64,000 nucleotides of DNA, from positions 1 through 64,000 of the forward strand of contig CAJVZH010000002.1 in the NCBI GenBank assembly GCA_913020715.1, written 5' to 3'. The position numbers and the translations under genes are program-made. The DNA comes from an uncultured Gammaproteobacteria bacterium (GTDB lineage: Bacteria; Pseudomonadota; Gammaproteobacteria; PS1; Pseudothioglobaceae). Shown in pieces: positions 1-64,000 of the stretch; the stretch's first letter is position 1, and every line of letters begins with the position of its first letter. Under the pieces are notes generated by a model, which worked only from the letters and a program-made list of their open reading frames with translations, was not told where the DNA came from and did no database searches.

Positions 1-479
1 CCTGGTGTGTCGATAAAGGTAACAATTGGCAGTGAGAATTTTTCTGCCATTTTCATCAACCTTAGCGCCTTACGGTAGCCTTCAGGTCTAGCCATGCCGA
101 AGTTATGATGAAGTTTTTCTTTGGTAGATCGTCCTTTTTGTTGGCCGATAAATATGAATGAAGCGTTGTCTATTTTGGCAATACCACCAATCATTGCTTT
201 ATCGTCCGCAAATGAACGATCGCCGTGTAACTCTGTAAATTCATCAAAAATAGTGTCTACATAATCGAGCGTATAGAGCCTTTTTGGGTGTCTGGCGAGT
301 TGAGAAATTTGCCAATCTGAAAGCGATGAAAATATTTTTTTCGTCAGCGCTTCACTTTTTGCTTTAAGCGCGTCTACTTCCTGGGCAATGTCGGCATTGT
401 CCTTGACATTTTCAAGGGCTTGAATCTTGCCTTCTAGGTCGGCAATTGGTTGTTCAAAATCAAGGTAATCTAAGTTCAT
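1..479 (-). CDS. accA: Acetyl-CoA carboxylase carboxyltransferase alpha subunit, 3' part cut off by window edge
   Basis: Reading the reverse strand from an ATG at 479 gives an open frame of about 159 codons running off the window. The protein starts [12 protein letters not shown], has a short coiled helical N-terminus, then the AccA landmarks [23 protein letters not shown] and [11 protein letters not shown], and ends at FIDTPG. AccA is normally near 320 residues, so about half is present. With AccD it forms the carboxyltransferase that moves CO2 from biotin to acetyl-CoA, the first committed step of fatty-acid synthesis in the cytoplasm. The divergent neighbour is an unrelated exporter. Identity is clear from the motif order; the missing half lies outside the window. 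Confidence 0.93.
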
Positions 480-504
480 TTATTTCGCAAAAAAGGTGTT
501 CATA

Positions 505-545
505 ATTAGTTGTGATTATAGCAGATGCTATGACTATAATCTGTC
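505..545 (+). promoter_or_regulatory. Possible sigma70 promoter for the exporter group
   Basis: A perfect TATAAT at 535-540 is preceded by TTGTGA at 510-515 with a long 19-bp spacer. It lies in the 206-bp gap between accA and the first EamA gene and points at the latter, leaving a leader of about 140 nt. The -35 match and spacing are weak, so this is only a candidate. Nothing else in the gap is recognisable. Confidence 0.3.
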
Positions 546-685
546 AATGGAATGGCCCATTATGATCTCTCTTGCCAATACTCTAAGCTTAAGGTGATGA
601 CCCCATCTGGAAGGCGAGGGGGTAATGAAAAGACCTGTCATGAGATCGATGGATGCGATTGTGCGTTTATAGGATATGAGAAAAC

Positions 686-1582
686 ATGATTCAATCAGAA
701 AAAACAATGTCGTTATTGATGGTGCTCGCAGTGTTTACTTGGGCACTCTCAGCCATTGCAGCCAAAACACTTTCTGGCTACATTACAGAGAATGAAATCG
801 TTGTTTATCGCTATTTTTTAGCGGCCGCCTCTATGGTGCCGATTTTGCTGTTCATGGGCTTGTCATTTAAAATTGATTGGAAAAATTTGGCTTTAGCGCT
901 ACTCATTGCGCTGTTCACGATTGCTAATGCTCGATTTTACTTTATGGGTGTTGACCTCGGCACAGCAGGTCTTGGTGCCGCTCTTGTGACTGTGCTCATC
1001 CCTATGATTGTGTATTTACTGATGTTGCTTTCTAAGCAAGAGCAACCCCCTCTAAAAGATTGGGCGGCACTTATTTGGGGTGGAGGAGGCGTCATGCTAA
1101 TGATGGATATCACCGAGTTTGGTATTGGTGAATTACTAACGGGCGCCAATTTATACTTTGTTATAGCGGCATTTTGCTGGGCTTTAATTAGTGTTAGTGG
1201 CGCATGGATGAAAGGCGCCCACGTGCTGACCTTCAGTTTTTATGTGTGCTTGTTTACTTTTTCAATCGATTGGTTTTTGAGCTTTGATGCGCCTCTTTCC
1301 ACTTTGCCGGAGATGGATCGATACTTTTGGATCAGTATTTTGACGGTGTCGATACTCAGCACGACAATCGCCAGCACTATTTATTACGTCGGTCTTAGGG
1401 TTTTGGGCTCTAAAAAATGCTCAACATACTCATTGTTAACGCCATTTTTTGCTATTGCAATGGGCGCGCTATTTTTTGGCGAATCACTCACCTTGCAAAA
1501 TGCCATTGGCACTTTGATGGCGGTTTCGGCTTTGTTCGTATTGCAAAATATAAAAATTAAAGGCATCATGCCGTACAGATAA
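686..1582 (+). CDS. EamA/DMT-family membrane transporter
   Basis: 298-residue, strongly hydrophobic protein with about ten membrane segments arranged as two EamA halves, the usual size for drug/metabolite transporters (RhaT/YdcZ/RarD-like). The start ATG has an AGGAT ribosome site about 10 nt upstream. It is a close paralogue of the protein at 2201-3085: both begin [K/Q]SEK, continue with MVLA, and share the order YRY, then a segment rich in small residues, then GSKK/GSKC near 245. A LysE-family exporter lies between the two. Members usually export amino acids or other small metabolites, but the substrate cannot be read from sequence. The family is secure; the substrate is unknown. Confidence 0.85.
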   Translation: MIQSEKTMSLLMVLAVFTWALSAIAAKTLSGYITENEIVVYRYFLAAASMVPILLFMGLSFKIDWKNLALALLIALFTIANARFYFMGVDLGTAGLGAALVTVLIPMIVYLLMLLSKQEQPPLKDWAALIWGGGGVMLMMDITEFGIGELLTGANLYFVIAAFCWALISVSGAWMKGAHVLTFSFYVCLFTFSIDWFLSFDAPLSTLPEMDRYFWISILTVSILSTTIASTIYYVGLRVLGSKKCSTYSLLTPFFAIAMGALFFGESLTLQNAIGTLMAVSALFVLQNIKIKGIMPYR

Positions 1583-1595
1583 ACACAGAGATATT

Positions 1596-2204
1596 TTGGA
1601 ATTAAACGATTTTATTATCCTTTTGATCACTGCCTGGGTATTTGCAGTGACACCGGGCCCCGGCACTTTGGCTTTATTGTCGATCAGCACGTCGCGTGGT
1701 TTTAAGCCGTCGATGTTTTTCTCTGTGGGCGCGACTCTCGGCGACATGATGTATTTAACGTTAGTAATATTCTCGCTCGATGCAATGGCTGAATATATTA
1801 CCCCTGTGATGAGTTTTGTTCGCTATTTTGGCGCTGCTTATTTAGTGTATTTGGGTGTTTCTCAATGGCGCTCTGGCGGTATTTCGCTCAAAGGAAGGCC
1901 TGAAAGGCGTTCAAGCGCAAGAGAGTTGGCAACTGGATTCTTGGTGTCTGGAACCAACCCAAAAGTAATGATTTTTTATATATCGGTCTTACCTGCTGTG
2001 ATTGAGCTAACCGAAGTCAGTGTTTTCTACGGCGTACAGATAATTTCCACTGTGGGCTTGGGTGTCATGTTGGGTTTGATTGTGATTTCACTATTAGGGA
2101 AGAAGCTGAAAAGCTTGATTAGCACCCCTGGTATGGCCAAGCGTGTCAACCATATTTGCGGCACAGTGATGGTTGGCGTTGGTCTAACCTTGGTGTTTGT
2201 GTGA
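1596..2204 (+). CDS. LysE/RhtB-family amino-acid exporter
   Basis: 202-residue protein with about six membrane segments. The family hallmark TPGPGTLALLS follows the first helix, and GTNPKVMIFYISVLP sits in the middle, as in RhtB/LysE exporters (usual length about 205). Translation must begin at TTG 1596, because no ATG or GTG lies early enough to keep the first helix and the TPGPG motif. It lies 13 nt after the first EamA gene and overlaps the second by four bases (GTGA at 2201-2204), so the three are probably cotranscribed and the last two translationally coupled. Proton-driven efflux of amino acids or homoserine-like compounds is the usual family role; the substrate here is not known. Confidence 0.85.
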   Translation: MELNDFIILLITAWVFAVTPGPGTLALLSISTSRGFKPSMFFSVGATLGDMMYLTLVIFSLDAMAEYITPVMSFVRYFGAAYLVYLGVSQWRSGGISLKGRPERRSSARELATGFLVSGTNPKVMIFYISVLPAVIELTEVSVFYGVQIISTVGLGVMLGLIVISLLGKKLKSLISTPGMAKRVNHICGTVMVGVGLTLVFV

Positions 2205-3085
2205 AGTCGGAAAAGTTATTTTCTTTTTTTATGGTATTGGCAATGCTCGCTTGGGCGGGCTCGTTCGTGAGCGCCAAATATTTGGCCATGTATATCAACG
2301 AGCACGAATTGGTGACATACCGTTATCTGATCACCACGTCGACAACCTTGCCGGTTTTGATGTATTTAAATATCAGCTACAAGATCGACTTGCGCAACTT
2401 GGCGATTGCGGCGATAACGGCCATTCTTCTGGTTGCTTATACAAAGCTATTTTTCCTGGGCACTAAAATTGGCACGGCAAGCTTTGGCGGAGCATTGATC
2501 ACCACATTGATGCCTATTATTGCCTTTGTCATTGTGTTAATTTTTAGTAAGAAAAAACCAATTGCTAAAGACTGGTTAGCGTTGTTTATCGGTGCAATAG
2601 GTGTTTCAACAATGCTTGAGGTTTGGCAGTTTGATTTGGATGAGATATTCAGTACCGCGACTGTGTTTTTCTTGTGGGCCGCGACCAGCTGGGCGTTGAT
2701 GTCGGTTGCAACAGCGCAAAGTAAAAGTGTTAGTCCGATTTTGCTGAGCTTCTACATTTACTTGATAGCAACGCTTTTTAATACTGTTTTCTTCTATGAA
2801 AATGTCAGCGGCAGTGTCTTCAATATGGACGCAATATTCTGGGTGAATATATTGTTAATGTCTATCGCTAGTACGACATTTGCGGCAACGGTGTATGTTG
2901 CTGGCATGCAAAGATGGGGCTCTAAGTGTACAGTCTTTACTTTTCTAGTGCCATTTTTTGTGATTATACTGGGCGCTGTTTTCTTGGGAGAGGCGATTCA
3001 GCTGTCGACGATATTTGGGGCGATGTTGACAGTCAGCGCACTGATGCTGATTAACAATATTTCGTTAAAGAGTTTAAGAAGCTAA
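2201..3085 (+). CDS. EamA/DMT-family membrane transporter, paralogue of the 686 gene
   Basis: About 294 residues and ten membrane segments. I choose GTG at 2201 because the protein then begins VKSEKLFSFFMVLA, which lines up with the start of the paralogue at 686; a longer frame from 2156 would add residues overlapping LysE with no counterpart. The start overlaps the LysE stop codon (GTGA), typical of translational coupling. Two EamA copies around one LysE suggest a duplicated exporter unit handling similar substrates. The gene ends one base before the convergent DUF1289 gene, so little room remains for a terminator. The substrate is unknown. Confidence 0.83.
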   Translation: MKSEKLFSFFMVLAMLAWAGSFVSAKYLAMYINEHELVTYRYLITTSTTLPVLMYLNISYKIDLRNLAIAAITAILLVAYTKLFFLGTKIGTASFGGALITTLMPIIAFVIVLIFSKKKPIAKDWLALFIGAIGVSTMLEVWQFDLDEIFSTATVFFLWAATSWALMSVATAQSKSVSPILLSFYIYLIATLFNTVFFYENVSGSVFNMDAIFWVNILLMSIASTTFAATVYVAGMQRWGSKCTVFTFLVPFFVIILGAVFLGEAIQLSTIFGAMLTVSALMLINNISLKSLRS

Positions 3086-3086
3086 A

Positions 3087-3278
3087 CTAGCCCACCGCTT
3101 CGATGTCGCGCTCACTCAAGTCTTGCATGATGGCAACACGCATATCGTTGGTAAAATCAAACCAATCAAAGATTTCGTTCATGTGGCGCTTACAACCCAC
3201 ACAATAGTTGTTTTTGTTGTACTTGCAGATACTGACGCAAGGACTTACGATTCTTTTTAGTCGGTCTGTTTCACTCAT
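3087..3278 (-). CDS. DUF1289 small cysteine-rich protein
   Basis: 63-residue protein with the DUF1289 pattern: SPCVSICKYN followed by YCVGCKRHMNEI, giving four conserved cysteines, then a W..F segment. Such proteins are common in Proteobacteria as 60-80 residue stand-alone genes; the cysteines look able to bind a metal or an iron-sulphur centre, but no function is established. It is transcribed away from rhlE through a short gap (3279-3347) that must hold both promoters. The family assignment rests on cysteine spacing and size. Confidence 0.8.
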   Translation of the reverse strand: MSETDRLKRIVSPCVSICKYNKNNYCVGCKRHMNEIFDWFDFTNDMRVAIMQDLSERDIEAVG

Positions 3279-3347
3279 ATTTGAGATTATAAGTTACAAT
3301 GCGGCAATAGCAGTAAAATACAACCCTATTTTTTTCGATCTTATCAT

Positions 3348-4673
3348 ATGAGTTTTTCAATACTTGGATTATCGCAACAGATTCTTGATGCCATTGAGGC
3401 TCAGGGCTATTCCGATCCATCACCCATTCAGGCCAAATCCATCCCTATTGTATTAGAGGGTAAAGACTTAATGGCTGCTGCACAAACCGGCACAGGAAAA
3501 ACAGCCGGCTTCACTTTGCCGATTTTAGAAAAGCTTTCAGGTGGGAAACGACCTTCTTCAAATCAAGTGCGAGCGCTGATACTGACGCCAACGCGTGAAC
3601 TTGCCGCGCAAGTGCACGATAGCGTGAAAACGTACGGCAATAATCTGCCATTGCGTTCAGCCGTGGTTTTTGGTGGCGTAGGCATCAATCCACAAATGCA
3701 GAAACTGCGCAAAGGTATTGATATATTGGTGGCAACACCCGGTCGATTGCTGGATTTATATTCTCAAAATGCTGTGCATTTTGACGAGCTCGAGGTATTG
3801 GTTCTTGATGAGGCAGACCGCATGCTCGACATGGGCTTTATCCATGATATCAAACGCATTATCAAATTACTACCGAAAAAGCGTCAAACATTGATGTTTT
3901 CAGCCACTTTCTCTGAAGATATTCGCAAGCTTGCTAAGGGCCTGGTTCACGATCCTATCGAGATTTCCGTTACGCCGCGCAATACGGCTGTTGAAGCGAT
4001 TAAACACTGGATTTGCCCGGTCGACAAATCAAGAAAAACGGCATTGTTGACGCGCTTGATCAATCAAGGCGATTGGCAACAAGTGTTGGTGTTCAGCAGA
4101 ACAAAACACGGCGCAAACAGAATTGCCACAAGTCTAGAAAAGAAAAACATCACGGCAACTGCGATTCACGGCAATAAAAGCCAAGGCGCTCGCACCCGTG
4201 CATTGGCAGATTTTAAAGCCGGTAAAGTGAGAGTGTTGGTAGCGACAGATATTGCTGCGCGAGGTATTGATATTGATCAACTTCCGCACGTGATTAATTT
4301 TGACTTGCCGAATGTGCCAGAGGACTATGTTCATAGAATTGGCCGTACAGGTCGTGCAGGCAGGTTAGGCGAGGCTATCTCGTTGGTAAGCGCTGATGAG
4401 GCGAAGCAATTGTTTGATATTGAGCGCCTTATTCAAAAACACTTGGAGCGTGAACTGGTCGAGGATTTTTGGCCAAGTCACGATGTGCCGAATTCGCCAG
4501 AGCTACGTCTCAACAAGGATAAACGACCGAAGAAGCCTAAGAAGCATGGTAACTCGAGTCACAATAAGCATGAAGGACGCAAAGACGAGCAGACTAGAAG
4601 CAGAAAGCCTAAGCGTCGCGTTTTTTCAGCGAATAAACCCAATAGAAAGCCCAAGCCAAAGACTCAAGCTTAA
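3348..4673 (+). CDS. rhlE: DEAD-box ATP-dependent RNA helicase, RhlE type
   Basis: 441 residues with every DEAD-box motif in order: Q motif SPIQAKSIP near 24, Walker A AQTGTGKT near 46, PTREL, TPGR, DEAD in [10 protein letters not shown] near 155, SAT in MFSATFS near 185, ARGIDI and HRIGRTGR near 330. The C-terminal 60 residues are very basic and repetitive ([23 protein letters not shown]), as in RhlE proteins, where such tails bind RNA. It unwinds short RNA duplexes, typically in ribosome assembly and RNA turnover, in the cytoplasm. The stop is only three bases from the convergent flavoprotein gene. RhlE is favoured over SrmB/DbpA by the length and the basic tail. Confidence 0.9.
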
Positions 4674-4676
4674 ATT

Positions 4677-7094
4677 TTAAGAGCGTAATTTGCTATTACT
4701 TGGGTCGTAAGCAGCATCCATGTTGACATGGCATTTGCGTGAACCAAGTGATGTGTCAACTGTTAGCGCTAAGCCATCTTGGCAATGCTCTGGTTTGAGA
4801 TAAGCAAAGGCAATAGAGTGACCAACACGATGACCATAGGCGCCACTGGTGATAATGCCAGTGAGTTGGTTGTCGACAAAAACCGCTTCGTTGCCGAAGC
4901 ATTCCGCGCTCACCTGATCATCAAAAACAAGATAAGCAAGCTGTAGCTTGACACCATTGGTTTGACGAGCCCGAATATTATCCGCACCAATAAAGTCTCG
5001 ACTTAAATCCAAGAACCGATCCATGCCAGCCTCCAGTGCGGAGATCTCCTCGGTAAATTCACCACCATAAGCACGATACATTTTTTCTAAACGCATTGCA
5101 TTAAAAGCTTGCCCACCAAAATCCATTAAACCCAATTGTTCGCCAACCTCAAATAGAGATTCGTAAATGGAAATAAGTTGCCAGCTCGGCATATGAAGTT
5201 CCCATCCCAATTCTCCGGCGTAAGAAACGCGCATGGCAAACACTTGAGCAGAGTCGATTTGAATTGTTTTACAACTGAGCCAGCTAAAACCACTATTACT
5301 TAAATCGTCATTTGTGCGTTGTGAGAGGATGTCTCTGGCCTTGGGTCCCGTTAAAAGCACCCCTCCCCAGTCCTCAGTAAGATCTTCAATGGTGATATCG
5401 TAGTCGTCACTATGCCACTCAAGCCACTGGTAGTCTTTAACTTGCGAACCGATGGCGCCCATGAGTAAAAACTCATTTTCACTGATACGGCTAATCGTTT
5501 GTTCCGCCATAATGCCGCCATTCGGTGCGTGAAAAAGTGTTAGGCCGATACGTCCATCTCTCGCCGGTAGTTTATTGCACGAAAGAATGTCTAAAAACGC
5601 AAAAGCGTCTTGACCAGTAATTCTGAATTTTGCTGTACCGCTGATGTCGGTGATGCCGCAGGTATTGGCTACTGCATTGCACTCGAGAGCCACAATGTCG
5701 TGCGCTTCACTGTGCGCCCATGTGTGTGTTTCTTCTCTGACGTCACCAGTGGCAAACCAGGCAGGTTTTTCAAAGCCGGTATTGACAATATGAACAGCGC
5801 CTTTTTGCGCCAAAACGGTGTGCAGAGCGCTCACTCTTATTGGGCGGCCGTGCGGTCGATTTTCATTTGGTACGCCCATCGCATACATTCTCTCGTAGGA
5901 TTCGATGGCACGTGTTGTGCAGTATTTCTGATCCGCCCATCGATCAAAACGTCGAGAGTCAAGGGATGCCATATTGAGTTCAGTTTGGCCGTGCATCATC
6001 CATTGCGCTAAATATTTGCCGATGCCACCTTGGGCGATACCGATACTGGCACCACATAAGTTCCAGAAGTTGCGAAGCCCACTAACGGGGCCAACCAATA
6101 AGTTATCATCTGGAGTGTGCGTAATCAAGCCATTGATAACCGTGCTAATACCAACTTCTTGGAACCCTGGGACGATCTCCATACAGCGTTCAAGCCAAGG
6201 CATGAGTCGCTCCAAATCGCCTTCGAATAATTCTCGGTCGAATGACCAATCCAAGCCACTGAGCGCCCAAGGTTTTGAGCCTCTTGTTTCGTAGGGGCCA
6301 ATCAAAAATCCATCGCCTTCTTGGCGAATATAAGAGGCGGCACTTGAGTCACGAGTGACAGGCAATTCTTTGGCGAGTTTGGCAATTTCTGGATGGTTTT
6401 CGGTAATCAAATACTGATGTTGGAGATTCACCAGTGGAACATAAGCACCAACCATTTCTGCCACTTGAGGTGAGAAACAACCGCCGGCATTAACGACGTG
6501 CTCGGCGATAATATTGCCTAATTCGGTGACTACTTCATATTCACCCGAAGGCAAAATGTTAATGTCTGTAACGCGGTTAAAGGACGAAATTTCAGCACCG
6601 CTTTTTTTGGCTAGTTGCGCAAGCTGAGTGACGACCGTTGTTGGGTCCACATGGCCATCATTGGGGGTGAATAAAATACAACGCGCACCATCGAAAGTCA
6701 TCATTGGGTTGATGAGCGCTGCCTCTTCTTTAGAGACAAAGTGCATCTCACAGCCAATGTGGTTGGCCCGGCTAATGATATTTCTAAACCATTGCTCTTC
6801 AGCCTCGGTGTAGCCTACACGTAGAGAGCCTGTTTTGTGAAATGACGAAGGCAAGCCTGTTTTTTGCGGCAGAATTTCGTCATAAAGTTTGATTGTGTAT
6901 TCGTGAATACTAGAGAGTGTATGGTTACCGTTAAAATTAGGGCAAAGCCCGGCAGCATGCCAAGTGGAGCCGCTGGTTATTTCGCCTTTTTCGATCAGCA
7001 CTACATCATTCCAGCCCTCTTCACAGAGGTGATACATTAGGTTGACACCCAGTGAGCCACCACCAATAATGACAACTTTTGCATGTGTTTTCAT
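4677..7094 (-). CDS. FAD-dependent dimethylglycine/sarcosine dehydrogenase-like protein with GcvT domain
   Basis: 805 residues in the DMGDH/SARDH layout: FAD-binding DAO domain (GGGSLG near 12-17) to about residue 390, a middle FAO_M segment, then a GcvT aminomethyl-transferase domain with its C-terminal barrel. The GSTWHAAG motif near 42-49 carries the histidine that binds FAD covalently in mammalian DMGDH and SARDH. The family oxidatively removes N-methyl groups from dimethylglycine or sarcosine; the GcvT part can pass the one-carbon unit to tetrahydrofolate. It starts six bases after the stop of the MttB-like gene, so the two form an operon, consistent with stepwise demethylation of a methylated amine. 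Which N-methyl compound is used cannot be told from sequence. Confidence 0.85.
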   Translation of the reverse strand: MKTHAKVVIIGGGSLGVNLMYHLCEEGWNDVVLIEKGEITSGSTWHAAGLCPNFNGNHTLSSIHEYTIKLYDEILPQKTGLPSSFHKTGSLRVGYTEAEEQWFRNIISRANHIGCEMHFVSKEEAALINPMMTFDGARCILFTPNDGHVDPTTVVTQLAQLAKKSGAEISSFNRVTDINILPSGEYEVVTELGNIIAEHVVNAGGCFSPQVAEMVGAYVPLVNLQHQYLITENHPEIAKLAKELPVTRDSSAASYIRQEGDGFLIGPYETRGSKPWALSGLDWSFDRELFEGDLERLMPWLERCMEIVPGFQEVGISTVINGLITHTPDDNLLVGPVSGLRNFWNLCGASIGIAQGGIGKYLAQWMMHGQTELNMASLDSRRFDRWADQKYCTTRAIESYERMYAMGVPNENRPHGRPIRVSALHTVLAQKGAVHIVNTGFEKPAWFATGDVREETHTWAHSEAHDIVALECNAVANTCGITDISGTAKFRITGQDAFAFLDILSCNKLPARDGRIGLTLFHAPNGGIMAEQTISRISENEFLLMGAIGSQVKDYQWLEWHSDDYDITIEDLTEDWGGVLLTGPKARDILSQRTNDDLSNSGFSWLSCKTIQIDSAQVFAMRVSYAGELGWELHMPSWQLISIYESLFEVGEQLGLMDFGGQAFNAMRLEKMYRAYGGEFTEEISALEAGMDRFLDLSRDFIGADNIRARQTNGVKLQLAYLVFDDQVSAECFGNEAVFVDNQLTGIITSGAYGHRVGHSIAFAYLKPEHCQDGLALTVDTSLGSRKCHVNMDAAYDPSNSKLRS

Positions 7095-7100
7095 GTGATT

Positions 7101-8663
7101 TTAATCCTCAAGTGGTTGTCTGCCAATAGCTTCTCGGCTTAGCTTGATGTCAAATTTTTTCCGTATTTTTCTATCTGTGTCATCACTAATGTGGTCGGGA
7201 AAGTGAGTTGCTAGTATTTCTTTCTTTTTTGCGATTGCTGTTTCCAAAATAACAGGTTTTCCCATATCAGCCCAGTCGTTAGGAGAGTCCCTATTGCTGA
7301 GCTCTGGATAGATATACTCACTCTGCATGACATTGATGGTTTGGTCGGAACCAAGATAGTGAGCCTTGTTATTCAAACAAACATCTTTTATGGTTTCAAA
7401 ACAAAGAGCCTCTTCGCTCTCGTCGCTGAGGCCTTTGGTCATTCTTAACGAGGCACCTAACAAGTCATTGTCTAACAATAAACTCTCAGGGCATGTGCCC
7501 AAAAGACTTGCGTACATACCGGCAGATTCATAAATGATATTTGCGCCGGCGAGTGCCGTTACCACATGTGTTGATGCACGCTCTGATCCTGCTTGAAAAT
7601 CTGGAAATTTCGAATCCGTCATACCGGCGGGTGCGCCGGTCGGTAGGTCAAAATGGTTGCCCATTTGTGCGCAAGCAGCAGAGATTAGGCCTTGCTCTGG
7701 CGAGCCGCCACACATGGAGCCGTTGCGCAAATCTGAAACAAAAGGCCAAGTACCCAATATACAAGGTGCGCCAGGTTTAATGGCATTGGCATAAACCAAA
7801 CCACCGAGGCATTCAGCCCAGGCTTGTGAAACAACACCTGGCAATAAAGGTGGTGCAGTTGCACCAGCTTGTGCGGCAGAGAGCAGCAAAATAGGCATAC
7901 CGCCCTCAACGCCAACACGCAAACATTCTAAAGATTCTTCAGCAAATTTCATTGGTGGCACAACAAAGCAGTTACTCATGCTAACAAAAGGGCGCTCGCG
8001 CCATTTATCCTCACCACCGGCAATAATATGCAGCATTTCTAGACCGTCAGTCACATGGTGTGCTTCGGTAAAGCTAACACCAATGTGTTTTTGTGTGCCC
8101 ATAGCGGCGCAATAAACTGAGTTTTGATCTAGCAATCGCGGATCTGGAATATCACGCAAAACACAGGTTCGTTGAAACATGTGAATGTGCTCACATTGAT
8201 CGGCAATTCGTGCCATGTCGTAAAGGTCCTGACTGAGTGATTCTCTATACTCATTGTTTTCTGGGTCGGCAATTAAAACCGCTGCGCCAGCTGTGGAGAA
8301 GTGCACTCTTGATCCGCTTAAATCTAGATCGTATTTCTCAATTTGGCCGTGAAGTGTCAAACCGTGCTGCGACATTGCCATGGCTTTTTTGACTACCTCT
8401 TTTGACATTCTAAGTCTACCATCATCACCCATAGTGGCGCCAAATGCAATAGTGGCTTCGATACAATGCGGCGTGGCATCAGCAAAACCAACCTCTTCAA
8501 GGATGCGAAACACATTGGCCTCAATTGACTTAACTTGATTGTCGCTCAGTGGTTTATAAGAGCCACCCAATTCGCCAGGTAGTACGGGCTTTTCATCCTC
8601 AGCGAGTGGCGCTGCTCTTAGAGCGATTCGTGCCGCTCTGCCACCAGTTTTTCTTCGTGTCAT
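7101..8663 (-). CDS. MttB-superfamily (trimethylamine/glycine-betaine methyltransferase-like) protein
   Basis: 520 residues, with the TIM-barrel MttB signature segments EEVGFADATPHC, STAGAAVLIAD and GAPAGMTDSKFPDFQAG. No in-frame amber codon interrupts it, so it belongs to the non-pyrrolysine branch, whose studied members include the glycine betaine methyltransferase MtgB. The N-terminus is basic and of low complexity (MTRRKTGGRAARIALR), as in many proteobacterial homologues. It is first gene of a two-gene operon with the DMGDH-like flavoprotein and faces a GcvA-like LysR regulator. MttB enzymes pass a methyl group to a corrinoid protein; no corrinoid protein or activase lies nearby. A betaine-type quaternary amine is the likeliest substrate, which is inference. 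Confidence 0.82.
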   Translation of the reverse strand: MTRRKTGGRAARIALRAAPLAEDEKPVLPGELGGSYKPLSDNQVKSIEANVFRILEEVGFADATPHCIEATIAFGATMGDDGRLRMSKEVVKKAMAMSQHGLTLHGQIEKYDLDLSGSRVHFSTAGAAVLIADPENNEYRESLSQDLYDMARIADQCEHIHMFQRTCVLRDIPDPRLLDQNSVYCAAMGTQKHIGVSFTEAHHVTDGLEMLHIIAGGEDKWRERPFVSMSNCFVVPPMKFAEESLECLRVGVEGGMPILLLSAAQAGATAPPLLPGVVSQAWAECLGGLVYANAIKPGAPCILGTWPFVSDLRNGSMCGGSPEQGLISAACAQMGNHFDLPTGAPAGMTDSKFPDFQAGSERASTHVVTALAGANIIYESAGMYASLLGTCPESLLLDNDLLGASLRMTKGLSDESEEALCFETIKDVCLNNKAHYLGSDQTINVMQSEYIYPELSNRDSPNDWADMGKPVILETAIAKKKEILATHFPDHISDDTDRKIRKKFDIKLSREAIGRQPLED

Positions 8664-8799
8664 TTCTTACCCTTTAGTATATAAGTGATTAGATTTTTTT
8701 ATTATAAAACATCTAAAAGTCTTTCACAAATGATAAATAATATTTATATAGCATAAGAAAAACTAATGTATTATTAATCAAACATTTTATTGTTGTTAT
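8664..8799. promoter_or_regulatory. Divergent control region, mttB-like operon / LysR gene
   Basis: A 136-bp, very AT-rich gap separates the two divergently read starts. This is the usual position for LysR autoregulation and target activation. I see no convincing dyad or strong promoter hexamers, so this marks a location rather than a mapped site. Confidence 0.45.
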
Positions 8800-9678
8800 A
8801 TGAGAAGCAAACTCCCGTCACTGAATGGCCTTAAGGTTTTTGAGGCGGTTGCACGACATTTAAGCTTTACCAGGGCTGCCGACGAGCTGCATGTCACTCA
8901 AGCTGCTGCCAGTCACCAAATACGAAAATTGGAGCTCCAAATTGGTGTGCAGTTGTTTATTCGACAGTCCAGAAAAATTCAATTGACGAATGAGGGGAAA
9001 AACTTATTGCCTGTGATGACAAAGTCACTGGACGCTATTGCAGATAGGTTGTTGCAAGTTAGTGCTGATGATGGTTTTGATATGTTGAAAGTAAAGCTAG
9101 CTCCGTCTATTTCTGCAAAGTGGCTCTCTCCACGTTTAAATAATTTCTGGCGCCATAATCCGGATATTAATTTAAGTCTGTTTCACTCAAACGACGAAGT
9201 CGATTTTGCCAGAGAAGAGATTGATGTTGCCATTACCTATGGCGATGGTAAGTGGCCCAACGTTGAGAGTTTCCACTTGCTATCACTCGATTTTTTCCCC
9301 GTATGTAGTCCAGCTTTGGTTGCTGGATTTGATCATGAATTGGGCGAGGCTGATCTTGCGCAGCTTTCCTTGCTTCATGACGCTAACTACCAATCATGGT
9401 CTTCCTGGGTAAGGAGTGCAAACTTTAGCAAGAGCGACCCCAATAGGGGCACCATTATCGATGATACGAATGTTTTAGTTCAGGCCGCCATCGACGGCCA
9501 AGGTGTGGCCATGGGCTCTTCGCTACTCGTAGGCGAGCACTTGCGTTCTGGTCGTCTGGTGCGCCTCTTTGATCATGTATTAAGGCCTGAGGAGGGGTAC
9601 TACGTCATCTGCCCCAAGACACATTTAGAACGTCAAAATGTACGGTTATTTAAGAACTGGCTGCTGTCTCAGATATAG
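8800..9678 (+). CDS. LysR-family regulator, GcvA-like
   Basis: 292 residues. The N-terminal winged helix-turn-helix runs over about residues 5-65 with LNGLKVFEAVARHLSFTRAA, TQAAASHQI and LFIRQSRK, which matches the GcvA subgroup more closely than CysB or BenM types. The C-terminal part is a two-lobed substrate-binding domain with IDVAITYGDG. GcvA proteins control glycine cleavage or related one-carbon genes, which fits the adjacent MttB/DMGDH operon read in the opposite direction. The 3' end overlaps the convergent Lrp gene by ten bases. The inducer is unknown; control of the neighbouring operon is inferred from the divergent arrangement. Confidence 0.85.
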   Translation: MRSKLPSLNGLKVFEAVARHLSFTRAADELHVTQAAASHQIRKLELQIGVQLFIRQSRKIQLTNEGKNLLPVMTKSLDAIADRLLQVSADDGFDMLKVKLAPSISAKWLSPRLNNFWRHNPDINLSLFHSNDEVDFAREEIDVAITYGDGKWPNVESFHLLSLDFFPVCSPALVAGFDHELGEADLAQLSLLHDANYQSWSSWVRSANFSKSDPNRGTIIDDTNVLVQAAIDGQGVAMGSSLLVGEHLRSGRLVRLFDHVLRPEEGYYVICPKTHLERQNVRLFKNWLLSQI

Positions 9679-10118
9679 CTTTTAACTTCTTCCATCACGA
9701 CAAAGGTTGAACTGTTTTGCACGTGAGGCAAGGCGGATATCTTCTCGCCCAGTACTTTTCGATAGCTCTCCATATTATTGGTTCTGACCTTAAGTAAGTA
9801 ATCAAAGTGTGAGGCTATTAAATGGCATTGTACAACTTCAGGTATTTCTTTGATGGCGGCATTAAAGGCGTTTAATGCTTGTGTTTTGGTGTCGTCCATT
9901 TTAATTTGCACAAAGGCAATGTGGTTGTCCTCAACCAATTCGTGATTGATCACCGCTCGATAGCCGCGAATGTAGCCTTTGGTTTCCAATTTTTTAACGC
10001 GATTTAAACAAGGGGTTTTTGACAAGCCAATCTGATCCGACAATTCTGTGATTGTCATTCTGCCATCGGCCTGCAACAGTTTTAAAATCTTGCGATCGTA
10101 ATTATCTAACATGGGCAT
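9669..10118 (-). CDS. Lrp/AsnC-family regulator, probable putA activator
   Basis: 149 residues, the normal Lrp/AsnC size. Residues 1-60 form the helix-turn-helix domain (LDNYDRKILKLLQADGR, LSDQIGLSKTPCLNRVKKLE), followed by the RAM effector domain with GYRAVIN and HLIASHFDYLLKVR. It is divergent from putA across a 148-bp AT-rich gap containing a perfect dyad. PutA here lacks the DNA-binding domain that lets enterobacterial PutA repress itself, and in many Proteobacteria such PutA proteins are controlled by an adjacent Lrp-type PutR/BkdR relative. Proline or leucine as effector is inference. Confidence 0.87.
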   Translation of the reverse strand: MPMLDNYDRKILKLLQADGRMTITELSDQIGLSKTPCLNRVKKLETKGYIRGYRAVINHELVEDNHIAFVQIKMDDTKTQALNAFNAAIKEIPEVVQCHLIASHFDYLLKVRTNNMESYRKVLGEKISALPHVQNSSTFVVMEEVKSYI

Positions 10119-10141
10119 ATTTCCTAATAACGAAACTAATT

Positions 10142-10166
10142 TAGATAAATAAATTATATTTATCTA
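10142..10166. promoter_or_regulatory. Perfect 10-bp inverted repeat, candidate Lrp-type operator before putA
   Basis: TAGATAAATA at 10142-10151 is the exact reverse complement of TATTTATCTA at 10157-10166, with a five-base centre. It lies 24 bases upstream of the Lrp-family start and 100 bases upstream of putA, where an autoregulatory and activating site is expected. Lrp proteins prefer AT-rich dyads of this size. AT-rich sequence makes chance dyads commoner, so binding is unproven. Confidence 0.5.
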
Positions 10167-10266
10167 TAGATTAGACACTAATGACTGTATTTATATAAAT
10201 TCATAGTAATTATGACTATTTTATATAATTTATAATAACTAGACTGCATTTATTTGGAATAAAAAA

Positions 10267-13200
10267 ATGTTTAAAGAGACATTGCCCATCGACTACACAG
10301 TCTTGAGAAAAGAAATTAGGGCTGCTAGAGTAATGCCAGAAGGCCAGGCAATGACACAATTGCAGGTGCTCGAATGCACCGATAATGACCAGCGAGAGCG
10401 GTTTAAAAGTGTTACCACAAGCTTTATAAAGGAATTGAGAGCAGATAATAAGCCCGATTTATTGTCGCTGTTTATCTCAGAGTACAGTATCAGCAGCGAG
10501 GAGGGTCTTTCACTGATGACTCTGGTTGAGGCATTTTTGCGTGTGCCCGATAATAAAACCCGAGACAAGTTGTTTTCTGACAAGATCTCTAATAAACCCT
10601 GGTCCAAACATTTGGGCGGAAAAAAATCTTCGATGGTCAATATGGCGACAATCGCACTGAGTGTGGCGGATATGATGATTAGTCACGGTTATAGCTCCTC
10701 GATTAAAAATCGCATCAAGCACGCACTTGATATTCTTGCAAAGCCTGGCATTCGCTTCAGTGCTTACAATGTCATGCGTTTCTTTGGTTCGCAGTTTGTT
10801 TTTTCGGAAGATATTGATAGTGCACTTAAAGCCAACCAAAGCAAGGCTGCAGTTCATTCTTTTGACATGCTCGGCGAGGCTGCCTGGACCATGAAAGATG
10901 CCGATCGGTATTTTTTGTCTTACAAGAAAGCGTTAATTGCCATTGGCAAAAGTAGCGATGGAGACGATATTATTGCTGCGAACGGTATTTCGGTAAAGTT
11001 GTCTGCCCTGCATCCGAAGTATGATTTTATGCATAGAGGGCGCGTACTTAATGAACTAGTGCCGAGAGTGTTGGCGCTGGTCAATATTGCGGAACAGTAC
11101 AATATTGCCATCAATATTGATGCGGAGGAGGCTGAGCGCTTGGATTTATCCCTGGATGTGATCGAGGCTATTGCTCAAAGCAAGGCTGGCATTAATTGGC
11201 AAGGGTTTGGTGTGGTTGTGCAAGCCTACCAAAAGCGCGCACCGTTGGTGATTGACTGGCTTTATGAGTTGAGTAAAAAGCACGACTTGAAAATTATGTT
11301 GCGATTGGTGAAGGGCGCTTATTGGGACAGTGAGATCAAAAATGCCCAAGTGCTGGGCGATGTTGACTATCCGGTATTTAGCAAAAAAACGAATACCGAT
11401 TATTGTTATTTGGTCTGTGCGCAAAAGCTTCTGAAGATGCGAGATAGAATTTATCCACAATTTGCCAGTCACAACGCGCATACGTTAATCAGTATTTGTG
11501 AAATTGCAGGCAATAAAAAAGGTTTTGAGGTGCAGCGTTTGCACGGTATGGGGGAATCGTTGCACAACCAGTTGGCAAGCCAATATGGCGTGATATCCAG
11601 AATATATGCACCCATTGGCAGTCACAAAGATTTGTTGGCTTATTTAATGAGGCGCTTATTGGAAAATGGCGCAAACAGTTCGTTCATCAATCATCTATTT
11701 GATGAGAATATCAAACCAAGTGAATTGGCTTCTGATATTTTGAGTGAAGTAGAGAGTGATTCTCAGGCGAGGCATTCAAAGATTCCACTACCGAGGGATA
11801 TTTATCAGCCCGCTCGTGACAACTCCAAATCAATTGTGCTGTCTGAGCAAGACGAAGTGGATGTTTTAAGACGCGCGCAACAATCTTGGATTGATCATGA
11901 GTGGCGCGCCGCTTCTATTGTGGCAACTTCAGTTGATGGTGGCGACGACTCTCAGCATAAAGTGGTAAATCCAGCGGATTTGTCAGACGACTTGGGTTGT
12001 GCGACCTTTGCACATGAAGCGCAAATTAAGCAATGTGTATTGAATGCGAAAGCGTCCTTTGCTAGTAACAGCTATTCTACAGAGTCAATTCTGGCTAGTT
12101 TGGAGCGAGCCGCGGATTTATTCGAGACCAATCAAGCAGAGCTGATGGTATTGGCCATGCGCGAAGCGGGGAAAACCTTTCAAGATGCCATTGACGAAGT
12201 GCGCGAAGCAGTTGACTTTCTTCGATATTACGCCAATCTGGGCAGAGTTGTTATGCCAAAACAGCGCGAAGCACTTGGTGTGTTTGTATGCATAAGCCCC
12301 TGGAATTTTCCTTTGGCTATTTTCACAGGCCAAGTGGCCGCCGCCCTTGCGGCGGGCAATGCTGTAATTGCCAAGCCAGCAGAAAGTACCTCGCTCATTG
12401 GTTATCGAGCCACGCAGTTACTGCATGAAGCCGGCATACCTCTTGGCTTGCTACAACTTGTCTTGGGTAGGGGGGGTGATGTGGGTGAAGTGCTAACGAG
12501 TGATGCCAATATTGCTGGTGTTGCATTTACTGGCTCGACACAAGTGGCTAAACGCATTAAACGCAACTTACTAAAAAACAACAGCGCTCGATTGATTGCT
12601 GAAACTGGCGGTCTTAATGCGATGGTGGTGGATTCTACTGCGCTTAGTGAGCAGGTAACACGTGATGTGATTGACAGTGCTTTTAAGAGTGCTGGGCAGC
12701 GTTGTTCGGCGCTCAGAATATTATTCATTCAGGAGGATTGTTTTGATGGCATTAGCGCCATGATTAAAGGTGCAATGGCAGAGCTTAGTCTCGGCAATCC
12801 CAAGTACTTAAGTACAGATTGTGGACCAGTTATCAATATCGATGCGAAAGACAAATTGCAAGCACATATTGATAATGCCGGTGCTCATGCTAAAGTTATT
12901 GCAAAAGTGCAGCATGGGAATGTGAATGGTTATTATGTTGCGCCAACAATGATCGAGCTCGATAGTTTGGATGGTGTTAACGAGGAGTTTTTCGGCCCGA
13001 TTCTGCATGTAATTCGTTATAAATCCGAGCACTTGGAATACATGATTGATCAATTGAATGCCAAGGGTTTTGGCCTGACATTTGGCATTCACTCGCGGAT
13101 AAAAACGCAAGTGGACTTGGTTAGTAAGAGAATTAATGCAGGCAATATTTATATTAATCGCAATCAAGTGGGCGCCATTGTTGGCTCGCAGCCATTTGGC

Positions 13201-13857
13201 GGAGAGGGACTATCTGGAACAGGCCCTAAAGCTGGCGGCCCAAGTGCACTTAATGGTTACAGCAGAAAACTCGATACAGCGGCTATCAGAAAAGATGTTG
13301 GGGGGCTGTCAAATAACCCGGCATTTTTTGATCAAGCGACGTTGGCTAAGGTAGCAGGCGCATTTCCAAAGCTTAAACAAACTTTTATCGATAATCTGCA
13401 AAGAGCAGTCAATCAATATGGCCAGAGCGTTGAACTGCCTGGCCCAACCGGGGAAAGTAATACACTGAGCTATCATCCGAAAGGCTGCATTCTTTGTCTT
13501 GGACTTAGTGATAAGGATGCTCTACAGCAATGCTTAATGGCAATGGCGCTCGGAAACACTGTAATGACAATCTTGAGTCAAGAGTACATTGATCAGTTGA
13601 TTAGATTGGGTGTCGATGCAAGTAAGCTCTTCAAGATGGGGGTGGAGCCCACTGCCAAGCTGCTTAAAAGCGATTGCTATGATGCCATTATCTATAGTGG
13701 CGACGCCACAGAGATCGAGATCTCAGTAATTGATCGAAACGCTGGCATCACTCCCGTGATTGATTCTATCAATGAGCCATGGCAGCTACTAAATGAACGC
13801 GTGGTAACCGTAGATACCACGGCATCTGGTGGTAATGCGAATTTGCTTGCATTGTAG
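10267..13857 (+). CDS. putA: Bifunctional proline dehydrogenase / P5C dehydrogenase
   Basis: 1196 residues. The N-terminal half is the FAD-dependent proline dehydrogenase barrel ([10 protein letters not shown] near 247, [12 protein letters not shown] near 345, FASHNAHT). The middle is the NAD-dependent glutamate-semialdehyde dehydrogenase with [13 protein letters not shown] near 678, AFTGST, and the catalytic cysteine in GQRCSALR near 813. A further 180 residues form a C-terminal domain as in long PutA proteins. It lacks the ribbon-helix-helix DNA-binding domain, so it is bifunctional, not trifunctional. It converts proline to glutamate at the membrane face, feeding electrons to quinone. The divergent Lrp regulator is the likely controller, and the two following oxidoreductase genes may be co-expressed. 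Confidence 0.95.
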
Positions 13858-13893
13858 TGTTTTGAGTTACAATAACAAAGAATAGATAGAGGC

Positions 13894-14853
13894 ATGACAA
13901 TGATCTTAGACCAACAAAAAACCGCAGAAGCTCTGCCGTGGAAAGAATTGATAGATTGTTTGGATAAAATTTTTACTCAGACAGTAAACTCGCCCGTTCG
14001 ACATCACCACAACATGAAAGTTCCAGGCGATCCGGATGCTACTTTGTTGTTGATGCCGGCGTGGATTGAAGGTGAATATTCTGGCGTAAAAATTGTTAAT
14101 GTTTTTCCGGGCAATAATAAACGCGGCTTGGCTGGTTTGACGGGGCACTACCTATTGAGTTGTGGCAAAACAGGGCGCTTATTCTTGCAACTTGATGGTA
14201 ATGAGCTGACTTCTAGGCGAACAGCTGCAGTCTCTGCATTGGCTTCGCGTTATCTCTCTCGAGAAGATACTAACTCAATGTTAATGGTTGGTACTGGGCG
14301 CATGGCGCGATATCTAATACCAGCTCATATGAGCGTTCGACCAATTGAGGTCGTGCATGTGTGGGGGCGCAACCCAGATTCTGCACAGCGTCTGGTAGAA
14401 GAACTTAGGGTTGACGGTATTAATGCCCATATATGTCTACCGGAAAATTTACAAGAAGTAGCCCAACAAGTGGATTTAATCAGTTGCGCAACAATGGCAA
14501 CAGAACCACTGATTATGGGGGAGTGGTTGTCAGCAGGAGCTCACTTAGATTTGGTGGGCAGTTTTACCCCTAAGATGCGCGAAACGAACAACGCAGCCAT
14601 GCAGATTGGTGATGTATTTGTTGATACACGTGCTGGCGCGTTCAGCGAAACTGGTGACATCCTTATTCCAATCAGTGAGGGTGCGATTACGGAAGAGAGC
14701 ATAGTTGCTGAATTTTTCGATCTCTGTTCTGGTCAACATCGCGGGCGAGCTGATCTTGTGAATAGTGACAAAGCAATTACCGTATTCAAATCAGTAGGCG
14801 CGGCTATTGAAGATTTGGCCGCAGCTATTCTGGCAAAAAGTAGTATTAACTAA
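13894..14853 (+). CDS. Ornithine cyclodeaminase / mu-crystallin family protein
   Basis: 319 residues with the family N-terminus (RHHHNMKVPG followed by LLLMPAW), a Rossmann domain with MVGTGRMARY near 135, and the C-terminal FKSVGAAIEDLAA. Members either turn ornithine into proline with NH3 release or reduce cyclic imines such as pyrroline-2-carboxylate (LhpI/Lhp-type). It sits 36 bases after putA and 8 bases before a DadA-like flavoprotein. With PutA, an ornithine-to-proline-to-glutamate route is possible, but a cyclic imine reductase working with the D-amino-acid oxidase-like neighbour fits equally well. The family is certain; the reaction is undecided. Confidence 0.8.
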   Translation: MTMILDQQKTAEALPWKELIDCLDKIFTQTVNSPVRHHHNMKVPGDPDATLLLMPAWIEGEYSGVKIVNVFPGNNKRGLAGLTGHYLLSCGKTGRLFLQLDGNELTSRRTAAVSALASRYLSREDTNSMLMVGTGRMARYLIPAHMSVRPIEVVHVWGRNPDSAQRLVEELRVDGINAHICLPENLQEVAQQVDLISCATMATEPLIMGEWLSAGAHLDLVGSFTPKMRETNNAAMQIGDVFVDTRAGAFSETGDILIPISEGAITEESIVAEFFDLCSGQHRGRADLVNSDKAITVFKSVGAAIEDLAAAILAKSSIN

Positions 14854-14861
14854 TATTCCTC

Positions 14862-16109
14862 ATGTCAAGTCTTAACAAGCAAACAGTAGCAGTGGTTGGT
14901 GCTGGTGTTGTTGGAATTTGCAGTGCTTTAGAGTTGCAACGTGCAGGCTATCAAGTGACACTCTTTGACAAAACACCACCTGGTGAAAGAGCGTCTTACG
15001 GTAACGCAGGCTTTTTAGCTAGGCAATTAATCAGTCCTCTTGCTGAGAATATGAGTGTTTTTTCTGCGATCAAAATGTGGATTAGCCCCAACTCACCACT
15101 TTCTTTGCCCCCATCACAACTTATTAATCTAGCTACTTGGTTGGTGCGTTTTATGCGTCAAACGTCTAAGAAAAATATTGAAGTATCGAGAGGTGCTATT
15201 AATTCACTTAACGAGTTGTCTGTTGGGGCTTGGGAGCGGCTATTGAACGATATTGATGGTTTGCATTTCTTGCGTAAGCCCGGTTTTTTATTGTTGTGGA
15301 AGTCAAAAAATACAATAGAAGATGTCATAAGCCAGCGAGACATGATGCAACGGTATGGGATTAAGTGTGAGCTTATAAATAGTGCGAAAATTAGAGAGTT
15401 GGAGCCCGAACTTGACCAGCAGTTATCACACGCATTATATTTTGAAGACGCATACCAAGTGAGCGATCCATACAAGCTGTGTCAGGCATTATTTTCCAAA
15501 TTTATTGAGCGTGGCGGTGTGTTTGCTCAACAAGAGGTGGCTTCAATTAAACAACAGGGTGAAGTGATTTTCTTGACAGCGTTGAAAGAGACTATTTTTG
15601 ATAAGGCGATTATTTGTGTTGGCGCATGGAGTAAAAAGCTTGTGAGCGGTCTTGGGTTGAGCGTCCCTCTAGTTGCAGAGCGCGGTTACCATGTGGATTT
15701 TGAGAAAAATGGCTTAAATATAAAACACCTTATTGCTTCAGCTGAGAATCGATTTTTTGTCAGCCCGCTTGAATCGGCTATAAGAGTTGTCGGCATAAGT
15801 GAGTTGGGTGGTTTAAAACTCAGGGCAATCAAAAGTCGCTTTACCTTGTTAAAAAATCAAAGTGCCGGCATTATTCCAAAACTACGGTCTAGCGCGCATA
15901 AAAGCTTATGGATGGGGCATCGTTCAACCTTGCCAGATTCGTTACCGGTTATTGACCGTCATCCAGTTCACCCAAATATTATGCTTGCCTTTGGCCATCA
16001 GCATTTAGGCTTAACTCAAGCCGCAATCACTGCGGAAATACTGGTTAATATGATGCAAAACGAAAAAACACCTATAGATACCAAGCCTTATTCTGCCACA
16101 CGGTTTTAA
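14862..16109 (+). CDS. DadA-like FAD-dependent amino-acid dehydrogenase
   Basis: 415 residues, close to the 415-435 of D-amino-acid dehydrogenase DadA. The dinucleotide-binding motif VVGAGVVGICSALEL is at 10-24, followed by FDKTPPGERASYGNAG, as in DadA proteins, and the C-terminus has GHQHLGLTQA for the FAD-contacting end. It probably strips electrons from a D-amino or imino acid (D-proline, cis-hydroxyproline or D-alanine) and passes them to the respiratory chain at the inner membrane. It follows the ornithine-cyclodeaminase-family gene by eight bases. The substrate is inferred from neighbours only. Confidence 0.8.
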   Translation: MSSLNKQTVAVVGAGVVGICSALELQRAGYQVTLFDKTPPGERASYGNAGFLARQLISPLAENMSVFSAIKMWISPNSPLSLPPSQLINLATWLVRFMRQTSKKNIEVSRGAINSLNELSVGAWERLLNDIDGLHFLRKPGFLLLWKSKNTIEDVISQRDMMQRYGIKCELINSAKIRELEPELDQQLSHALYFEDAYQVSDPYKLCQALFSKFIERGGVFAQQEVASIKQQGEVIFLTALKETIFDKAIICVGAWSKKLVSGLGLSVPLVAERGYHVDFEKNGLNIKHLIASAENRFFVSPLESAIRVVGISELGGLKLRAIKSRFTLLKNQSAGIIPKLRSSAHKSLWMGHRSTLPDSLPVIDRHPVHPNIMLAFGHQHLGLTQAAITAEILVNMMQNEKTPIDTKPYSATRF

Positions 16110-16167
16110 GTAATATTTTTTCTAATTCATAGGTAGAATTGAGATTAAATAGAATAAGGAAAGGGCC

Positions 16168-16848
16168 ATGAAATTATTTTTTATGATTGTAGCATGGATT
16201 ATTGCCATTTTATTAATATGGTTTGGAGTTGTGTTGGCGCTTTTTGTAAAAGCTCCTTTTTTATTGATGCCTTTGGCGGCGATTGCCATCATAATTAGCA
16301 TACAAAAAGCTTACAATCGTTCAGAAAAAAATAGACGCAGCCGAGAAGATGAGAATCAGCAAACAAGCATCAATGACGAAGTAAGCGGCAAAAGTGTGTT
16401 GCTGTTTATTTCTTGGGTGATTGTCCTTTGTGTCGTTGGCGCCTTGCTTCTGGCTGTGATTAACGATGCCTATCCAGAAATCACCTTCGAGCTTACGGCT
16501 ACAATTATTATTGTGCTAACTGGCATGATAGGCTTGCAAAAAAATTACAACAAGTCAAAGAAGAGTGACTTGGTTTCCGCAGAGGATGGGACATTAGAAG
16601 AAGACATTTATGAAAACAATGCCCAAGAGCCAATCCAGCCTGCTATCGTCGAAACCCATCAAGAGCCGCAAGTGGAGGGGTCGGCATTAGACCTAAAGAA
16701 ACGCAAACAAGAGCAATTACAAAAATTAATCTCCATGATCAAAATCATGGGAAAGAAAGGCCAAACAAGAGATCAAATACGCAACAACCTCAGGCAAATG
16801 GGCTGGCCAGAGGAGGCGCTAAATCAAGCTTTTGCCGCTCTTGTTTAA
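16168..16848 (+). CDS. Unrecognised membrane protein with internal duplication
   Basis: 226 residues, no family recognised. Two similar units follow each other: residues about 1-55 and 74-132 each hold two hydrophobic segments and end in a matching signature (IQKAYNRSEK and LQKNYNKSKK), so the gene probably arose by duplication. A charged linker follows, then a C-terminal helical module of about 45 residues (KKGQTRDQIRNNLRQMGW then PEEALNQAF) that resembles a small helix-bundle or UBA-like fold. A GGAAAG-like ribosome site precedes the ATG. It ends nine bases before the convergent mmsA. No function can be assigned. Confidence 0.65.
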   Translation: MKLFFMIVAWIIAILLIWFGVVLALFVKAPFLLMPLAAIAIIISIQKAYNRSEKNRRSREDENQQTSINDEVSGKSVLLFISWVIVLCVVGALLLAVINDAYPEITFELTATIIIVLTGMIGLQKNYNKSKKSDLVSAEDGTLEEDIYENNAQEPIQPAIVETHQEPQVEGSALDLKKRKQEQLQKLISMIKIMGKKGQTRDQIRNNLRQMGWPEEALNQAFAALV

Positions 16849-16857
16849 GGGTTAGGG

Positions 16858-18360
16858 TTAGACGTCTTTGCCACTGGAAAAGTGAAACTCAGCGCCTTTA
16901 CGAATCCCTGAAGGCCACCTTGAGGTGACGGTTTTGAGCTGCGTATAAAAACGCACACCTTCCATGCCGTGGATTGAAGAGCCGCCAAAAAGGGAACGCT
17001 TCCAGCCACCAAAGCTGTGCATGGCAACCGGTACAGGGATTGGTATATTGACACCAACCATGCCAACTTGGACGTGGCTAGTAAAGTGTCTGGCGGTGTC
17101 ACCGTCACGGGTAAAGATGGCTGTGCCATTACCGTATTCGTGATCGTTTACCAGTTTTAATGCCGCATCGTAAGTTGCAACGCGCACCACACAAAGTACT
17201 GGACCAAAAATCTCATCGGTATAAATTGACATATCGGCGGTAACGTTGTCAAACAAACAGCCGCCAACGAAAAAGCCGTCGTGCTCATTGCTAGCCACCC
17301 TACCATCAACTGCAAGCGTGGCGCCTTCGCTAACGCCAGCGTCGATGTATGACAGAATATTTTCCTGGCTTTGCTTGGAAATTACCGGCCCCATTTCAAC
17401 ATCGGGCTCATTGTATGCGCCAATCTTTAAGGATTTAACTTTTGGCGAAAGAGAGGCAATTAATTTGTCTGCCGTTTCATCGCCAACTGCCACCACGACT
17501 GAAATCGCCATACAACGCTCACCAGCAGAACCGTAGGCCGCACCTATGACAGCGTCAACGCTTAATTCTAGATCGGCATCCGGCATCACAATCATGTGGT
17601 TTTTCGCACCACAAAGCGCCTGCACACGTTTGTTGTGCTTAGAGCCCTCTTGATAAATATATTCACCAACTGGCGTTGAGCCAACAAAGCTGATTGCTTT
17701 TACGGCGTCGTTACTTAGAATCTCGTCTACCGCTTCTTTGTCACCAACAATGGTGTTGAGTACGCCAGCTGGCAAACCAGCCTCGTGCATTAATTCAGTG
17801 AGGCGCAAGCCACACGAAGGCACTTTTTCAGAGAGCTTGAGGATAAAAGTATTGCCACAAGAAATAGCAACGGGATACATCCACATTGGTACCATTGCGG
17901 GAAAGTTAAAAGGCACAATGCCTGCACAAACGCCAATTGGCTGACGAAGGTTGTGACTGTCAATGCCATTAGAAACGTCTGCGCTAAAATCGGATTTTAG
18001 GTGGTTATTGATAGCTGTGCAATATTCGACAATCTCCAAGCCCCTTCCTACTTCACCTTTGGCATCGGCTAATGTCTTGCCATGCTCTTGCGAAATCAAT
18101 TCTGCCAGTTCGTCGGTATGATCAATAATCAATTGACGATAAGCAAACATAATGTGCGCTCGCTTTGAGGGTGGCACTTTCGACCACTCAGCAAATTTGT
18201 CATTGGCAATAGCAATAGCTTGTGCAGTATCTGACGCACTTGCGCCCTCAATTTGCCTGCTTACTTGACCGGTGGCAGGGTTGTAGATATCAAACATACG
18301 GCCAGAGCCGCCCGAGGTTTGAGTACCGTTAATAATGTGTTGTAAGTGTTGAATAGACAT
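16858..18360 (-). CDS. mmsA: Methylmalonate-semialdehyde dehydrogenase (CoA-acylating)
   Basis: 500 residues from ATG 18360 (MSIQHLQHIINGTQ); the frame is open further upstream, but the extra 17 codons have no counterpart in the family, whose members are near 500 residues. Aldehyde dehydrogenase landmarks are present: GIVPFNFPAM near 147, FVGSTPVGEYIY, and the catalytic cysteine in GERCMAIS, the form characteristic of MmsA. It oxidises malonate- or methylmalonate-semialdehyde to acetyl- or propionyl-CoA in valine, beta-alanine or inositol breakdown. A class III aminotransferase of the type that makes such semialdehydes lies directly upstream on the same strand, so the two may be one pathway. 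Confidence 0.9.
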   Translation of the reverse strand: MSIQHLQHIINGTQTSGGSGRMFDIYNPATGQVSRQIEGASASDTAQAIAIANDKFAEWSKVPPSKRAHIMFAYRQLIIDHTDELAELISQEHGKTLADAKGEVGRGLEIVEYCTAINNHLKSDFSADVSNGIDSHNLRQPIGVCAGIVPFNFPAMVPMWMYPVAISCGNTFILKLSEKVPSCGLRLTELMHEAGLPAGVLNTIVGDKEAVDEILSNDAVKAISFVGSTPVGEYIYQEGSKHNKRVQALCGAKNHMIVMPDADLELSVDAVIGAAYGSAGERCMAISVVVAVGDETADKLIASLSPKVKSLKIGAYNEPDVEMGPVISKQSQENILSYIDAGVSEGATLAVDGRVASNEHDGFFVGGCLFDNVTADMSIYTDEIFGPVLCVVRVATYDAALKLVNDHEYGNGTAIFTRDGDTARHFTSHVQVGMVGVNIPIPVPVAMHSFGGWKRSLFGGSSIHGMEGVRFYTQLKTVTSRWPSGIRKGAEFHFSSGKDV

Positions 18361-18486
18361 AATGCCGCGCAAAAGTGGATAATGATTGACAATATACCCA
18401 ATTTTTAGCAATCAGTATGCAACAATTGGCGTCTTGGAATAGCAGACGGATTTTTTCTGGTGCTAGGTCTTACTTGGCGTTAGACC

Positions 18487-19869
18487 TCAAATCCCAAACT
18501 TTTCTTGCACTTTGGCGGCACCGTTAACAACAGCGGAAACCATGGCGTCAATTTGCTGTTCAGTGATAACAAAGCTTGGTGATACTGCAATGGTGTCGGC
18601 TGAAGGCAGACCTCTGAGTAGTACTTTTTCTTCTCTAATGGCGCTTTGTAGTGTTGGTGCGGCTTTGTCAGCGCGCTCAAAAAACGTCTTGGGCGATTTG
18701 CTTTTGACAATTTGCAGGCCGGCCAACAGTCCGGCACCTCTGACTTCACCAATGATTGGGCAGCCATTTAATTTTTCTTTAAATTGGGCGTGCATATAAG
18801 CGCCCGACTCTTTAGCACGTCCCACAAGGTTTTCTCGCTCAAGTATTTCAATATTTTTCAGTGCGACAGCGCAGCCCGTTGGGTGACCGCTGTAGGTATA
18901 GCCGTGGAAGAAGGCGCCGAGTTCGTCAGCCGTCTCTACCAAAACGTTCCACACTTTGTCGCCAATATAAAGCGCAGACAAAGGGAAATAGCCTGACGTT
19001 AGGCCTTTAGCTGTTGTCATTAGGTCTGGCTTATAATCATAATATTGATGGGCAAACCACTCACCTGTACGGCCATAACCAGTGATTACTTCGTCAGCCA
19101 ATAGCAAAATATCGTATTTATCACAAAGCGTTCGCAAGCCTTGGAAGTAGCCTTTTGGTGGCGTAATGACACCGCCGGCGCCATAAATGGGCTCGGCAAA
19201 GAATGCGGCCACCGTATCTGCACCCGCGCCAATAATGATTGCCTCGATTTCATCAAGCATGCGCTTGGTGAATTGTGTTTCTGTTTCCCATTCTGCGCCA
19301 TCAACGTAAAAATGCGGCTTGGGCGCTCTTAAAACGCCATCAATTGGCAAATCAAAAGCAGTATGAAATGCCGCTATGCCAGTGACACTAGCAGCGGCCA
19401 ATGTGGTGCCGTGATAGGCGTTAACTCTAGCAATGATTTTCTTTTTCTCTGTCTTGCCCCTAAGGTTGTTGTAGTAACGAACGAGCTTGATAGCGGTATC
19501 AATACAGTCAGAGCCCGAAGTGCCGTACTGCACTCTGGCGAAAACACCGCGTGTAAGATCCAGTAGTTTTTCACTAAGCTCGATCTGCGGTGTGTTTGAA
19601 GTGCTTGAAAAGCTATGCGCGTAGCCCATTGAGCTGGCACTGTCCAGCATGGTCTTTCCTAGCTCCTCTCTACCGTAGCCAATATTGACACACCATAGAC
19701 CTGACATGCCGTCGATTAGTTCGCCGTCATTGTGAGTCGTGATAGTCGCACCCTTGCCTTCAAGGCAAATACTCGTACCGTTATCCAGCACATCGCTGAT
19801 TGATGAGGCGGGGTGAAAAATTGATTTTTTATTAATATCAACTAAATTGTCGAATTGTTTATTTGTCAT
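18487..19869 (-). CDS. Class III PLP-dependent aminotransferase (omega-amino acid/diamine type)
   Basis: 460 residues with the class III pattern: GLWCVNIGYGREEL near 55, a glycine/serine cofactor-phosphate site YGTSGSDC, DEVITGYGRTG near 255, and the PLP lysine in TTAKGLTSGY near 283. The length and the last motif match pyruvate-dependent omega-aminotransferases such as beta-alanine or putrescine-pyruvate aminotransferase. Downstream on the same strand is mmsA, which would oxidise malonate-semialdehyde from beta-alanine. Divergent from it is an AstA/D/B operon that lacks a recognisable AstC aminotransferase, so this enzyme could also act on succinylornithine. The beta-alanine role is the better fit by family; neither is proven. 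Confidence 0.82.
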   Translation of the reverse strand: MTNKQFDNLVDINKKSIFHPASSISDVLDNGTSICLEGKGATITTHNDGELIDGMSGLWCVNIGYGREELGKTMLDSASSMGYAHSFSSTSNTPQIELSEKLLDLTRGVFARVQYGTSGSDCIDTAIKLVRYYNNLRGKTEKKKIIARVNAYHGTTLAAASVTGIAAFHTAFDLPIDGVLRAPKPHFYVDGAEWETETQFTKRMLDEIEAIIIGAGADTVAAFFAEPIYGAGGVITPPKGYFQGLRTLCDKYDILLLADEVITGYGRTGEWFAHQYYDYKPDLMTTAKGLTSGYFPLSALYIGDKVWNVLVETADELGAFFHGYTYSGHPTGCAVALKNIEILERENLVGRAKESGAYMHAQFKEKLNGCPIIGEVRGAGLLAGLQIVKSKSPKTFFERADKAAPTLQSAIREEKVLLRGLPSADTIAVSPSFVITEQQIDAMVSAVVNGAAKVQEKFGI

Positions 19870-20052
19870 AACGGTTGGTTGTGCGAATAGGTTAAATCAA
19901 GGAAGCTGCTGATGCATAGATTATAGACGAAATAATAACTCTTAATTATGCCATAAAGAGGTGTAAATACTAATAAAATTCTTTAATTATGTATAATTAT
20001 CAGAATTATATAACTTATATGTAATAATATTAAGAAATAAGTAAAAATCATT
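19870..20052. promoter_or_regulatory. Divergent control region, aminotransferase / M20-ast operon
   Basis: A 183-bp gap, extremely AT-rich over 19920-20050, between two outward-facing starts. It must carry promoters in both directions. I see AT-rich partial dyads around 20000 (ATAATTAT and GAATTATAT) but nothing strong enough to call as an operator. Confidence 0.4.
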
Positions 20053-21303
20053 ATGAGCACAGTATCAGCCAAAATAGCACAATTATTTAGCCAAATAGAC
20101 GAACAGCAAAACGACATGTTGGCCGAGCTCATCAGTTGGTGCGACATTAATACTGGTAGTACAAATTTTGAAGGTCTGAATCGATTGTCTGAAGTCTTAC
20201 TTGTTAAGTTGTCGGAGTTTGGTGAGGCGGAGTTTGTTGAATTGCCAGATCGTGTCGTTGTCAACGATCGGGGCGAAGAGGTGCCCTTTCCATCACCGCC
20301 TATTATTAGACTTAGCAGGGAGCAAGAGAATAAGCCATCGGTACTGTTGGTGGGCCATTACGATACGGTTTACGATAAAGATCATAGTTTTCAGGTTTGT
20401 ACAGAACTTGGCAACGGACTGATAAATGGTCCGGGAATTGCTGATTTAAAAGGTGGGCTGTCGGTCATGTTTAAGGCACTTGAGTGCCTTCGAAATAACG
20501 GTTTAATGGATGAGATTGGTATCGAAATACTGCTCAACCCTGATGAGGAGATCGGCTCACCATGTTCCGGCGCCTATTTGGTTGAGCGCGCAAAATATCA
20601 CGATGTTGGTCTTATTTTCGAACCCTCTCTACCCGATGGAACTCTTGTGGGCGAGCGCAAAGGCTCGGGAAATTTCACCGTGCGTGTGGACGGAAAATCT
20701 GCCCACGCTGGGCGTGATATTGAATCTGGTCGAAACGCCCTTGTTCACTTAATAACATTGTTTAATGAGATAAATGCATTGCATGGACAGAAAGATGGCC
20801 TAACTGTTAATATTGCTAACATTCAAAGCGGCGGCGCCCTTAATGTGGTTCCTGATTTGGCTGTGGGTCGTTTCAACTGCCGCATTGAGAGTAATGGCGA
20901 TATTGATTGGCTAGAAGAGCAGCTCTCATCATTGGTTGCCGATCATAATTCTGCTGAGGGTTATCAAGTGGCGTTATTTGGTGGTATCACAAGAAGACCA
21001 AAGCCACTGACTAGAGCTAATCAAAATTTACAAAACTTTATCACCGAAACAGGTGATTTGCTGGGGATAGAAGTTGCTTACCGAGCAACGGGTGGTGTTT
21101 GTGATGGCAACAACTTGTCGCAGAGCGGCCTTCCGAACGTGGATACGCTGGGTGTTCGTGGTGGCGATATTCACAGTGTTAACGAATATATGGTGATTGA
21201 TAGTTTGGCTGAGCGTACTAAATTTGTCGCATTGATATTAATGCGTATGGCAAAGGGTGAATTCGATTTTATTCGCGATAGCGAAAAATTAAAAAAGGCT
21301 TAA
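20053..21303 (+). CDS. M20-family metallohydrolase, carboxypeptidase G2-like
   Basis: 416 residues with the two-zinc M20 ligands in order: LVGHYDTVY near 98, GIADLKGG near 130, NPDEEIGSP near 165, FEPSLPDG near 192, and GDIHSVNEYM near 377. The dimerisation lid contains GKSAHAGRD near 218. Closest in style to glutamate carboxypeptidase (CPG2), which releases C-terminal glutamate from N-acyl compounds. It heads an operon with astA, astD and astB, five bases before astA. No AstE (succinylglutamate desuccinylase) is present, so this enzyme may hydrolyse N-succinylglutamate to succinate and glutamate as its replacement. That role is inference from context and substrate resemblance. Confidence 0.83.
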   Translation: MSTVSAKIAQLFSQIDEQQNDMLAELISWCDINTGSTNFEGLNRLSEVLLVKLSEFGEAEFVELPDRVVVNDRGEEVPFPSPPIIRLSREQENKPSVLLVGHYDTVYDKDHSFQVCTELGNGLINGPGIADLKGGLSVMFKALECLRNNGLMDEIGIEILLNPDEEIGSPCSGAYLVERAKYHDVGLIFEPSLPDGTLVGERKGSGNFTVRVDGKSAHAGRDIESGRNALVHLITLFNEINALHGQKDGLTVNIANIQSGGALNVVPDLAVGRFNCRIESNGDIDWLEEQLSSLVADHNSAEGYQVALFGGITRRPKPLTRANQNLQNFITETGDLLGIEVAYRATGGVCDGNNLSQSGLPNVDTLGVRGGDIHSVNEYMVIDSLAERTKFVALILMRMAKGEFDFIRDSEKLKKA

Positions 21304-21308
21304 AGAAG

Positions 21309-22337
21309 ATGCAAATTGTTAGACCTATTAAAACCAAAGACCTGGACAAATTGTTTGGGTTGGCTTCCAAAACAGGCGGTGGTATGACCTCCATGCCAGC
21401 AGATTACAAGTTATTAGAAAAGCGTATCAAAACAAGTGTTGAATCTTGCACCGACAATTTAAATGGTGAAGGCACTAAGACATTGTTTATGGTGTTAGAA
21501 GATATTGAGAGCGGTGATTTAGTTGGTACAACCGCAATTTACACCAACATTGGAAGGGATCACCCTTTCTATTCTTACAAAGTGATGCGAGTGACTCAAC
21601 GCTGCCCTGAGCTTAATAAGACCAAAGAAACTAGACTGCTAACCCTGACTAACGATTACACAGGAACCACAGAAATTGGCTCTTTGTATTTATTGCCTGA
21701 GTACCGCTTTGGTGGTAATGGTTCATTGCTATCTCGCTCTCGTTACATGGTCATGCACAATCATCCCGATAGATTTGATGAGAAAATTATTGCCGAGATG
21801 AGAGGTTATCGAGATGAAAATGATCGCTCCCCTGTTTGGGATCATTTGGGCGTGCATTTTTTTGGCATGGCCTTTGATGAAGCGGATGTCATGTCATCAG
21901 GTATTGACGACAACAGCTTTATTGGAGACTTGATGCCCAAGTATCCTATTTATATCGACCTATTGCATCCGGAAGCGAGAGAGGCGATTGGTAAATTATT
22001 TGAAGCAACCACACCAGCATTACGCATGCTTGAAAAAGAGGGCTTTCACTATAATGACTACGTTGATATTTTTGATGGCGGACCAACGGTTGAAGTTTAC
22101 AGAGAGAGTATTGCCACAATTAAAAACACCAAATCATTAACGATTTCTGCTTTTCAAGATTTACCTGAAACAAAAAATAAAATGCTGGTCTCAACAACCT
22201 CGTTGATTGATTTTAAAGCGTGCTTGGCGGATGTGCATATTAAGGGTGATAGTGTCATTATTACTGAGTCTTTAGCAAATATTTTGGGTGTAAATATTGG
22301 CGACCAATTATCAATAGCGCCGGGTCGAGTGGAGTAA
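21309..22337 (+). CDS. astA: Arginine N-succinyltransferase
   Basis: 342 residues, matching the usual 340-345 of AstA. Characteristic stretches include IRP-like MQIVRPIKTKDLDKL at the start, ASKTGGGMTSMPAD near 20, GTTEIGSLYLLPEYR near 120, and GRDHPFYSYK. The enzyme joins succinyl-CoA to the alpha-amino group of arginine, the first step of the arginine succinyltransferase pathway, in the cytoplasm. It lies between an M20 hydrolase (five bases upstream) and astD (two bases downstream), clearly one transcript. Confidence is high because both length and motif order agree and the partners AstD and AstB follow. Confidence 0.95.
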   Translation: MQIVRPIKTKDLDKLFGLASKTGGGMTSMPADYKLLEKRIKTSVESCTDNLNGEGTKTLFMVLEDIESGDLVGTTAIYTNIGRDHPFYSYKVMRVTQRCPELNKTKETRLLTLTNDYTGTTEIGSLYLLPEYRFGGNGSLLSRSRYMVMHNHPDRFDEKIIAEMRGYRDENDRSPVWDHLGVHFFGMAFDEADVMSSGIDDNSFIGDLMPKYPIYIDLLHPEAREAIGKLFEATTPALRMLEKEGFHYNDYVDIFDGGPTVEVYRESIATIKNTKSLTISAFQDLPETKNKMLVSTTSLIDFKACLADVHIKGDSVIITESLANILGVNIGDQLSIAPGRVE

Positions 22338-22339
22338 GA

Positions 22340-23821
22340 GTGGCCATGATTAATAATGCATGTTATATAAATGGTCAGTGGATTCTGGGCAGAGGCAAAG
22401 AGTTTGTATCTATCAATCCCACTGATTCTTCGGTCGAATGGCAAGGGCGCGCAGCCGATCCTGATCAAGTGATTGAAGCTGCAAAAGCGGCCAGAGAGGC
22501 GCTCGATGCTTGGATGGATTTGGGTTATGAAAAAAGAGCTAAAATCATCCGTCAATACGCTGAATTACTTAAAGAAAACACCCGCGAATTGGCAGAAATG
22601 ATTAGCCGTGAAATGGGCAAACCATTATGGGATAGCCTCACTGAGGTTGGTGCGATGGTCGGTAAAATTGCATTGAGTGAAAAAGCTTATCAGCAACGCA
22701 CTGGCTTTCAATTAAACGAATCGGAAGCATTCAACAGTGTTTTGCGTCACAAAGCACACGGCGTTGTTGCGGTTTATGGTCCTTATAATTTTCCTGGGCA
22801 CTTACCTAATGGTCATATTGTGCCAGCACTATTAGCGGGCAATACAATACTATTCAAGCCAAGTGAAATCACCCCAAAAATCGGTGAAATGATGATGAAT
22901 TTATGGGAAAAAGCCGGCTTACCAATGGGCGTTCTTAATTTATTACAAGGCGAAAAAGAAGTGGGTGTCGCGCTTGCAAGCGCTGATATTGACGGGCTTT
23001 TCTTTACGGGGTCATCACAGGTTGGAAAGACTCTTCACAGGCATTTTTCTGGGCGACCAGAAATTAATTTGGCACTAGAGATGGGCGGCAATAACCCTCT
23101 TATTGTTTCAGGTGTGACTGATCTAGAAGCCGCTTGTTATCATATTATTCAATCTGCCTTTATTACTTCAGGGCAGCGCTGTACGTGTGCAAGACGCCTT
23201 ATTTTGCCTGATGGCGATGAAAAATCGGACGCACTATTGGCAAAGCTTGTGGAAATGACAAAAGAACTTAGAGTTGGCTTATGGAGTGATGAGCAAGAGC
23301 CGTATATGGGTCCAGTGGTCAGCAGTGATGTTGCAAATCATTATCTGTCAGCAGTGAATAAATTGGTTAAGCGAGGCGCAGAGCCACTTTTAATGCCGAT
23401 ACAACTTAGAAATATTGACACCCTAGTTACGCCGGCAATTATTGATGTGACCAATGTCAGTGATATTGAGGACGAGGAGGTCTTTGCACCACTTTTGCAA
23501 GTTTATCGAGTGAAAGATTTCGACGCCGCTATCGCTACGGCTAATAATACAAAATACGGTTTATCCGCGGGAGTAATTTCAGATGATAGAGCGCTCTATG
23601 AGCGTTATTTAAGTCGCTCTCGTGCAGGCATTATTAATTTTAACAGGCAAACGACTGGCGCCAGCGGCTCAGCGCCATTTGGCGGTATTGGTGCAAGTGG
23701 AAATCATCGTCCAAGTGCGTTTTATGCGCCCGATTATTGCGCTTACCCAATCGCTTCTGTGGAGTCTGACGAGGTGGTTATGCCGAAACAATTGCCACAA
23801 GGGTTTTCAAAGGATAATTAA
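22340..23821 (+). CDS. astD: N-succinylglutamate 5-semialdehyde dehydrogenase
   Basis: 493 residues, aldehyde-dehydrogenase fold: AVYGPYNFPGHLPNGH near 145, the nucleotide-binding LFFTGSSQVG near 218, the glutamate in ALEMGGNNPL near 253, and the catalytic cysteine in SGQRCTCARR near 287. The doublet PYNFPGHLPNGHI and GNNPL are typical of AstD rather than of general ALDHs. It oxidises succinylglutamate semialdehyde to succinylglutamate. GTG at 22340 follows a GGAG site at good distance; an ATG six bases later is a possible alternative. It is tightly packed between astA and astB. Confidence 0.94.
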   Translation: MAMINNACYINGQWILGRGKEFVSINPTDSSVEWQGRAADPDQVIEAAKAAREALDAWMDLGYEKRAKIIRQYAELLKENTRELAEMISREMGKPLWDSLTEVGAMVGKIALSEKAYQQRTGFQLNESEAFNSVLRHKAHGVVAVYGPYNFPGHLPNGHIVPALLAGNTILFKPSEITPKIGEMMMNLWEKAGLPMGVLNLLQGEKEVGVALASADIDGLFFTGSSQVGKTLHRHFSGRPEINLALEMGGNNPLIVSGVTDLEAACYHIIQSAFITSGQRCTCARRLILPDGDEKSDALLAKLVEMTKELRVGLWSDEQEPYMGPVVSSDVANHYLSAVNKLVKRGAEPLLMPIQLRNIDTLVTPAIIDVTNVSDIEDEEVFAPLLQVYRVKDFDAAIATANNTKYGLSAGVISDDRALYERYLSRSRAGIINFNRQTTGASGSAPFGGIGASGNHRPSAFYAPDYCAYPIASVESDEVVMPKQLPQGFSKDN

Positions 23822-23824
23822 CCG

Positions 23825-25183
23825 ATGAGTTATATTGAATACAATTTTGATGGCCTAGTCGGTCTTTCTCATCACTACGGCGGGCACAGTTTTGGTAATA
23901 TGGCCTCTAGTTCTAATAAGGCCGCTGTGTCCAATCCAAAACAAGCCGCTTTGCAGGGGCTGAAAAAAGCCAAAACATTGGCAGAAATGGGCTTGCAAAC
24001 TGGCGGTTGGGGTCAGGCAATTCTTCCCCCGCAAGAGCGACCATTTTTGCCTGCTTTAAGGCAGCTGGGCTTTTCAGGCTCGAATGCTGAAGTCATTAGA
24101 AACTCGTCAAAAGCGCATCCTCAAATTTTCGCCAAAACTTGCTCTGCCGCAAGTATGTGGACAGCTAATGCAGCAACAATTTCACCGTCGCTAGATACGC
24201 AGGATAATAAAGTTCATTTCACTCCCGCCAACTTGGTGGCCATGTATCACCGTAGCCTTGAACATGAAACCACGGGCAATGTCCTACAAGCCATTTTTTC
24301 GGATTCACGTTATTTTTCACACCATAAAGCACTGCCTCAAAACACGATTTACGGTGACGAAGGTGCTGCCAACCATACGCGCTTTTATGACACACATTCT
24401 GGACCTGGTGTTGAGTTTTTTGTTTATGGAGCCGAGTCTTTTACTGATTCACCGAATGCGGTGAAGCCAAGCAATTACCCGGCTAGACAGAAACTTGAGG
24501 CATCGTCTATTATTGCCAGAAATCACCAATTAAGCACTTCCAATACTATCTTTGCACAACAACACCCCGACGCTATTGATGCTGGTGTGTTTCACAACGA
24601 CGTGATTGCCGTCGGACATGGTAACTTTATGATGTGCCACGAGATGGCATTTTGGAATAAAGAGGCGACTTATAGCGAGCTCAAGTCAGCTTTTTCCACT
24701 GATTTTTATATTCATGAGGTGAGTAATGAGGATTTGCCTATCGAGGACGTGGTTTCTAGTTATTTGTTCAACTCGCAGCTTATTGGAGGTGCTGACAATG
24801 GTATGCATATTGTTGCACCGCAAGAGTGTGCAGACAGTGCTAGAGTAAGGTCGGTTATTGATAAGATCATTGGGGGCGACAACCCTGTGAGAGGCGTGCA
24901 TTTTTTCGATGTCAAGCAAAGCATGAGAAACGGTGGCGGGCCTGCGTGTTTGCGCTTAAGGGTTTTACTATCCCAGCAAGAGGTTGACGCCATATCAGCA
25001 CGGGTTGTGCTGGACGACACGCTGTATGCGGATTTAAGTGCTTGGATCGAGGCGCATTATCGTGACCAATTAACTGTCAACGATTTGGCGGACCCAGAGT
25101 TTTACGAAGAAGGCTGCAGAGCGCTTGATGAGCTGACAAAAATCATGCGACTCGGTTCAGTTTACGATTTCCAGAAGGTTTAG
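23825..25183 (+). CDS. astB: N-succinylarginine dihydrolase
   Basis: 452 residues, typical for AstB (about 445). The N-terminus carries EYNFDGLVGLSHHYGGHSFGN-like sequence (split here as YNFDGLVGLSHHYGG and HSFGNMAS), with SAASMWTANAAT near 105, FHNDVIAVGHGN near 255, and MRNGGGPACLRLRV near 362 whose cysteine is the nucleophile in this guanidino-hydrolase fold. It converts succinylarginine to succinylornithine, two NH3 and CO2. The gene is last in the M20-astA-astD-astB run, four bases after astD, and ends twelve bases before the convergent DAHP synthase gene. No astC or astE follows. Confidence 0.95.
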   Translation: MSYIEYNFDGLVGLSHHYGGHSFGNMASSSNKAAVSNPKQAALQGLKKAKTLAEMGLQTGGWGQAILPPQERPFLPALRQLGFSGSNAEVIRNSSKAHPQIFAKTCSAASMWTANAATISPSLDTQDNKVHFTPANLVAMYHRSLEHETTGNVLQAIFSDSRYFSHHKALPQNTIYGDEGAANHTRFYDTHSGPGVEFFVYGAESFTDSPNAVKPSNYPARQKLEASSIIARNHQLSTSNTIFAQQHPDAIDAGVFHNDVIAVGHGNFMMCHEMAFWNKEATYSELKSAFSTDFYIHEVSNEDLPIEDVVSSYLFNSQLIGGADNGMHIVAPQECADSARVRSVIDKIIGGDNPVRGVHFFDVKQSMRNGGGPACLRLRVLLSQQEVDAISARVVLDDTLYADLSAWIEAHYRDQLTVNDLADPEFYEEGCRALDELTKIMRLGSVYDFQKV

Positions 25184-25194
25184 CGAATAGCTGT

Positions 25195-26244
25195 TTAGTT
25201 GCTTGAGATTTGTTCTCTTAAGCCCCTGAGTACACTTTCAGTTTCCTTCCAGTCAATACAGCCATCAGTGACAGATACGCCGTATTGCATCTGGCTTAAA
25301 TCACTTGGGATGGATTGGTTGCCAGCAAACAGGTTACTCTCAATCATAATGCCGAACAGTGACGTGTTGCCATCAACAATTTGCTGACCAATAGCGCTCA
25401 CCACTTGCCCTTGAAGGCGGTAGTCTTTATTGGAGTTGCCATGTGAGCAATCCACCATAACTCTTTCAGGTAAGTTGTTTTCCCTCAGCAGTGACTCGCA
25501 ATGCGCGACATCCTCTGCGGAGTAGTTTGGCATTTTTCCGCCTCTTAAGATAACGTGTGAGGCTTTATTTCCCTTGGCTTTAAAGGTTGAAATTTGCCCT
25601 TGGTCGTTAATTCCCAAAAAGCTTTGCGGTGCAGAGCACGCCTGAATGGCGTTGATAGCCATGTCAAGATTACCGTCCGTACCATTTTTAAAACCGACAG
25701 CCATCGACAAGCCGCTAGACATTTCTCTGTGTGTTTGAGATTCTGTTGTTCTTGCGCCAATAGCACACCAAGAAACCAAGTCGGCCAAATATTGCGGGGT
25801 AATAGGGTTGAGCGCTTCAGTCGCCGCCGGCACACCTAGCTCAGCGAGCCAAGTTAAAAACTCTCTGCTCTGATATAGTCCTTTGTCCACATCAAGCGAG
25901 TTATCCATATCCGGATCACTGATTAAGCCTTTCCAGCCAATCGTTGTTCTTGGCTTTTCGAAGTAAACGCGCATGACTAAATAAAGAGTGTCTTGCACTT
26001 CTTCTTGCAACGTTTGTATTTTTTTTGCGTACACTTTTGCAGCATCAAGGTCATGAATCGAACAAGGCCCAACGATAACCATCAGTCGCTTATCTTCTCC
26101 CGAGAGTATGTTGTTAACTGTGGAGCGACTTGCAAGGACATTTTCTCGAGCTTGATCACTCAGTGGGAGTTGCTCACTTAAGGTAATTGGTGAGGTTATA
26201 ACTACCTCGCTTTCAATGTTGGTATTGTGGATTCGATTGCCCAT
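25195..26244 (-). CDS. 3-deoxy-7-phosphoheptulonate (DAHP) synthase, class I
   Basis: 349 residues, the size of the AroF/AroG/AroH family. Conserved stretches: VIVGPCSIHD (here VGPCSIHDLDAAK near 57), MRVYFEKPRTTIGWKGLI near 92, GARTTESQTHRE near 165, HVILRGG and MVDCSHGNS near 265. It condenses phosphoenolpyruvate and erythrose 4-phosphate to begin aromatic amino-acid synthesis. Which feedback type (Phe, Tyr or Trp) cannot be decided from sequence by eye, so no letter is given. It stands alone, convergent with astB, and unrelated to the surrounding catabolic genes. Confidence 0.93.
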   Translation of the reverse strand: MGNRIHNTNIESEVVITSPITLSEQLPLSDQARENVLASRSTVNNILSGEDKRLMVIVGPCSIHDLDAAKVYAKKIQTLQEEVQDTLYLVMRVYFEKPRTTIGWKGLISDPDMDNSLDVDKGLYQSREFLTWLAELGVPAATEALNPITPQYLADLVSWCAIGARTTESQTHREMSSGLSMAVGFKNGTDGNLDMAINAIQACSAPQSFLGINDQGQISTFKAKGNKASHVILRGGKMPNYSAEDVAHCESLLRENNLPERVMVDCSHGNSNKDYRLQGQVVSAIGQQIVDGNTSLFGIMIESNLFAGNQSIPSDLSQMQYGVSVTDGCIDWKETESVLRGLREQISSN

Positions 26245-26480
26245 AGGTTTTTTAAATTATTGACTTTTAATTAAAGCATCATATTTTAAACGGAAAGCTA
26301 AGTTGTCAGGCGAGTTAACGAAGCCTATGAGAGCGCTGTTTTTATTAAGGGGTTTGAGTGTTTATATATAATGCATGTAACTCATCACTGATCACGAGAG
26401 ATTTGATTTCCTAAAAATGTTTTACACATTGCGCCAACCAAAGGTGATGCGATTGCCCAGCTGTTACAAAAACCAGTTTG

Positions 26481-27371
26481 ATGACTGACCATACGTCGCA
26501 CTCATCTGCAAACCGTCTAGGCATTGTTTTAATGATTGCTAGTATGGCATGTTTTACTCTGGCTGATTTGTACCTTAAACTGGCTTCAGAGTTTGTTACT
26601 ACCGGCCAAATTACCCTAGCTTTAGGAGTGGGCGGAACCTTTATGTTTTGGGTGTTGCTTAAACGCAAAGGTGAGACTGTCTTCAGCTCGGTTTTCTATG
26701 AGGCCCCTGTGATACTTCGTACATCGGGTGAATTGGTGGCCACTTTATTTATCATATTGGCATTGACCTATGCCAGCTTTACCGCTGTGGCGGTTATTTT
26801 GCAAACATTGCCATTGTTATTAACCTTATGCTCATTTTTGTTCCTAAAAGAGCGTGTGGGCATTCATCGCCTATCCGCTATATTGTTGGGCTTTGGCGGC
26901 GTGTTGTTGATTATCCGCCCTGGCACTGACGGTTTTGATGCGTATTCTTTGCTGGCCATATTGGCAGTCGTTGGTATGACTATGCGTGATTTTGGTTCGC
27001 GTTTGGTGGGTAATCATATCTCTAGTGAGCGACTCGCTATTTTTGGAACTTTAGGGCAAATAATTCTCGGCATTGGCTTGATGGCTTTTGAGGAAGAACA
27101 TTCGATACCATCACTGGAGGTCGCACTGTATTTGGTGGGTATGGTTGTATTTGCCAGTGTGGCGATTTTGCTGGTCACCAAAGCGATGCGAACGGGAGAA
27201 ATATCTGCTGTTAGTCCTTTTCGATACTCGCGTTTATTCTTTGGCTTGTTGATTGGCGCCTTTGTTTTGGGTGAGACTGTCGATCAAATGATGATTATCG
27301 GCTCAGCAATCATTATTTTTTCAGGCTTGTATATATGGTTACGTGAGCGAAAAATAACTCAAAATAGTTAA
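26481..27371 (+). CDS. EamA/DMT-family membrane transporter
   Basis: About 296 residues, ten hydrophobic segments, two EamA repeats. ATG at 26481 is preferred to the in-frame TTG three bases earlier. Notable sequence: SMACFTLADLYLKLA in the first helix, LTYASFTAVAVILQTLPLL, and FRYSRLFFGLLIGAFVLGE in the last repeat. It is less similar to the two EamA proteins at the start of the window than those are to each other. A drug/metabolite-type exporter of the inner membrane; substrate unknown. The gene is isolated between DAHP synthase and a secreted coiled-coil protein. Confidence 0.82.
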   Translation: MTDHTSHSSANRLGIVLMIASMACFTLADLYLKLASEFVTTGQITLALGVGGTFMFWVLLKRKGETVFSSVFYEAPVILRTSGELVATLFIILALTYASFTAVAVILQTLPLLLTLCSFLFLKERVGIHRLSAILLGFGGVLLIIRPGTDGFDAYSLLAILAVVGMTMRDFGSRLVGNHISSERLAIFGTLGQIILGIGLMAFEEEHSIPSLEVALYLVGMVVFASVAILLVTKAMRTGEISAVSPFRYSRLFFGLLIGAFVLGETVDQMMIIGSAIIIFSGLYIWLRERKITQNS

Positions 27372-27413
27372 ACCAGATTTGGCAGTGGCTCATAAACACC
27401 TCTGTTGCTATTG

Positions 27414-28766
27414 TTATATTCCGCCCCATTCAGTGGGTCCATAGTGTTCTTCAAACACCGTAATGGCCTCTTGTAGCCACTGCTTTCTCGCTACCAGTTG
27501 TGCATCGTAGTTATCATATACTGCATCATACTCATCTGCCATACTGGTAAGAATTTGAATTTCAACAACTTTCAGGTTGTCATCTGCACCCATCATGGCT
27601 GGACCATAAGTTTGCCATGACTGATCTTGCATTTCTTTTTTTAGTGCCAACAAAGGCTCTTTTGCCTGCTCAAAGAGTTCCTCGGCAGAATTCCAGGCAT
27701 CCCAAAAGGCAGCCCAGAGAGTTTCAATCATTTGCAGTTTTTCTTCCCCAGTGTAAAGATTGGCCTCCTCTAGTGCCAGGTCACGCTGCTGTTCTGCCGC
27801 CAATCTTTCTGTTTTAAAGGCCTCGTAGTAAGGAATAACCATTTCAAGGTAGACGCCTTCAGCTAAAGAATAGTTTGTGTTGAAAACCTCCATTGCGCTG
27901 TCTAGAATTGCTTTGGCTTCTATGTAAGCAGAATACCCCTCTTTTTTTGCTGTTAAATATTCAAGAGCCTCCTGCTTGTCATCTTTGATATCCCAAAGCA
28001 TAGAGTTGTGAGTCTGGACGATCTTGTACCAAGCCTCTTTTTTTTCTTTATATTCTTTGCTACCTTCAATGGTTTGCTCAATCTCAGGGTCCTTTGCGCC
28101 TTGTTCGACATCCAGACTTTTCTCGACTTCTTTTCCTTCATCTGTTTTAAGAATTTCCTCAGCCCATTTTTCTTCGTTAACTGGCTGTTCTTTGCTATCT
28201 AAATTGCCTTGATCTTCCAATAGTCGTTCAATTGATTTAGGAAGGGCGATGCCTGGAAAATCTTCAATTGATAGTCTATTAAGGCGCTCAAGCAGTGGAA
28301 ATCCAGCCTCAATACCAAGTGCGATGCCTGTTGATTCAGATTTATACTTAGCATGGCTGTTGTGCATTGAGTTTCGATCCTCGCTAGATATGTTTGTTAA
28401 TCTTTGTGTAATTTCTCTCCACTCGCTAGCGACCCCCTCTTGCTTCTCGGCCTCTCTGGAGTCGTTGTTATGCCTCACTTTTGTTTGTTTTCTCTCCTCA
28501 GAAACCCTTCTTTCCTCAGAAACTCTTCTTTCCTCAGAAACTCTTCTTTCCTCAGAAACTCTTCTTTCCTCAGAAACTCTTCTTTCCTCAGAAATACGAG
28601 TCGTTTCTTGTGCTGCCTCCCTTGCTTTAGTGGTGGCTTTTCTTTGTTCTGCTTCATGAATGTTCTGGTCTATATCTCGTGAATCATCTCGATCAGCCGA
28701 AAAAGAGTTGGTGCTAAACGATAGTGCAATTAAAGATGACATAAGCACAACTAGTAATTTGTTCAT
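27414..28766 (-). CDS. Secreted coiled-coil protein with SEERRV repeats, function unknown
   Basis: 450 residues, not recognised. It begins with a clear signal peptide (MNKLLVVLMSSLIALSFS, probable cut after FSA near 24), so it is exported to the periplasm or beyond. Residues about 58-93 are six near-identical hexapeptides SEERRV, encoded by an 18-bp DNA repeat, flanked by charged helix-forming sequence. The rest is rich in Glu, Lys, Ala and Trp, predicted mostly helical, with no cysteines or catalytic motifs. The repeat number is likely to vary between strains, and since each unit is six codons the frame is never broken. The gene stands alone; a structural or cell-surface linker role is a guess. 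Confidence 0.75.
   Translation of the reverse strand: MNKLLVVLMSSLIALSFSTNSFSADRDDSRDIDQNIHEAEQRKATTKAREAAQETTRISEERRVSEERRVSEERRVSEERRVSEERRVSEERKQTKVRHNNDSREAEKQEGVASEWREITQRLTNISSEDRNSMHNSHAKYKSESTGIALGIEAGFPLLERLNRLSIEDFPGIALPKSIERLLEDQGNLDSKEQPVNEEKWAEEILKTDEGKEVEKSLDVEQGAKDPEIEQTIEGSKEYKEKKEAWYKIVQTHNSMLWDIKDDKQEALEYLTAKKEGYSAYIEAKAILDSAMEVFNTNYSLAEGVYLEMVIPYYEAFKTERLAAEQQRDLALEEANLYTGEEKLQMIETLWAAFWDAWNSAEELFEQAKEPLLALKKEMQDQSWQTYGPAMMGADDNLKVVEIQILTSMADEYDAVYDNYDAQLVARKQWLQEAITVFEEHYGPTEWGGI
28497..28594. repeat. 18-bp tandem repeat, five copies plus a partial sixth
   Basis: Unit CTCAGAAACTCTTCTTTC repeated end to end: 28497-28514 (one base different), 28515-28532, 28533-28550, 28551-28568, 28569-28586, then the first eight bases again. 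The four middle units are identical, which implies recent slippage or gene conversion. It lies wholly inside the coiled-coil protein gene and encodes SEERRV on the reverse strand. Confidence 0.95.
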
Positions 28767-29108
28767 AATATCCTCGAGAGAAGTAAGTATATTTTGTTAA
28801 TTAGAACCTAATATTTCATCAGTTGCATTATAGGTCTTAACTATTTTATTAATATATAAATATATTCAGGATAAATAACAATATTAAATGCAGGGGTGTT
28901 CAGCGCCCCTCTCATATATTTACGCTGTTAGACCGAAGGCAACACACCTACATTCCTTGATGATAATCTCAACCGCAATGCTACTTAACAACGGTCTAAG
29001 AGCATAATTTGAGCCTGTTTCTACCCGTTAGCAAGCCCTTGGCTTTGGAAGCACATGGGGGGGTCATCCAGCCGTGTTTGGGATTATTGTTATACCCCCC
29101 CTCACGCA
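28767..29108. other. 342-bp intergenic region with three strong inverted repeats
   Basis: No open frame of note. Three pairings stand out: GGGGTG/CGCCCC at about 28893-28909, TTAGACCG/CGGTCTAA at 28928-28935 and 28992-28999 (perfect), and GGGGGGGT/ACCCCCCC at 29057-29064 and 29094-29101 (perfect). The last lies eight bases beyond the pntB stop and probably ends or protects that transcript. The middle dyad encloses 56 bases, suggesting a folded RNA on either strand. I compared it by eye with 6S and SRP RNA and found no convincing match. Confidence 0.55.
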
Positions 29109-30500
29109 TCATAGCGCTACTAGTAGTTCATCCATGCTTGTCTTGGCGTCACCGAAAAGCATGCGCGTATTATCTTTTGTAAATAGTGGGTTTTCAACGC
29201 CAGAATAACCAGCAGCCATGCCCCGTTTTAATACGATTGTTGTTTTACTTTGCCAAACTTTAAGAACCGGCATGCCAGCAATAGGGCTATCAGGCTCATC
29301 CAATGCTGAGGGGTTAACTGTATCATTGGCACCAATTACGATAGTAACGTCGATATTGGGGAAGTCATCATTGATTTCATCCATTTCAAATACAGCATCA
29401 TAGGGGATTTTTGCCTCCGCTAACAACACGTTCATATGGCCCGGCATGCGACCGGCAACTGGGTGAATACCAAACCGTATATTGACACCCTTGCTCATTA
29501 ATAACTGGGTGATTCCAGAAACAGCGTGTTGTGCTTGCGCCACCGCCATGCCATAACCCGGCACAATCATTACTTTTTTTGCCTGGTTTAATAATGTCGC
29601 AGCGCCAATAACGTCGATACTAATAACTTCGGCTTGCGGGCTTGGATCGCCACTTATGGGGGCCTTTGTAACGCCAAATCCACCCGCAATAACACTGATA
29701 AAATTTCGATTCATTGCCTTACAGATGATGTAACTCAAAATTGCACCACTACTACCTACCAGTGCGCCAACAATAATTAATAAGTCATTTGAGAGCATAA
29801 AACCAGTTGCTGCAGCAGCCCAACCAGAATAGCTGTTTAACATCGAAATCACTACAGGCATGTCCGCGCCACCAATAGCAATGACCATGTGGATGCCAAA
29901 AATCAGCCCTACAGCAGTCATAATATAAAGCGCCGTTAGAGCGGCTTCAGGTGTGTTCGAATCAACAAATAACCAGCCCAAAACGACAACTGAGATGAGC
30001 ATCAGTATATTTAAAAAGTGACGACCTGGCAATAATAACGGCCTGCCATTAAGTAGGGCGCTAAGCTTGCCAAAGGCAATAATGGATCCTGAGAAGGTTA
30101 GGGCGCCAATATAGATACTGAGGTAGACCTCAATATCATGAATGGTTTTTTCTGTGCCAATAAAATGGCTGCCGGCATCCATGTGGTTAGTAAAGCCAAT
30201 CAAAACCGCCGCTAGACCAACCAAGCTGTGCAAGATTGCCACAAGCTGAGGCATTTGTACCATTTGAACACGCGCTGCTAGAATTAAGCCCAGTAAGGAG
30301 CCGATAGCGACCGTGATCGCAATCATTAAATAATTGGTGACGTCGTTGTTTAGTACGGTCGCACTAACCGCAAGTGCCATGCCAAACATGCCATACAGTA
30401 TTCCTCTGCGCGCACTTTTATTGCTACTCAGACCGCCTAGGGAAAAAATAAAAAGGATCGCAGCGACCAGATAAGTTGCGGTAATAATATTTTCAGGCAC
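29109..30500 (-). CDS. pntB: NAD(P) transhydrogenase beta subunit
   Basis: 463 residues, as in E. coli PntB (462). The N-terminal half is membrane-embedded (about nine hydrophobic segments from SLGGLSSNKS onward), and the C-terminal domain III binds NADP(H) with VPGYGMAVAQAQH near 315 and the following GVNIRFGIHPVAGRMPGHMN region. Together with PntA it couples proton re-entry to hydride transfer from NADH to NADP, supplying NADPH. It follows pntA by 15 bases. It is the last gene in a long minus-strand run that begins with ABC transporter genes at 40 kb. Confidence 0.95.
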   Translation of the reverse strand: MPENIITATYLVAAILFIFSLGGLSSNKSARRGILYGMFGMALAVSATVLNNDVTNYLMIAITVAIGSLLGLILAARVQMVQMPQLVAILHSLVGLAAVLIGFTNHMDAGSHFIGTEKTIHDIEVYLSIYIGALTFSGSIIAFGKLSALLNGRPLLLPGRHFLNILMLISVVVLGWLFVDSNTPEAALTALYIMTAVGLIFGIHMVIAIGGADMPVVISMLNSYSGWAAAATGFMLSNDLLIIVGALVGSSGAILSYIICKAMNRNFISVIAGGFGVTKAPISGDPSPQAEVISIDVIGAATLLNQAKKVMIVPGYGMAVAQAQHAVSGITQLLMSKGVNIRFGIHPVAGRMPGHMNVLLAEAKIPYDAVFEMDEINDDFPNIDVTIVIGANDTVNPSALDEPDSPIAGMPVLKVWQSKTTIVLKRGMAAGYSGVENPLFTKDNTRMLFGDAKTSMDELLVAL

Positions 30501-30515
30501 AAGCGCTCCTTTTGA

Positions 30516-32084
30516 TCATTTGCTAAACATTTTAAGCATGCGGCGGGTAACTGCAAAGCCACCCACAATATTGATGCTCGCAATAAAAATGGCAATGCTA
30601 GATAGCCACACCACCGTGTTGGTTGATGAGGACACCTGCAGCAGAGCGCCTAAGATAATAATGCTGCTGATTGCATTTGTTAAACTCATGAGCGGGGTGT
30701 GAAGTGACGCGGATACATTCCAGATCACCATGTAACCAATAAAGCACGCCAATACAAAAACAGTAAAGTGCGTCATAAAAGAAGTTGGTGCTACTGCACC
30801 CATTGCTAGCAACAGGCCGCCAGCGAGCAAAACAAGCAAGACAGTTTGCAGTGTTTTATCTGAAGTCGCCTCTTCTTTATCTGCCTCTGGAACGATCTCC
30901 GGCTCTTTGGGTTCATTGCCAGCTTTCATTCTGACAGGCTTTGGCTGCACTGGAGGCAGCCAAGTAATAATGCCGTCTTTCACTACGGTTGTGGCACGAA
31001 TCACATCGTCTTCGGCGTTAATGATAATTTGTCCGTTTTTTTCAGGTGTTAACTCGACCAATAGATGGAAGATGTTTGATGCATAAAGTTGGCTTGATTG
31101 TGTGGCTAGTCTACTGGGTAGATTGTCGTATCCTATAATGGTAACGCCGTCTCGTGTCACTTTTTTATGTAGCTCGGTCAGCGCACAATTTCCACCTTGT
31201 TCCGCCGCTAAATCGACAATAACACTGCCTTGTTTCATGGATCTCACCATATCGGCGGTAATTAACAATGGCGCGGGCTTTCCAGGGATCAATGCGGTGG
31301 CGATAATAATATCAACGTCTTTTGCTTGCTCGGCAAACAAAGACATTTCTGCAGCAATAAATTCCTTACTCATGGTTTTGGCGTAACCGCCCTCACCACT
31401 CCCATCCTCGGCAAAATCCAACTCCAGAAATTCTGCATCCATGCTCAGTATTTGCTCTTTGACTTCGAGTCTGGTGTCAAAAGCACGCACAATTGCACCC
31501 AGAGACTTAGCGGTGCCTATTGCGGATAATCCCGCAACACCTGCACCGATAACCATTACTTTGGCGGGTGAGATTCTTCCGGCCGCGGTTATTTGTCCAG
31601 CAAAGAAACGACCAAATACGTTGGTTGCCTCAATCACTGCCCTATATCCTGCAATATTCGCCATGGAGCTTAAAGCGTCCATTTTTTGTGCACGAGAAAT
31701 ACGAGGAACTGCGTCCATTGCCAGTGCATTTACTTTCTTATCTGCTAATTTTTTCAACAGTGTTTTATTTTGCGCTGGCCAAATAAAACTGATTAATGTT
31801 GTGCCAGCTTTCATTGCTGAAATTTCATCAAATTCGCTGTCAGCCTCTAACAAGGGGGAGCGCACTTTCAATACAATATCGGCACTAGAAAAAAGCAAAT
31901 TGACATCTTCTACAACCTCTGCGCCAGCAAATTGATAGTCCGTATCGGGGTGGCTTGCAAGAGCTCCTGCGTTTGTTTCGATAGCCACAGTAAAGCCTAG
32001 CTCAATTAACTGGGCGACAACGCTGGGCGTCGTGGCCACCCGTTTTTCACCGGGGTATCGTTCTTTTGGAATTGCGATTTTCAT
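30516..32084 (-). CDS. pntA: NAD(P) transhydrogenase alpha subunit
   Basis: 522 residues, slightly longer than E. coli PntA (510). Domain I binds NAD(H): [17 protein letters not shown] at the start, [16 protein letters not shown] near 129, and the Rossmann motif [20 protein letters not shown] near 176. A proline- and glutamate-rich linker follows about 380-410, then four membrane segments at the C-terminus. The single-gene form (not split into PntAA/PntAB) is the gammaproteobacterial type. It starts 82 bases below the sodium symporter gene on the same strand. Confidence 0.95.
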
Positions 32085-32166
32085 GTTTTTATTCGGTTAA
32101 CAAGTCAGCTAATATCAAGTTGATGAAAGCCTGTATCTTATGCAAGCATTTCAGTTTTCGTCAACT

Positions 32167-34116
32167 TTACATATCATCCATTGCTATTTTTTCTATATCT
32201 TTTTCTGGTTCGGTGGACATTTTGGCTTTGCTGGCTATAAACCATATCATGCCCACACCGAGTGCCCACCAGATAATTTGCCAAGCCCAAATTGATGGCA
32301 TGCCGAATATCCAAGCTTCATAGCCCTCATCGGGCTTACCAAACGCAATATTTCCGAGGATAGAGCCTGGACCTATTGCAAAAAACATCCACACAACCAC
32401 CATGAGTCCGGCGATTGGTTTTGACCAGCGGTCCTTTGATTTTGATGCTGTGTATTCATGAAGAAAAATATGGAAAGATTCTCGTCGATCGAGATCGCTG
32501 TCATGGCTGCTCATTTTTGATACAAGTACACAGATAACTATATTAAAAAACATCCCCCACACGGCCGAATGAATCGTCCACGGGGAGACGCCCCAAGGCA
32601 ACAATCCGCCAGTTATTTTTTGACCCAATGCTTCGGTCATCACAACCGCAATTAACCCCACAATCAAGCCAGCTGTTGCGCCCTGTCTAGTAATCCACGA
32701 AAACCAAGTAACACCTAGTAATGATGGCCATAGTTGAAACGCACATGAAATTGCCAAGCCGCCTATCAAGACTGTCGCCTGCATAGAAAATGATGCGAGC
32801 AGCATGCCTGCTAGGAACACAAGCCCAGTGCAAAGCCGCGCGATTTTTATTTGCTGTTTGTCGTCAGCATCTTGGTGTAAATATTTAATATAAACATCCT
32901 TTGTTAAGATGCTGCCGGTTGTGGACATAAAAGCCGCTGCTGTAACTTGTAATGCCGCAATTGCGCACAATGATAGAAAGCCAACTAGCCAAGGCATATT
33001 GCTACCAATAAGCTTAATGTAGTGCGCGACCAACTCTGTGTGTTGGTATTTTGAGAGCTCTGGTAAGACTTGTTTCACCGCAAACCCCGCCTCATTGACC
33101 GAAGCATTTGCCCCTAATAGGTTGGCTCCAATGCCTTGAATTGTGGAAAACACAAGTAATAAAATACCAACGCATGCTGCAGCGCCCCATATCTGATGAA
33201 TGGCAAAACCTTTGGTTGAGCCACTGGAAAAACCAAACATAGTGAACGATGGCGAGGCTTGAATACCCATAAATGACATCATGAAGGTTAGGATCATAAT
33301 GGATGTCCATGGACCACCTTTAGGTGTTTCAATTCCTAAGCCACTGGTAAATTGAACAACACCTGGGATAACGAAATAACCCGAAAAATCACCACCGCCT
33401 TTGCCGCCGGTAATGCCTAGATGGCTTGTCACATTTTGAGCCATATTTGCCAGCCCCATATTAAGCGAATCGAAGCCGCCAATAAGATCTAGCGCGTATA
33501 TTCCTAATACGACTACGCCTATAACAAACAACAAGAATTGAATCACTGAGACTTTGGCAATGGCTTGCATTCCGCCAATGACAGAGTAAAGCAGAACAAA
33601 GCTTGATAGCGTCCACATGGCGACGTTGCGTGAGACAGTGCCATCGGTAATCTCGCTAATTAAAAAACCGGATGCGCCAAATAGAATAGCCACAAAAGGG
33701 ATGCCAAAAAGAAGGGCGATACCTACGGAAATGTTACGAAGCGTGTCACCCTTGAAATAATCTGTGAGCATTTCACCAGAAGTTGTGTAGCCAAAGCGCT
33801 TACCTAACATCCATTGTCGTTTAAGTAATAGCACCCCAGAGAGGGCGACAGCTATCGCAAAAAAAGCTGTATTGGCAAATTGAAACCCGTCTTTAAATAC
33901 AAGCCCAGGAAAGCCCGTGAACGCCCATCCGGCAAAAGATATTCCAGTAGCGGCAAGCGCAAAAACCCACGGCGATAAATTTCTACCCGCAAGGAAGTAA
34001 TCATTAGCCGATTCAATACGGCGTGAGGCACGAATTCCCCAAAAGAAGCAAAACGCCCAGTAGAGTGCGACAAAAACAAATAGCCAAGAAATAACATCAA
34101 TCATTTTATTCGACAC
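32167..34116 (-). CDS. Sodium/solute symporter (SSS) family transporter
   Basis: 649 residues, longer than typical SSS proteins (500-550), with about 13-15 hydrophobic segments. SSS features include the early RIESANDYFLAGRNLSPW, GEMLTDYFKG, and AAFMSTTGSILTKDVYIKYL near 395, which corresponds to the conserved sodium-site helix region. The long loop ending in SHDSDLDRRESFH and two extra C-terminal helices account for the added length. It lies 39 bases after the ABC permease gene and 82 bases before pntA, so it is probably co-transcribed with the ABC system and may take up the same or a related solute. The substrate is unknown. Confidence 0.87.
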   Translation of the reverse strand: MSNKMIDVISWLFVFVALYWAFCFFWGIRASRRIESANDYFLAGRNLSPWVFALAATGISFAGWAFTGFPGLVFKDGFQFANTAFFAIAVALSGVLLLKRQWMLGKRFGYTTSGEMLTDYFKGDTLRNISVGIALLFGIPFVAILFGASGFLISEITDGTVSRNVAMWTLSSFVLLYSVIGGMQAIAKVSVIQFLLFVIGVVVLGIYALDLIGGFDSLNMGLANMAQNVTSHLGITGGKGGGDFSGYFVIPGVVQFTSGLGIETPKGGPWTSIMILTFMMSFMGIQASPSFTMFGFSSGSTKGFAIHQIWGAAACVGILLLVFSTIQGIGANLLGANASVNEAGFAVKQVLPELSKYQHTELVAHYIKLIGSNMPWLVGFLSLCAIAALQVTAAAFMSTTGSILTKDVYIKYLHQDADDKQQIKIARLCTGLVFLAGMLLASFSMQATVLIGGLAISCAFQLWPSLLGVTWFSWITRQGATAGLIVGLIAVVMTEALGQKITGGLLPWGVSPWTIHSAVWGMFFNIVICVLVSKMSSHDSDLDRRESFHIFLHEYTASKSKDRWSKPIAGLMVVVWMFFAIGPGSILGNIAFGKPDEGYEAWIFGMPSIWAWQIIWWALGVGMIWFIASKAKMSTEPEKDIEKIAMDDM

Positions 34117-34155
34117 TCCTGAAGTGTATATGCGGTGGTCATAAAGTCCTTTTCA

Positions 34156-35589
34156 TTAAATTTGTGTTCTAATGTGTGGTGATCTGGCATACAGCGCTAC
34201 CATTGGCAAAATAAGTAGACCAAATACAAACTGTTGACCTTCATAACTTAAGCCAATACCGACAAGGAATGATGAAAGGACCTGTAAAACGAGAACACCA
34301 ATCACTGTAAAGCCATACCCGCCCTTGCCGCCGAGTAGCGAGGTGCCTCCAACAACGACAGCCGCAATTGTTTGAAATAGGTAAGGGTCGCCAACACCGA
34401 CAAAGCCACCACCGCTCCAGCCTAAAAGAAGAATTCCAGTAAACGCGGAAACAAATCCACCAATCGTGAATACGCCCACCCAATAAGTTCGCTCTGATAT
34501 GGATAAACGTGCAGCAGCGGTACGGTTTCCGCCAAGTGCATAAAGATTTCTTCCCCAGGTTGTATTTTTTAGGGCGAGGATAAGGGCGATGGATAGTACA
34601 ATCCAAATAACCACCACCGGCGGCACACTGATGCCGAAAATGGTGCCATTAGTGGCTGCGATATTGGATAACCATTTTGGTACCACGCCAAAAACACTGC
34701 CACCAAAGTCAGAGCCAATTGTCGTTAGGGCCTGTACGGCACCAGTAACCACGAAGCCCACACCCAGTGTTAATATGAGTGCCTGGCCCTGAAGGCGAAA
34801 GCTTAATAAGCCGTTAATTAGCCCCACGCCGATACCCATTAATAAAACTAAAATAATGCAAATTGATGGCGGCAAGCCGAGATTGATTAAGTACATAAGG
34901 CCAATGTTGGATGCGCCGATGACAAAACTTACCGAGAGATCCAAACCGCCAAGCATAACAACAAGCGTTTGTCCGATACAAGCCAGCCCAAGAAACGAAG
35001 CGAAAAGCAGCATTGATTTAAGGTTTAGGGTTGAAATAAAGCCATCAACAATTAACGAACCCATGATAAAGAGACCAATAAGCACCGCCAGCCCCATCAA
35101 GGCGCTTTTGTTGCTTGTCGCAATAGAGTTGGTGATAATTAATATTAACAGGGTGAGGAAAAACACCACCAAGGAAAGGATATTTTGCCATTCAAGAAAG
35201 TTATCCATGCCAAAAGCAATGGATACAAATATGATAATCATTGCCAATATGCCAATGATGGCGGGCTTGTTGCTTGCAATAAGCCAGCTAAAGTAACTCA
35301 CCCGATGTTCTTCTTCTTCTTCTTCAGGTGTTTTGTCGGCTAACTCAAGGCCTGTTGATAATTTACCTTCTTCTTGGGGGTTAAGACCGTAGGTCCAGCG
35401 TACGGTGAGATGATGCCAGCCCCACAAGATTGAGCCAAAAATCGCGACCGTATAAAGCATGATGAGCTGCGATGGTGTATTATCAAAATACCCCAGAATA
35501 GCGCTAATTACCGAGACAATGAGCGCGACAATAAAGCCTAACCATTTGTAAAACGAAAAAGCAGCTTTACTTGTTATCTCAATTCGCAT
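34156..35589 (-). CDS. CUT2/RbsC-type ABC permease with N-terminal extension
   Basis: 477 residues against about 320-340 for ordinary RbsC-type permeases. The core (about 140-470) shows CIGQTLVVMLGGLDLSVSF, GLINGLLSFRLQGQA, ALGGNRTAAARLSISERTYW and GGTSLLGGKGGYGFT, all typical of the family. Ahead of it lie two additional hydrophobic helices near 15-60, then an acidic linker with six consecutive glutamates near 90. It is the third gene of the operon ATPase-large permease-permease and probably pairs with the 724-residue permease to form the membrane channel. The substrate is unknown: RbsC-type importers carry sugars, autoinducers and other polar solutes. Confidence 0.85.
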   Translation of the reverse strand: MRIEITSKAAFSFYKWLGFIVALIVSVISAILGYFDNTPSQLIMLYTVAIFGSILWGWHHLTVRWTYGLNPQEEGKLSTGLELADKTPEEEEEEHRVSYFSWLIASNKPAIIGILAMIIIFVSIAFGMDNFLEWQNILSLVVFFLTLLILIITNSIATSNKSALMGLAVLIGLFIMGSLIVDGFISTLNLKSMLLFASFLGLACIGQTLVVMLGGLDLSVSFVIGASNIGLMYLINLGLPPSICIILVLLMGIGVGLINGLLSFRLQGQALILTLGVGFVVTGAVQALTTIGSDFGGSVFGVVPKWLSNIAATNGTIFGISVPPVVVIWIVLSIALILALKNTTWGRNLYALGGNRTAAARLSISERTYWVGVFTIGGFVSAFTGILLLGWSGGGFVGVGDPYLFQTIAAVVVGGTSLLGGKGGYGFTVIGVLVLQVLSSFLVGIGLSYEGQQFVFGLLILPMVALYARSPHIRTQI

Positions 35590-35625
35590 GTGTACCTCTG
35601 TTTGTGTGCATCGCAGCCATGTCCT

Positions 35626-37800
35626 TTATCCTTCCCATTTATTGATTGCATCGTCTCTGTGCTCACCAACAATGTAAGTGCCAATGATGTGCATAACAAT
35701 GGGTGCGGAAATAATGGCAATACCAACAATCGCAATTATTTTCCAAAGCGGAACACCGATTGCATAGAACAAGCCACTCCAGGCAAGCGTTGCGAAAAAA
35801 GCGATATGCCAATATTTCCAAAAACTTCGGAAGCTGACTTCACCCATTGCAAGCCGTAAAAATATTTGCAGCAAGACGATAACGATAGCGCTATACGCTA
35901 ATTCAGAAAATAGCACCATTCCTGAGGAGTCAACACCTACCCTTGTCGGCGCGCTGTATTCAGCAAGCGTTGCGGGCGCTGCTTCTTGAATGGTTTGAAT
36001 AATGGAGCTTGCATAGACCTCTCCTGTGTTTGCAAGGGTCTCCACTGGAACCCCGCTTTTACTTGCAAAGAAATACATTGCTAGAAAAATCAATACAGCG
36101 ATAGCACCAATAAAGAGGTTGTTAATATTGCGTATTTTTGTTTGTACCAAGGGGATCGTAATAATAAACAATAGTAGCACAACCAAAAGAATGGCGTATA
36201 TTTCACTGGAAAAATTACCAAAGAAATAGCCTTTGTCTGCGTCTTGGAAGAAAATGGCTCCAATTACAATGATGGGTACTGCACACATCAATAAGGTTAT
36301 TGCTACGCGCTTGATGCGAGCCGAAACCTGAGGCAACATGGTAAGAATAATTAAGGAAGAGAGTAAAACAACACCCAATAGGCCAACCAGCATATAAGTT
36401 GAGCTCGCTACTGCATCAAGCGAGAAGTAGGACGCTGTTGACTGTGAGACGGTCTCGAGGCCAAACACACTCATTGAGTAATAATCAACACCAACTGTAT
36501 TGCTGATAGCTGCAGTCACGCCTTTGGCGGCCTCGGGGCTAAATATTAGGCCAAAAATCGTTATGATTAGGACGGTCATTAGGCCAACCATAGAGGCACT
36601 CATAAACTTGAAAAGTGTTTTTAGGGCAAAGGCAAGGAAGGCTATTCCAATAATGATAAACAGCATAATAGTTCCTACCGAGTAGGAGTCATCGACTGTC
36701 GCTGTGTTGATCGCCACTCGCGCAAATCTTTTTATTCCGGTTGCTTTATCCATTGATACGCTTACCATAACGCCAAGCGCAACAACCCCCATCACTAAAA
36801 ATACCAGGCTTGGGGATAGGCCGCGGGCGCGTTTTTGCAATAGTGGTATGGCAATACTGATTAATAGTGAAACAACCAGCATAAGGCCGTATGACATATC
36901 GGTAATGAAACTTTGCATCTTGCCAAAGTTAAATGTTGACAGCGCAAATGTAATTAGAAATATATTTAATGAGCCAAGTAATGCGCCGAAAGCACTTCCA
37001 CGGCCACCGGCTAAATTTGCGCCTCCCAGTACAAGCGCTGTAACAGCCATAAGTGTATAGGTTGTTCCTTGGGTTGGATCGCCGGAGCTAATCAGCGAGG
37101 TAAAGGTGATGGCTGCGAGTCCAGTGTATATGCCACCAATAACATGCGCACCGATGCGCACCAGGTTGATATTTACGCCACTGGTGTAGGTCGCACGCTC
37201 ATCAGAGCCCATCATCTTTAAATTGCCAAAAAATGCTGTTTGCGCCAACACGTACCAGCCAATGGTTGCTACAATTAATATGACCAAAACAGGTGAGAAA
37301 ATGGACGTTCCCGCCCCCCAGTCATACATCCAATCTGGCGCCAAACCAGTGGGACGCGGCATAATAATAAGGTTTAAACCAACCAGTGAAAGATAGCCGC
37401 TCAGTGACACAATAATTGGCTGTACTCGAACGAAGACGATAATTAACGCCATGACAACTTGGTAAGCTACACCAACGCCCATAGCGTAGAGGAAAACGGC
37501 AATAGGGGATTCTATATAGCCCGCTCCAATGAGCTGAATCATTCCTACGTTAATAAATCCGATGAGAGGGCCAATGGCCAAATCAACCGATGCGCGGCCC
37601 GCCATTACAATAATTGTTAGTGCGTAAGTTGCTAATATTAATGGCGCAACCACAATGATTAAGCCGCCAAAGCCAGTAGTGGATACCATATACGGGCCTC
37701 TGATAACTGCAAATATAAGCAATACAAAGAATATAACTATTGGCACAACAAGGTACGTGTTGGCACCAGAATTCGATTCTTGTTTTTTAGTGAAGTTCAT
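35626..37800 (-). CDS. Oversized RbsC-type ABC permease with extra C-terminal membrane domain
   Basis: 724 residues, about twice the normal permease length. Residues about 20-330 form a standard RbsC-type unit (VIMAGRASVDLAIGPLIGF near 65, MALIIVFVRVQPIIVSLSGYL, VLGGANLAGGRGSAFGALLGS near 268). The remaining 390 residues contain another seven or eight hydrophobic segments separated by short polar loops, without a second obvious permease signature. The C-terminal fragment from about 655 on has FRSFWKYWHIAFF and GTYIVGEHRDDAINKWEG. It lies between the ATPase (42 bases upstream) and the second permease (36 bases downstream). The role of the added domain is unknown; it could replace a docking or regulatory partner. 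Confidence 0.82.
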   Translation of the reverse strand: MNFTKKQESNSGANTYLVVPIVIFFVLLIFAVIRGPYMVSTTGFGGLIIVVAPLILATYALTIIVMAGRASVDLAIGPLIGFINVGMIQLIGAGYIESPIAVFLYAMGVGVAYQVVMALIIVFVRVQPIIVSLSGYLSLVGLNLIIMPRPTGLAPDWMYDWGAGTSIFSPVLVILIVATIGWYVLAQTAFFGNLKMMGSDERATYTSGVNINLVRIGAHVIGGIYTGLAAITFTSLISSGDPTQGTTYTLMAVTALVLGGANLAGGRGSAFGALLGSLNIFLITFALSTFNFGKMQSFITDMSYGLMLVVSLLISIAIPLLQKRARGLSPSLVFLVMGVVALGVMVSVSMDKATGIKRFARVAINTATVDDSYSVGTIMLFIIIGIAFLAFALKTLFKFMSASMVGLMTVLIITIFGLIFSPEAAKGVTAAISNTVGVDYYSMSVFGLETVSQSTASYFSLDAVASSTYMLVGLLGVVLLSSLIILTMLPQVSARIKRVAITLLMCAVPIIVIGAIFFQDADKGYFFGNFSSEIYAILLVVLLLFIITIPLVQTKIRNINNLFIGAIAVLIFLAMYFFASKSGVPVETLANTGEVYASSIIQTIQEAAPATLAEYSAPTRVGVDSSGMVLFSELAYSAIVIVLLQIFLRLAMGEVSFRSFWKYWHIAFFATLAWSGLFYAIGVPLWKIIAIVGIAIISAPIVMHIIGTYIVGEHRDDAINKWEG

Positions 37801-37842
37801 TATTTATTAACTCGTTATTAGTGTTATCCAGTCCTATGGGTG

Positions 37843-40026
37843 CTATTTTCTAGTCATTAGTTTTTCAAATCTTTCCATGTCTTGCTCGCTGTATTGAAAA
37901 CTACCCGGCTCAGAAATATTGTCCTTGGGGTTTTTAGACTGCATTGTTTTTTTGTCTTTTATGGGATTACTGCTAAAAGTATTTTCAGTGACCTTTTTTT
38001 GCGTAAATGACGACAGCTTGTCGAATGATTGTTTGTCAGCGTCGGTGTAGTCTTTGCTAGTTGATGCCTCACTTAAGCGACGCCCACCTTTATTTTTTTG
38101 CGCATTAAATGTCATCAGTTTTGTGAACTTTTCTGCATCATTCTCTGAGTAGTCAAGGGTGACTTTTGTGGGGCTTTGTTGTTCTATTTCGCTGTCTTTA
38201 TCCCTATTATTTTTGTCTTCGACTGGCGTCATCAGGGATTTAAAATTTTCTTCATCGGATTTGGAGAAATTGCCACGATTTTTGTCATATTTCGCCGCCG
38301 AACTGGCTTCGTTATTGTCGTTTTTGCTTAAGTTGTATTTGTGCACATTGGGCTCCAATTCGTCATCAGTTGTCTTTTTCGCAGACACACCTCGCAACTT
38401 GATCGATTGCTGATTTGTATCGACAACTTGGGTGGTTGTTTTTTTGCTAGGCTTTTCATCTTGAACATGGCCAAACATTGACACAAGGATTGCATCTGGG
38501 TCAATTTGCTCATCGGTAAATGTTTCGTAAATACTGCCATTTCGGAATACCAGCACACGCGAACAAAAGCCAATAAACTCTTCAAGTTCACTGGACATAT
38601 AAATAACCGAGTTTCCCTCGTCAGCAAACTCTCTCAACTGTTTGTACAGATCTCTTTTTGTTTGTAAATCAATACCTCTCGCAGGGTCTAGTAAGACCAA
38701 GATTTTTGGGTGTGTTGCAAAGGCACGCCCGAGCATAACCTTTTGCTGGTTGCCGCCACTTAATGAAGTGATTAAATTTTCTTTGGGTCCGGTCTTAATA
38801 GCGAGTCGTTCAACCTCCCAATCAAAGATGTCGCTGATGGCTCCCCATTCAATAATATTCACACCAGGAACCTTGCTGCAATTTCCGTACATGGAAATTC
38901 CAAGATTTTCGATAATGCTTAGATTAGGGAGGATGCCTTCTCGTTTTCGGTCACCCGATACAAATGCAATTTCATGGTGTTTTGCATCCTCTAGGCTCTT
39001 AATGGAAAAATAATCTTCGCCATGATGTATACCAACTTGTGCATGCCCTTCGTGCGCCTGAGAAACGCCGGCAAGGATACGAACAAAGTCATCTTGCCCA
39101 TGTCCATCCAGTCCCGTAATGCCGACAATTTCACCTTTATGCAGATCAAAATTTGATTTTTCGCTGTCAGGCCAAACTTGTATATTTTCTGTTTTAAGGG
39201 AAACTTGCGTGCTTGTTGTTTTATGCGCACCATCCTTTTTCGATGTTTTTGTCTGCTCTTGGCCTGTCATCAGCCGCAATAAATTTTCTTCGTTAATCTC
39301 GTGCTTTTCCAGCACACCAACCTCTACCCCATCTCTCAAAACAGTACAGCGATCGCTTACTCTGACCAATTCAGCAATGCGATGCGTGACAATGATAATT
39401 GCTGTTCCTCTGTCTCGCAGTTCTCGCATTTTGTCAAAAAGTCGCTCGGTTGAATCAAAATCGAGTGCAGCAGAAGATTCATCAAGAACCAACACTTTTG
39501 GCTCACTTAGCAATGCACGAGCGATTGTTATCCAGGCCTTGGTACTAAGGGATAAATTTCCAGCGGGGGCTAATGGGTCAATATCTTCATCAGCCAGCTC
39601 GCCCAACATTTCTCGCGCTATTTTTTGTTTTTCACTGTCCGATAGCGTCTTGGTAAAAAAGCCATCGGTGCCAATAAATAAATTATCAACAATTGACGCC
39701 TCATCTGCCACTAGCACTTCTTGAAACACCATTGCTAGGCCTAAATCGCGTGATTCTTTTGGAGTGCTTGGATGGCTTCCGTTTATGGAGACTTTGCCAG
39801 AATCGATTGGCAGAACGCCCGCTAAAACTTTTGCAAGAGTGCTTTTTCCACAGCCATTGCCGCCGATGATGGCGTGAATTTCGCCAAAGTAGCCTGTAAA
39901 GCTAACATCGTTCAGTGCTTTAGTCACACCAAATGACTTGTGTACATTTCTAACACTTAATTCACCGGGGAACTTGCGCAATGTATCTGGCGCTGTCGAG
40001 GGGTGATTGTTTGTTGTCTTTTCCAC
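37843..40026 (-). CDS. CUT2/RbsA-type ABC ATPase with C-terminal repeat tail
   Basis: 727 residues; the first ~500 are a double ATPase like RbsA. First domain: Walker A GGNGCGKSTLAK near 55, a poorly conserved signature LSLSTKAWITIARAL, Walker B VLVLDESSAAL. Second domain: degenerate Walker A GLDGHGQDD, intact signature LSGGNQQKVMLGRAF, and ILVLLDPARGI. The last ~190 residues form a polar, probably disordered tail with four copies of a motif [FY][ST]xxDxxxFxKLMT at about 586-603, 625-642, 659-676 and 711-727. Such a tail is not part of ordinary RbsA proteins. It is the first gene of the operon that continues with the two permeases, the symporter and pntAB. Confidence 0.85.
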   Translation of the reverse strand: MEKTTNNHPSTAPDTLRKFPGELSVRNVHKSFGVTKALNDVSFTGYFGEIHAIIGGNGCGKSTLAKVLAGVLPIDSGKVSINGSHPSTPKESRDLGLAMVFQEVLVADEASIVDNLFIGTDGFFTKTLSDSEKQKIAREMLGELADEDIDPLAPAGNLSLSTKAWITIARALLSEPKVLVLDESSAALDFDSTERLFDKMRELRDRGTAIIIVTHRIAELVRVSDRCTVLRDGVEVGVLEKHEINEENLLRLMTGQEQTKTSKKDGAHKTTSTQVSLKTENIQVWPDSEKSNFDLHKGEIVGITGLDGHGQDDFVRILAGVSQAHEGHAQVGIHHGEDYFSIKSLEDAKHHEIAFVSGDRKREGILPNLSIIENLGISMYGNCSKVPGVNIIEWGAISDIFDWEVERLAIKTGPKENLITSLSGGNQQKVMLGRAFATHPKILVLLDPARGIDLQTKRDLYKQLREFADEGNSVIYMSSELEEFIGFCSRVLVFRNGSIYETFTDEQIDPDAILVSMFGHVQDEKPSKKTTTQVVDTNQQSIKLRGVSAKKTTDDELEPNVHKYNLSKNDNNEASSAAKYDKNRGNFSKSDEENFKSLMTPVEDKNNRDKDSEIEQQSPTKVTLDYSENDAEKFTKLMTFNAQKNKGGRRLSEASTSKDYTDADKQSFDKLSSFTQKKVTENTFSSNPIKDKKTMQSKNPKDNISEPGSFQYSEQDMERFEKLMTRK

Positions 40027-40355
40027 TAAGATTTGTCCTGTGTTACAAACTGCTTGTTAATTTTTTGTCAAAGGAGTGTCAAAATTGCCGACACTGTAAC
40101 CCCATGCCTTAATGACCATTCAGGCCTTTTCGGTATAAAAACATCCTAAAGTATGTTAGTATTCTACTATTATTACATACCATAGTCAATAGTATGTATA
40201 ACTTTTTGTTTTACTTCTTTTAGTAATTATCGTTAATGTACAATTGCAATCAAACTGTTCAAAAATGAAGAGCGTTGAATGTTTGTTTGGCTGCTGAAGT
40301 GCGAATAATTAACCGCTTTACGTGTATAAAGGCTTGTTAATTGGTTAGGCTTAAA
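40027..40355. promoter_or_regulatory. Divergent control region with ACATACT-type sites, ABC operon / permease-kinase operon
   Basis: 329 bp between two outward-facing transport operons, with no gene inside. Between 40141 and 40200 lie ACATCCT (40141), AGTATGT (40150), ACATACC (40175) and AGTATGT (40191). The first two make a 16-bp dyad with one mismatch and a two-base centre. The same 7-mer occurs repeatedly in the 47 kb control region, so both are probably bound by the same regulator. The remainder, 40201-40355, is AT-rich without clear promoter hexamers that I would defend. Confidence 0.6.
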
Positions 40356-41351
40356 ATGATGACAAAAACCCTGAAGATCTTATCTATATTGTTTATTAAA
40401 GTTGGCGTATTGCCTTGGTTTTTGGGCGTTGCGATTATGGTTTTTACTATTGGCAGCGATAATTTTTTAACAATAGACAACGTGTTAGGTGTTGTCAGAC
40501 ACTCAACCGACCTTGTTTTGGTCGCTATGGCGCAAATGATTGTCATGCTCACTGCGGGGCTGGATTTTTCTGTGGGCGTCGTGCTTGCAATGACCGCGGT
40601 TGTGGCATCGATGACAATGGTCACCCTTTGGTCTGGATTTGGAAGCGGCTGGGAGGCGATATTGATTGGTTGCCTGGTGGGTCTTTTTGTCAGTGCTTGT
40701 ATTGGTTTTGTTAACGGAGTTGGCGTAGCGTTTTTTCATGTACCACCCTTCATAATGACGCTTGGCATGTCATCCATTATTTTTGGCTTGGCCTTAACAA
40801 TTACGGGTGGTATACCTGTTTACGGCATGCCTGAGGCGTTTACCAATGTTGTTGGTTATGGACAAGCGTTTGGTTTGCCAGTTAGCGTTCTGATAACAAT
40901 CCCCTGTGTATTGTTGATGTATGTGTTTATCAACTGGACCACGATGGGGCGTTATTTGTATGCGATAGGTGGCAATATAAGGGCCGCCGAACTTTCCGGC
41001 ATTAATACGCGTTTTTACTTGGTCAGTGTCTATGTTATTTCTGCAGTGATCACCGGCATTGCGGCTTTATTAATTACCGCGCGACTTGAAAGTGGCGAGC
41101 CAAATATTGGCGCTAGCTATCCGCTACTGTCTATTGCAGCTTGTGCTATTGGAGGTGTGAGTTTGCGTGGAGGCGTGGGGAATCTTGGAAGTGTCGTGTT
41201 GGGTGCTTTCTTTATCATCTTAATTCAAAATGGCATGAATCTAATGAGAATTGGCTCCTATTTGCAGATGGTGGTTATCGGCACTCTTTTGATTATTGCC
41301 ATTGCAATTGAATACTTTCGCCAACAAATGCAGTTGAAAGTAAACCAATAA
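40356..41351 (+). CDS. CUT2/RbsC-type ABC permease of normal size
   Basis: 331 residues from ATG 40356 (a TTG five codons earlier is a weaker alternative, since only the ATG gives a conventional start ahead of the first helix). Eight to ten hydrophobic segments with family motifs MAQMIVMLTAGLDFSVGVV near 60, GFVNGVGVAFFHVPPFIMTLG near 125, AIGGNIRAAELSGIN near 205 and GGVSLRGGVGNLGS near 265. It probably works with the ATPase at 43502 and the binding protein at 45060, which are encoded on the other strand. The kinase gene follows after 78 bases on the same strand. Confidence 0.87.
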   Translation: MMTKTLKILSILFIKVGVLPWFLGVAIMVFTIGSDNFLTIDNVLGVVRHSTDLVLVAMAQMIVMLTAGLDFSVGVVLAMTAVVASMTMVTLWSGFGSGWEAILIGCLVGLFVSACIGFVNGVGVAFFHVPPFIMTLGMSSIIFGLALTITGGIPVYGMPEAFTNVVGYGQAFGLPVSVLITIPCVLLMYVFINWTTMGRYLYAIGGNIRAAELSGINTRFYLVSVYVISAVITGIAALLITARLESGEPNIGASYPLLSIAACAIGGVSLRGGVGNLGSVVLGAFFIILIQNGMNLMRIGSYLQMVVIGTLLIIAIAIEYFRQQMQLKVNQ

Positions 41352-41429
41352 TCCCTTGATAATCCATGCACTTATGAGTGTTAATAAATCCATTAAGGGC
41401 AATTGCTTGACAAGAGGGGTCATTTAAAT

Positions 41430-43466
41430 ATGAAAGCCTCAATTGTTAAAAACAACGTTTTTAATCGATTCTCACTTAACCAGAAAATTGCCGTATTGAT
41501 CGTTATTGAAGTGTTAGGGTTTTTTGCTGTAATGATGGTTGCATTTATGCAAATACAGAGTGTTGGTAACGAGACAAAACAAATGTCTTCCATCAATACG
41601 CCATTGTTCGAATCCATTAACAGTATTGATGAAAAAATCTTCAGTCAAACATTGAATGCTAAAACACTGGCCTTGATGAGCAGTCAAAGTGTTGAACAAA
41701 ACTATCATAAAAGAGTTTTCCTTGACGCCAAGTCGAAGTATTTGTCTGAGAGTGGAAAATTACAAAACAATATCGCCTCTGCAGAAGCGTTTATTCGCAA
41801 AAAAACCAACGATCCAGGCGGCAGTGACAGCATACTTTCGCTGCATAAGGAGGGCTTGCTTTCAAGGCTTTTTGAGCTAAGAAAAGCCAACCATAATTAC
41901 AATCAATTGGTGCTTAACCAACTGTTTGATCGAGTGCTCCCTGGACAGCCCTCGGCTGATATAGGCACACTTAGCGAGTTGAACGCCTCTGAGGCCCGGT
42001 TACTGGGAAGAGCATACGAGTTAAGAGCTGAGCTGGAAAAAATAAAGATTGATTCGGATAAGCGTGCTATTTATGTTGAGCGTATTGCGATTAGTTATGT
42101 TGTTTTGACATGCATTATTGTAGTGTTATTTATTATTGCAATGTTGCTACTAATTGTTAGGAGAAACATTTCAAAACCATTGCAATTGCTGACGGACAAC
42201 ATCAATAGATTTACCCCGCTTCAGATGGTTGAGGAGCTGGAATTTGAAAAAAATATTTTAAAACGCCAAGATGAGCTTGGAAGAATGGCACGCAGCTTCA
42301 ATAGGTTGAAGCACGATTTATGGGAGCAGGGCGAAGGCCTTCAAACCGCTATTAATGAGGCCAAAAGAGCCAATCATGCCAAGTCGGTTTTCTTAGCCTC
42401 AGCGAGTCATGATTTGCGCCAGCCATTGAATGCTATGCAAATGTATATTGCCGCTTTGCAAATAAAAGTAAGGGATGAGGGTGCACTCGAAATTATTAAA
42501 GACATAGACGCGGTTTCAGTTTCTACAGCAAGGCTTTTAAATGCCTTGCTTGACGTCTCTGAATTAGAGGTTGGTGCTATTAAGCCACACTTTGAAGATT
42601 TTGCAATACAAGATGTATTTCTCAGTGTCGAGCAGTCATTTTCACTCTTGGCGCATGAAAAAGGCCTGGAGTTTCGTGTTATTCCTTCGGCATTAGTTGT
42701 ACGTAGTGATCCCGCTTTACTAGAGCGCATCCTTGGTAATTTTATGTCCAATGCCATACGCTATACTGAGAGTGGGGGCGTATTGCTAGGTTGTCGGAGG
42801 CAGGGGAGTGATGTGTCAATCGAAGTTTGGGACAGCGGCTGCGGCATTCCCGAGCATCAGTTAAAACCCATTTTTGAAGATTTTTATCAAATTGAAAATA
42901 AAGAGCGTGACCGCGGAAAAGGCCTGGGTCTTGGGTTGGCTCTTTCCAGCCGATTGTCTAATTGCTTAGGCCATGGAATTGACGTTAAATCCACTGTTGA
43001 TTCTGGCTCTGGTTTTTCTGTTAGAGTTAAAAACATCGGCGTTGTTAATACAGTAAAGCCAACAGAGGCTTTGCAAACATTAACAACTTTATCCTCTGTT
43101 TCTATTCTTTTGATCGAAGATGATCTGGATGTTTTAAGGGCAACGCAGCAGCTTTTGGAGTCTTGGGGTTGTTCGGTGCATTCTGGGAGAAGCGAAGACG
43201 AAATAATGAAGCTAGTTAAAGGGCGTAAAGAATCGCCGCCTGACGTTATCTTGGCAGATAATCGTTTGCCTGGGGGTGTTAATGGCACGGAGGTCGCCGT
43301 GCGTGTTCAGCAATTTTTCGATATCGATATTCCAGCGGTTATTGTGACTGGCGATGTAGAGCAGAGCCATGTAAAAAGCATCACTGAAAAGGGTTTTCCG
43401 GTAATGTTAAAGCCAATACAGCCAGCAAAACTGAGAGCCATAATTTCGCATTTAAGCTCTTCTTAG
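41430..43466 (+). CDS. Hybrid sensor histidine kinase with HAMP and receiver domain
   Basis: 678 residues from ATG 41430, which has an AGAGGGG ribosome site ten bases upstream; an in-frame TTG at 41403 is less likely. Order: membrane helix 17-38, extracytoplasmic helical sensor about 40-214, membrane helix 215-238, HAMP about 239-300, phosphoacceptor His327 in SASHDLRQPLN, ATPase domain (NFMSNAIRY, DSGCGIPEH, GLGLGLAL), then a receiver with IEDD and phospho-Asp near 610 in LADNRLPGG and a conserved lysine in MLKPIQ. It should sense a signal in the periplasm, possibly through one of the binding proteins, and act on the NarL-type regulator at 46357. The layout resembles TorS-like systems, but pairing is inferred from proximity. 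Confidence 0.88.
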   Translation: MKASIVKNNVFNRFSLNQKIAVLIVIEVLGFFAVMMVAFMQIQSVGNETKQMSSINTPLFESINSIDEKIFSQTLNAKTLALMSSQSVEQNYHKRVFLDAKSKYLSESGKLQNNIASAEAFIRKKTNDPGGSDSILSLHKEGLLSRLFELRKANHNYNQLVLNQLFDRVLPGQPSADIGTLSELNASEARLLGRAYELRAELEKIKIDSDKRAIYVERIAISYVVLTCIIVVLFIIAMLLLIVRRNISKPLQLLTDNINRFTPLQMVEELEFEKNILKRQDELGRMARSFNRLKHDLWEQGEGLQTAINEAKRANHAKSVFLASASHDLRQPLNAMQMYIAALQIKVRDEGALEIIKDIDAVSVSTARLLNALLDVSELEVGAIKPHFEDFAIQDVFLSVEQSFSLLAHEKGLEFRVIPSALVVRSDPALLERILGNFMSNAIRYTESGGVLLGCRRQGSDVSIEVWDSGCGIPEHQLKPIFEDFYQIENKERDRGKGLGLGLALSSRLSNCLGHGIDVKSTVDSGSGFSVRVKNIGVVNTVKPTEALQTLTTLSSVSILLIEDDLDVLRATQQLLESWGCSVHSGRSEDEIMKLVKGRKESPPDVILADNRLPGGVNGTEVAVRVQQFFDIDIPAVIVTGDVEQSHVKSITEKGFPVMLKPIQPAKLRAIISHLSSS

Positions 43467-43501
43467 GTTTTATTGATATCGGGCGCAGTTAACAAAGTGC
43501 T

Positions 43502-45040
43502 TCAAGAGGCAAAGGTTTTGGCTTCTGAAAAGTGACTTTGTATTATTTTGTCTGTGGCCTCACCTTGACTTAGTTCGGCTTGTAGCTTTCCCTTATGAAT
43601 AACGTAGATTCGGTGCGATAAATTCACCAGCTCTGATAAGTCCGAAGAGATGAGTAAGACGGCACCGCCAGTTTCGCAGTAATCGCTGATGAATTTATAA
43701 ATTGAGGCGCGGGTACCAATATCAACACCAACTGTTGGCTCGTCTAGAATAAGAAGGTGGACGTCTCGCACAAGGCTTCTCGCAAGCATGACTTTTTGCT
43801 GGGTGCCACCGGACAGTTGCTTAATCTTGTTTTCAAGATCAAAGTTATTAAAGTTGAATCGACGGCTGATTTTGCTAACAATGTCCTTTTCTTTTTTACG
43901 GCCTAATAAGGGTCCACTTGAAAATTTTGACAACCCTAACGAAGGGAGGGAAATATTTTCGCGAATATTTTGTACCATAACGAGACCCTCGGCTTGTCGG
44001 TCGGGAGGAAGGTAGAGCATTCCTCTGTTGAGCATCGCGCGTGGCCTTATGTCGTTAATGTATTTTGAGTCGTCATAAACAATGTCGTCTAAATATGTGA
44101 TGGATCCTGATTCTATTTTTTTGAGGCCAAAACAAGCGCGGCCAATTGTGGATTTGCCCGAGCCCACGAGACCGGCAATACCCACAATTTCCCCTGCGCG
44201 CACATGAATTGACACATCCTTAACCGGCTTATGCAAAATATTTAGCCCCTTAATGTCAAGCAATGTCTTGCCTGGCCTGTGTTTTATTTTTGGGATAATA
44301 GAATTAATTTGGTGGCCGGTTGACAATTCAACCAGCTGATTTTCTTTGATGTCAGCCACTAGGCCTGTTTTGATGAGCTTACCATCTTGCAAAATGGTAA
44401 CCCGGTCACAAGTTTGGTATATTTCTTCAATTCGATGAGTAATGTAAATAATCCCAATCCCTTCATTTTTAAGCGCATTAATCATTGCAAAAAGATGCTC
44501 GGTTTCACTCTCGGCTAATGAGGCGGTCGGCTCATCTAGAATCATGATTGATGGCTTGGTATGAAAGGCTTTTGCAATTTCGACCATTTGTTGTTCTGCA
44601 TGAGACAGCGTGCTTACTTTTTGCTCTGGCTTAAGGGAGAATTCCAGTCGCTCTAAAGTGTCACAAGCCAATTGATGCAGTTTTCTTTTATTGAGAAATA
44701 AGCCGTCTGATATTTTGGCACCCAAAAATAAATTTTCTTCAATGGTAAGCTGAGGCACTAGTGCAAATTCTTGGAATACGACGCTGATACCCAGTTCTCG
44801 AGCGTTGTGAACGGAGTGAATTTTTATCTTCTCTTCGTTGATAAAAATAGTGCCAGACGTTGGCTGTATGTCGCCAGAGATGGTTTGGATTAAGGTAGAC
44901 TTTCCAGCGCCGTTTTGGCCAAAAATAGCGTGCACTTCACCAGGGTAAAGGTCAAAATTAATATCGCTTAACGCGTAACTGCCGAAAAATTGTTTGGAAA
45001 TTTTTTCGAGACGCAATAACGGCGGGATAGATTGTGGCAT
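43502..45040 (-). CDS. CUT2/RbsA-type ABC ATPase
   Basis: 512 residues, normal for a tandem ATPase importer subunit. First domain: GQNGAGKSTLIQ near 40, LSHAEQQMVEIAKAF near 140, IMILDEPTASLAES. Second domain: GLVGSGKSTIGR near 290, LSGGTQQKVMLARSL near 402, LLILDEPTVGVDIG. Both nucleotide sites look intact, unlike the 727-residue ATPase at 37843. It lies 19 bases after the binding-protein gene at 45060 and is convergent with the kinase gene. The likely membrane partner is the permease at 40356, which means this transporter's genes are split over both strands. Confidence 0.9.
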   Translation of the reverse strand: MPQSIPPLLRLEKISKQFFGSYALSDINFDLYPGEVHAIFGQNGAGKSTLIQTISGDIQPTSGTIFINEEKIKIHSVHNARELGISVVFQEFALVPQLTIEENLFLGAKISDGLFLNKRKLHQLACDTLERLEFSLKPEQKVSTLSHAEQQMVEIAKAFHTKPSIMILDEPTASLAESETEHLFAMINALKNEGIGIIYITHRIEEIYQTCDRVTILQDGKLIKTGLVADIKENQLVELSTGHQINSIIPKIKHRPGKTLLDIKGLNILHKPVKDVSIHVRAGEIVGIAGLVGSGKSTIGRACFGLKKIESGSITYLDDIVYDDSKYINDIRPRAMLNRGMLYLPPDRQAEGLVMVQNIRENISLPSLGLSKFSSGPLLGRKKEKDIVSKISRRFNFNNFDLENKIKQLSGGTQQKVMLARSLVRDVHLLILDEPTVGVDIGTRASIYKFISDYCETGGAVLLISSDLSELVNLSHRIYVIHKGKLQAELSQGEATDKIIQSHFSEAKTFAS

Positions 45041-45059
45041 GGTGTTTCTTTTATACTAA

Positions 45060-46238
45060 TTAATCTAGGGAGAAAATTGGTAGCCAGCCTTTTGGAGCTA
45101 GTGTTGTTGAGGGGTCAAAAGAATCATAACTCTCTGGCGTTATAAACAGTATTAGTTGTTGAATATGTTCAGTTAAAAGGCCGGCGTTATTAAACTCGGG
45201 ACGTCCGCCAGTGGCCATTCTTTTGCCCTCGAGCAGCCTAACTGCTTGGTCAATACCAACTTTTGCTTGCGAAATCATTTGATCTGAGGGCGCCATTGCA
45301 ATTAAGCCGCGCCTCATGTACATGTCGATTCCAGGCGTGTAGTAAGTTGCTACTAATTTAACTTGTTGTGTCAGGCCCTTCGCTCGAAGAGCGCCAACAG
45401 CCGCCTCAACGGTTGTGGCTGTGCCTACGATATAGTCAAACTCTGGACTTCCACCTGAGGATCGTGTTTGTAACGCCTCCTCGACTAGTTTCAACTGAAT
45501 GGCTTTGCCCGTATCACCCCAGTAAGTTTCTATAATGTTGATATTTTGGCCTTCTAGGGCACTTAAGCAGCCCTGATTGGAGGCAATCGACCAGCCTGCG
45601 CCCGGAGGGCCGGGAAACCAAACAATGTTTCTTTTGCGACCATCATCATGTTGGTCCACGACCCATTTGCATGAGGCGTAACCCATATTGACGAAGCTTT
45701 GCAAGGAATTGGCCTCAACCTTTGTATTGATTCCAGTAACAATGATAATTACAGGGATACCCATTGCGCGTATCACATCTATTTGCTGGGCGTTACCATT
45801 GCTGGAGATGGGCCCAATAACAAGAGCCTCGCCGCCATTAGCAATGCAGTCATCGACTTGATTTAGCTGTGTGTTGAGATTTGTGTAGCCACCCGCCTCG
45901 AAAAGAGTGATTTTTTGTCCAAGGCGCCTGCCTTCTGCAATGACGCCATAAGCCACACCCACCCAGTAGGAGTCTTTTAAATGAGGAAAAGAAACACATA
46001 TATGGTGCTTTTTATCCACCTCCGCCGGCATTAGGGGGGTGTAGGTGTCTAATGACAAATTGGCCAGAGAGTTGTTTGGGTCTAACCAGCAGGCAGGGTC
46101 ACCATCCGTACAAGAAAAATTGAAAACGTGAACGGGGGTCGACCAGTCAGTGTTTTCTTCAGCCTGTGCAGTTGTCAATACCAAGCTTGTCCATACTAAC
46201 AATGCCTGAATAAAACGAACACAAAGACTATGGTGCAT
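45060..46238 (-). CDS. Periplasmic binding protein, TorT/Peripla_BP_4-like
   Basis: 392 residues with a signal peptide (hydrophobic FIQALLVWTSLVLTTAQA, cut near 26). The mature part has the two-lobe LacI/periplasmic sugar-binding fold: ICVSFPHLKDSYWVGVAYGV near 83, ALVIGPISSNGN near 140, and WFPGPPGAGWSIASNQGC near 205. The wording GPPGAGW and the short N-terminal cysteine-containing segment (SCTDGDPACW) recall TorT, the periplasmic partner of the TMAO sensor TorS. It could therefore deliver ligand to the ABC permease, to the hybrid kinase, or both. It precedes the ATPase by 19 bases. Confidence 0.8.
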   Translation of the reverse strand: MHHSLCVRFIQALLVWTSLVLTTAQAEENTDWSTPVHVFNFSCTDGDPACWLDPNNSLANLSLDTYTPLMPAEVDKKHHICVSFPHLKDSYWVGVAYGVIAEGRRLGQKITLFEAGGYTNLNTQLNQVDDCIANGGEALVIGPISSNGNAQQIDVIRAMGIPVIIIVTGINTKVEANSLQSFVNMGYASCKWVVDQHDDGRKRNIVWFPGPPGAGWSIASNQGCLSALEGQNINIIETYWGDTGKAIQLKLVEEALQTRSSGGSPEFDYIVGTATTVEAAVGALRAKGLTQQVKLVATYYTPGIDMYMRRGLIAMAPSDQMISQAKVGIDQAVRLLEGKRMATGGRPEFNNAGLLTEHIQQLILFITPESYDSFDPSTTLAPKGWLPIFSLD

Positions 46239-46275
46239 ACTTTCCTTATATAGGGGTTACATATGATATTGAATT

Positions 46276-46320
46276 TTTGACAAAGAAATACCGAGGGCCC
46301 AACCAGGGTTATTTGTCAAT
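46276..46320. promoter_or_regulatory. Inverted repeat between binding-protein and regulator genes
   Basis: TTTGACAAA at 46276-46284 pairs with TTTGTCAA at 46312-46319 in the 118-bp gap between the regulator stop and the binding-protein start. It could end the regulator transcript or be an operator for the binding-protein/ATPase pair; no T-run follows on the minus strand, which weakens the terminator reading. Confidence 0.35.
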
Positions 46321-46356
46321 AAATCTACTATCTCTCTCTTTTAAATTGTTAAGGCG

Positions 46357-47055
46357 TTAGGAAGCGGCAGAGGCGTAATTTATTTTTTCCTGTAATCTGG
46401 AATATTTTGCAACGGCCTCGGTGCGATTCTTTACTTGAAATTTTTTAAAAATTGCTGAAACATGCATCTTGATTGTGGGGACTGTCAAACCAAGATCATC
46501 CGCAATGGCTTGGTTGGATTTTCCAAGCACAATTTGCCCAAGAACGTCTTTTTGTCTTTGTGTTAGTGAGTCAAGTGCGCCTTGTTCTGAAGATTGAATG
46601 CTGTCTAAAGGTTCACTTTGTTGGGGGCGCAAAATATGCGGAGGTACGTATATCCCCCCAGACAGTACAAGTTGAATGGCGCTGATGGTAATGTTAGGAG
46701 GTGAGGTTTTAGGTATGTAGCCCGCAGCTCCAGCGGCAATGCATCTTTGAATGGAGTTAAAGTCTTCTTTCACAGAGATAACAACAATCGGAATATCTGG
46801 AAATTGTTTGCATATGGCTTTAATGCTGTTGTCAGCATCCATGCCAGGCATCATTAGGTCAAGCAGTAAAAGGTCAATTGAGGGTGTCTCTGTTATGGTG
46901 TTAATGGTTTCATCAAAGCTGTTGGTTTGAAAGATAACAGCCTCTTTCACCGCCATTTTGGCTATCAGGGCCAAGCCACCTCTAACCAGGGCATGATCGT
47001 CAGCAATAACAATTGAATGTTTGACATTGCCATCTTTTGTAGTCAATTTTTCCAT
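46357..47055 (-). CDS. NarL/LuxR-type response regulator
   Basis: 232 residues. The receiver domain has the acidic pair IADDHALVRGGL near 17-28, phosphoacceptor Asp66 in LLLLDLMMPG, and the lysine in GYIPKTS near 113. The C-terminal GerE helix-turn-helix (LTQRQKDVLGQIVLG, SNQAIADDLGLTVPTIKMH) spans about 163-215. It probably receives phosphate from the hybrid kinase at 41430. It is divergent from the rhodopsin operon across a control region with at least five exact ACATACT/AGTATGT motifs; NarL-family regulators commonly bind 7-mer inverted repeats, so this protein is the natural candidate to bind them. A LuxR-type regulator is also reported beside DMFase genes on a Paracoccus plasmid. Confidence 0.9.
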   Translation of the reverse strand: MEKLTTKDGNVKHSIVIADDHALVRGGLALIAKMAVKEAVIFQTNSFDETINTITETPSIDLLLLDLMMPGMDADNSIKAICKQFPDIPIVVISVKEDFNSIQRCIAAGAAGYIPKTSPPNITISAIQLVLSGGIYVPPHILRPQQSEPLDSIQSSEQGALDSLTQRQKDVLGQIVLGKSNQAIADDLGLTVPTIKMHVSAIFKKFQVKNRTEAVAKYSRLQEKINYASAAS

Positions 47056-47355
47056 AATTTTTTTACTAATTGGACAAAGTGAATTGCTCTCTCTGGGTAA
47101 TTTGAATTACCCAGAGTAATGATTGTACAGTGTTTTTCGGAAAAAAAAAGACCGACAGTCTAATACATACTATAGAGTATGTTAAATAAAAATATTACAT
47201 ACTTTATCAAACTAACGTATGTATTGTGATATACTGAGAACATACTTTAGAATATTCTTAATCGCTATAGTTCGATTTTATGAGCAACAAGAAGGCTTGA
47301 AGTATGTATTGCGCATGCAATTACGCAGGTGCATAAATTAAAGGAGTGTTAAGTT
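47056..47355. promoter_or_regulatory. Control region of the rhodopsin/DMFase operon with repeated 7-mer sites and a sigma70-like promoter
   Basis: 300 bp, no gene. Exact copies: ACATACT at 47165, 47197 and 47240; AGTATGT at 47176 and 47301. Near copies: CGTATGT at 47216 and ATATACT at 47229. The pair at 47165-47182 makes an 18-bp dyad with a four-base centre. Successive sites start 11, 21, 19, 13 and 11 bases apart, roughly whole helical turns. A plus-strand promoter, TTGTGA at 47224-47229 and TAGAAT at 47248-47253 (18-bp spacer), lies among them, leaving a leader of about 95 nt. The layout looks like phased activator binding upstream of the -35. The chance expectation of exact 7-mers in 300 bp is about 0.04. 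Confidence 0.7.
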
Positions 47356-48522
47356 ATGAAGATAACAATGAGAAAAACTTTAGCCCTTTTGTTGTCAATC
47401 GGAATGTCATCGGCGGTCTTTGCAGGCGTAGATGAGTTACCGAGCGATATCAGGGATGCAGTTTACAACCCCAACATGATGGACAGTGCTCAGCCGCTTG
47501 ATGAAAGTGCGTTTAGAGACTGGAAAAGTGAGCGTAGTCCACCATGGACAATTGGTTATGCCAGTACTTATGCCGGCAATACGTGGCGTAAGGGTGCAAT
47601 GGAGAGACTAATGAACGAGATTAAACCGAAGTGGCAAGCACTTGGTTTACTCAATGACATTATTGTTACTCAGTCAAATCTGAAAGATTCGTTACAGATT
47701 CAACAGATTAGACAATTAGTTGACCAAGGTGTTGATGCTATCATTATTTGTTGTTCAAACCCAACTGCGCTGAACCAAGCGATTAAGTATGCGTTTGATA
47801 GAGGCGTGCCAGTATTTTCATTCACTGGATATACAACCTCGCCATTATCAGTTAGCTCATCAGTGAACTATCATCAGGCTGGCTATGAGGTTGGAACTTG
47901 GTTGGCCGAGGAGATCGATGGTAAAGGTAACGTTTTAGTTGTTGAAGGTATTCCTGGCTACTCAGCATCTGACTCTCAAAACCGAGGCGTTTTAGATGGC
48001 TTATCTCAATATCCTGATATTAAAGTTGTGGGTCAAATTGCCCATATGTGGACTTCTCAGGTCGGTCAAGCAGAAACACAGAAGTGGTTAGCTACTCATC
48101 CGGGTCAGCTGGATGGTGTTGCTGTACAGTCTTCGGGTGAAACCGGTGTATTGCAAGCCTTCTTACAGTCGGGCCGTGATGTACCGCCAATGTCTATCGG
48201 TGGTGAAATGGGTGCGCTATGTTACTGGCGTAACAATCCAGACTACATCAGTGGTGCGATTCAAACATGGCCTCCGGGCGATGATATCGAGCTAGGCTGG
48301 AACATCATGATGCGTACTTTACAAGGTCAAGGACCGAAGATTCAATCAGTCCTAGTACCTTCACAAGTTATTGACATCGATGATGTTAAAGCAATGATGG
48401 GTGAGGATTGTGATCGTAACTCTACCTCTTGGTATAACGTAGGTGTTGAAACTTGGGGTGGTTCAGACTACCTTGATAATTTCTTCTTAAGACCTGCTAA
48501 TCCAGAAGAGTATGTTCACTAA
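47356..48522 (+). CDS. Periplasmic substrate-binding protein of a CUT2-type ABC importer
   Basis: 388 residues. Signal peptide MKITMRKTLALLLSIGMSS, cut near AVFAG at 24. The mature protein is a Peripla_BP_4 fold: WTIGYASTYAGNTWRKGAME near 62, GVDAIIICCSNPTALNQAIKYA near 130, VFSFTGYTTSP, and GNVLVVEGIPGYSASDSQNRGVLDG near 193. A strong AAGGAG ribosome site lies eight bases ahead of the ATG. It is first in the rhodopsin operon and is followed by a stable stem-loop, the usual arrangement when a binding protein is made in excess over downstream genes. It is the likely partner of the ATPase/permease set at 34-40 kb. The ligand is unknown; a small amide is a context-based guess. Confidence 0.87.
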   Translation: MKITMRKTLALLLSIGMSSAVFAGVDELPSDIRDAVYNPNMMDSAQPLDESAFRDWKSERSPPWTIGYASTYAGNTWRKGAMERLMNEIKPKWQALGLLNDIIVTQSNLKDSLQIQQIRQLVDQGVDAIIICCSNPTALNQAIKYAFDRGVPVFSFTGYTTSPLSVSSSVNYHQAGYEVGTWLAEEIDGKGNVLVVEGIPGYSASDSQNRGVLDGLSQYPDIKVVGQIAHMWTSQVGQAETQKWLATHPGQLDGVAVQSSGETGVLQAFLQSGRDVPPMSIGGEMGALCYWRNNPDYISGAIQTWPPGDDIELGWNIMMRTLQGQGPKIQSVLVPSQVIDIDDVKAMMGEDCDRNSTSWYNVGVETWGGSDYLDNFFLRPANPEEYVH

Positions 48523-48541
48523 CCTGTAAGTAAGAATAACC

Positions 48542-48633
48542 ATATCGGGAGTTTGAAAGTTAAGATGAATAGTTCAATAATTAAGGTTTTAATTGTTATT
48601 GGTGCTCATTGTCTTACTTCAAGCTCCTGATAT
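48542..48633 (+). promoter_or_regulatory. Long imperfect stem-loop between binding protein and rhodopsin genes
   Basis: The arm at 48542-48565 (ATATCGGGAGTTTGAA then AGTTAAGA) pairs with 48612-48633 (reverse complement ATATCAGGAGCTTGAAG then TAAGA), about 20 pairs with two wobbles and a small bulge. The loop holds a smaller AT-rich hairpin around 48575-48602. No T-run follows, so it is more likely an mRNA-stabilising or partial-termination element that raises expression of the binding protein over the rhodopsin and enzyme genes. Confidence 0.6.
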
Positions 48634-48734
48634 CACAGGCCAACATTTGATACTCGTGATGAGCGAATATTGTCACTGTGAAGTAAATTAATAATTGAAT
48701 ACAGAAAAACTTAATAAAACAATCAAGGAATATT

Positions 48735-49436
48735 ATGAATAGCACATTACTACCCACAGACATCGTAGGCGGATCTTTCTGGCTAATGTCTATGGCAATG
48801 ATTGGTGCAGCAGTTTTCTTTCTACTTGAAAGAAACAAAGTTGATAGTAGGTGGCACACAACAATGACATTATTGGGTGTCGTAATGTTGGTATCGGCTA
48901 TTTTTTACTACTACATTACCAATATGTGGGTCTCCACTGGCACGGCGCCGATCATGCTGCGTTATGTCGACTGGATATTGTCTCACTCGATGCAAGTGGT
49001 GTTGTTTTATGTTGTTTTGACGGCGGTAACGCGAGTGTCATCGGCATTATTTTGGCGCTTACTAATAGGCTCTCTAGTCATGGTGATTGGTGAATTCCTC
49101 GGTGCGGCAGGATACATGAGCGCAACACTGGGCTTTATTATCGGTGTTATTGGTTGGCTTTACATTCTCGGCGAACTCTACATGGGTGAAGCGGGTCGAG
49201 CCAACAGCGAGAGCGGCAATGAAGCGACAAATACGGCCTTTAATGGCTTGCGACTGATTTTAACGATTGGTTGGGCAATCTACCCCTTGGGTTATTTTAT
49301 TAACAACCTAGGCGGCGGCGTAGATATTAACAGCATGAATATTATTTACAATTTAAGTGATTTTTTAAACAAAATCATATTCGGATTTGTCATTTATAGT
49401 GCGGCTACGAGTGACACAAAAGCAACAACTAACTAA
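48735..49436 (+). CDS. Proteorhodopsin-clade microbial rhodopsin with atypical helix C
   Basis: 233 residues, seven helices, no signal peptide. Retinal Schiff-base Lys213 lies in SDFLNKIIFG and counterion Asp209 four residues earlier. Helix C has Arg76 and proton-acceptor Asp79 (LRYVDW), as in proteorhodopsin, and Gln87 at the position that makes proteorhodopsin blue-absorbing. The rest of helix C differs: Ser83 for Thr, His84-Ser85 in place of Val-Pro, and Leu90 where the proton-donor Glu108 should be. Helix B has Tyr58 in place of His75; helix D carries an extra Glu120. Helix F has GWAIYPLGYF as usual. It may be a slow or donor-free proton pump or a sensor. It is flanked by a binding protein and a flotillin-like gene. 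Confidence 0.93.
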   Translation: MNSTLLPTDIVGGSFWLMSMAMIGAAVFFLLERNKVDSRWHTTMTLLGVVMLVSAIFYYYITNMWVSTGTAPIMLRYVDWILSHSMQVVLFYVVLTAVTRVSSALFWRLLIGSLVMVIGEFLGAAGYMSATLGFIIGVIGWLYILGELYMGEAGRANSESGNEATNTAFNGLRLILTIGWAIYPLGYFINNLGGGVDINSMNIIYNLSDFLNKIIFGFVIYSAATSDTKATTN

Positions 49437-49479
49437 TGAAACAACAAAAGAATTACCTATTTAATAAGGAGAAAGAATC

Positions 49480-51465
49480 ATGACCGGTGCAGACATTATT
49501 GCAACTATCATTCTGACAGCGCTTGCTATAGCTATCGTTGTTTATTTACTGCATTGGTTGTATCGCAGATCATCGAAAGAAGTGTCTTTTGTAAGAACGG
49601 GATTTCGCGGTGAAAAAGTGGTGCTCAGTGGCGGCGCATTCGTATTGCCTATTGTTCACAATATCACCACAGTCGGCATGAGGACTTTACGGATTGAAGT
49701 GAAGCGTGGCGGTGATAAATCATTTATTACCAAAAACCGAATGCGTGTTGAAATCGTGGCAGAGTTTTATGTTCGAGTTACGCCAGCAAAGGAGGCTGTC
49801 TCAATTGCAGCCGGCACACTAGGCAAGCGCACTCTAGAGCCTGAAAGTCTACGTGAATTAGTTCAAGGCCGCTTCGTGGATGCCTTGGGTATCGTTGCAG
49901 CGCAAATGACGATGGAAGAAATTCAAGAAAAGCGTGGTGAATACATTAAGTCGGTTAAAGGGTTGGTTGCGGATTCACTAACCTCAACAGGACTGGAATT
50001 AGAGGCGGTTTCATTAACTAGCGTGGACCAGGCAGGTTTAGAGGTGTTCAATCCTTCTAATGCCTTTGACGCCGAGGGTTTGACACAGCTCACAGAGCAG
50101 ATTGAGTCCGGGAAGAGGAAGCGAAACGACATCGAGCAAGATACCGCCATCAAGATTCGCGGCAAAAACTTAGAGGCTGAAAAAAAGGCCCTGGAAATTG
50201 ACAAAGAAAGAGAGTTTTCTCGCTTGATGCAAGAGCGAGAAATTGCTAAACAACGCGATATGGAAAAAGCCGAAATGGCGATGGAAAAAGCCAATCAAGA
50301 GCGTTTAGCGGAAGAGGCGCGAATCAGCGCCACTGAGGAGGTTGAAAAAGCGCGCATCTCCCAACAAGACACGATTGAGGTTGAGCGTTCGTTGCGAGAG
50401 CACGAGCTAACTCTCCAGATTGAAGAGAGAAAAAAGTTACGTAATGAAGTTGAAAGACAGACAGAGATTGACATTAAACAGAAAAATCTTGAAGCCGAAA
50501 TAAGAACACTAGAAATTGACAAAGAGAATGAGTTTGCTCGCTTAGCACAGGCTGAAGAAATTGCCATTCGTAGAGCCAAGCAAAAAGCAGATGTTGTCAA
50601 GGAGGAGTCAGAGCGATTCCAAGAGTCTGAAAAGGCACAAATAAAGGCGCAGGAAAATGTTAAGAAATTAAAAATAGAGCAACAGCGAGTAGTTGAAATA
50701 ACACGTATTGAGAATGAAGAAAAATCTCAAACGTCAGAAATCAAGAAACGCAAAGCGCTCGAATTAGAAGAGAAAGATCGTGAACTTGAGATTATAGCTA
50801 AAACCATGGAAGTCTTAAATGCAACAGAAAGCAAAGAGCAGGCTCGAGCACAGACAGTAACTGCACAGGAACAAGTATTTTCAGCGCAAGAGGTTGAAGT
50901 TGCTGAGCGTAAAAAGAAACTACAACTCATTCAAGCCGAACAAGAGAGTGGCAGCGAAGCCATTCAAATCACCACAATTGCAAGGGCGGAGAAAGAGGCC
51001 TCTCAAGAACGTGAGCAGGCAGAGCAATACACCACGTTGGCTAATAAGTTGCGTTATGAGGTTGATGCGGCTGGTCAATTGATGCTCAATGAGGCTGAAA
51101 ATATTCGAAGTGACGAAAGTCGTCAAAGCGATTTACGCATGGAGCTGGCGAGAAATCTTGATTCTATTATTCGTGAGTCGGTCAAACCGATGGAAAACAT
51201 TGATGATATTAAGATTTATGAACTTAACGGCATGCCAGGCTTTGGTGCGAATCAAGCCAATGGCGACTTAGTAGGCCCAGCGAATGGCGGTGGCGGAAGT
51301 CTTTCTGATAACGTCGTAAATTCGGCGCTACGTTACCGAGCACAAGTTCCTTTTGTTGATAACTTGCTTAACGAGATAGGCATGTCGCCGAATGAAATTG
51401 GCAACATCAAGAATATCTTAGGAAATTATGACAAAGGCAGTACCCCAGAAGCGGATGAAGCTTGA
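49480..51465 (+). CDS. Flotillin/YqiK-like membrane scaffold protein
   Basis: 661 residues. One N-terminal membrane helix (residues 5-26), then an SPFH/band-7 domain to about 200 (FVRTGFRGEKVVLSGGAF, RVEIVAEFYVRV, LVQGRFVDALGIVAAQMTMEEI), then a very long Glu/Lys/Arg coiled coil to about 560 and a Gly-rich C-terminus. The order and the RTG.GG.KVV.SGG start match flotillin/YqiK proteins. Within the coiled coil a segment of about 100 residues is repeated with a period of 106 (NLEAE at 230 and 336). A strong AAGGAG ribosome site precedes the ATG. Flotillins cluster membrane proteins in ordered domains; location directly after the rhodopsin gene suggests it organises the rhodopsin or the importer, which is inference. 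Confidence 0.88.
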   Translation: MTGADIIATIILTALAIAIVVYLLHWLYRRSSKEVSFVRTGFRGEKVVLSGGAFVLPIVHNITTVGMRTLRIEVKRGGDKSFITKNRMRVEIVAEFYVRVTPAKEAVSIAAGTLGKRTLEPESLRELVQGRFVDALGIVAAQMTMEEIQEKRGEYIKSVKGLVADSLTSTGLELEAVSLTSVDQAGLEVFNPSNAFDAEGLTQLTEQIESGKRKRNDIEQDTAIKIRGKNLEAEKKALEIDKEREFSRLMQEREIAKQRDMEKAEMAMEKANQERLAEEARISATEEVEKARISQQDTIEVERSLREHELTLQIEERKKLRNEVERQTEIDIKQKNLEAEIRTLEIDKENEFARLAQAEEIAIRRAKQKADVVKEESERFQESEKAQIKAQENVKKLKIEQQRVVEITRIENEEKSQTSEIKKRKALELEEKDRELEIIAKTMEVLNATESKEQARAQTVTAQEQVFSAQEVEVAERKKKLQLIQAEQESGSEAIQITTIARAEKEASQEREQAEQYTTLANKLRYEVDAAGQLMLNEAENIRSDESRQSDLRMELARNLDSIIRESVKPMENIDDIKIYELNGMPGFGANQANGDLVGPANGGGGSLSDNVVNSALRYRAQVPFVDNLLNEIGMSPNEIGNIKNILGNYDKGSTPEADEA

Positions 51466-51492
51466 ACTTTACTTAAAAATTAAGGAAACATT

Positions 51493-53856
51493 ATGTTAAG
51501 AATTACTGGTTACAGCGACAAATACTCAATTTGCCCTGGAGACAACATACAATTTTATATCAACTCAGAGAGTAGTGAGGTTTACGACGCTCAAATAGTC
51601 CGCTTAATTCACGGTGATACAAATCCAGAAGGGCCAGGATACAAAGAAGAAGAAATACAGGCGATTTGTAATAAGAGTTATCCAGGCAGAAATCAAAAAA
51701 TTCATGGCGGCTCATACATTATCGTCCCTCAGGACGAAAGACTTAATGTAGAAAGTTTTACTTTGCAATGTTATGTCTTTCCAACAACGCCTGAAAAAGG
51801 GCGTCAAGGGCTATTAACTAAGTGGGTAGAAGAAAGCAAAAGTGGTTTTGGATTATTCATTGATGAAAATAGCTGCCTGTCAGCCGAGATAGGCGACGGT
51901 AATGGCTTGGTGACGAAGCTTTCTAGTGACAAGCCAATGTTGCGTAAAGTGTGGTATCTTGCTGCGGTAAGTTACGATGCCCGTACCGGTAGAGTGACAT
52001 TGTATCAAGAGCCCGTGGTTACATCAACGAATGGTGGTCTTGGCATGGGGCTCCTGAATCCTGCTGAAGCAACAACTGCAGTCGTGGAGACAATCAATAG
52101 TATGCGCCCCGGCATCAACGGTGCTCCTTTCCTAATGGCTGCCAGCACATGGTCCGAAAGATCGGGTCGTAGTGTATTTGGTGCGCATTTCAAGGAAGCG
52201 CCAGAGCCTATTGAGCTTCCAGTGCAAGCACGAAATACCACATTTAACGGCAAAATAGACCGTCCAAGATTGTCCCGTCGAGCGTTATCCAAAGCAGAAA
52301 TTGAAGCTTTGGCGCGCGGCTATCAAGGCTGTCCTGCCGAATTGCGTAATGATGTCGTTGGAGCGTGGGATTTTCATGCCAATATCACCAATAATATCGC
52401 ATCAACCTTGATTGTGGACACCTCAACCTCTAGGCTTAACGGCTACATTATTAATTTGCCAGTGCGTGGCATGACTGGTTTCAACTGGACTGGAGATGAG
52501 ATTATTTATCACCATAAGCCGGAAGAGTACGGTGCCATTCATTTTCACGACGACGACATTGACGATGCGCGTTGGGACGTAGATTTTGAATACACCATTC
52601 CAGAAAATTTAAAAAGTGGAATTTATGCGGCACGACTACGTATTGGTGGCATTGATTCGCCGGATACGGAGGACTATATTCCTTTCGTTGTGCGTCCACC
52701 ACGAGGCAAAACCACTTCAAAATTGGCCTTTATTTTGCCAACCAACAGTTATTTAGCTTATTCTAACGACAACCTTGCGACGAACTGTGTGGTCGCTGAG
52801 TTATTGGCTGGCAAGGTGCCAGTGATGACTGCTGCAGACTTGTATCTAAACGAGCACAGAGAATACGGCTTATCAACGTATTCGCTACACTCTGATGGAA
52901 GTGGCGTCTGCTATTCGTCGCGCTTGAGACCTATCTTAAATATGCGCCCTAAGTATCGCCACTGGTTGTCACCATCACTTTGGCAGCTTAATGGCGATCT
53001 TCATCTTGTTGATTGGCTGGAAGAAAAAAACTTTGATTTTGACATTCATACCGATGAAGACTTGAATCGAGAGGGTGTTGCGTTACTGAATAAATATCAA
53101 ACGGTATTGACGGGAAGCCATCCTGAATACACCTCCGAAAAAATGTTTTCAGCGTACGAGAAGTACCAACAAGATGGTGGTCGTTGGATTTATTTGGGCG
53201 CTAATGGCTTTTATTGGTGCAGTGAATATCACCCAGACAACTCAAATATTATCGAGGTTAGAAAAGGTGAGGCGGGCACGAGGGCGTGGACCGCAAATCC
53301 TGGTGAATACAACAATGCTTTCGATGGTAAGTATGGCGGCATGTGGCGCGCAAGAGGGCGTATTCCCAGCAAGCTTTGTGGGCTAACTTTTACAGCGTAT
53401 GGTTTTGACGTATCTTCTTATTACGTGCGCGACAAAGACAGCGAGCGACCAGAAACGGCATGGATTATGGACGGTGTAGGCAACGGCGAAAGAATCGGTG
53501 ACTTCGGCTTGGTTGGCGGCGGTGCGGCTGGACTAGAGTTGGATCGCTATGACATTGAATTCGGTACTCCGCACGAAGCCTATTTATTGGCTCACTCTGA
53601 AGGTCATACGAATCTAATGCTGCAAGTAAACGAAGAGATTCACTTTTCTGTTCGTGGCTACCATGGTGGCGGAACAGAGAATCCTATGGTGCGTGCTGAC
53701 ATGATCTATTACAAAACTCCTAATAATGGGGCGCTGTTTGCGCCTGGCTCACTTTCATGGTGTGGCAGCTTGTCGCATAATAGTTACAACAACAATGTAT
53801 CACGCATTACAGAAAATGCGATTAGGGGCTTTCTTAAAGAAGAGCCATTACCTTAA
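51493..53856 (+). CDS. dmfA2: N,N-dimethylformamidase-type large (beta) subunit
   Basis: 787 residues, close to DMFase large subunits (about 760). Residues about 85-270 look like a laminin-G/concanavalin-like domain (FTLQCYVFPTTPEKGRQG); the second half is the catalytic domain. Paracoccus DMFase has one iron held by two tyrosines and a glutamate; the matching regions are present here: PTNSYLAYSN near 416-425, STYSLHSDGSGVCYSS near 461-476, and GSHPEYTS near 541-548 with Glu545. DMFase hydrolyses dimethylformamide to dimethylamine and formate. The same motifs occur in uncharacterised amidases, so the natural substrate may be another N-substituted amide. Two small-subunit-like genes follow. No signal peptide, so it is cytoplasmic and needs an importer. 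Confidence 0.82.
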   Translation: MLRITGYSDKYSICPGDNIQFYINSESSEVYDAQIVRLIHGDTNPEGPGYKEEEIQAICNKSYPGRNQKIHGGSYIIVPQDERLNVESFTLQCYVFPTTPEKGRQGLLTKWVEESKSGFGLFIDENSCLSAEIGDGNGLVTKLSSDKPMLRKVWYLAAVSYDARTGRVTLYQEPVVTSTNGGLGMGLLNPAEATTAVVETINSMRPGINGAPFLMAASTWSERSGRSVFGAHFKEAPEPIELPVQARNTTFNGKIDRPRLSRRALSKAEIEALARGYQGCPAELRNDVVGAWDFHANITNNIASTLIVDTSTSRLNGYIINLPVRGMTGFNWTGDEIIYHHKPEEYGAIHFHDDDIDDARWDVDFEYTIPENLKSGIYAARLRIGGIDSPDTEDYIPFVVRPPRGKTTSKLAFILPTNSYLAYSNDNLATNCVVAELLAGKVPVMTAADLYLNEHREYGLSTYSLHSDGSGVCYSSRLRPILNMRPKYRHWLSPSLWQLNGDLHLVDWLEEKNFDFDIHTDEDLNREGVALLNKYQTVLTGSHPEYTSEKMFSAYEKYQQDGGRWIYLGANGFYWCSEYHPDNSNIIEVRKGEAGTRAWTANPGEYNNAFDGKYGGMWRARGRIPSKLCGLTFTAYGFDVSSYYVRDKDSERPETAWIMDGVGNGERIGDFGLVGGGAAGLELDRYDIEFGTPHEAYLLAHSEGHTNLMLQVNEEIHFSVRGYHGGGTENPMVRADMIYYKTPNNGALFAPGSLSWCGSLSHNSYNNNVSRITENAIRGFLKEEPLP

Positions 53857-53878
53857 CCACTAAATAGAGGCGCTAATC

Positions 53879-54247
53879 ATGACTACTAATACACAACAAC
53901 AAATGATGGATCCACCCGCAGGAAAGTCAGTTCTTGGATCTAGCAATGAGCCCCCCAATGATTTGGAAAAAAACCTAACAAGGCCTCTTGATGAAGACAA
54001 AGTTGACGAACTAGGGAAATGTTTATTTACTTTAAACAATAGGCGTTACGGCCCAATTGCGGGGGCTTATGTGGTGGTTAGCATAGTAGAAGGAAAAGAA
54101 TGGTGTGTTGGCCAGCTAAATGCGGATCGATCTAGGCCGATAATTTTGTTTGAAGACAAGATTTTTAATTCGCCAGAGTTGGCGCAAATTGAAGCGCAAA
54201 AAATAAAAGAAAAGCGCGGTGAGTCGACACCGTGTCGTAATCATTGA
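53879..54247 (+). CDS. DMFase small-subunit-like protein, divergent copy
   Basis: 122 residues. The N-terminal 40 are polar and probably flexible (QQQMMDPPAGKSVLG). From about 48 on it aligns with the next gene's product: RRYGPIAGAYVVVSIVEGKEW matches RRHPMAGKYVSICVRMFEEY (AGxYV, then an aromatic/acidic EW/EY), then PIILFEDKIFNSPELAQ matches PVKIFEEVYSSEEAC, and both end in a basic helix. So it appears to be a second, more divergent alpha-type subunit. GAGG ribosome site 10 bases before ATG; 22 bases after the large subunit. It may bind the large subunit as an alternative or extra partner. Not previously familiar to me. Confidence 0.65.
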   Translation: MTTNTQQQMMDPPAGKSVLGSSNEPPNDLEKNLTRPLDEDKVDELGKCLFTLNNRRYGPIAGAYVVVSIVEGKEWCVGQLNADRSRPIILFEDKIFNSPELAQIEAQKIKEKRGESTPCRNH

Positions 54248-54267
54248 TCAAAAATGGAGAATAAATT

Positions 54268-54681
54268 ATGTTAGAGATTGGTAAGGCTAAGGGTGTAATC
54301 GCGAATACGGCCTACACTGAAACGGATGACCATATGACAAGAACCTATGTCATGCCAATATTGTTCGATGACGAGTCTCGTCGTCGAGTATTGGCTGAAC
54401 ATAGGAACAACCCCATTGGGACGGCGCCAAAAAATGGCCGCTCCGCAGTGGAGCATAGTCAAGAACTTAGGACTATTTTAGACAAAATGCGCAGACACCC
54501 AATGGCTGGAAAGTACGTCAGTATATGTGTGCGCATGTTTGAAGAATATAAGATAGGAATTGCCTCTGGTGTGCGCGGCGCACCAGTAAAAATATTTGAA
54601 GAGGTCTACTCTTCAGAAGAGGCTTGTGAGCATGCGATTTTCTTGAAGCGCGTCTCAGATTTGATGGAGCATTATGGTTAA
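54268..54681 (+). CDS. dmfA1: DMFase-type small (alpha) subunit
   Basis: 137 residues, the size of DmfA1 (about 130). Landmarks: FDDESRRRVLAEHRNNPIG near 31-50, RRHPMAGKYVSI near 75, EEYKIGIASGVRG near 93, and FEEVYSSEEACEHAIFLKR near 110, the last resembling the EEEA.HAVFLRR end of known small subunits. In characterised DMFase the small helical subunit packs on the large one in an (alpha-beta)2 arrangement. Here it lies after the large subunit, whereas the Paracoccus order is small-large. GGAG ribosome site nine bases ahead of the ATG. It is the last gene of the operon; a terminator follows 37 bases later. Confidence 0.75.
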   Translation: MLEIGKAKGVIANTAYTETDDHMTRTYVMPILFDDESRRRVLAEHRNNPIGTAPKNGRSAVEHSQELRTILDKMRRHPMAGKYVSICVRMFEEYKIGIASGVRGAPVKIFEEVYSSEEACEHAIFLKRVSDLMEHYG

Positions 54682-54718
54682 CAATATTTCATCATTTATT
54701 TAATCGTCGCCAGACAAT

Positions 54719-54774
54719 ATGGTCAACCGCCTCTCTTACTCTCCTTTATAGTTGGTTGGCCATTTTTGTTTTTT
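54719..54774 (+). terminator. Rho-independent terminator of the rhodopsin/DMFase operon
   Basis: ATGGTCAACC at 54719-54728 pairs over ten bases (one G-T wobble) with GGTTGGCCAT at 54754-54763 and is followed directly by TTTTGTTTTTT to 54774. The loop is 25 nt. Placed 37 bases after the last coding stop and pointing with the operon, it is the clearest terminator in the window. Confidence 0.85.
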
Positions 54775-54863
54775 AACGATATACAATCTTTATTACCCCC
54801 CAGCAAAACCCTAGCACTAATTTAAAAACGCACTCTCGAAACACCCTTACCTAAATCCCCTAG

Positions 54864-54920
54864 AAGTGCCTTTTGCCTGGTGGGAGACACCTACTTATTA
54901 TGATTCGGTGGTTGGCACTT
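54864..54920 (-). other. Inverted repeat downstream of tmRNA, possible tmRNA terminator/processing stem
   Basis: AAGTGCC at 54864-54870 and GGCACTT at 54914-54920 pair perfectly. The stem lies just beyond the tmRNA 3' end on the minus strand, where the precursor would be ended or trimmed. An inner hairpin (GGTG..CACC type) sits in the loop. No T-run, so assignment is tentative. Confidence 0.4.
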
Positions 54921-54951
54921 ATCAACGCTAGCCACATATGAATGCAAGAAG

Positions 54952-55301
54952 TGGTGGAGGTGGCGGGAATTGAACCCGCGTCCGAAAACCTTCAGTCAAA
55001 GAGTCTACATGCTTAGTTAAGGTCTATTATTTTAACTACGTGCCACCCGGCCAACAGGGATGCATCAAGCGATTTCAGATTTGGTTTTAACCCTATTATC
55101 CTAAACTAACAATAGTGGCGAGTCTGTGAGAGACCGTTATCCTAAAAGTACAGACAACCTCTAAGTAACGGTTAGCATTATGCTGCTAAAGCGTAGTTGT
55201 CTTCGTTTGCAACTATCATTTAAAGAACGTTTTTACGAGCCATCTTTATCCTCGACATGCATCCTTGAGATCCAACTCCTCGTCGAAGCCATGTCACCCC
55301 C
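54952..55301 (-). ncRNA. ssrA: Transfer-messenger RNA (tmRNA)
   Basis: On the minus strand the 5' end reads GGGGGTGACATGGCTTCGAC and the 3' end TTCAATTCCCGCCACCTCC followed by ACCA, the tRNA-like acceptor and T-arm of tmRNA, with the two ends pairable. The tag-coding segment around 55168-55200 translates to ANEDNYALAA then stop, the usual tag form. About 350 nt, normal length. tmRNA rescues stalled ribosomes and marks the unfinished protein for proteolysis. It is 34 bases downstream of tyrS. The 3' end faces the rhodopsin/DMFase operon; ssrA 3' ends are a frequent insertion site of genomic islands. Confidence 0.97.
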
Positions 55302-55312
55302 AGATAAGGTAG

Positions 55313-55318
55313 ATTATA
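55313..55318 (-). promoter_or_regulatory. -10 element of the tmRNA promoter
   Basis: The minus strand reads TATAAT here, 11 bases before the mature 5' GGGGGTGAC, which leaves room for a short precursor leader removed by RNase P. The -35 part is poor (AT-rich, partly in the tyrS stop region), so only the -10 is called. Confidence 0.6.
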
Positions 55319-55335
55319 CGCGTTATTGCGCTATA

Positions 55336-56520
55336 TTAATTTATTGTGACTCGGGCAAACTTACGCTTGCCGACTTGATAAACAGCTGTGCCTTGCGCTG
55401 GCTCAAGGTCTTTGTTGGTGATCTTGTCACCGTCAATTTTTGCAGCACCTTGCTTGATCATGCGGAACGCTTCTGAGGTTGAATTAACTAGATTTGCATC
55501 TTTTAATAGATTGGCAATTTTTGTACCAGATTCAAATTCAAATTCTTCCATCTCGTCTGGAATTTGATTCTTAGCAAAACGATTGATAAAGTTTTGTTGC
55601 GCTTGTTCAGCCGAAGTTTTGTCATGAAAGCGGGTAATGATTTCATCGGCTAGGCGAAATTTGATGTTTCTTGGATTTTCGCCGTTTTTGACTTCTGTTT
55701 TCCAATCGGCAATTGTTTCGAGCGACTCAAAGCTTAAGAGCTCAAGGTAGCGCCACATTAAGTCGTCCGAAATCGACATAATTTTGCCAAACATGTCATC
55801 CGGCGCATCATCGATACCGATGTAGTTGTCGAGTGATTTGCTCATTTTTTGAACGCCATCAAGACCCTCTAAAATAGGCATGGTAAGAATCACTTGAGGC
55901 TCTTGATCGTTTTGCTTTTGCAGTTCTCTACCCATTAAAAGGTTGAATTTCTGGTCTGTGCCACCAAGCTCCATGTCGGTTTCAAGAGCAACCGAATCGT
56001 AACCTTGAACGAGTGGGTACAGAAATTCATGTATTGAAATCGATTGGCCGGACTTATAGCGTTTGGAGAAGTCGTCACGCTCGAGCATCCTAGCAACCGT
56101 TTGTTTTGATGCCAGGGTAATCATGTCGGCAGAGCTCATCTTGCCCATCCATTCTGAATTGAATCGAATTTCAGTTTTATCCTTGTCAAGAATTTTAAAC
56201 ACTTGGTCTTGATAGGTTTGGGCATTCTCTAGTACTTGCTCTTTAGTGAGAGGCTTACGTGTGACGTTCTTGCCAGTTGGGTCGCCAATCATGCCGGTGA
56301 AGTCGCCGATCAAAAAGATAATTGTGTGCCCTAGGTCTTGTAACTGCCTCATCTTGTTAATGAGCACTGTGTGGCCTAAGTGTAGATCTGGTGCGGTCGG
56401 GTCAAATCCGGTTTTAATTCGAAGGGGTTTGTTTTTTTCTAGTTTTTTCTTCAGCCCTTCAAGCGGCAAAATTTCATCTGCGCCGCGCTCGAAGACCGCC
56501 AGTGATTGATCAATAGTCAT
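55336..56520 (-). CDS. tyrS: Tyrosyl-tRNA synthetase
   Basis: 394 residues. Class I motifs: HIGH-type HLGHTVLI near 46 following FDPTAPDL, tyrosine-binding [22 protein letters not shown] near 170-190, and KMSKS in QKMSKSLDN near 229. The C-terminal 60 residues form an S4-like RNA-binding domain. The KMSKS form and length fit the TyrZ-like branch rather than the E. coli TyrS branch (424 residues, KFGKT). It charges tRNA-Tyr in the cytoplasm. It is two bases downstream of proA's stop in the same direction. Confidence 0.95.
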
Positions 56521-56522
56521 AG

Positions 56523-57782
56523 TTAGGCTCTTGTGTGTCCGTCGCCAAGGACAATGTATTTTTGTGATGTAAGGCCTTCCAGGCCAACTGGGCCGCGGAC
56601 ATGAAACTTGTCAGTGCTGATGCCAATTTCGGCGCCAAGGCCATATTCGAAGCCATCGGCAAAGCCAGTAGAGGCGTTTACCATTACTGACGAAGAGTCG
56701 ACCTCGGTTAAGAATTTACGCGAACGAGTAATGTTCTCGCTAACAATGCTCTCGGTATGCGAAGAGCCATACTGATCGATATGTGCGATAGCTTCATCTA
56801 GCGAGTCAACAATGCGAATAGAAAGGATAGGCGCCAAGTATTCTTCGCTCCAATCTTCTTCAGTTGCAGTGAGCACCTTGTTTGAGCGTTTCTGGGTTTT
56901 TTCACAGCCACGCAGCTCTACACCTTTATCGACATAAAGATCAATCAGTTGTTCGAGTACGTTTTTATCCAAATCCTGGTGAACGAGTAAGGTTTCAGTC
57001 GCATTGCAAACACCGTAGCGTCGTGTTTTTCCATTATAAGCAATTTCAATCGCCTTTTGTGAATCCGCATCTCTATCTAAGTATGTATGGCAAACTCCGT
57101 GCAAGTGTTTAATCACAGGCATTCTTGCATGCTCTGTTACGTTGTTAATCAACCCTTTTCCGCCACGTGGAATAATGGCGTCCACGTATTTGTTGGCTTT
57201 AACCAGTTCTGAAACTGCCTGCCTGTCGATGATGTCAATTAGCTGTACTGCATTTGAATCAAGGCCGGCATCGCTAAGCCCATTTTTAACGCATTCATAC
57301 AAAGCAAGATTAGAATGAATGGCTTCTGAGCCACCACGCAGAATAACCGCATTCCCAGATTTGAGGCACAAAGCCGCCGCGTCGATAGTTACGTTGGGGC
57401 GAGATTCATAAATAATGCCCATCACACCAATTGGCACGCGCATTTTTCCGACTTGGATGCCACTTGGGCGATATTTAAGGTCGGTAATTTCACCCACCGG
57501 GTCAGCCAAAGCAGCAATTTGCTCTAAACTTTCAATGATGCCCGCAACACGCTCGTCATCAAGCATCAGGCGGTCTAAAAGAGCAGCATCTAAGCCATTG
57601 ACTTTGCCATGCGCTAAGTCCTTTCCGTTCTCGCTGAGGATAGAGACTTTGTTCTGTTGAATATTACTGGCAATATGAATAAGGGCGGCATTTTTTTCTT
57701 CGGTGTTTGCTGCACGCAAACTTTTGGAAGCTTTTCTTGCTTTTTGCCCAAGTGTTGCAATCAATTTTTCTATTGAGTCCAT
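56523..57782 (-). CDS. proA: Gamma-glutamyl phosphate reductase
   Basis: 419 residues, typical of ProA (417). Motifs: [26 protein letters not shown] near 122, GGSEAIHSN, the catalytic cysteine in [13 protein letters not shown] near 259, and [20 protein letters not shown] near 370. It reduces glutamyl phosphate to glutamate semialdehyde for proline synthesis. The start overlaps the end of holA by 13 bases, suggesting translational coupling, and tyrS follows two bases after its stop. Confidence 0.96.
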
Positions 57783-58789
57783 TGGAGTTTTCCGGCTAGT
57801 GCGATGAGTACTGTTCTTAACTCATCAGAAACATTAAGATTATCCCTGCCTTTGAGTGAGCGGTCAATACGCCCGAGCGACAAGGTTAGTTTTTGTAGGC
57901 GCTGATAAGAGTGCGTTTTGAGTGCATTTGTAATCAATGGCTTTCTTTTTTGCCAAACACGGTGTTTGGTTAGTATCGACTCCATTGATTGATTATGTTG
58001 CAATTCAACCGCCATTTTTGATAGCGCTTTGATCTCACGATAGAGTGAAGAAATAATCACAATAGGCGGTGTTGCCTCGTCTAGCAAGGAATTAAAGACT
58101 TTATTAACTTTGGTAGCATCGCCTTTGAGTGCTGCATCAATTAGACCAAAAACCGAATAATGAGATTGCTGGTCAATTTGCTTTAAGTAGTCTTGGGTAT
58201 CGATTTTGCCGCCAGGATATGCCATTTGTAATTTTTGAATTTCTTGCATCGACGCCAACAAATTACCTTCGGTGCAATAGGCAATCGCATTGGCGACCTC
58301 TTTATCGGCCATTAAGCCCAATTGCTCCATATGATTGAGAATCCAGCCAACTAGGTGATCGCTTTGCACTTCCCAATGCTGAAGAACAACGCCTTTTTGC
58401 TCCAGCAATTTAAACCACTTGCTCTTTTGCTGTGCCATGTCGAGTTTGCCAGCTGAAATAATCAGCAGAATATCGCTTGGTAGGCTCTCGGTAATTTCAC
58501 ACAGTGCTTTGGAGCCCTTGACGCCTATTTTCCCCGTACTAAAGTGACACTCGATAACGCGTTGCGGCGCGAACAATGACGTGTTGGCAATTTCTGTAAA
58601 AATCTTATCCCAAGCAAAATTTCCATCAATGTCAAAGCGCACCCGATCTGCAAAGCCGCACCCAATCGAAGCTTTCTTGATACTGCTTAAGCTTTGCTCA
58701 ACTAAGAGAATTTCAGGGCCGAAGGCAAAGTAGAGGGGCGCCAACCCATCGTTTAAGTGCTTGGTGAGTTGTTCTGGTTTGATTTTCAT
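57770..58789 (-). CDS. holA: DNA polymerase III delta subunit
   Basis: 339 residues, the size of HolA. Features include the N-terminal [12 protein letters not shown] and [17 protein letters not shown] (the degenerate nucleotide site of delta), EWIN-like [11 protein letters not shown] near 145, and [16 protein letters not shown] near 180, then the helical collar domain. Delta opens the beta clamp within the clamp loader. It is first of the holA-proA-tyrS run, 280 bases from the divergent ftsH. Confidence 0.93.
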
Positions 58790-58980
58790 TGGGTGTTTGC
58801 AGCAAGATTACGGTCGGGGAAAGTCCAGAAAAACGACATAATATCCGAACCTAAGTCATTATGTCATATTCGAGAATATTTTGGCACCAAACCTCTTGCA
58901 GAGGTCGCTACATAAATATGAGCAATCTTTAATTCGGAAAAATCTTTCATTTTTCCAATCATTCATAATTATGCAAAGAC
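58790..58980. other. Intergenic region between holA and ftsH with small dyads
   Basis: No gene seen. GACATAAT at 58835-58842 pairs with ATTATGTC at 58858-58865 (15-nt loop), and CCTC..GAGG makes a small hairpin near 58890-58902. Neither has a T-run. They may relate to holA expression or to a leader on the ftsH transcript, but I can say no more than that they exist. The rlmE gene usually found before ftsH is absent. Confidence 0.4.
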
Positions 58981-58982
58981 CC

Positions 58983-59010
58983 CTTGAAAAAACCGCATCA
59001 GACCCTATAT
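58983..59010 (+). promoter_or_regulatory. Heat-shock (sigma32-type) promoter for ftsH
   Basis: CTTGAAA at 58983-58989 (preceded by CCC), a 13-base spacer, then CCCTATATA at 59003-59011. Known sigma32 promoters have CTTGAA, 13-17 bases and CCCCATNTA; this matches with one base different. It lies about 60 bases before the ftsH ATG. FtsH is a heat-shock gene in many Proteobacteria, which fits. Confidence 0.75.
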
Positions 59011-59069
59011 AATTACACAATATGGTATAGTTATCCACCTTAATTTTATTAATTTTTCGTTGTTGTTTT

Positions 59070-60989
59070 ATGTATAAAAATATTCTACTTTGGCTTGTAT
59101 TAGGCAGTGTGTTGGCTTCTCTTTTTGGCACTTTCCAAGTTGAAGACAAAAAAACTCAAATTAGTTACTCTCAATTTATTCAAAGCGTCAATCAGGGTAA
59201 CGTTTCTAGTGTCACTATTGCTGGTAGTAATATCAGTGGTGTCAGCGGCTCAGGTGAGCAGTTTAGTACGTACAGTCCTGGCGATCTAGGCCTGATGGGC
59301 GACTTGTTAAATAATGGCGTTGCCGTTATTGCAACACCACCTGAGCAGGACAGCTTTTTCAAACAACTGATTATTTCACTGGCGCCAATTTTATTGCTAA
59401 TTGGTGTCATCTTGTACACAATGCGCGGGGCTGGTGGTGGCATGGGCGGCAAAAACCCAATGTCGTTTGGCAAATCAAAAGCGCGCTTAATTACCAAAGA
59501 TGAGTCGCACGTTACATTTGATGACGTTGCTGGTGTCGATGAGGCCAGAGAAGAGGTTAGCGAATTAGTTGACTTTTTATCCGACCCTTCTAAATTTACA
59601 AAAGTGGGCGGTAAGATCCCAAAGGGTGTATTAATGGTGGGCCCTCCAGGTACCGGTAAAACGTTACTGGCGAAAGCCGTTGCGGGTGAAGCCGACGTGC
59701 CGTTTTTCTTTATTTCGGGTTCGGACTTCGTCGAAATGTTTGTGGGTGTGGGCGCGTCTCGTGTGCGTGACATGTTTGACCAGGCAAAAAAGAACGCCCC
59801 TTGCATTATCTTTATAGATGAAATTGATGCTGTTGGGCGTCAGCGTGGTGCTGGCATGGGCGGTGGTCATGACGAGCGCGAGCAAACGCTTAACCAAATG
59901 TTGGTTGAAATGGATGGCTTTGAAGGTTCTGAAGGTATTATTGTTGTTGCCGCAACCAACAGACCAGACGTACTAGACCCCGCTTTGCTACGACCTGGTC
60001 GATTCGACCGTACGGTGACTGTTGGCTTGCCTGACATTAACGGACGTGATGCGATTTTGAAGGTGCATATGCGTAAATTGCCAGTGGCGAAGAATGTTAA
60101 AGCAATGGATATTGCTAGAGGCACGCCTGGATTCTCGGGTGCTGATCTTGCCAATCTTGCTAACGAGGCCGCTTTGATTGCTGCCGGTCAAAACAAGAGT
60201 TTGGTGGGCATGCAAGAGTTTGAAAAGGCTAAAGACAAAATCATGATGGGCGCAGAGCGCAAGGGCATGGTGATGGATGAAGCTGAAAAAGAAATGACGG
60301 CTTATCATGAGGCGGGCCATGCGATTGTTGGTCGTTTAGTGCCAGAACATGATCCGGTTTATAAGGTAAGTATTATTCCAAGAGGAAGGGCGCTAGGTGT
60401 CACAATGTTCTTACCTGAAAAAGACAGTTACAGCATTTCAAAGCGTAAGCTTAATTCCCAAGTAGCCTCTTTGTTTGGTGGCCGAATTGCTGAAGAAGTT
60501 GTTTATGGCGAAGACGCCGTTACAACAGGCGCCAGTAATGACATCGAGCGTGCAACAGAGATCGCCCATAAAATGGTCAAACTTTGGGGCATGTCGTCGG
60601 TCATGGGTCCTATGTCTTATGGTGAAGAGGAGGGCGAGGTGTTCTTGGGTCGCCAGGTAACCCAGCATAAGCATATTTCTGAAGACACCTTTAATAAGGT
60701 CGATACTGAGATTCGTAAAATTATTGATACCAATTACTCTGTGGCTTACAAAATTCTTGAAGAAAATCGAGATATTTTGGATGCAATGGCCAAGGCTTTG
60801 GTTGAATTTGAGACTATCGATGTTGGTCAAATCGATGATTTGATGGCAAGAAAACCAATACGTGTTCCGGCTGCGGTTGTGGACTCTGAAGAAGCGTCTT
60901 CTGAGCTTGGTACTGGTGAGATGGCGCCAGAAGTTAAACCCACTAAAGAAGAGCCGATGACTGGTAGCACACCAGAACAATTTGCTTAA
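59070..60989 (+). CDS. ftsH: ATP-dependent zinc metalloprotease FtsH
   Basis: 639 residues, matching E. coli FtsH (644). Membrane helix 4-20, periplasmic segment, second helix near 100-118, then AAA ATPase: Walker A GPPGTGKT near 191, Walker [10 protein letters not shown] near 250, second region of homology [17 protein letters not shown] near 300; zinc motif HEAGH near 412. The C-terminus is variable and polar. It degrades membrane and soluble proteins, including sigma32 and lipid enzymes, at the inner membrane. Followed by folP (12 bases) and glmM, the common gammaproteobacterial order ftsH-folP-glmM. Confidence 0.97.
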
Positions 60990-61001
60990 ATCGAGGTTGG
61001 C

Positions 61002-61811
61002 GTGAGCGAACAACAGGTAATGGTTATGGGTGTGTTAAATACCACGCCAGATTCCTTTTCTGATGGTGGTCGTTTTTTCGATGCCAAAAACGCTATCGAA
61101 CAAGCCCAATTAATGGTCGATCAGGGTGCCGATATTATCGATATCGGTGGTGAGTCTACTCGCCCTGGATCGCCAGCCGTGAGTGTTGAGGATGAGCTGG
61201 GGCGTGTTCTTCCAGTGATCGAAGCGCTCAGCGGTAAAATCAATGTGCCCATTTCTATCGATACATCGAAACCCATTGTTATGCAAAGAGCGGTTGAGGC
61301 TGGCGCCAGCATTATTAATGATGTGTGTGCGCTGCAAATTGACGGCGCCCTTGAAATGGCAGGCTCTCTGGGTGTGAATGTGTGCTTAATGCACATGCAG
61401 GGCACACCAAGAACCATGCAGGAAAACCCCACTTACGAAGATGTGGTTGAAGATGTAAAGGTTTTTTTTAAAAAGCGAATCGCTGCTTGTGCGTCGGTTA
61501 GCATCAAACCCGAGGCGATTACATTAGACCCTGGGTTTGGTTTTGGCAAGAATTTAGGCCACAACATTGCCTTGTTAAAAAACCTATCCGAGTTTCATGA
61601 ATTCGGTGTTTCAATTTTGGCGGGCTTATCGCGCAAGTCGATGATTGGCGCCTTGCTAGGCGATAAGTCGGTGAATGAGCGCATGATTGGTAGTGTGACA
61701 GCAGCTTTGGTTGCGGTGGAAAATGGCGCCAATATTATTCGCGCACACGACGTCGGCGAAACAAAAGACGCATTAACCGTGTGGCAGCAAATTAAGAACT
61801 TTAGGGAGTAG
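61002..61811 (+). CDS. folP: Dihydropteroate synthase
   Basis: 269 residues, starting at GTG 61002 behind a GAGG site. Motifs: [13 protein letters not shown] near 9, GESTRPGS near 48, the pABA-loop region, [11 protein letters not shown] near 125, and [14 protein letters not shown] near 170. It joins p-aminobenzoate to the pterin pyrophosphate in folate synthesis. Between ftsH (12 bases) and glmM (2 bases). Confidence 0.95.
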
Positions 61812-61813
61812 TT

Positions 61814-63136
61814 TTGGGTAAATATTTCGGCACTGATGGCATTAGAGGGCGAGTTGGCGTTGCTCCAATTACCGCAGACTTTCTATTAAAACTAGGTTGG
61901 GCTGTGGGCTCTGTCCTGTCGGAAAAAGGCCAGGCCAGTGTGATCATTGGCAAAGACACACGTGTCTCTGGTTATTTATTTGAATCCGCCCTAGAGGCGG
62001 GTTTTTTGTCTGCGGGCGTCAATGTTGGTCTGCTAGGGCCAATGCCAACACCGGGTATTGCCTACTTAACTCAGGCATATGCGGCAACGGCTGGCGTCGT
62101 AATTAGCGCCTCGCACAACCATTTTGAAGACAATGGCGTTAAATTCTTCTCCAAGAGCGGTCTAAAGTTAAGTGGCAAAGATCAAAAGGCTATCGAGAAG
62201 AAACTGGAGGAGCCCATGGTCAGTGTTGACACGACAAATATTGGCAAGGCAGTTAGACATGACCAGGCGCTTGGACGATACATAGAATTTTGCAAGTCAA
62301 CCTTCGATCGCTCGATTGACCTCTCGGGCGTGACAATGGTTGTTGATTGTGCGAACGGTGCCACTTATCATATTGCTCAGAACGTATTTGCCGAATTGGG
62401 TGCTGAAGTTATTATGATCAATAATAAGCCAGACGGTTACAACATTAACCTAAATTGTGGCGCAACAGACACAAGGCATTTGCAACAAGAGGTGCTTAAG
62501 CACGAAGCAGATCTTGGCATTGCTTTTGATGGCGATGGCGATCGCATGGTCATGGTCGATCACCAAGGTGAGCTGGTCGATGGCGATGAGTTGGTTTTTA
62601 TTATTGCTAAGGCTTGGCATGCAAGTGGCGTACTGCCATCCGATACAGTGATTGGTACGCAAATGTCTAATTTAGGCATGCGTCATGCGCTTGCTAGTTT
62701 GGACATTCAGTTTATTGAGGCGAACGTGGGCGACCGCTTTGTCATGGAGCAGATGAAATCGCACAACGCTACTTTGGGCGGCGAAGGCTCGGGGCACATT
62801 ATTTGTCTTGACAAGACCACCTCTGGTGATGGCATTATTTCTGCATTGCAAGTGTTGGAAGTTGTGTGCAAGTCCGACAAGGCGCTCCATGACCTTAAAA
62901 ACGAGATGATCAAATATCCTCAAGTTTTGATTAATGTTAAAACAGCGGATAAGATTGACTTAGAAAACCATGCGGAACTGAAGAAAACTATAAAGGCTGT
63001 TGAGTTGGAGCTGGGCGACGAGGGTCGTGTACTTATTCGAGCATCTGGCACCGAGTCCTTGATTCGAGTGATGGTAGAGGCGAGTGATTTAAGACTGGCC
63101 GAGGCGAGCGCTAAAAAACTAGCCGCAGTGCTTTAG
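61814..63136 (+). CDS. glmM: Phosphoglucosamine mutase
   Basis: 440 residues, TTG start at 61814 giving [15 protein letters not shown], the standard GlmM beginning. Active-site serine in [12 protein letters not shown] near 98, metal site DGDGDR near 240, sugar loop GGEGSGHI near 322, and phosphate-binding [12 protein letters not shown] near 405. It converts glucosamine 6-phosphate to 1-phosphate for peptidoglycan and lipid A precursors. It follows folP by two bases and is convergent with the membrane protein at 63143. Confidence 0.96.
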
Positions 63137-63142
63137 GCTGCT

Positions 63143-64000
63143 CTAGCTGAAGTTAAAAGCAATCGGCAGCACCACAACCACCATAACAGACCACAGAGAG
63201 TAGATGGGTAGAAAGCTTGCAATCGTACTTTCTATGGATTGCTGTGTGTTGCCCAAGAAATTGTTCTGAATGCATTGGTAGGTTATCCGTATTAGGTGAA
63301 TAAATATAAGTATGTTGGCGCCCGTCACCGCTACGCGGTTTGGTGTTGTGCCCAACTCGGCCCAGCGATAGAGTATGGCGCTGAGCGCTATACCGTTCAC
63401 AATAAGCGTGGAAGTTAGTAAGCCGATATGGACAACGTTCATTAGTTTCGAGTCTTTTAGCGGATTGTGCCCGATAATATAAAAGACAGACATTGCCCAA
63501 GTGACAAGCAACAGGCCGTTAAAGATTATAAGAAATTCACGATCGTTATAAGGCGTCTTTCCTTGATAAACGGTGGCCACAAGATAAGCAGCGATTGTTA
63601 TAAAGAAAAGAGGAATAAAGATGCTCGACAACGTATTGGCAAAATTACTTTTTCGGTTTAGAATGAAGTCGTAAACATAACTAGCAACTGTGGGCGCAGC
63701 CACCAAGCCAAAAATAATGACGTAATCCATATAAAACTGCGAAATATCGATACCGATCAAGTCGAATAGTCCGATGCTGATTCCGGTAAGCACCGCCCCT
63801 CCCAAGCCAATTAACACCGTCAAAATAAACGCCTCACCTAGGTAGCCAAGGTATTCAATACGTTTGGTTGTTTGTCTCCAATTGGCGCCAACAAAAGCAA
63901 TCCCAAGGAGGGAGAGCATTAGCAATGGCATATGGATTTGTGACATGACGATGGAGTCGGAGTTGGTATTCTCTGGCATTTGCCAAGAGATAAGTGTGCA
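63143..64000 (-). CDS. Large membrane protein, DUF4153-like, C-terminal part only
   Basis: The frame is open from the stop at 63143 to the window edge; an ATG at 63979 exists but codons upstream of it remain open, so the true start may lie outside. About 285 residues visible, with six or seven hydrophobic segments. The pattern LGYLGEAFILTVLIGLGG, FGLVAAPTVASY, PLFFITIAAYLVATVYQG, and YNDREFLIIFNGLLLVTWA resembles the C-terminal region of DUF4153 membrane proteins, which are usually around 550-600 residues. No function is known for that family. Convergent with glmM, six bases apart. Confidence 0.6.
   Translation of the reverse strand, partial: CTLISWQMPENTNSDSIVMSQIHMPLLMLSLLGIAFVGANWRQTTKRIEYLGYLGEAFILTVLIGLGGAVLTGISIGLFDLIGIDISQFYMDYVIIFGLVAAPTVASYVYDFILNRKSNFANTLSSIFIPLFFITIAAYLVATVYQGKTPYNDREFLIIFNGLLLVTWAMSVFYIIGHNPLKDSKLMNVVHIGLLTSTLIVNGIALSAILYRWAELGTTPNRVAVTGANILIFIHLIRITYQCIQNNFLGNTQQSIESTIASFLPIYSLWSVMVVVVLPIAFNFS

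Follow-up and report, generated by a model that had tools for sequence, protein, structure and literature searches.

What does a rhodopsin do in a gene cluster with a periplasmic binding protein, a flotillin and an amidase, and does it use light? The question arises from positions 47356–54681 of a 64,000-nucleotide window from the genome of a SUP05-type marine gammaproteobacterium, where the initial annotation had placed six plus-strand genes, all of which we confirmed as open reading frames at exactly these coordinates. They encode a Peripla_BP_4 periplasmic binding protein (PBP; 47356–48522; PF13407, 129 bits), a Bac_rhodopsin protein (48735–49436; PF01036, 114 bits; 9r21_A, 434 bits), a flotillin with SPFH (Band_7) and Flot domains (49480–51465; PF01145 and PF15975 above cut-off, FloT equivalog cut-off not reached), the large subunit of an N,N-dimethylformamidase (DMFase)-type amidohydrolase with DMFA2_C and LamG domains (51493–53856), and two small proteins, S1 (53879–54247) and S2 (54268–54681), neither of which has a Pfam match. 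The rhodopsin has 84% identity to PDB 9r21, a "flotillin-associated rhodopsin" (FAR), and shares with this group the rhodopsin fold and clade, a flotillin gene directly downstream, and pocket residues that clash with retinal while the lysine is kept. Together, the six genes make up the 3' end of a FAR cluster. The combination of rhodopsin, flotillin and DMFase had been thought to match no described system, but this novelty is lost to the FAR cluster, DMFase included, published from SAR11, HIMB59 and Pseudothioglobus (Haro-Moreno et al. 2023, PMC10308929). The window has the same rhodopsin clade, adjacent flotillin, DMFase, Na+ symporter and inner-membrane translocators and, like the Pseudothioglobus cluster, a LuxR regulator and a hybrid kinase. 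It departs from the published account in that its genome has neither a proteorhodopsin nor Blh, and goes beyond it with an ATPase-repeat fusion, a second DMFase-type small protein, a shared tag, a shared operator and, in relatives, a caprolactamase. SAR11, HIMB59 and SUP05 relatives bear FARs, whose role has been in question since 2023.

The sequence indicates a functional unit that reaches beyond the six genes, from about 32167 to 54681, with a shared operator motif tying its halves together. On the minus strand lie an SSS Na+:solute symporter (32167–34116; PF00474, 87 bits), the RbsC-type ABC permease Perm3 (34156–35589; PF02653, 97 bits), the long, 724-residue RbsC-type permease Perm2 (35626–37800; PF02653) and the importer ATPase ABC2 with a fused C-terminal four-repeat domain (37843–40026; PF00005 twice). 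A divergent control region (40027–40340) separates these from two plus-strand genes, the RbsC-type permease Perm1 of a second importer (40341–41351; PF02653, 112 bits) and a NahK/ErcS-like hybrid sensor histidine kinase (41403–43466; HAMP, HisKA, HATPase_c and Response_reg domains; best model NF041832, score under its cut-off). Three minus-strand genes follow, for the sugar-type ATPase of the second importer, ABC1 (43502–45040; PF00005 twice), a TorT-like periplasmic binding protein (45060–46238; NF008185, 286 bits against a cut-off of 200, TIGR02955 under cut-off) and a LuxR/NarL-type response regulator with Response_reg and GerE domains (46357–47055), and a second control region (47056–47355) precedes the PBP gene. 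Allowing at most one mismatch, the motif WACATACTWTA has 10 matches in the window, nine of which fall in the two control regions (three in the first, six in the second). Among the operators of the first lies the palindrome ACATACYATAGTCAATAGTATGT, which recurs in loci L028 and L030, and TACATACT blocks in the second are kept across four SUP05-type loci. The motif is plainly shared; the two-component system would be the regulator that binds it, and would thereby control both transcription units.

This arrangement bears on an alternative in which the FAR, free of retinal, acts as a chemosensor for a solute, imported or periplasmic, and passes the signal on to the hybrid kinase and the LuxR regulator. 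The TorT-like protein, kinase and response regulator do sit together in SUP05-type clusters, and the operator connects both units. The regulator, however, was seen in SUP05-type clusters only, with the kinase found additionally in one large-genome cluster, whereas FAR and flotillin are retained throughout; moreover, the TorT-like protein already offers a suitable sensor partner. We regard a sensory role as unlikely.

The initial annotation had proposed that the rhodopsin supplies energy from light or a light signal. Key residues of the window FAR are D79, S83, H84, L90, E120 and K213. Position 84, a valine in nine of nine proteorhodopsin-like proteins, is His or Phe in 81 of 81 FARs; E120 or other bulky changes also narrow the pocket, and every lineage has bulky residues at position 84 and at 116, 120 or 180/184. 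PDB 9r23 is the 9r21 protein carrying exactly H84V and E120G. The proton-donor Glu of the D-T-E motif, present in all nine proteorhodopsin-like proteins, is swapped for Leu, Ile, Val or Thr in FARs, Leu90 being the residue here, so that the window protein has neither the donor Glu nor the open pocket (Val/Gly at 84/120) of a proteorhodopsin. A 2025 report on FARs is said to have found retinal binding missing. The retinal lysine is kept in 81 of 81 main-clade FARs, which counts against a retinal-free reading; in two diverged FARs it is replaced, by Leu in G266 and by Arg in G564, the one further case followed up from a search for lysine-less FARs over 399 genomes, and both clusters retain the importer and flotillin. 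With the pocket blocked, no other rhodopsin or Blh in the genome and the lysine lost in two clusters, the light-driven reading finds no support, and we rejected it.

A variant in which the FAR senses light or pumps, using retinal from other organisms, could appeal to Lys213 and Asp79/Asp209, which nearly all main-clade members retain. We consider it most unlikely, given the bulky pocket residues in every lineage, the replaced proton donor, the two clusters from which the lysine is gone, and a DTT-type FAR that, as cited in PMC10308929, bound no retinal in E. coli. The residues suggest instead a function in the cell that is retinal-free, the rhodopsin being a probable seven-helix membrane component of an importer assembly, not a light device.

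FARs have been reported to be always accompanied by a true proteorhodopsin (PMC10308929). Profile searches found neither a second rhodopsin nor Blh in the window genome (G000), G214 or G361 (92–95% complete) or in the Hyphomicrobiales genome. G000, 94.7% complete, has a single PF01036 match, and PF15461 (Blh), which has matches in G287, G255 and G142, genomes with a proteorhodopsin, has none in its assembly; the incomplete portions of such genomes could conceal a proteorhodopsin. When the proteorhodopsin site of the SUP05 genome G369 was sought in G000 by synteny, the flanking gene had homologues of only 25–32% identity. The presence of a FAR without proteorhodopsin or Blh in the window genome and three large-genome relatives contradicts the published "always". 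It also weighs on the leading published idea, that the FAR assists a true proteorhodopsin, forming mixed complexes in flotillin rafts for better use of dim light (Haro-Moreno et al. 2023), which can no longer serve as a general explanation. Thirteen of the SAR11, HIMB59 and SUP05 genomes checked do contain a proteorhodopsin, 12 of them with Blh as well, and in metagenomes FARs come chiefly from the lower photic zone, as would suit a role in light (PMC10308929). Against this stand the four genomes above, one FAR in a metagenome-assembled genome named like a cold-seep sediment catalogue (a link by name only), and rhodopsin distances that track importer and flotillin; the helper role is thus, in our estimate, decidedly improbable. 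A literature search on where Chromatiales Ww634 and Hyphomicrobiales OFTM302 live found no paper.

We compared the cluster with 80 FAR loci from other genomes, 60 of them long enough to score downstream genes. Flotillin adjoins the rhodopsin in 80 of 80 (the gap in the window is 43 nt), the DMFase and both small ORFs lie downstream in all 60 long loci, each of which bears the lysine, and a homologue of the SSS symporter does so in 57. The expected co-occurrence of rhodopsin, flotillin and DMFase is thereby borne out, the idea that the neighbourhood might be conserved in no relative fails decisively, and the linkage of the cluster genes is far beyond chance. Rhodopsin distances correlate with those of the binding protein (r = 0.99), Perm3 (0.985), flotillin (0.98) and DMFase (0.92), and the PBP is 75–77% identical to its large-genome gammaproteobacterial counterparts. 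All six lineages have in common a sugar-type ABC importer, a Na+ symporter, the FAR and flotillin; Perm2 is likewise found in all six, and in large-genome gammaproteobacterial, Hyphomicrobiales and HIMB59-type loci the Perm3 gene lies directly upstream of the rhodopsin gene. The DMFase does not belong to this core: the trio is missing from both lysine-less clusters, G266 and G564, which keep importer and flotillin, and occurs alone in G213, S1 still beside the DMFase, with neither rhodopsin nor flotillin. These separations, and the sporadic sharing of the cluster across classes, could indicate that the genes merely travel on one genomic island with the rhodopsin, flotillin and DMFase doing unrelated jobs. 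Yet importer, FAR and flotillin remain together despite very large divergence and rearranged surroundings, and unrelated proteins carry a common tag alongside the ATPase-repeat fusion and common operator; shared travel is very unlikely to be the whole account.

The enzyme was compared with Paracoccus DmfA1A2 (6lvb; PMC7686228), to whose large subunit it aligns over the whole length (6lvb_A, 651 bits). The 2-Tyr-1-Glu iron site is present (Y423, Y463, E545), as are H543, N571, E682 and F718, the counterparts of His519, Asn547, Glu657 and Phe693, so that the catalytic His, Asn and Glu are all in place. S2 is the DMFase small subunit (profile match to 6lvb_B, E = 7.6e-14; Foldseek 6lvv_B, E = 9e-7, TM 0.79). 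S1, which the Paracoccus enzyme lacks, is a distant paralogue of S2 (profile alignment with hhalign, 95.6% over 50 columns); a fold search, which put 6lvb_B at rank 16 (E = 0.84), did not bear it out as a structural twin of the small subunit. The iron ligands are intact in 68 of 68 FAR-type DMFases. Asn547 (Paracoccus numbering), essential in the Paracoccus enzyme (PMC7686228), is Asp in 64 of the 68, with Asn only in four SUP05-type enzymes, and the chemistry may therefore differ in most of them. Other lineages add genes for lactam-opening enzymes: in Chromatiales and Hyphomicrobiales, FAR-cluster proteins pass the equivalog models for the Pseudomonas jessenii caprolactamase CapAB (PMC8453981; CapA 1222 and CapB 1073 bits, cut-off 1000 each), HIMB59-type clusters have the 5-oxoprolinase PxpA, and SAR11 has PxpA with a CT_A_B protein. 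CapA and CapB are not in the window genome, where the nearest homologue is 27% identical. The proposal of uptake coupled to amide hydrolysis thus gains from the co-inheritance of ABC importer, Na+ symporter and intact-iron-site DMFase and from these genes in relatives, and the gene content points to an amide or lactam as the probable substrate class.

In other lineages the ATPase of the importer, a repeat protein and the lactam-enzyme subunits all end in one common C-terminal peptide. A model built from the ATPase tails alone recovers CapB (E = 3e-8) and the repeat protein (2e-5), with 0 matches at E ≤ 0.01 among 3539 other C-termini. Unlike P. jessenii CapB, the FAR-cluster protein has an additional, tagged C-terminal extension, and CapB homologues outside FAR clusters, 73–75% identical, end before it. 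In the window the C-terminal domain of ABC2 comprises four Y[ST]xxDxxxFxKL repeats, and the profile built on free-standing repeat proteins from other lineages finds four copies there (E = 1.6e-10); the fusion also occurs in two other SUP05 genomes. The main text of PMC10308929 mentions neither C-terminal features nor repeats nor caprolactam. Both the shared peptide and the SUP05 fusion are apparently previously undescribed. Docking and encapsulation peptides of bacterial microcompartments and further metabolons are likewise short conserved C-terminal sequences, joined by variable linkers to unrelated proteins of one gene cluster; the likeness is one of working principle only; no shell genes were seen, and to our knowledge the sequences are unrelated.

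On balance we lean towards a flotillin-organised, tag-directed assembly for uptake and degradation of a small amide or lactam nutrient, with a retinal-free rhodopsin as its membrane part, an assembly that the gene content suggests and against which counts the absence of the DMFase from the universal core. The binding protein, ABC2 and Perm2/Perm3 would import the solute, assisted by the Na+ symporter; flotillin, a plausible membrane organiser, would gather the importer into a membrane microdomain; and in the cytoplasm the iron DMFase, together with its small subunit(s), is predicted to hydrolyse an amide bond. In lineages other than SUP05 the peptide would bring together ATPase, four-repeat protein and lactam-opening enzyme, and in SUP05 the repeat protein is already joined to the ATPase by fusion. 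From the shared tails we infer docking. It is possible, though somewhat doubtful, that FAR clusters specify a tag-directed metabolon: the peptide, having moved among unrelated enzymes (CapB, biotin carboxylase and a PxpC-type protein), the transporter ATPase and the repeat scaffold, would dock its carriers on a flotillin microdomain where a rhodopsin, now independent of light, serves the importer as a structural subunit. If true, this would be a rhodopsin that lost light and became part of a nutrient importer, and a novel type of membrane-bound assembly with which bacteria, some of them among the most abundant in the sea, process nutrients. The peptide, the fusion and the lactam-opening enzymes make FAR function concretely testable.

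The terminator proposed near 54719 is credible: a 67-nt fold (54712–54778, plus strand; −17.9 kcal/mol, z = −4.2) is followed by the T-rich TTTTTGTTTTTT, and its 25-nt loop explains why a simple scan misses it. The 212-nt spacer between the PBP and rhodopsin genes (48523–48734, plus strand), poorly conserved in sequence among relatives, holds a strong hairpin with no T run (−41 kcal/mol, z = −3.8) and a promoter-like site.

Re-examination of the six forward-strand ORFs at 47356-54681 reproduced the positions in the initial annotation exactly, and the first four match Peripla_BP_4, Bac_rhodopsin, Band_7 plus Flot, and DMFA2_C plus LamG in Pfam. That annotation knew of no described system of this kind, a view that does not survive: the rhodopsin (48735-49436, +) has as its top PDB match 9r21, a "flotillin-associated rhodopsin" (FAR; 434 bits, 84% identity), and the cluster, including the N,N-dimethylformamidase (DMFase), was reported from SAR11, HIMB59 and Pseudothioglobus by Haro-Moreno et al. 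in 2023 (PMC10308929). The genes named there are flotillin, N,N-dimethylformamidase, sodium symporter and inner-membrane translocator, to which the Pseudothioglobus version adds a LuxR regulator and a hybrid kinase. The unit extends beyond the six ORFs: in our window the importer ATPase is encoded at 32167-40026 (-) along with two RbsC-type permeases and a Na+ symporter, and a second importer, whose binding protein is TorT-like, shares 40341-47055 with a hybrid kinase and a response regulator. The 64 kb contain 10 matches to the motif WACATACTWTA (≤1 mismatch), with 4.4 expected in the whole window, and 9 of the 10 fall in two control regions (40027-40340 and 47056-47355). Together with TACATACT blocks kept in four SUP05-type genomes and a palindrome, ACATACYATAGTCAATAGTATGT, common to the window and two relatives' loci (L028 and L030), this shared operator motif indicates that both halves of the cluster are probably one regulon; binding of the motif by the LuxR-type regulator is our inference. 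The sequence near 54719 folds well, in keeping with the terminator proposed there, and the 212-nt spacer 3' of the binding-protein gene forms a strong hairpin with no T run.

From GTDB genomes we recovered 80 FAR loci, spanning SUP05, HIMB59-type alphaproteobacteria and SAR11 plus three single genomes (a Chromatiales, a Hyphomicrobiales and an unclassified gammaproteobacterial MAG). The alphaproteobacterial lineage names were read off record titles and cluster types, and the window was placed by its similarity to SUP05 records. The co-occurrence that the initial annotation had proposed to check is borne out, with flotillin adjoining the rhodopsin in 80/80 loci and, among the 60 of sufficient length, DMFase and the two small ORFs S1 and S2 downstream in all 60 and the Na+ symporter in 57. 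Rhodopsin distances correlate with those of flotillin (0.98), binding protein (0.99), Perm2 (0.99), Perm3 (0.985; both RbsC-type permeases) and DMFase (0.92). In SAR11 the binding protein, ATPase, permeases, PxpA (a 5-oxoprolinase part) and biotin carboxylase are placed further downstream. Two relatives' genomes, G266 (3.0 Mb) and G564 (3.8 Mb, another class), share the importer genes (binding protein, ATPase, Perm2, Perm3), rhodopsin and flotillin, along with an SCP2-like protein, an alpha/beta hydrolase and, at 30-32%, a distant symporter. No DMFase was found in either cluster. Importer, Na+ symporter, FAR and flotillin thus make up the universal core. The Caspian MAG casp150-mb.165 has two different FAR clusters (L037, L103), either a chimera or a true duplicate.

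S2 (54268-54681) matches 6lvb_B with E = 2e-4 as a single sequence and 7.6e-14 as a profile, and its predicted fold superposes on 6lvv_B with a TM of 0.79, identifying it as a DMFase small subunit. S1 (53879-54247) is related to S2 by profile comparison (95.6%, 50 columns), but the match of its predicted fold falls short of significance. The relative G213 also has the trio S2-DMFase-S1, and there no gene for rhodopsin, flotillin or importer was detected nearby; both small ORFs therefore go with DMFase. Key residues were taken from the Paracoccus enzyme (PMC7686228): Y399, Y440, H519, E521, E657 and F693 are kept in 68/68 FAR-type DMFases, whereas N547, an Asn essential in Paracoccus (PMC7686228), is Asn only in the four SUP05-type enzymes (N571 in the window) and Asp in the other 64/68. 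The locus L178 (G044:C1, a complete 2.4 Mb genome) has DMFase and small subunit beside a urease operon, an ABC importer of the branched-chain-amino-acid/amide type and a response regulator that shares 51% identity with the window's.

Hydantoinase-type genes occur in the Chromatiales, Hyphomicrobiales and CSMAG clusters, and the Chromatiales CapA (1222 bits) and Hyphomicrobiales CapB (1073 bits) both exceed the caprolactamase equivalog cut-off of 1000. The HIMB59-type and SAR11 clusters instead encode PxpA and biotin carboxylase, SAR11 additionally a PxpC-type CT_A_B protein. CapAB and PxpABC are ATP-dependent, lactam-opening and mutually unrelated (PMC8453981). Since two unrelated enzymes solve the same step, the substrate in Cap- or Pxp-bearing lineages is likely to be a lactam or cyclic amide. 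The window genome has no CapA (best 27%) and no alpha/beta hydrolase; SUP05 retains only importer, FAR, flotillin, symporter and DMFase.

A light-driven role had been proposed for the rhodopsin. A position that is Val in 9/9 proteorhodopsin-like proteins is His in 7/7 FARs of SUP05 and large-genome types and Phe in 74/74 alphaproteobacterial ones; further bulky changes lie at 116, 120 or 180/184, and the proton-donor Glu is replaced by Leu, Ile, Val or Thr. PDB 9r23 differs from the 9r21 protein by exactly two changes, H84V and E120G, which means that the same two residues had drawn the attention of structural biologists. Profile searches of the window genome (94.7% complete) found one rhodopsin only, and no Blh, the retinal-making enzyme; G214 (95%), G361 (92%) and the Hyphomicrobiales genome likewise have one rhodopsin and no Blh, three of the proteorhodopsin-free FAR genomes being MAGs. 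Blh is present in 12/13 FAR genomes that also carry proteorhodopsin (Fisher p = 2e-5, uncorrected for relatedness or SAG incompleteness). The bulky pocket, missing proton donor and lack of Blh in the window genome speak against the proposed role and suggest that FAR is not a light device. The helper hypothesis of PMC10308929 rests on the statement that proteorhodopsin is always present; judged from these genomes, neither appears to hold generally. Despite the blocked pocket, the retinal lysine (Lys213 in the window) is conserved in 81/81 main-clade FARs; it is Leu in G266 and Arg in G564. G361 corresponds to MAG CSMAG_266; this name is used for a cold-seep sediment catalogue, a link by name only. 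In one SUP05 MAG with a FAR, the proteorhodopsin is broken into two overlapping frames (L184, G371:C1:354002-354659), by frameshift or assembly error.

One C-terminal peptide, roughly [KR][IV][VI][DE][FYS][DE]-x(10-25)-[IM]K[IV]x[YF]F[DEN], stands at the end of several proteins of FAR clusters: the importer ATPase, the stand-alone repeat protein whose gene directly follows, CapB, the biotin carboxylase of HIMB59 and the PxpC-type protein of SAR11 (C-termini in loci L021, L022, L023, L032, L195 and HIMB59-type loci). Repeat and tail were first spotted while reading; the first model was post hoc, and independent evidence comes from the leave-family-out test. A profile from ATPase tails alone retrieved CapB (E = 3e-8) and the repeat proteins (2e-5), one from repeat proteins retrieved CapB, PxpC-type protein, ATPase and biotin carboxylase, and in four tail-profile tests at E ≤ 0.01 0/3539 other C-termini matched. 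Outside FAR clusters, CapB proteins with 73-75% identity stop short of the C-terminal extension. The four-repeat domain (Y[ST]xxDxxxFxKL, ~38-residue spacing in free proteins; no Pfam match) is separate (L021, 12528-13139; L195, 8261-8776) or fused to the ATPase. In the window (37843-40026, -), as in two further SUP05 genomes, the ATPase carries four fused repeats in place of the tail; the free-repeat-protein profile finds all four in the window (E = 1.6e-10). Proteins that assemble physically are typically marked by a tail swapped among unrelated partners and by a fusion replacing it, and importer ATPase, repeat protein and tailed enzymes may well be assembled in this way. The main text of PMC10308929 makes no mention of the shared tail, repeats or ATPase-repeat fusion.

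Elsewhere in the window, a dimethylglycine-dehydrogenase-like gene adjoins an MttB-like gene (4677-8663, -), possibly for methylated-amine or betaine use. The latter (7101-8663), trimethylamine/betaine methyltransferase-like and open under the standard code, contains a match at 7523-7622 (-) to Rfam PYLIS_3, the mttB pyrrolysine insertion element (47.5 bits against a gathering threshold of 38).
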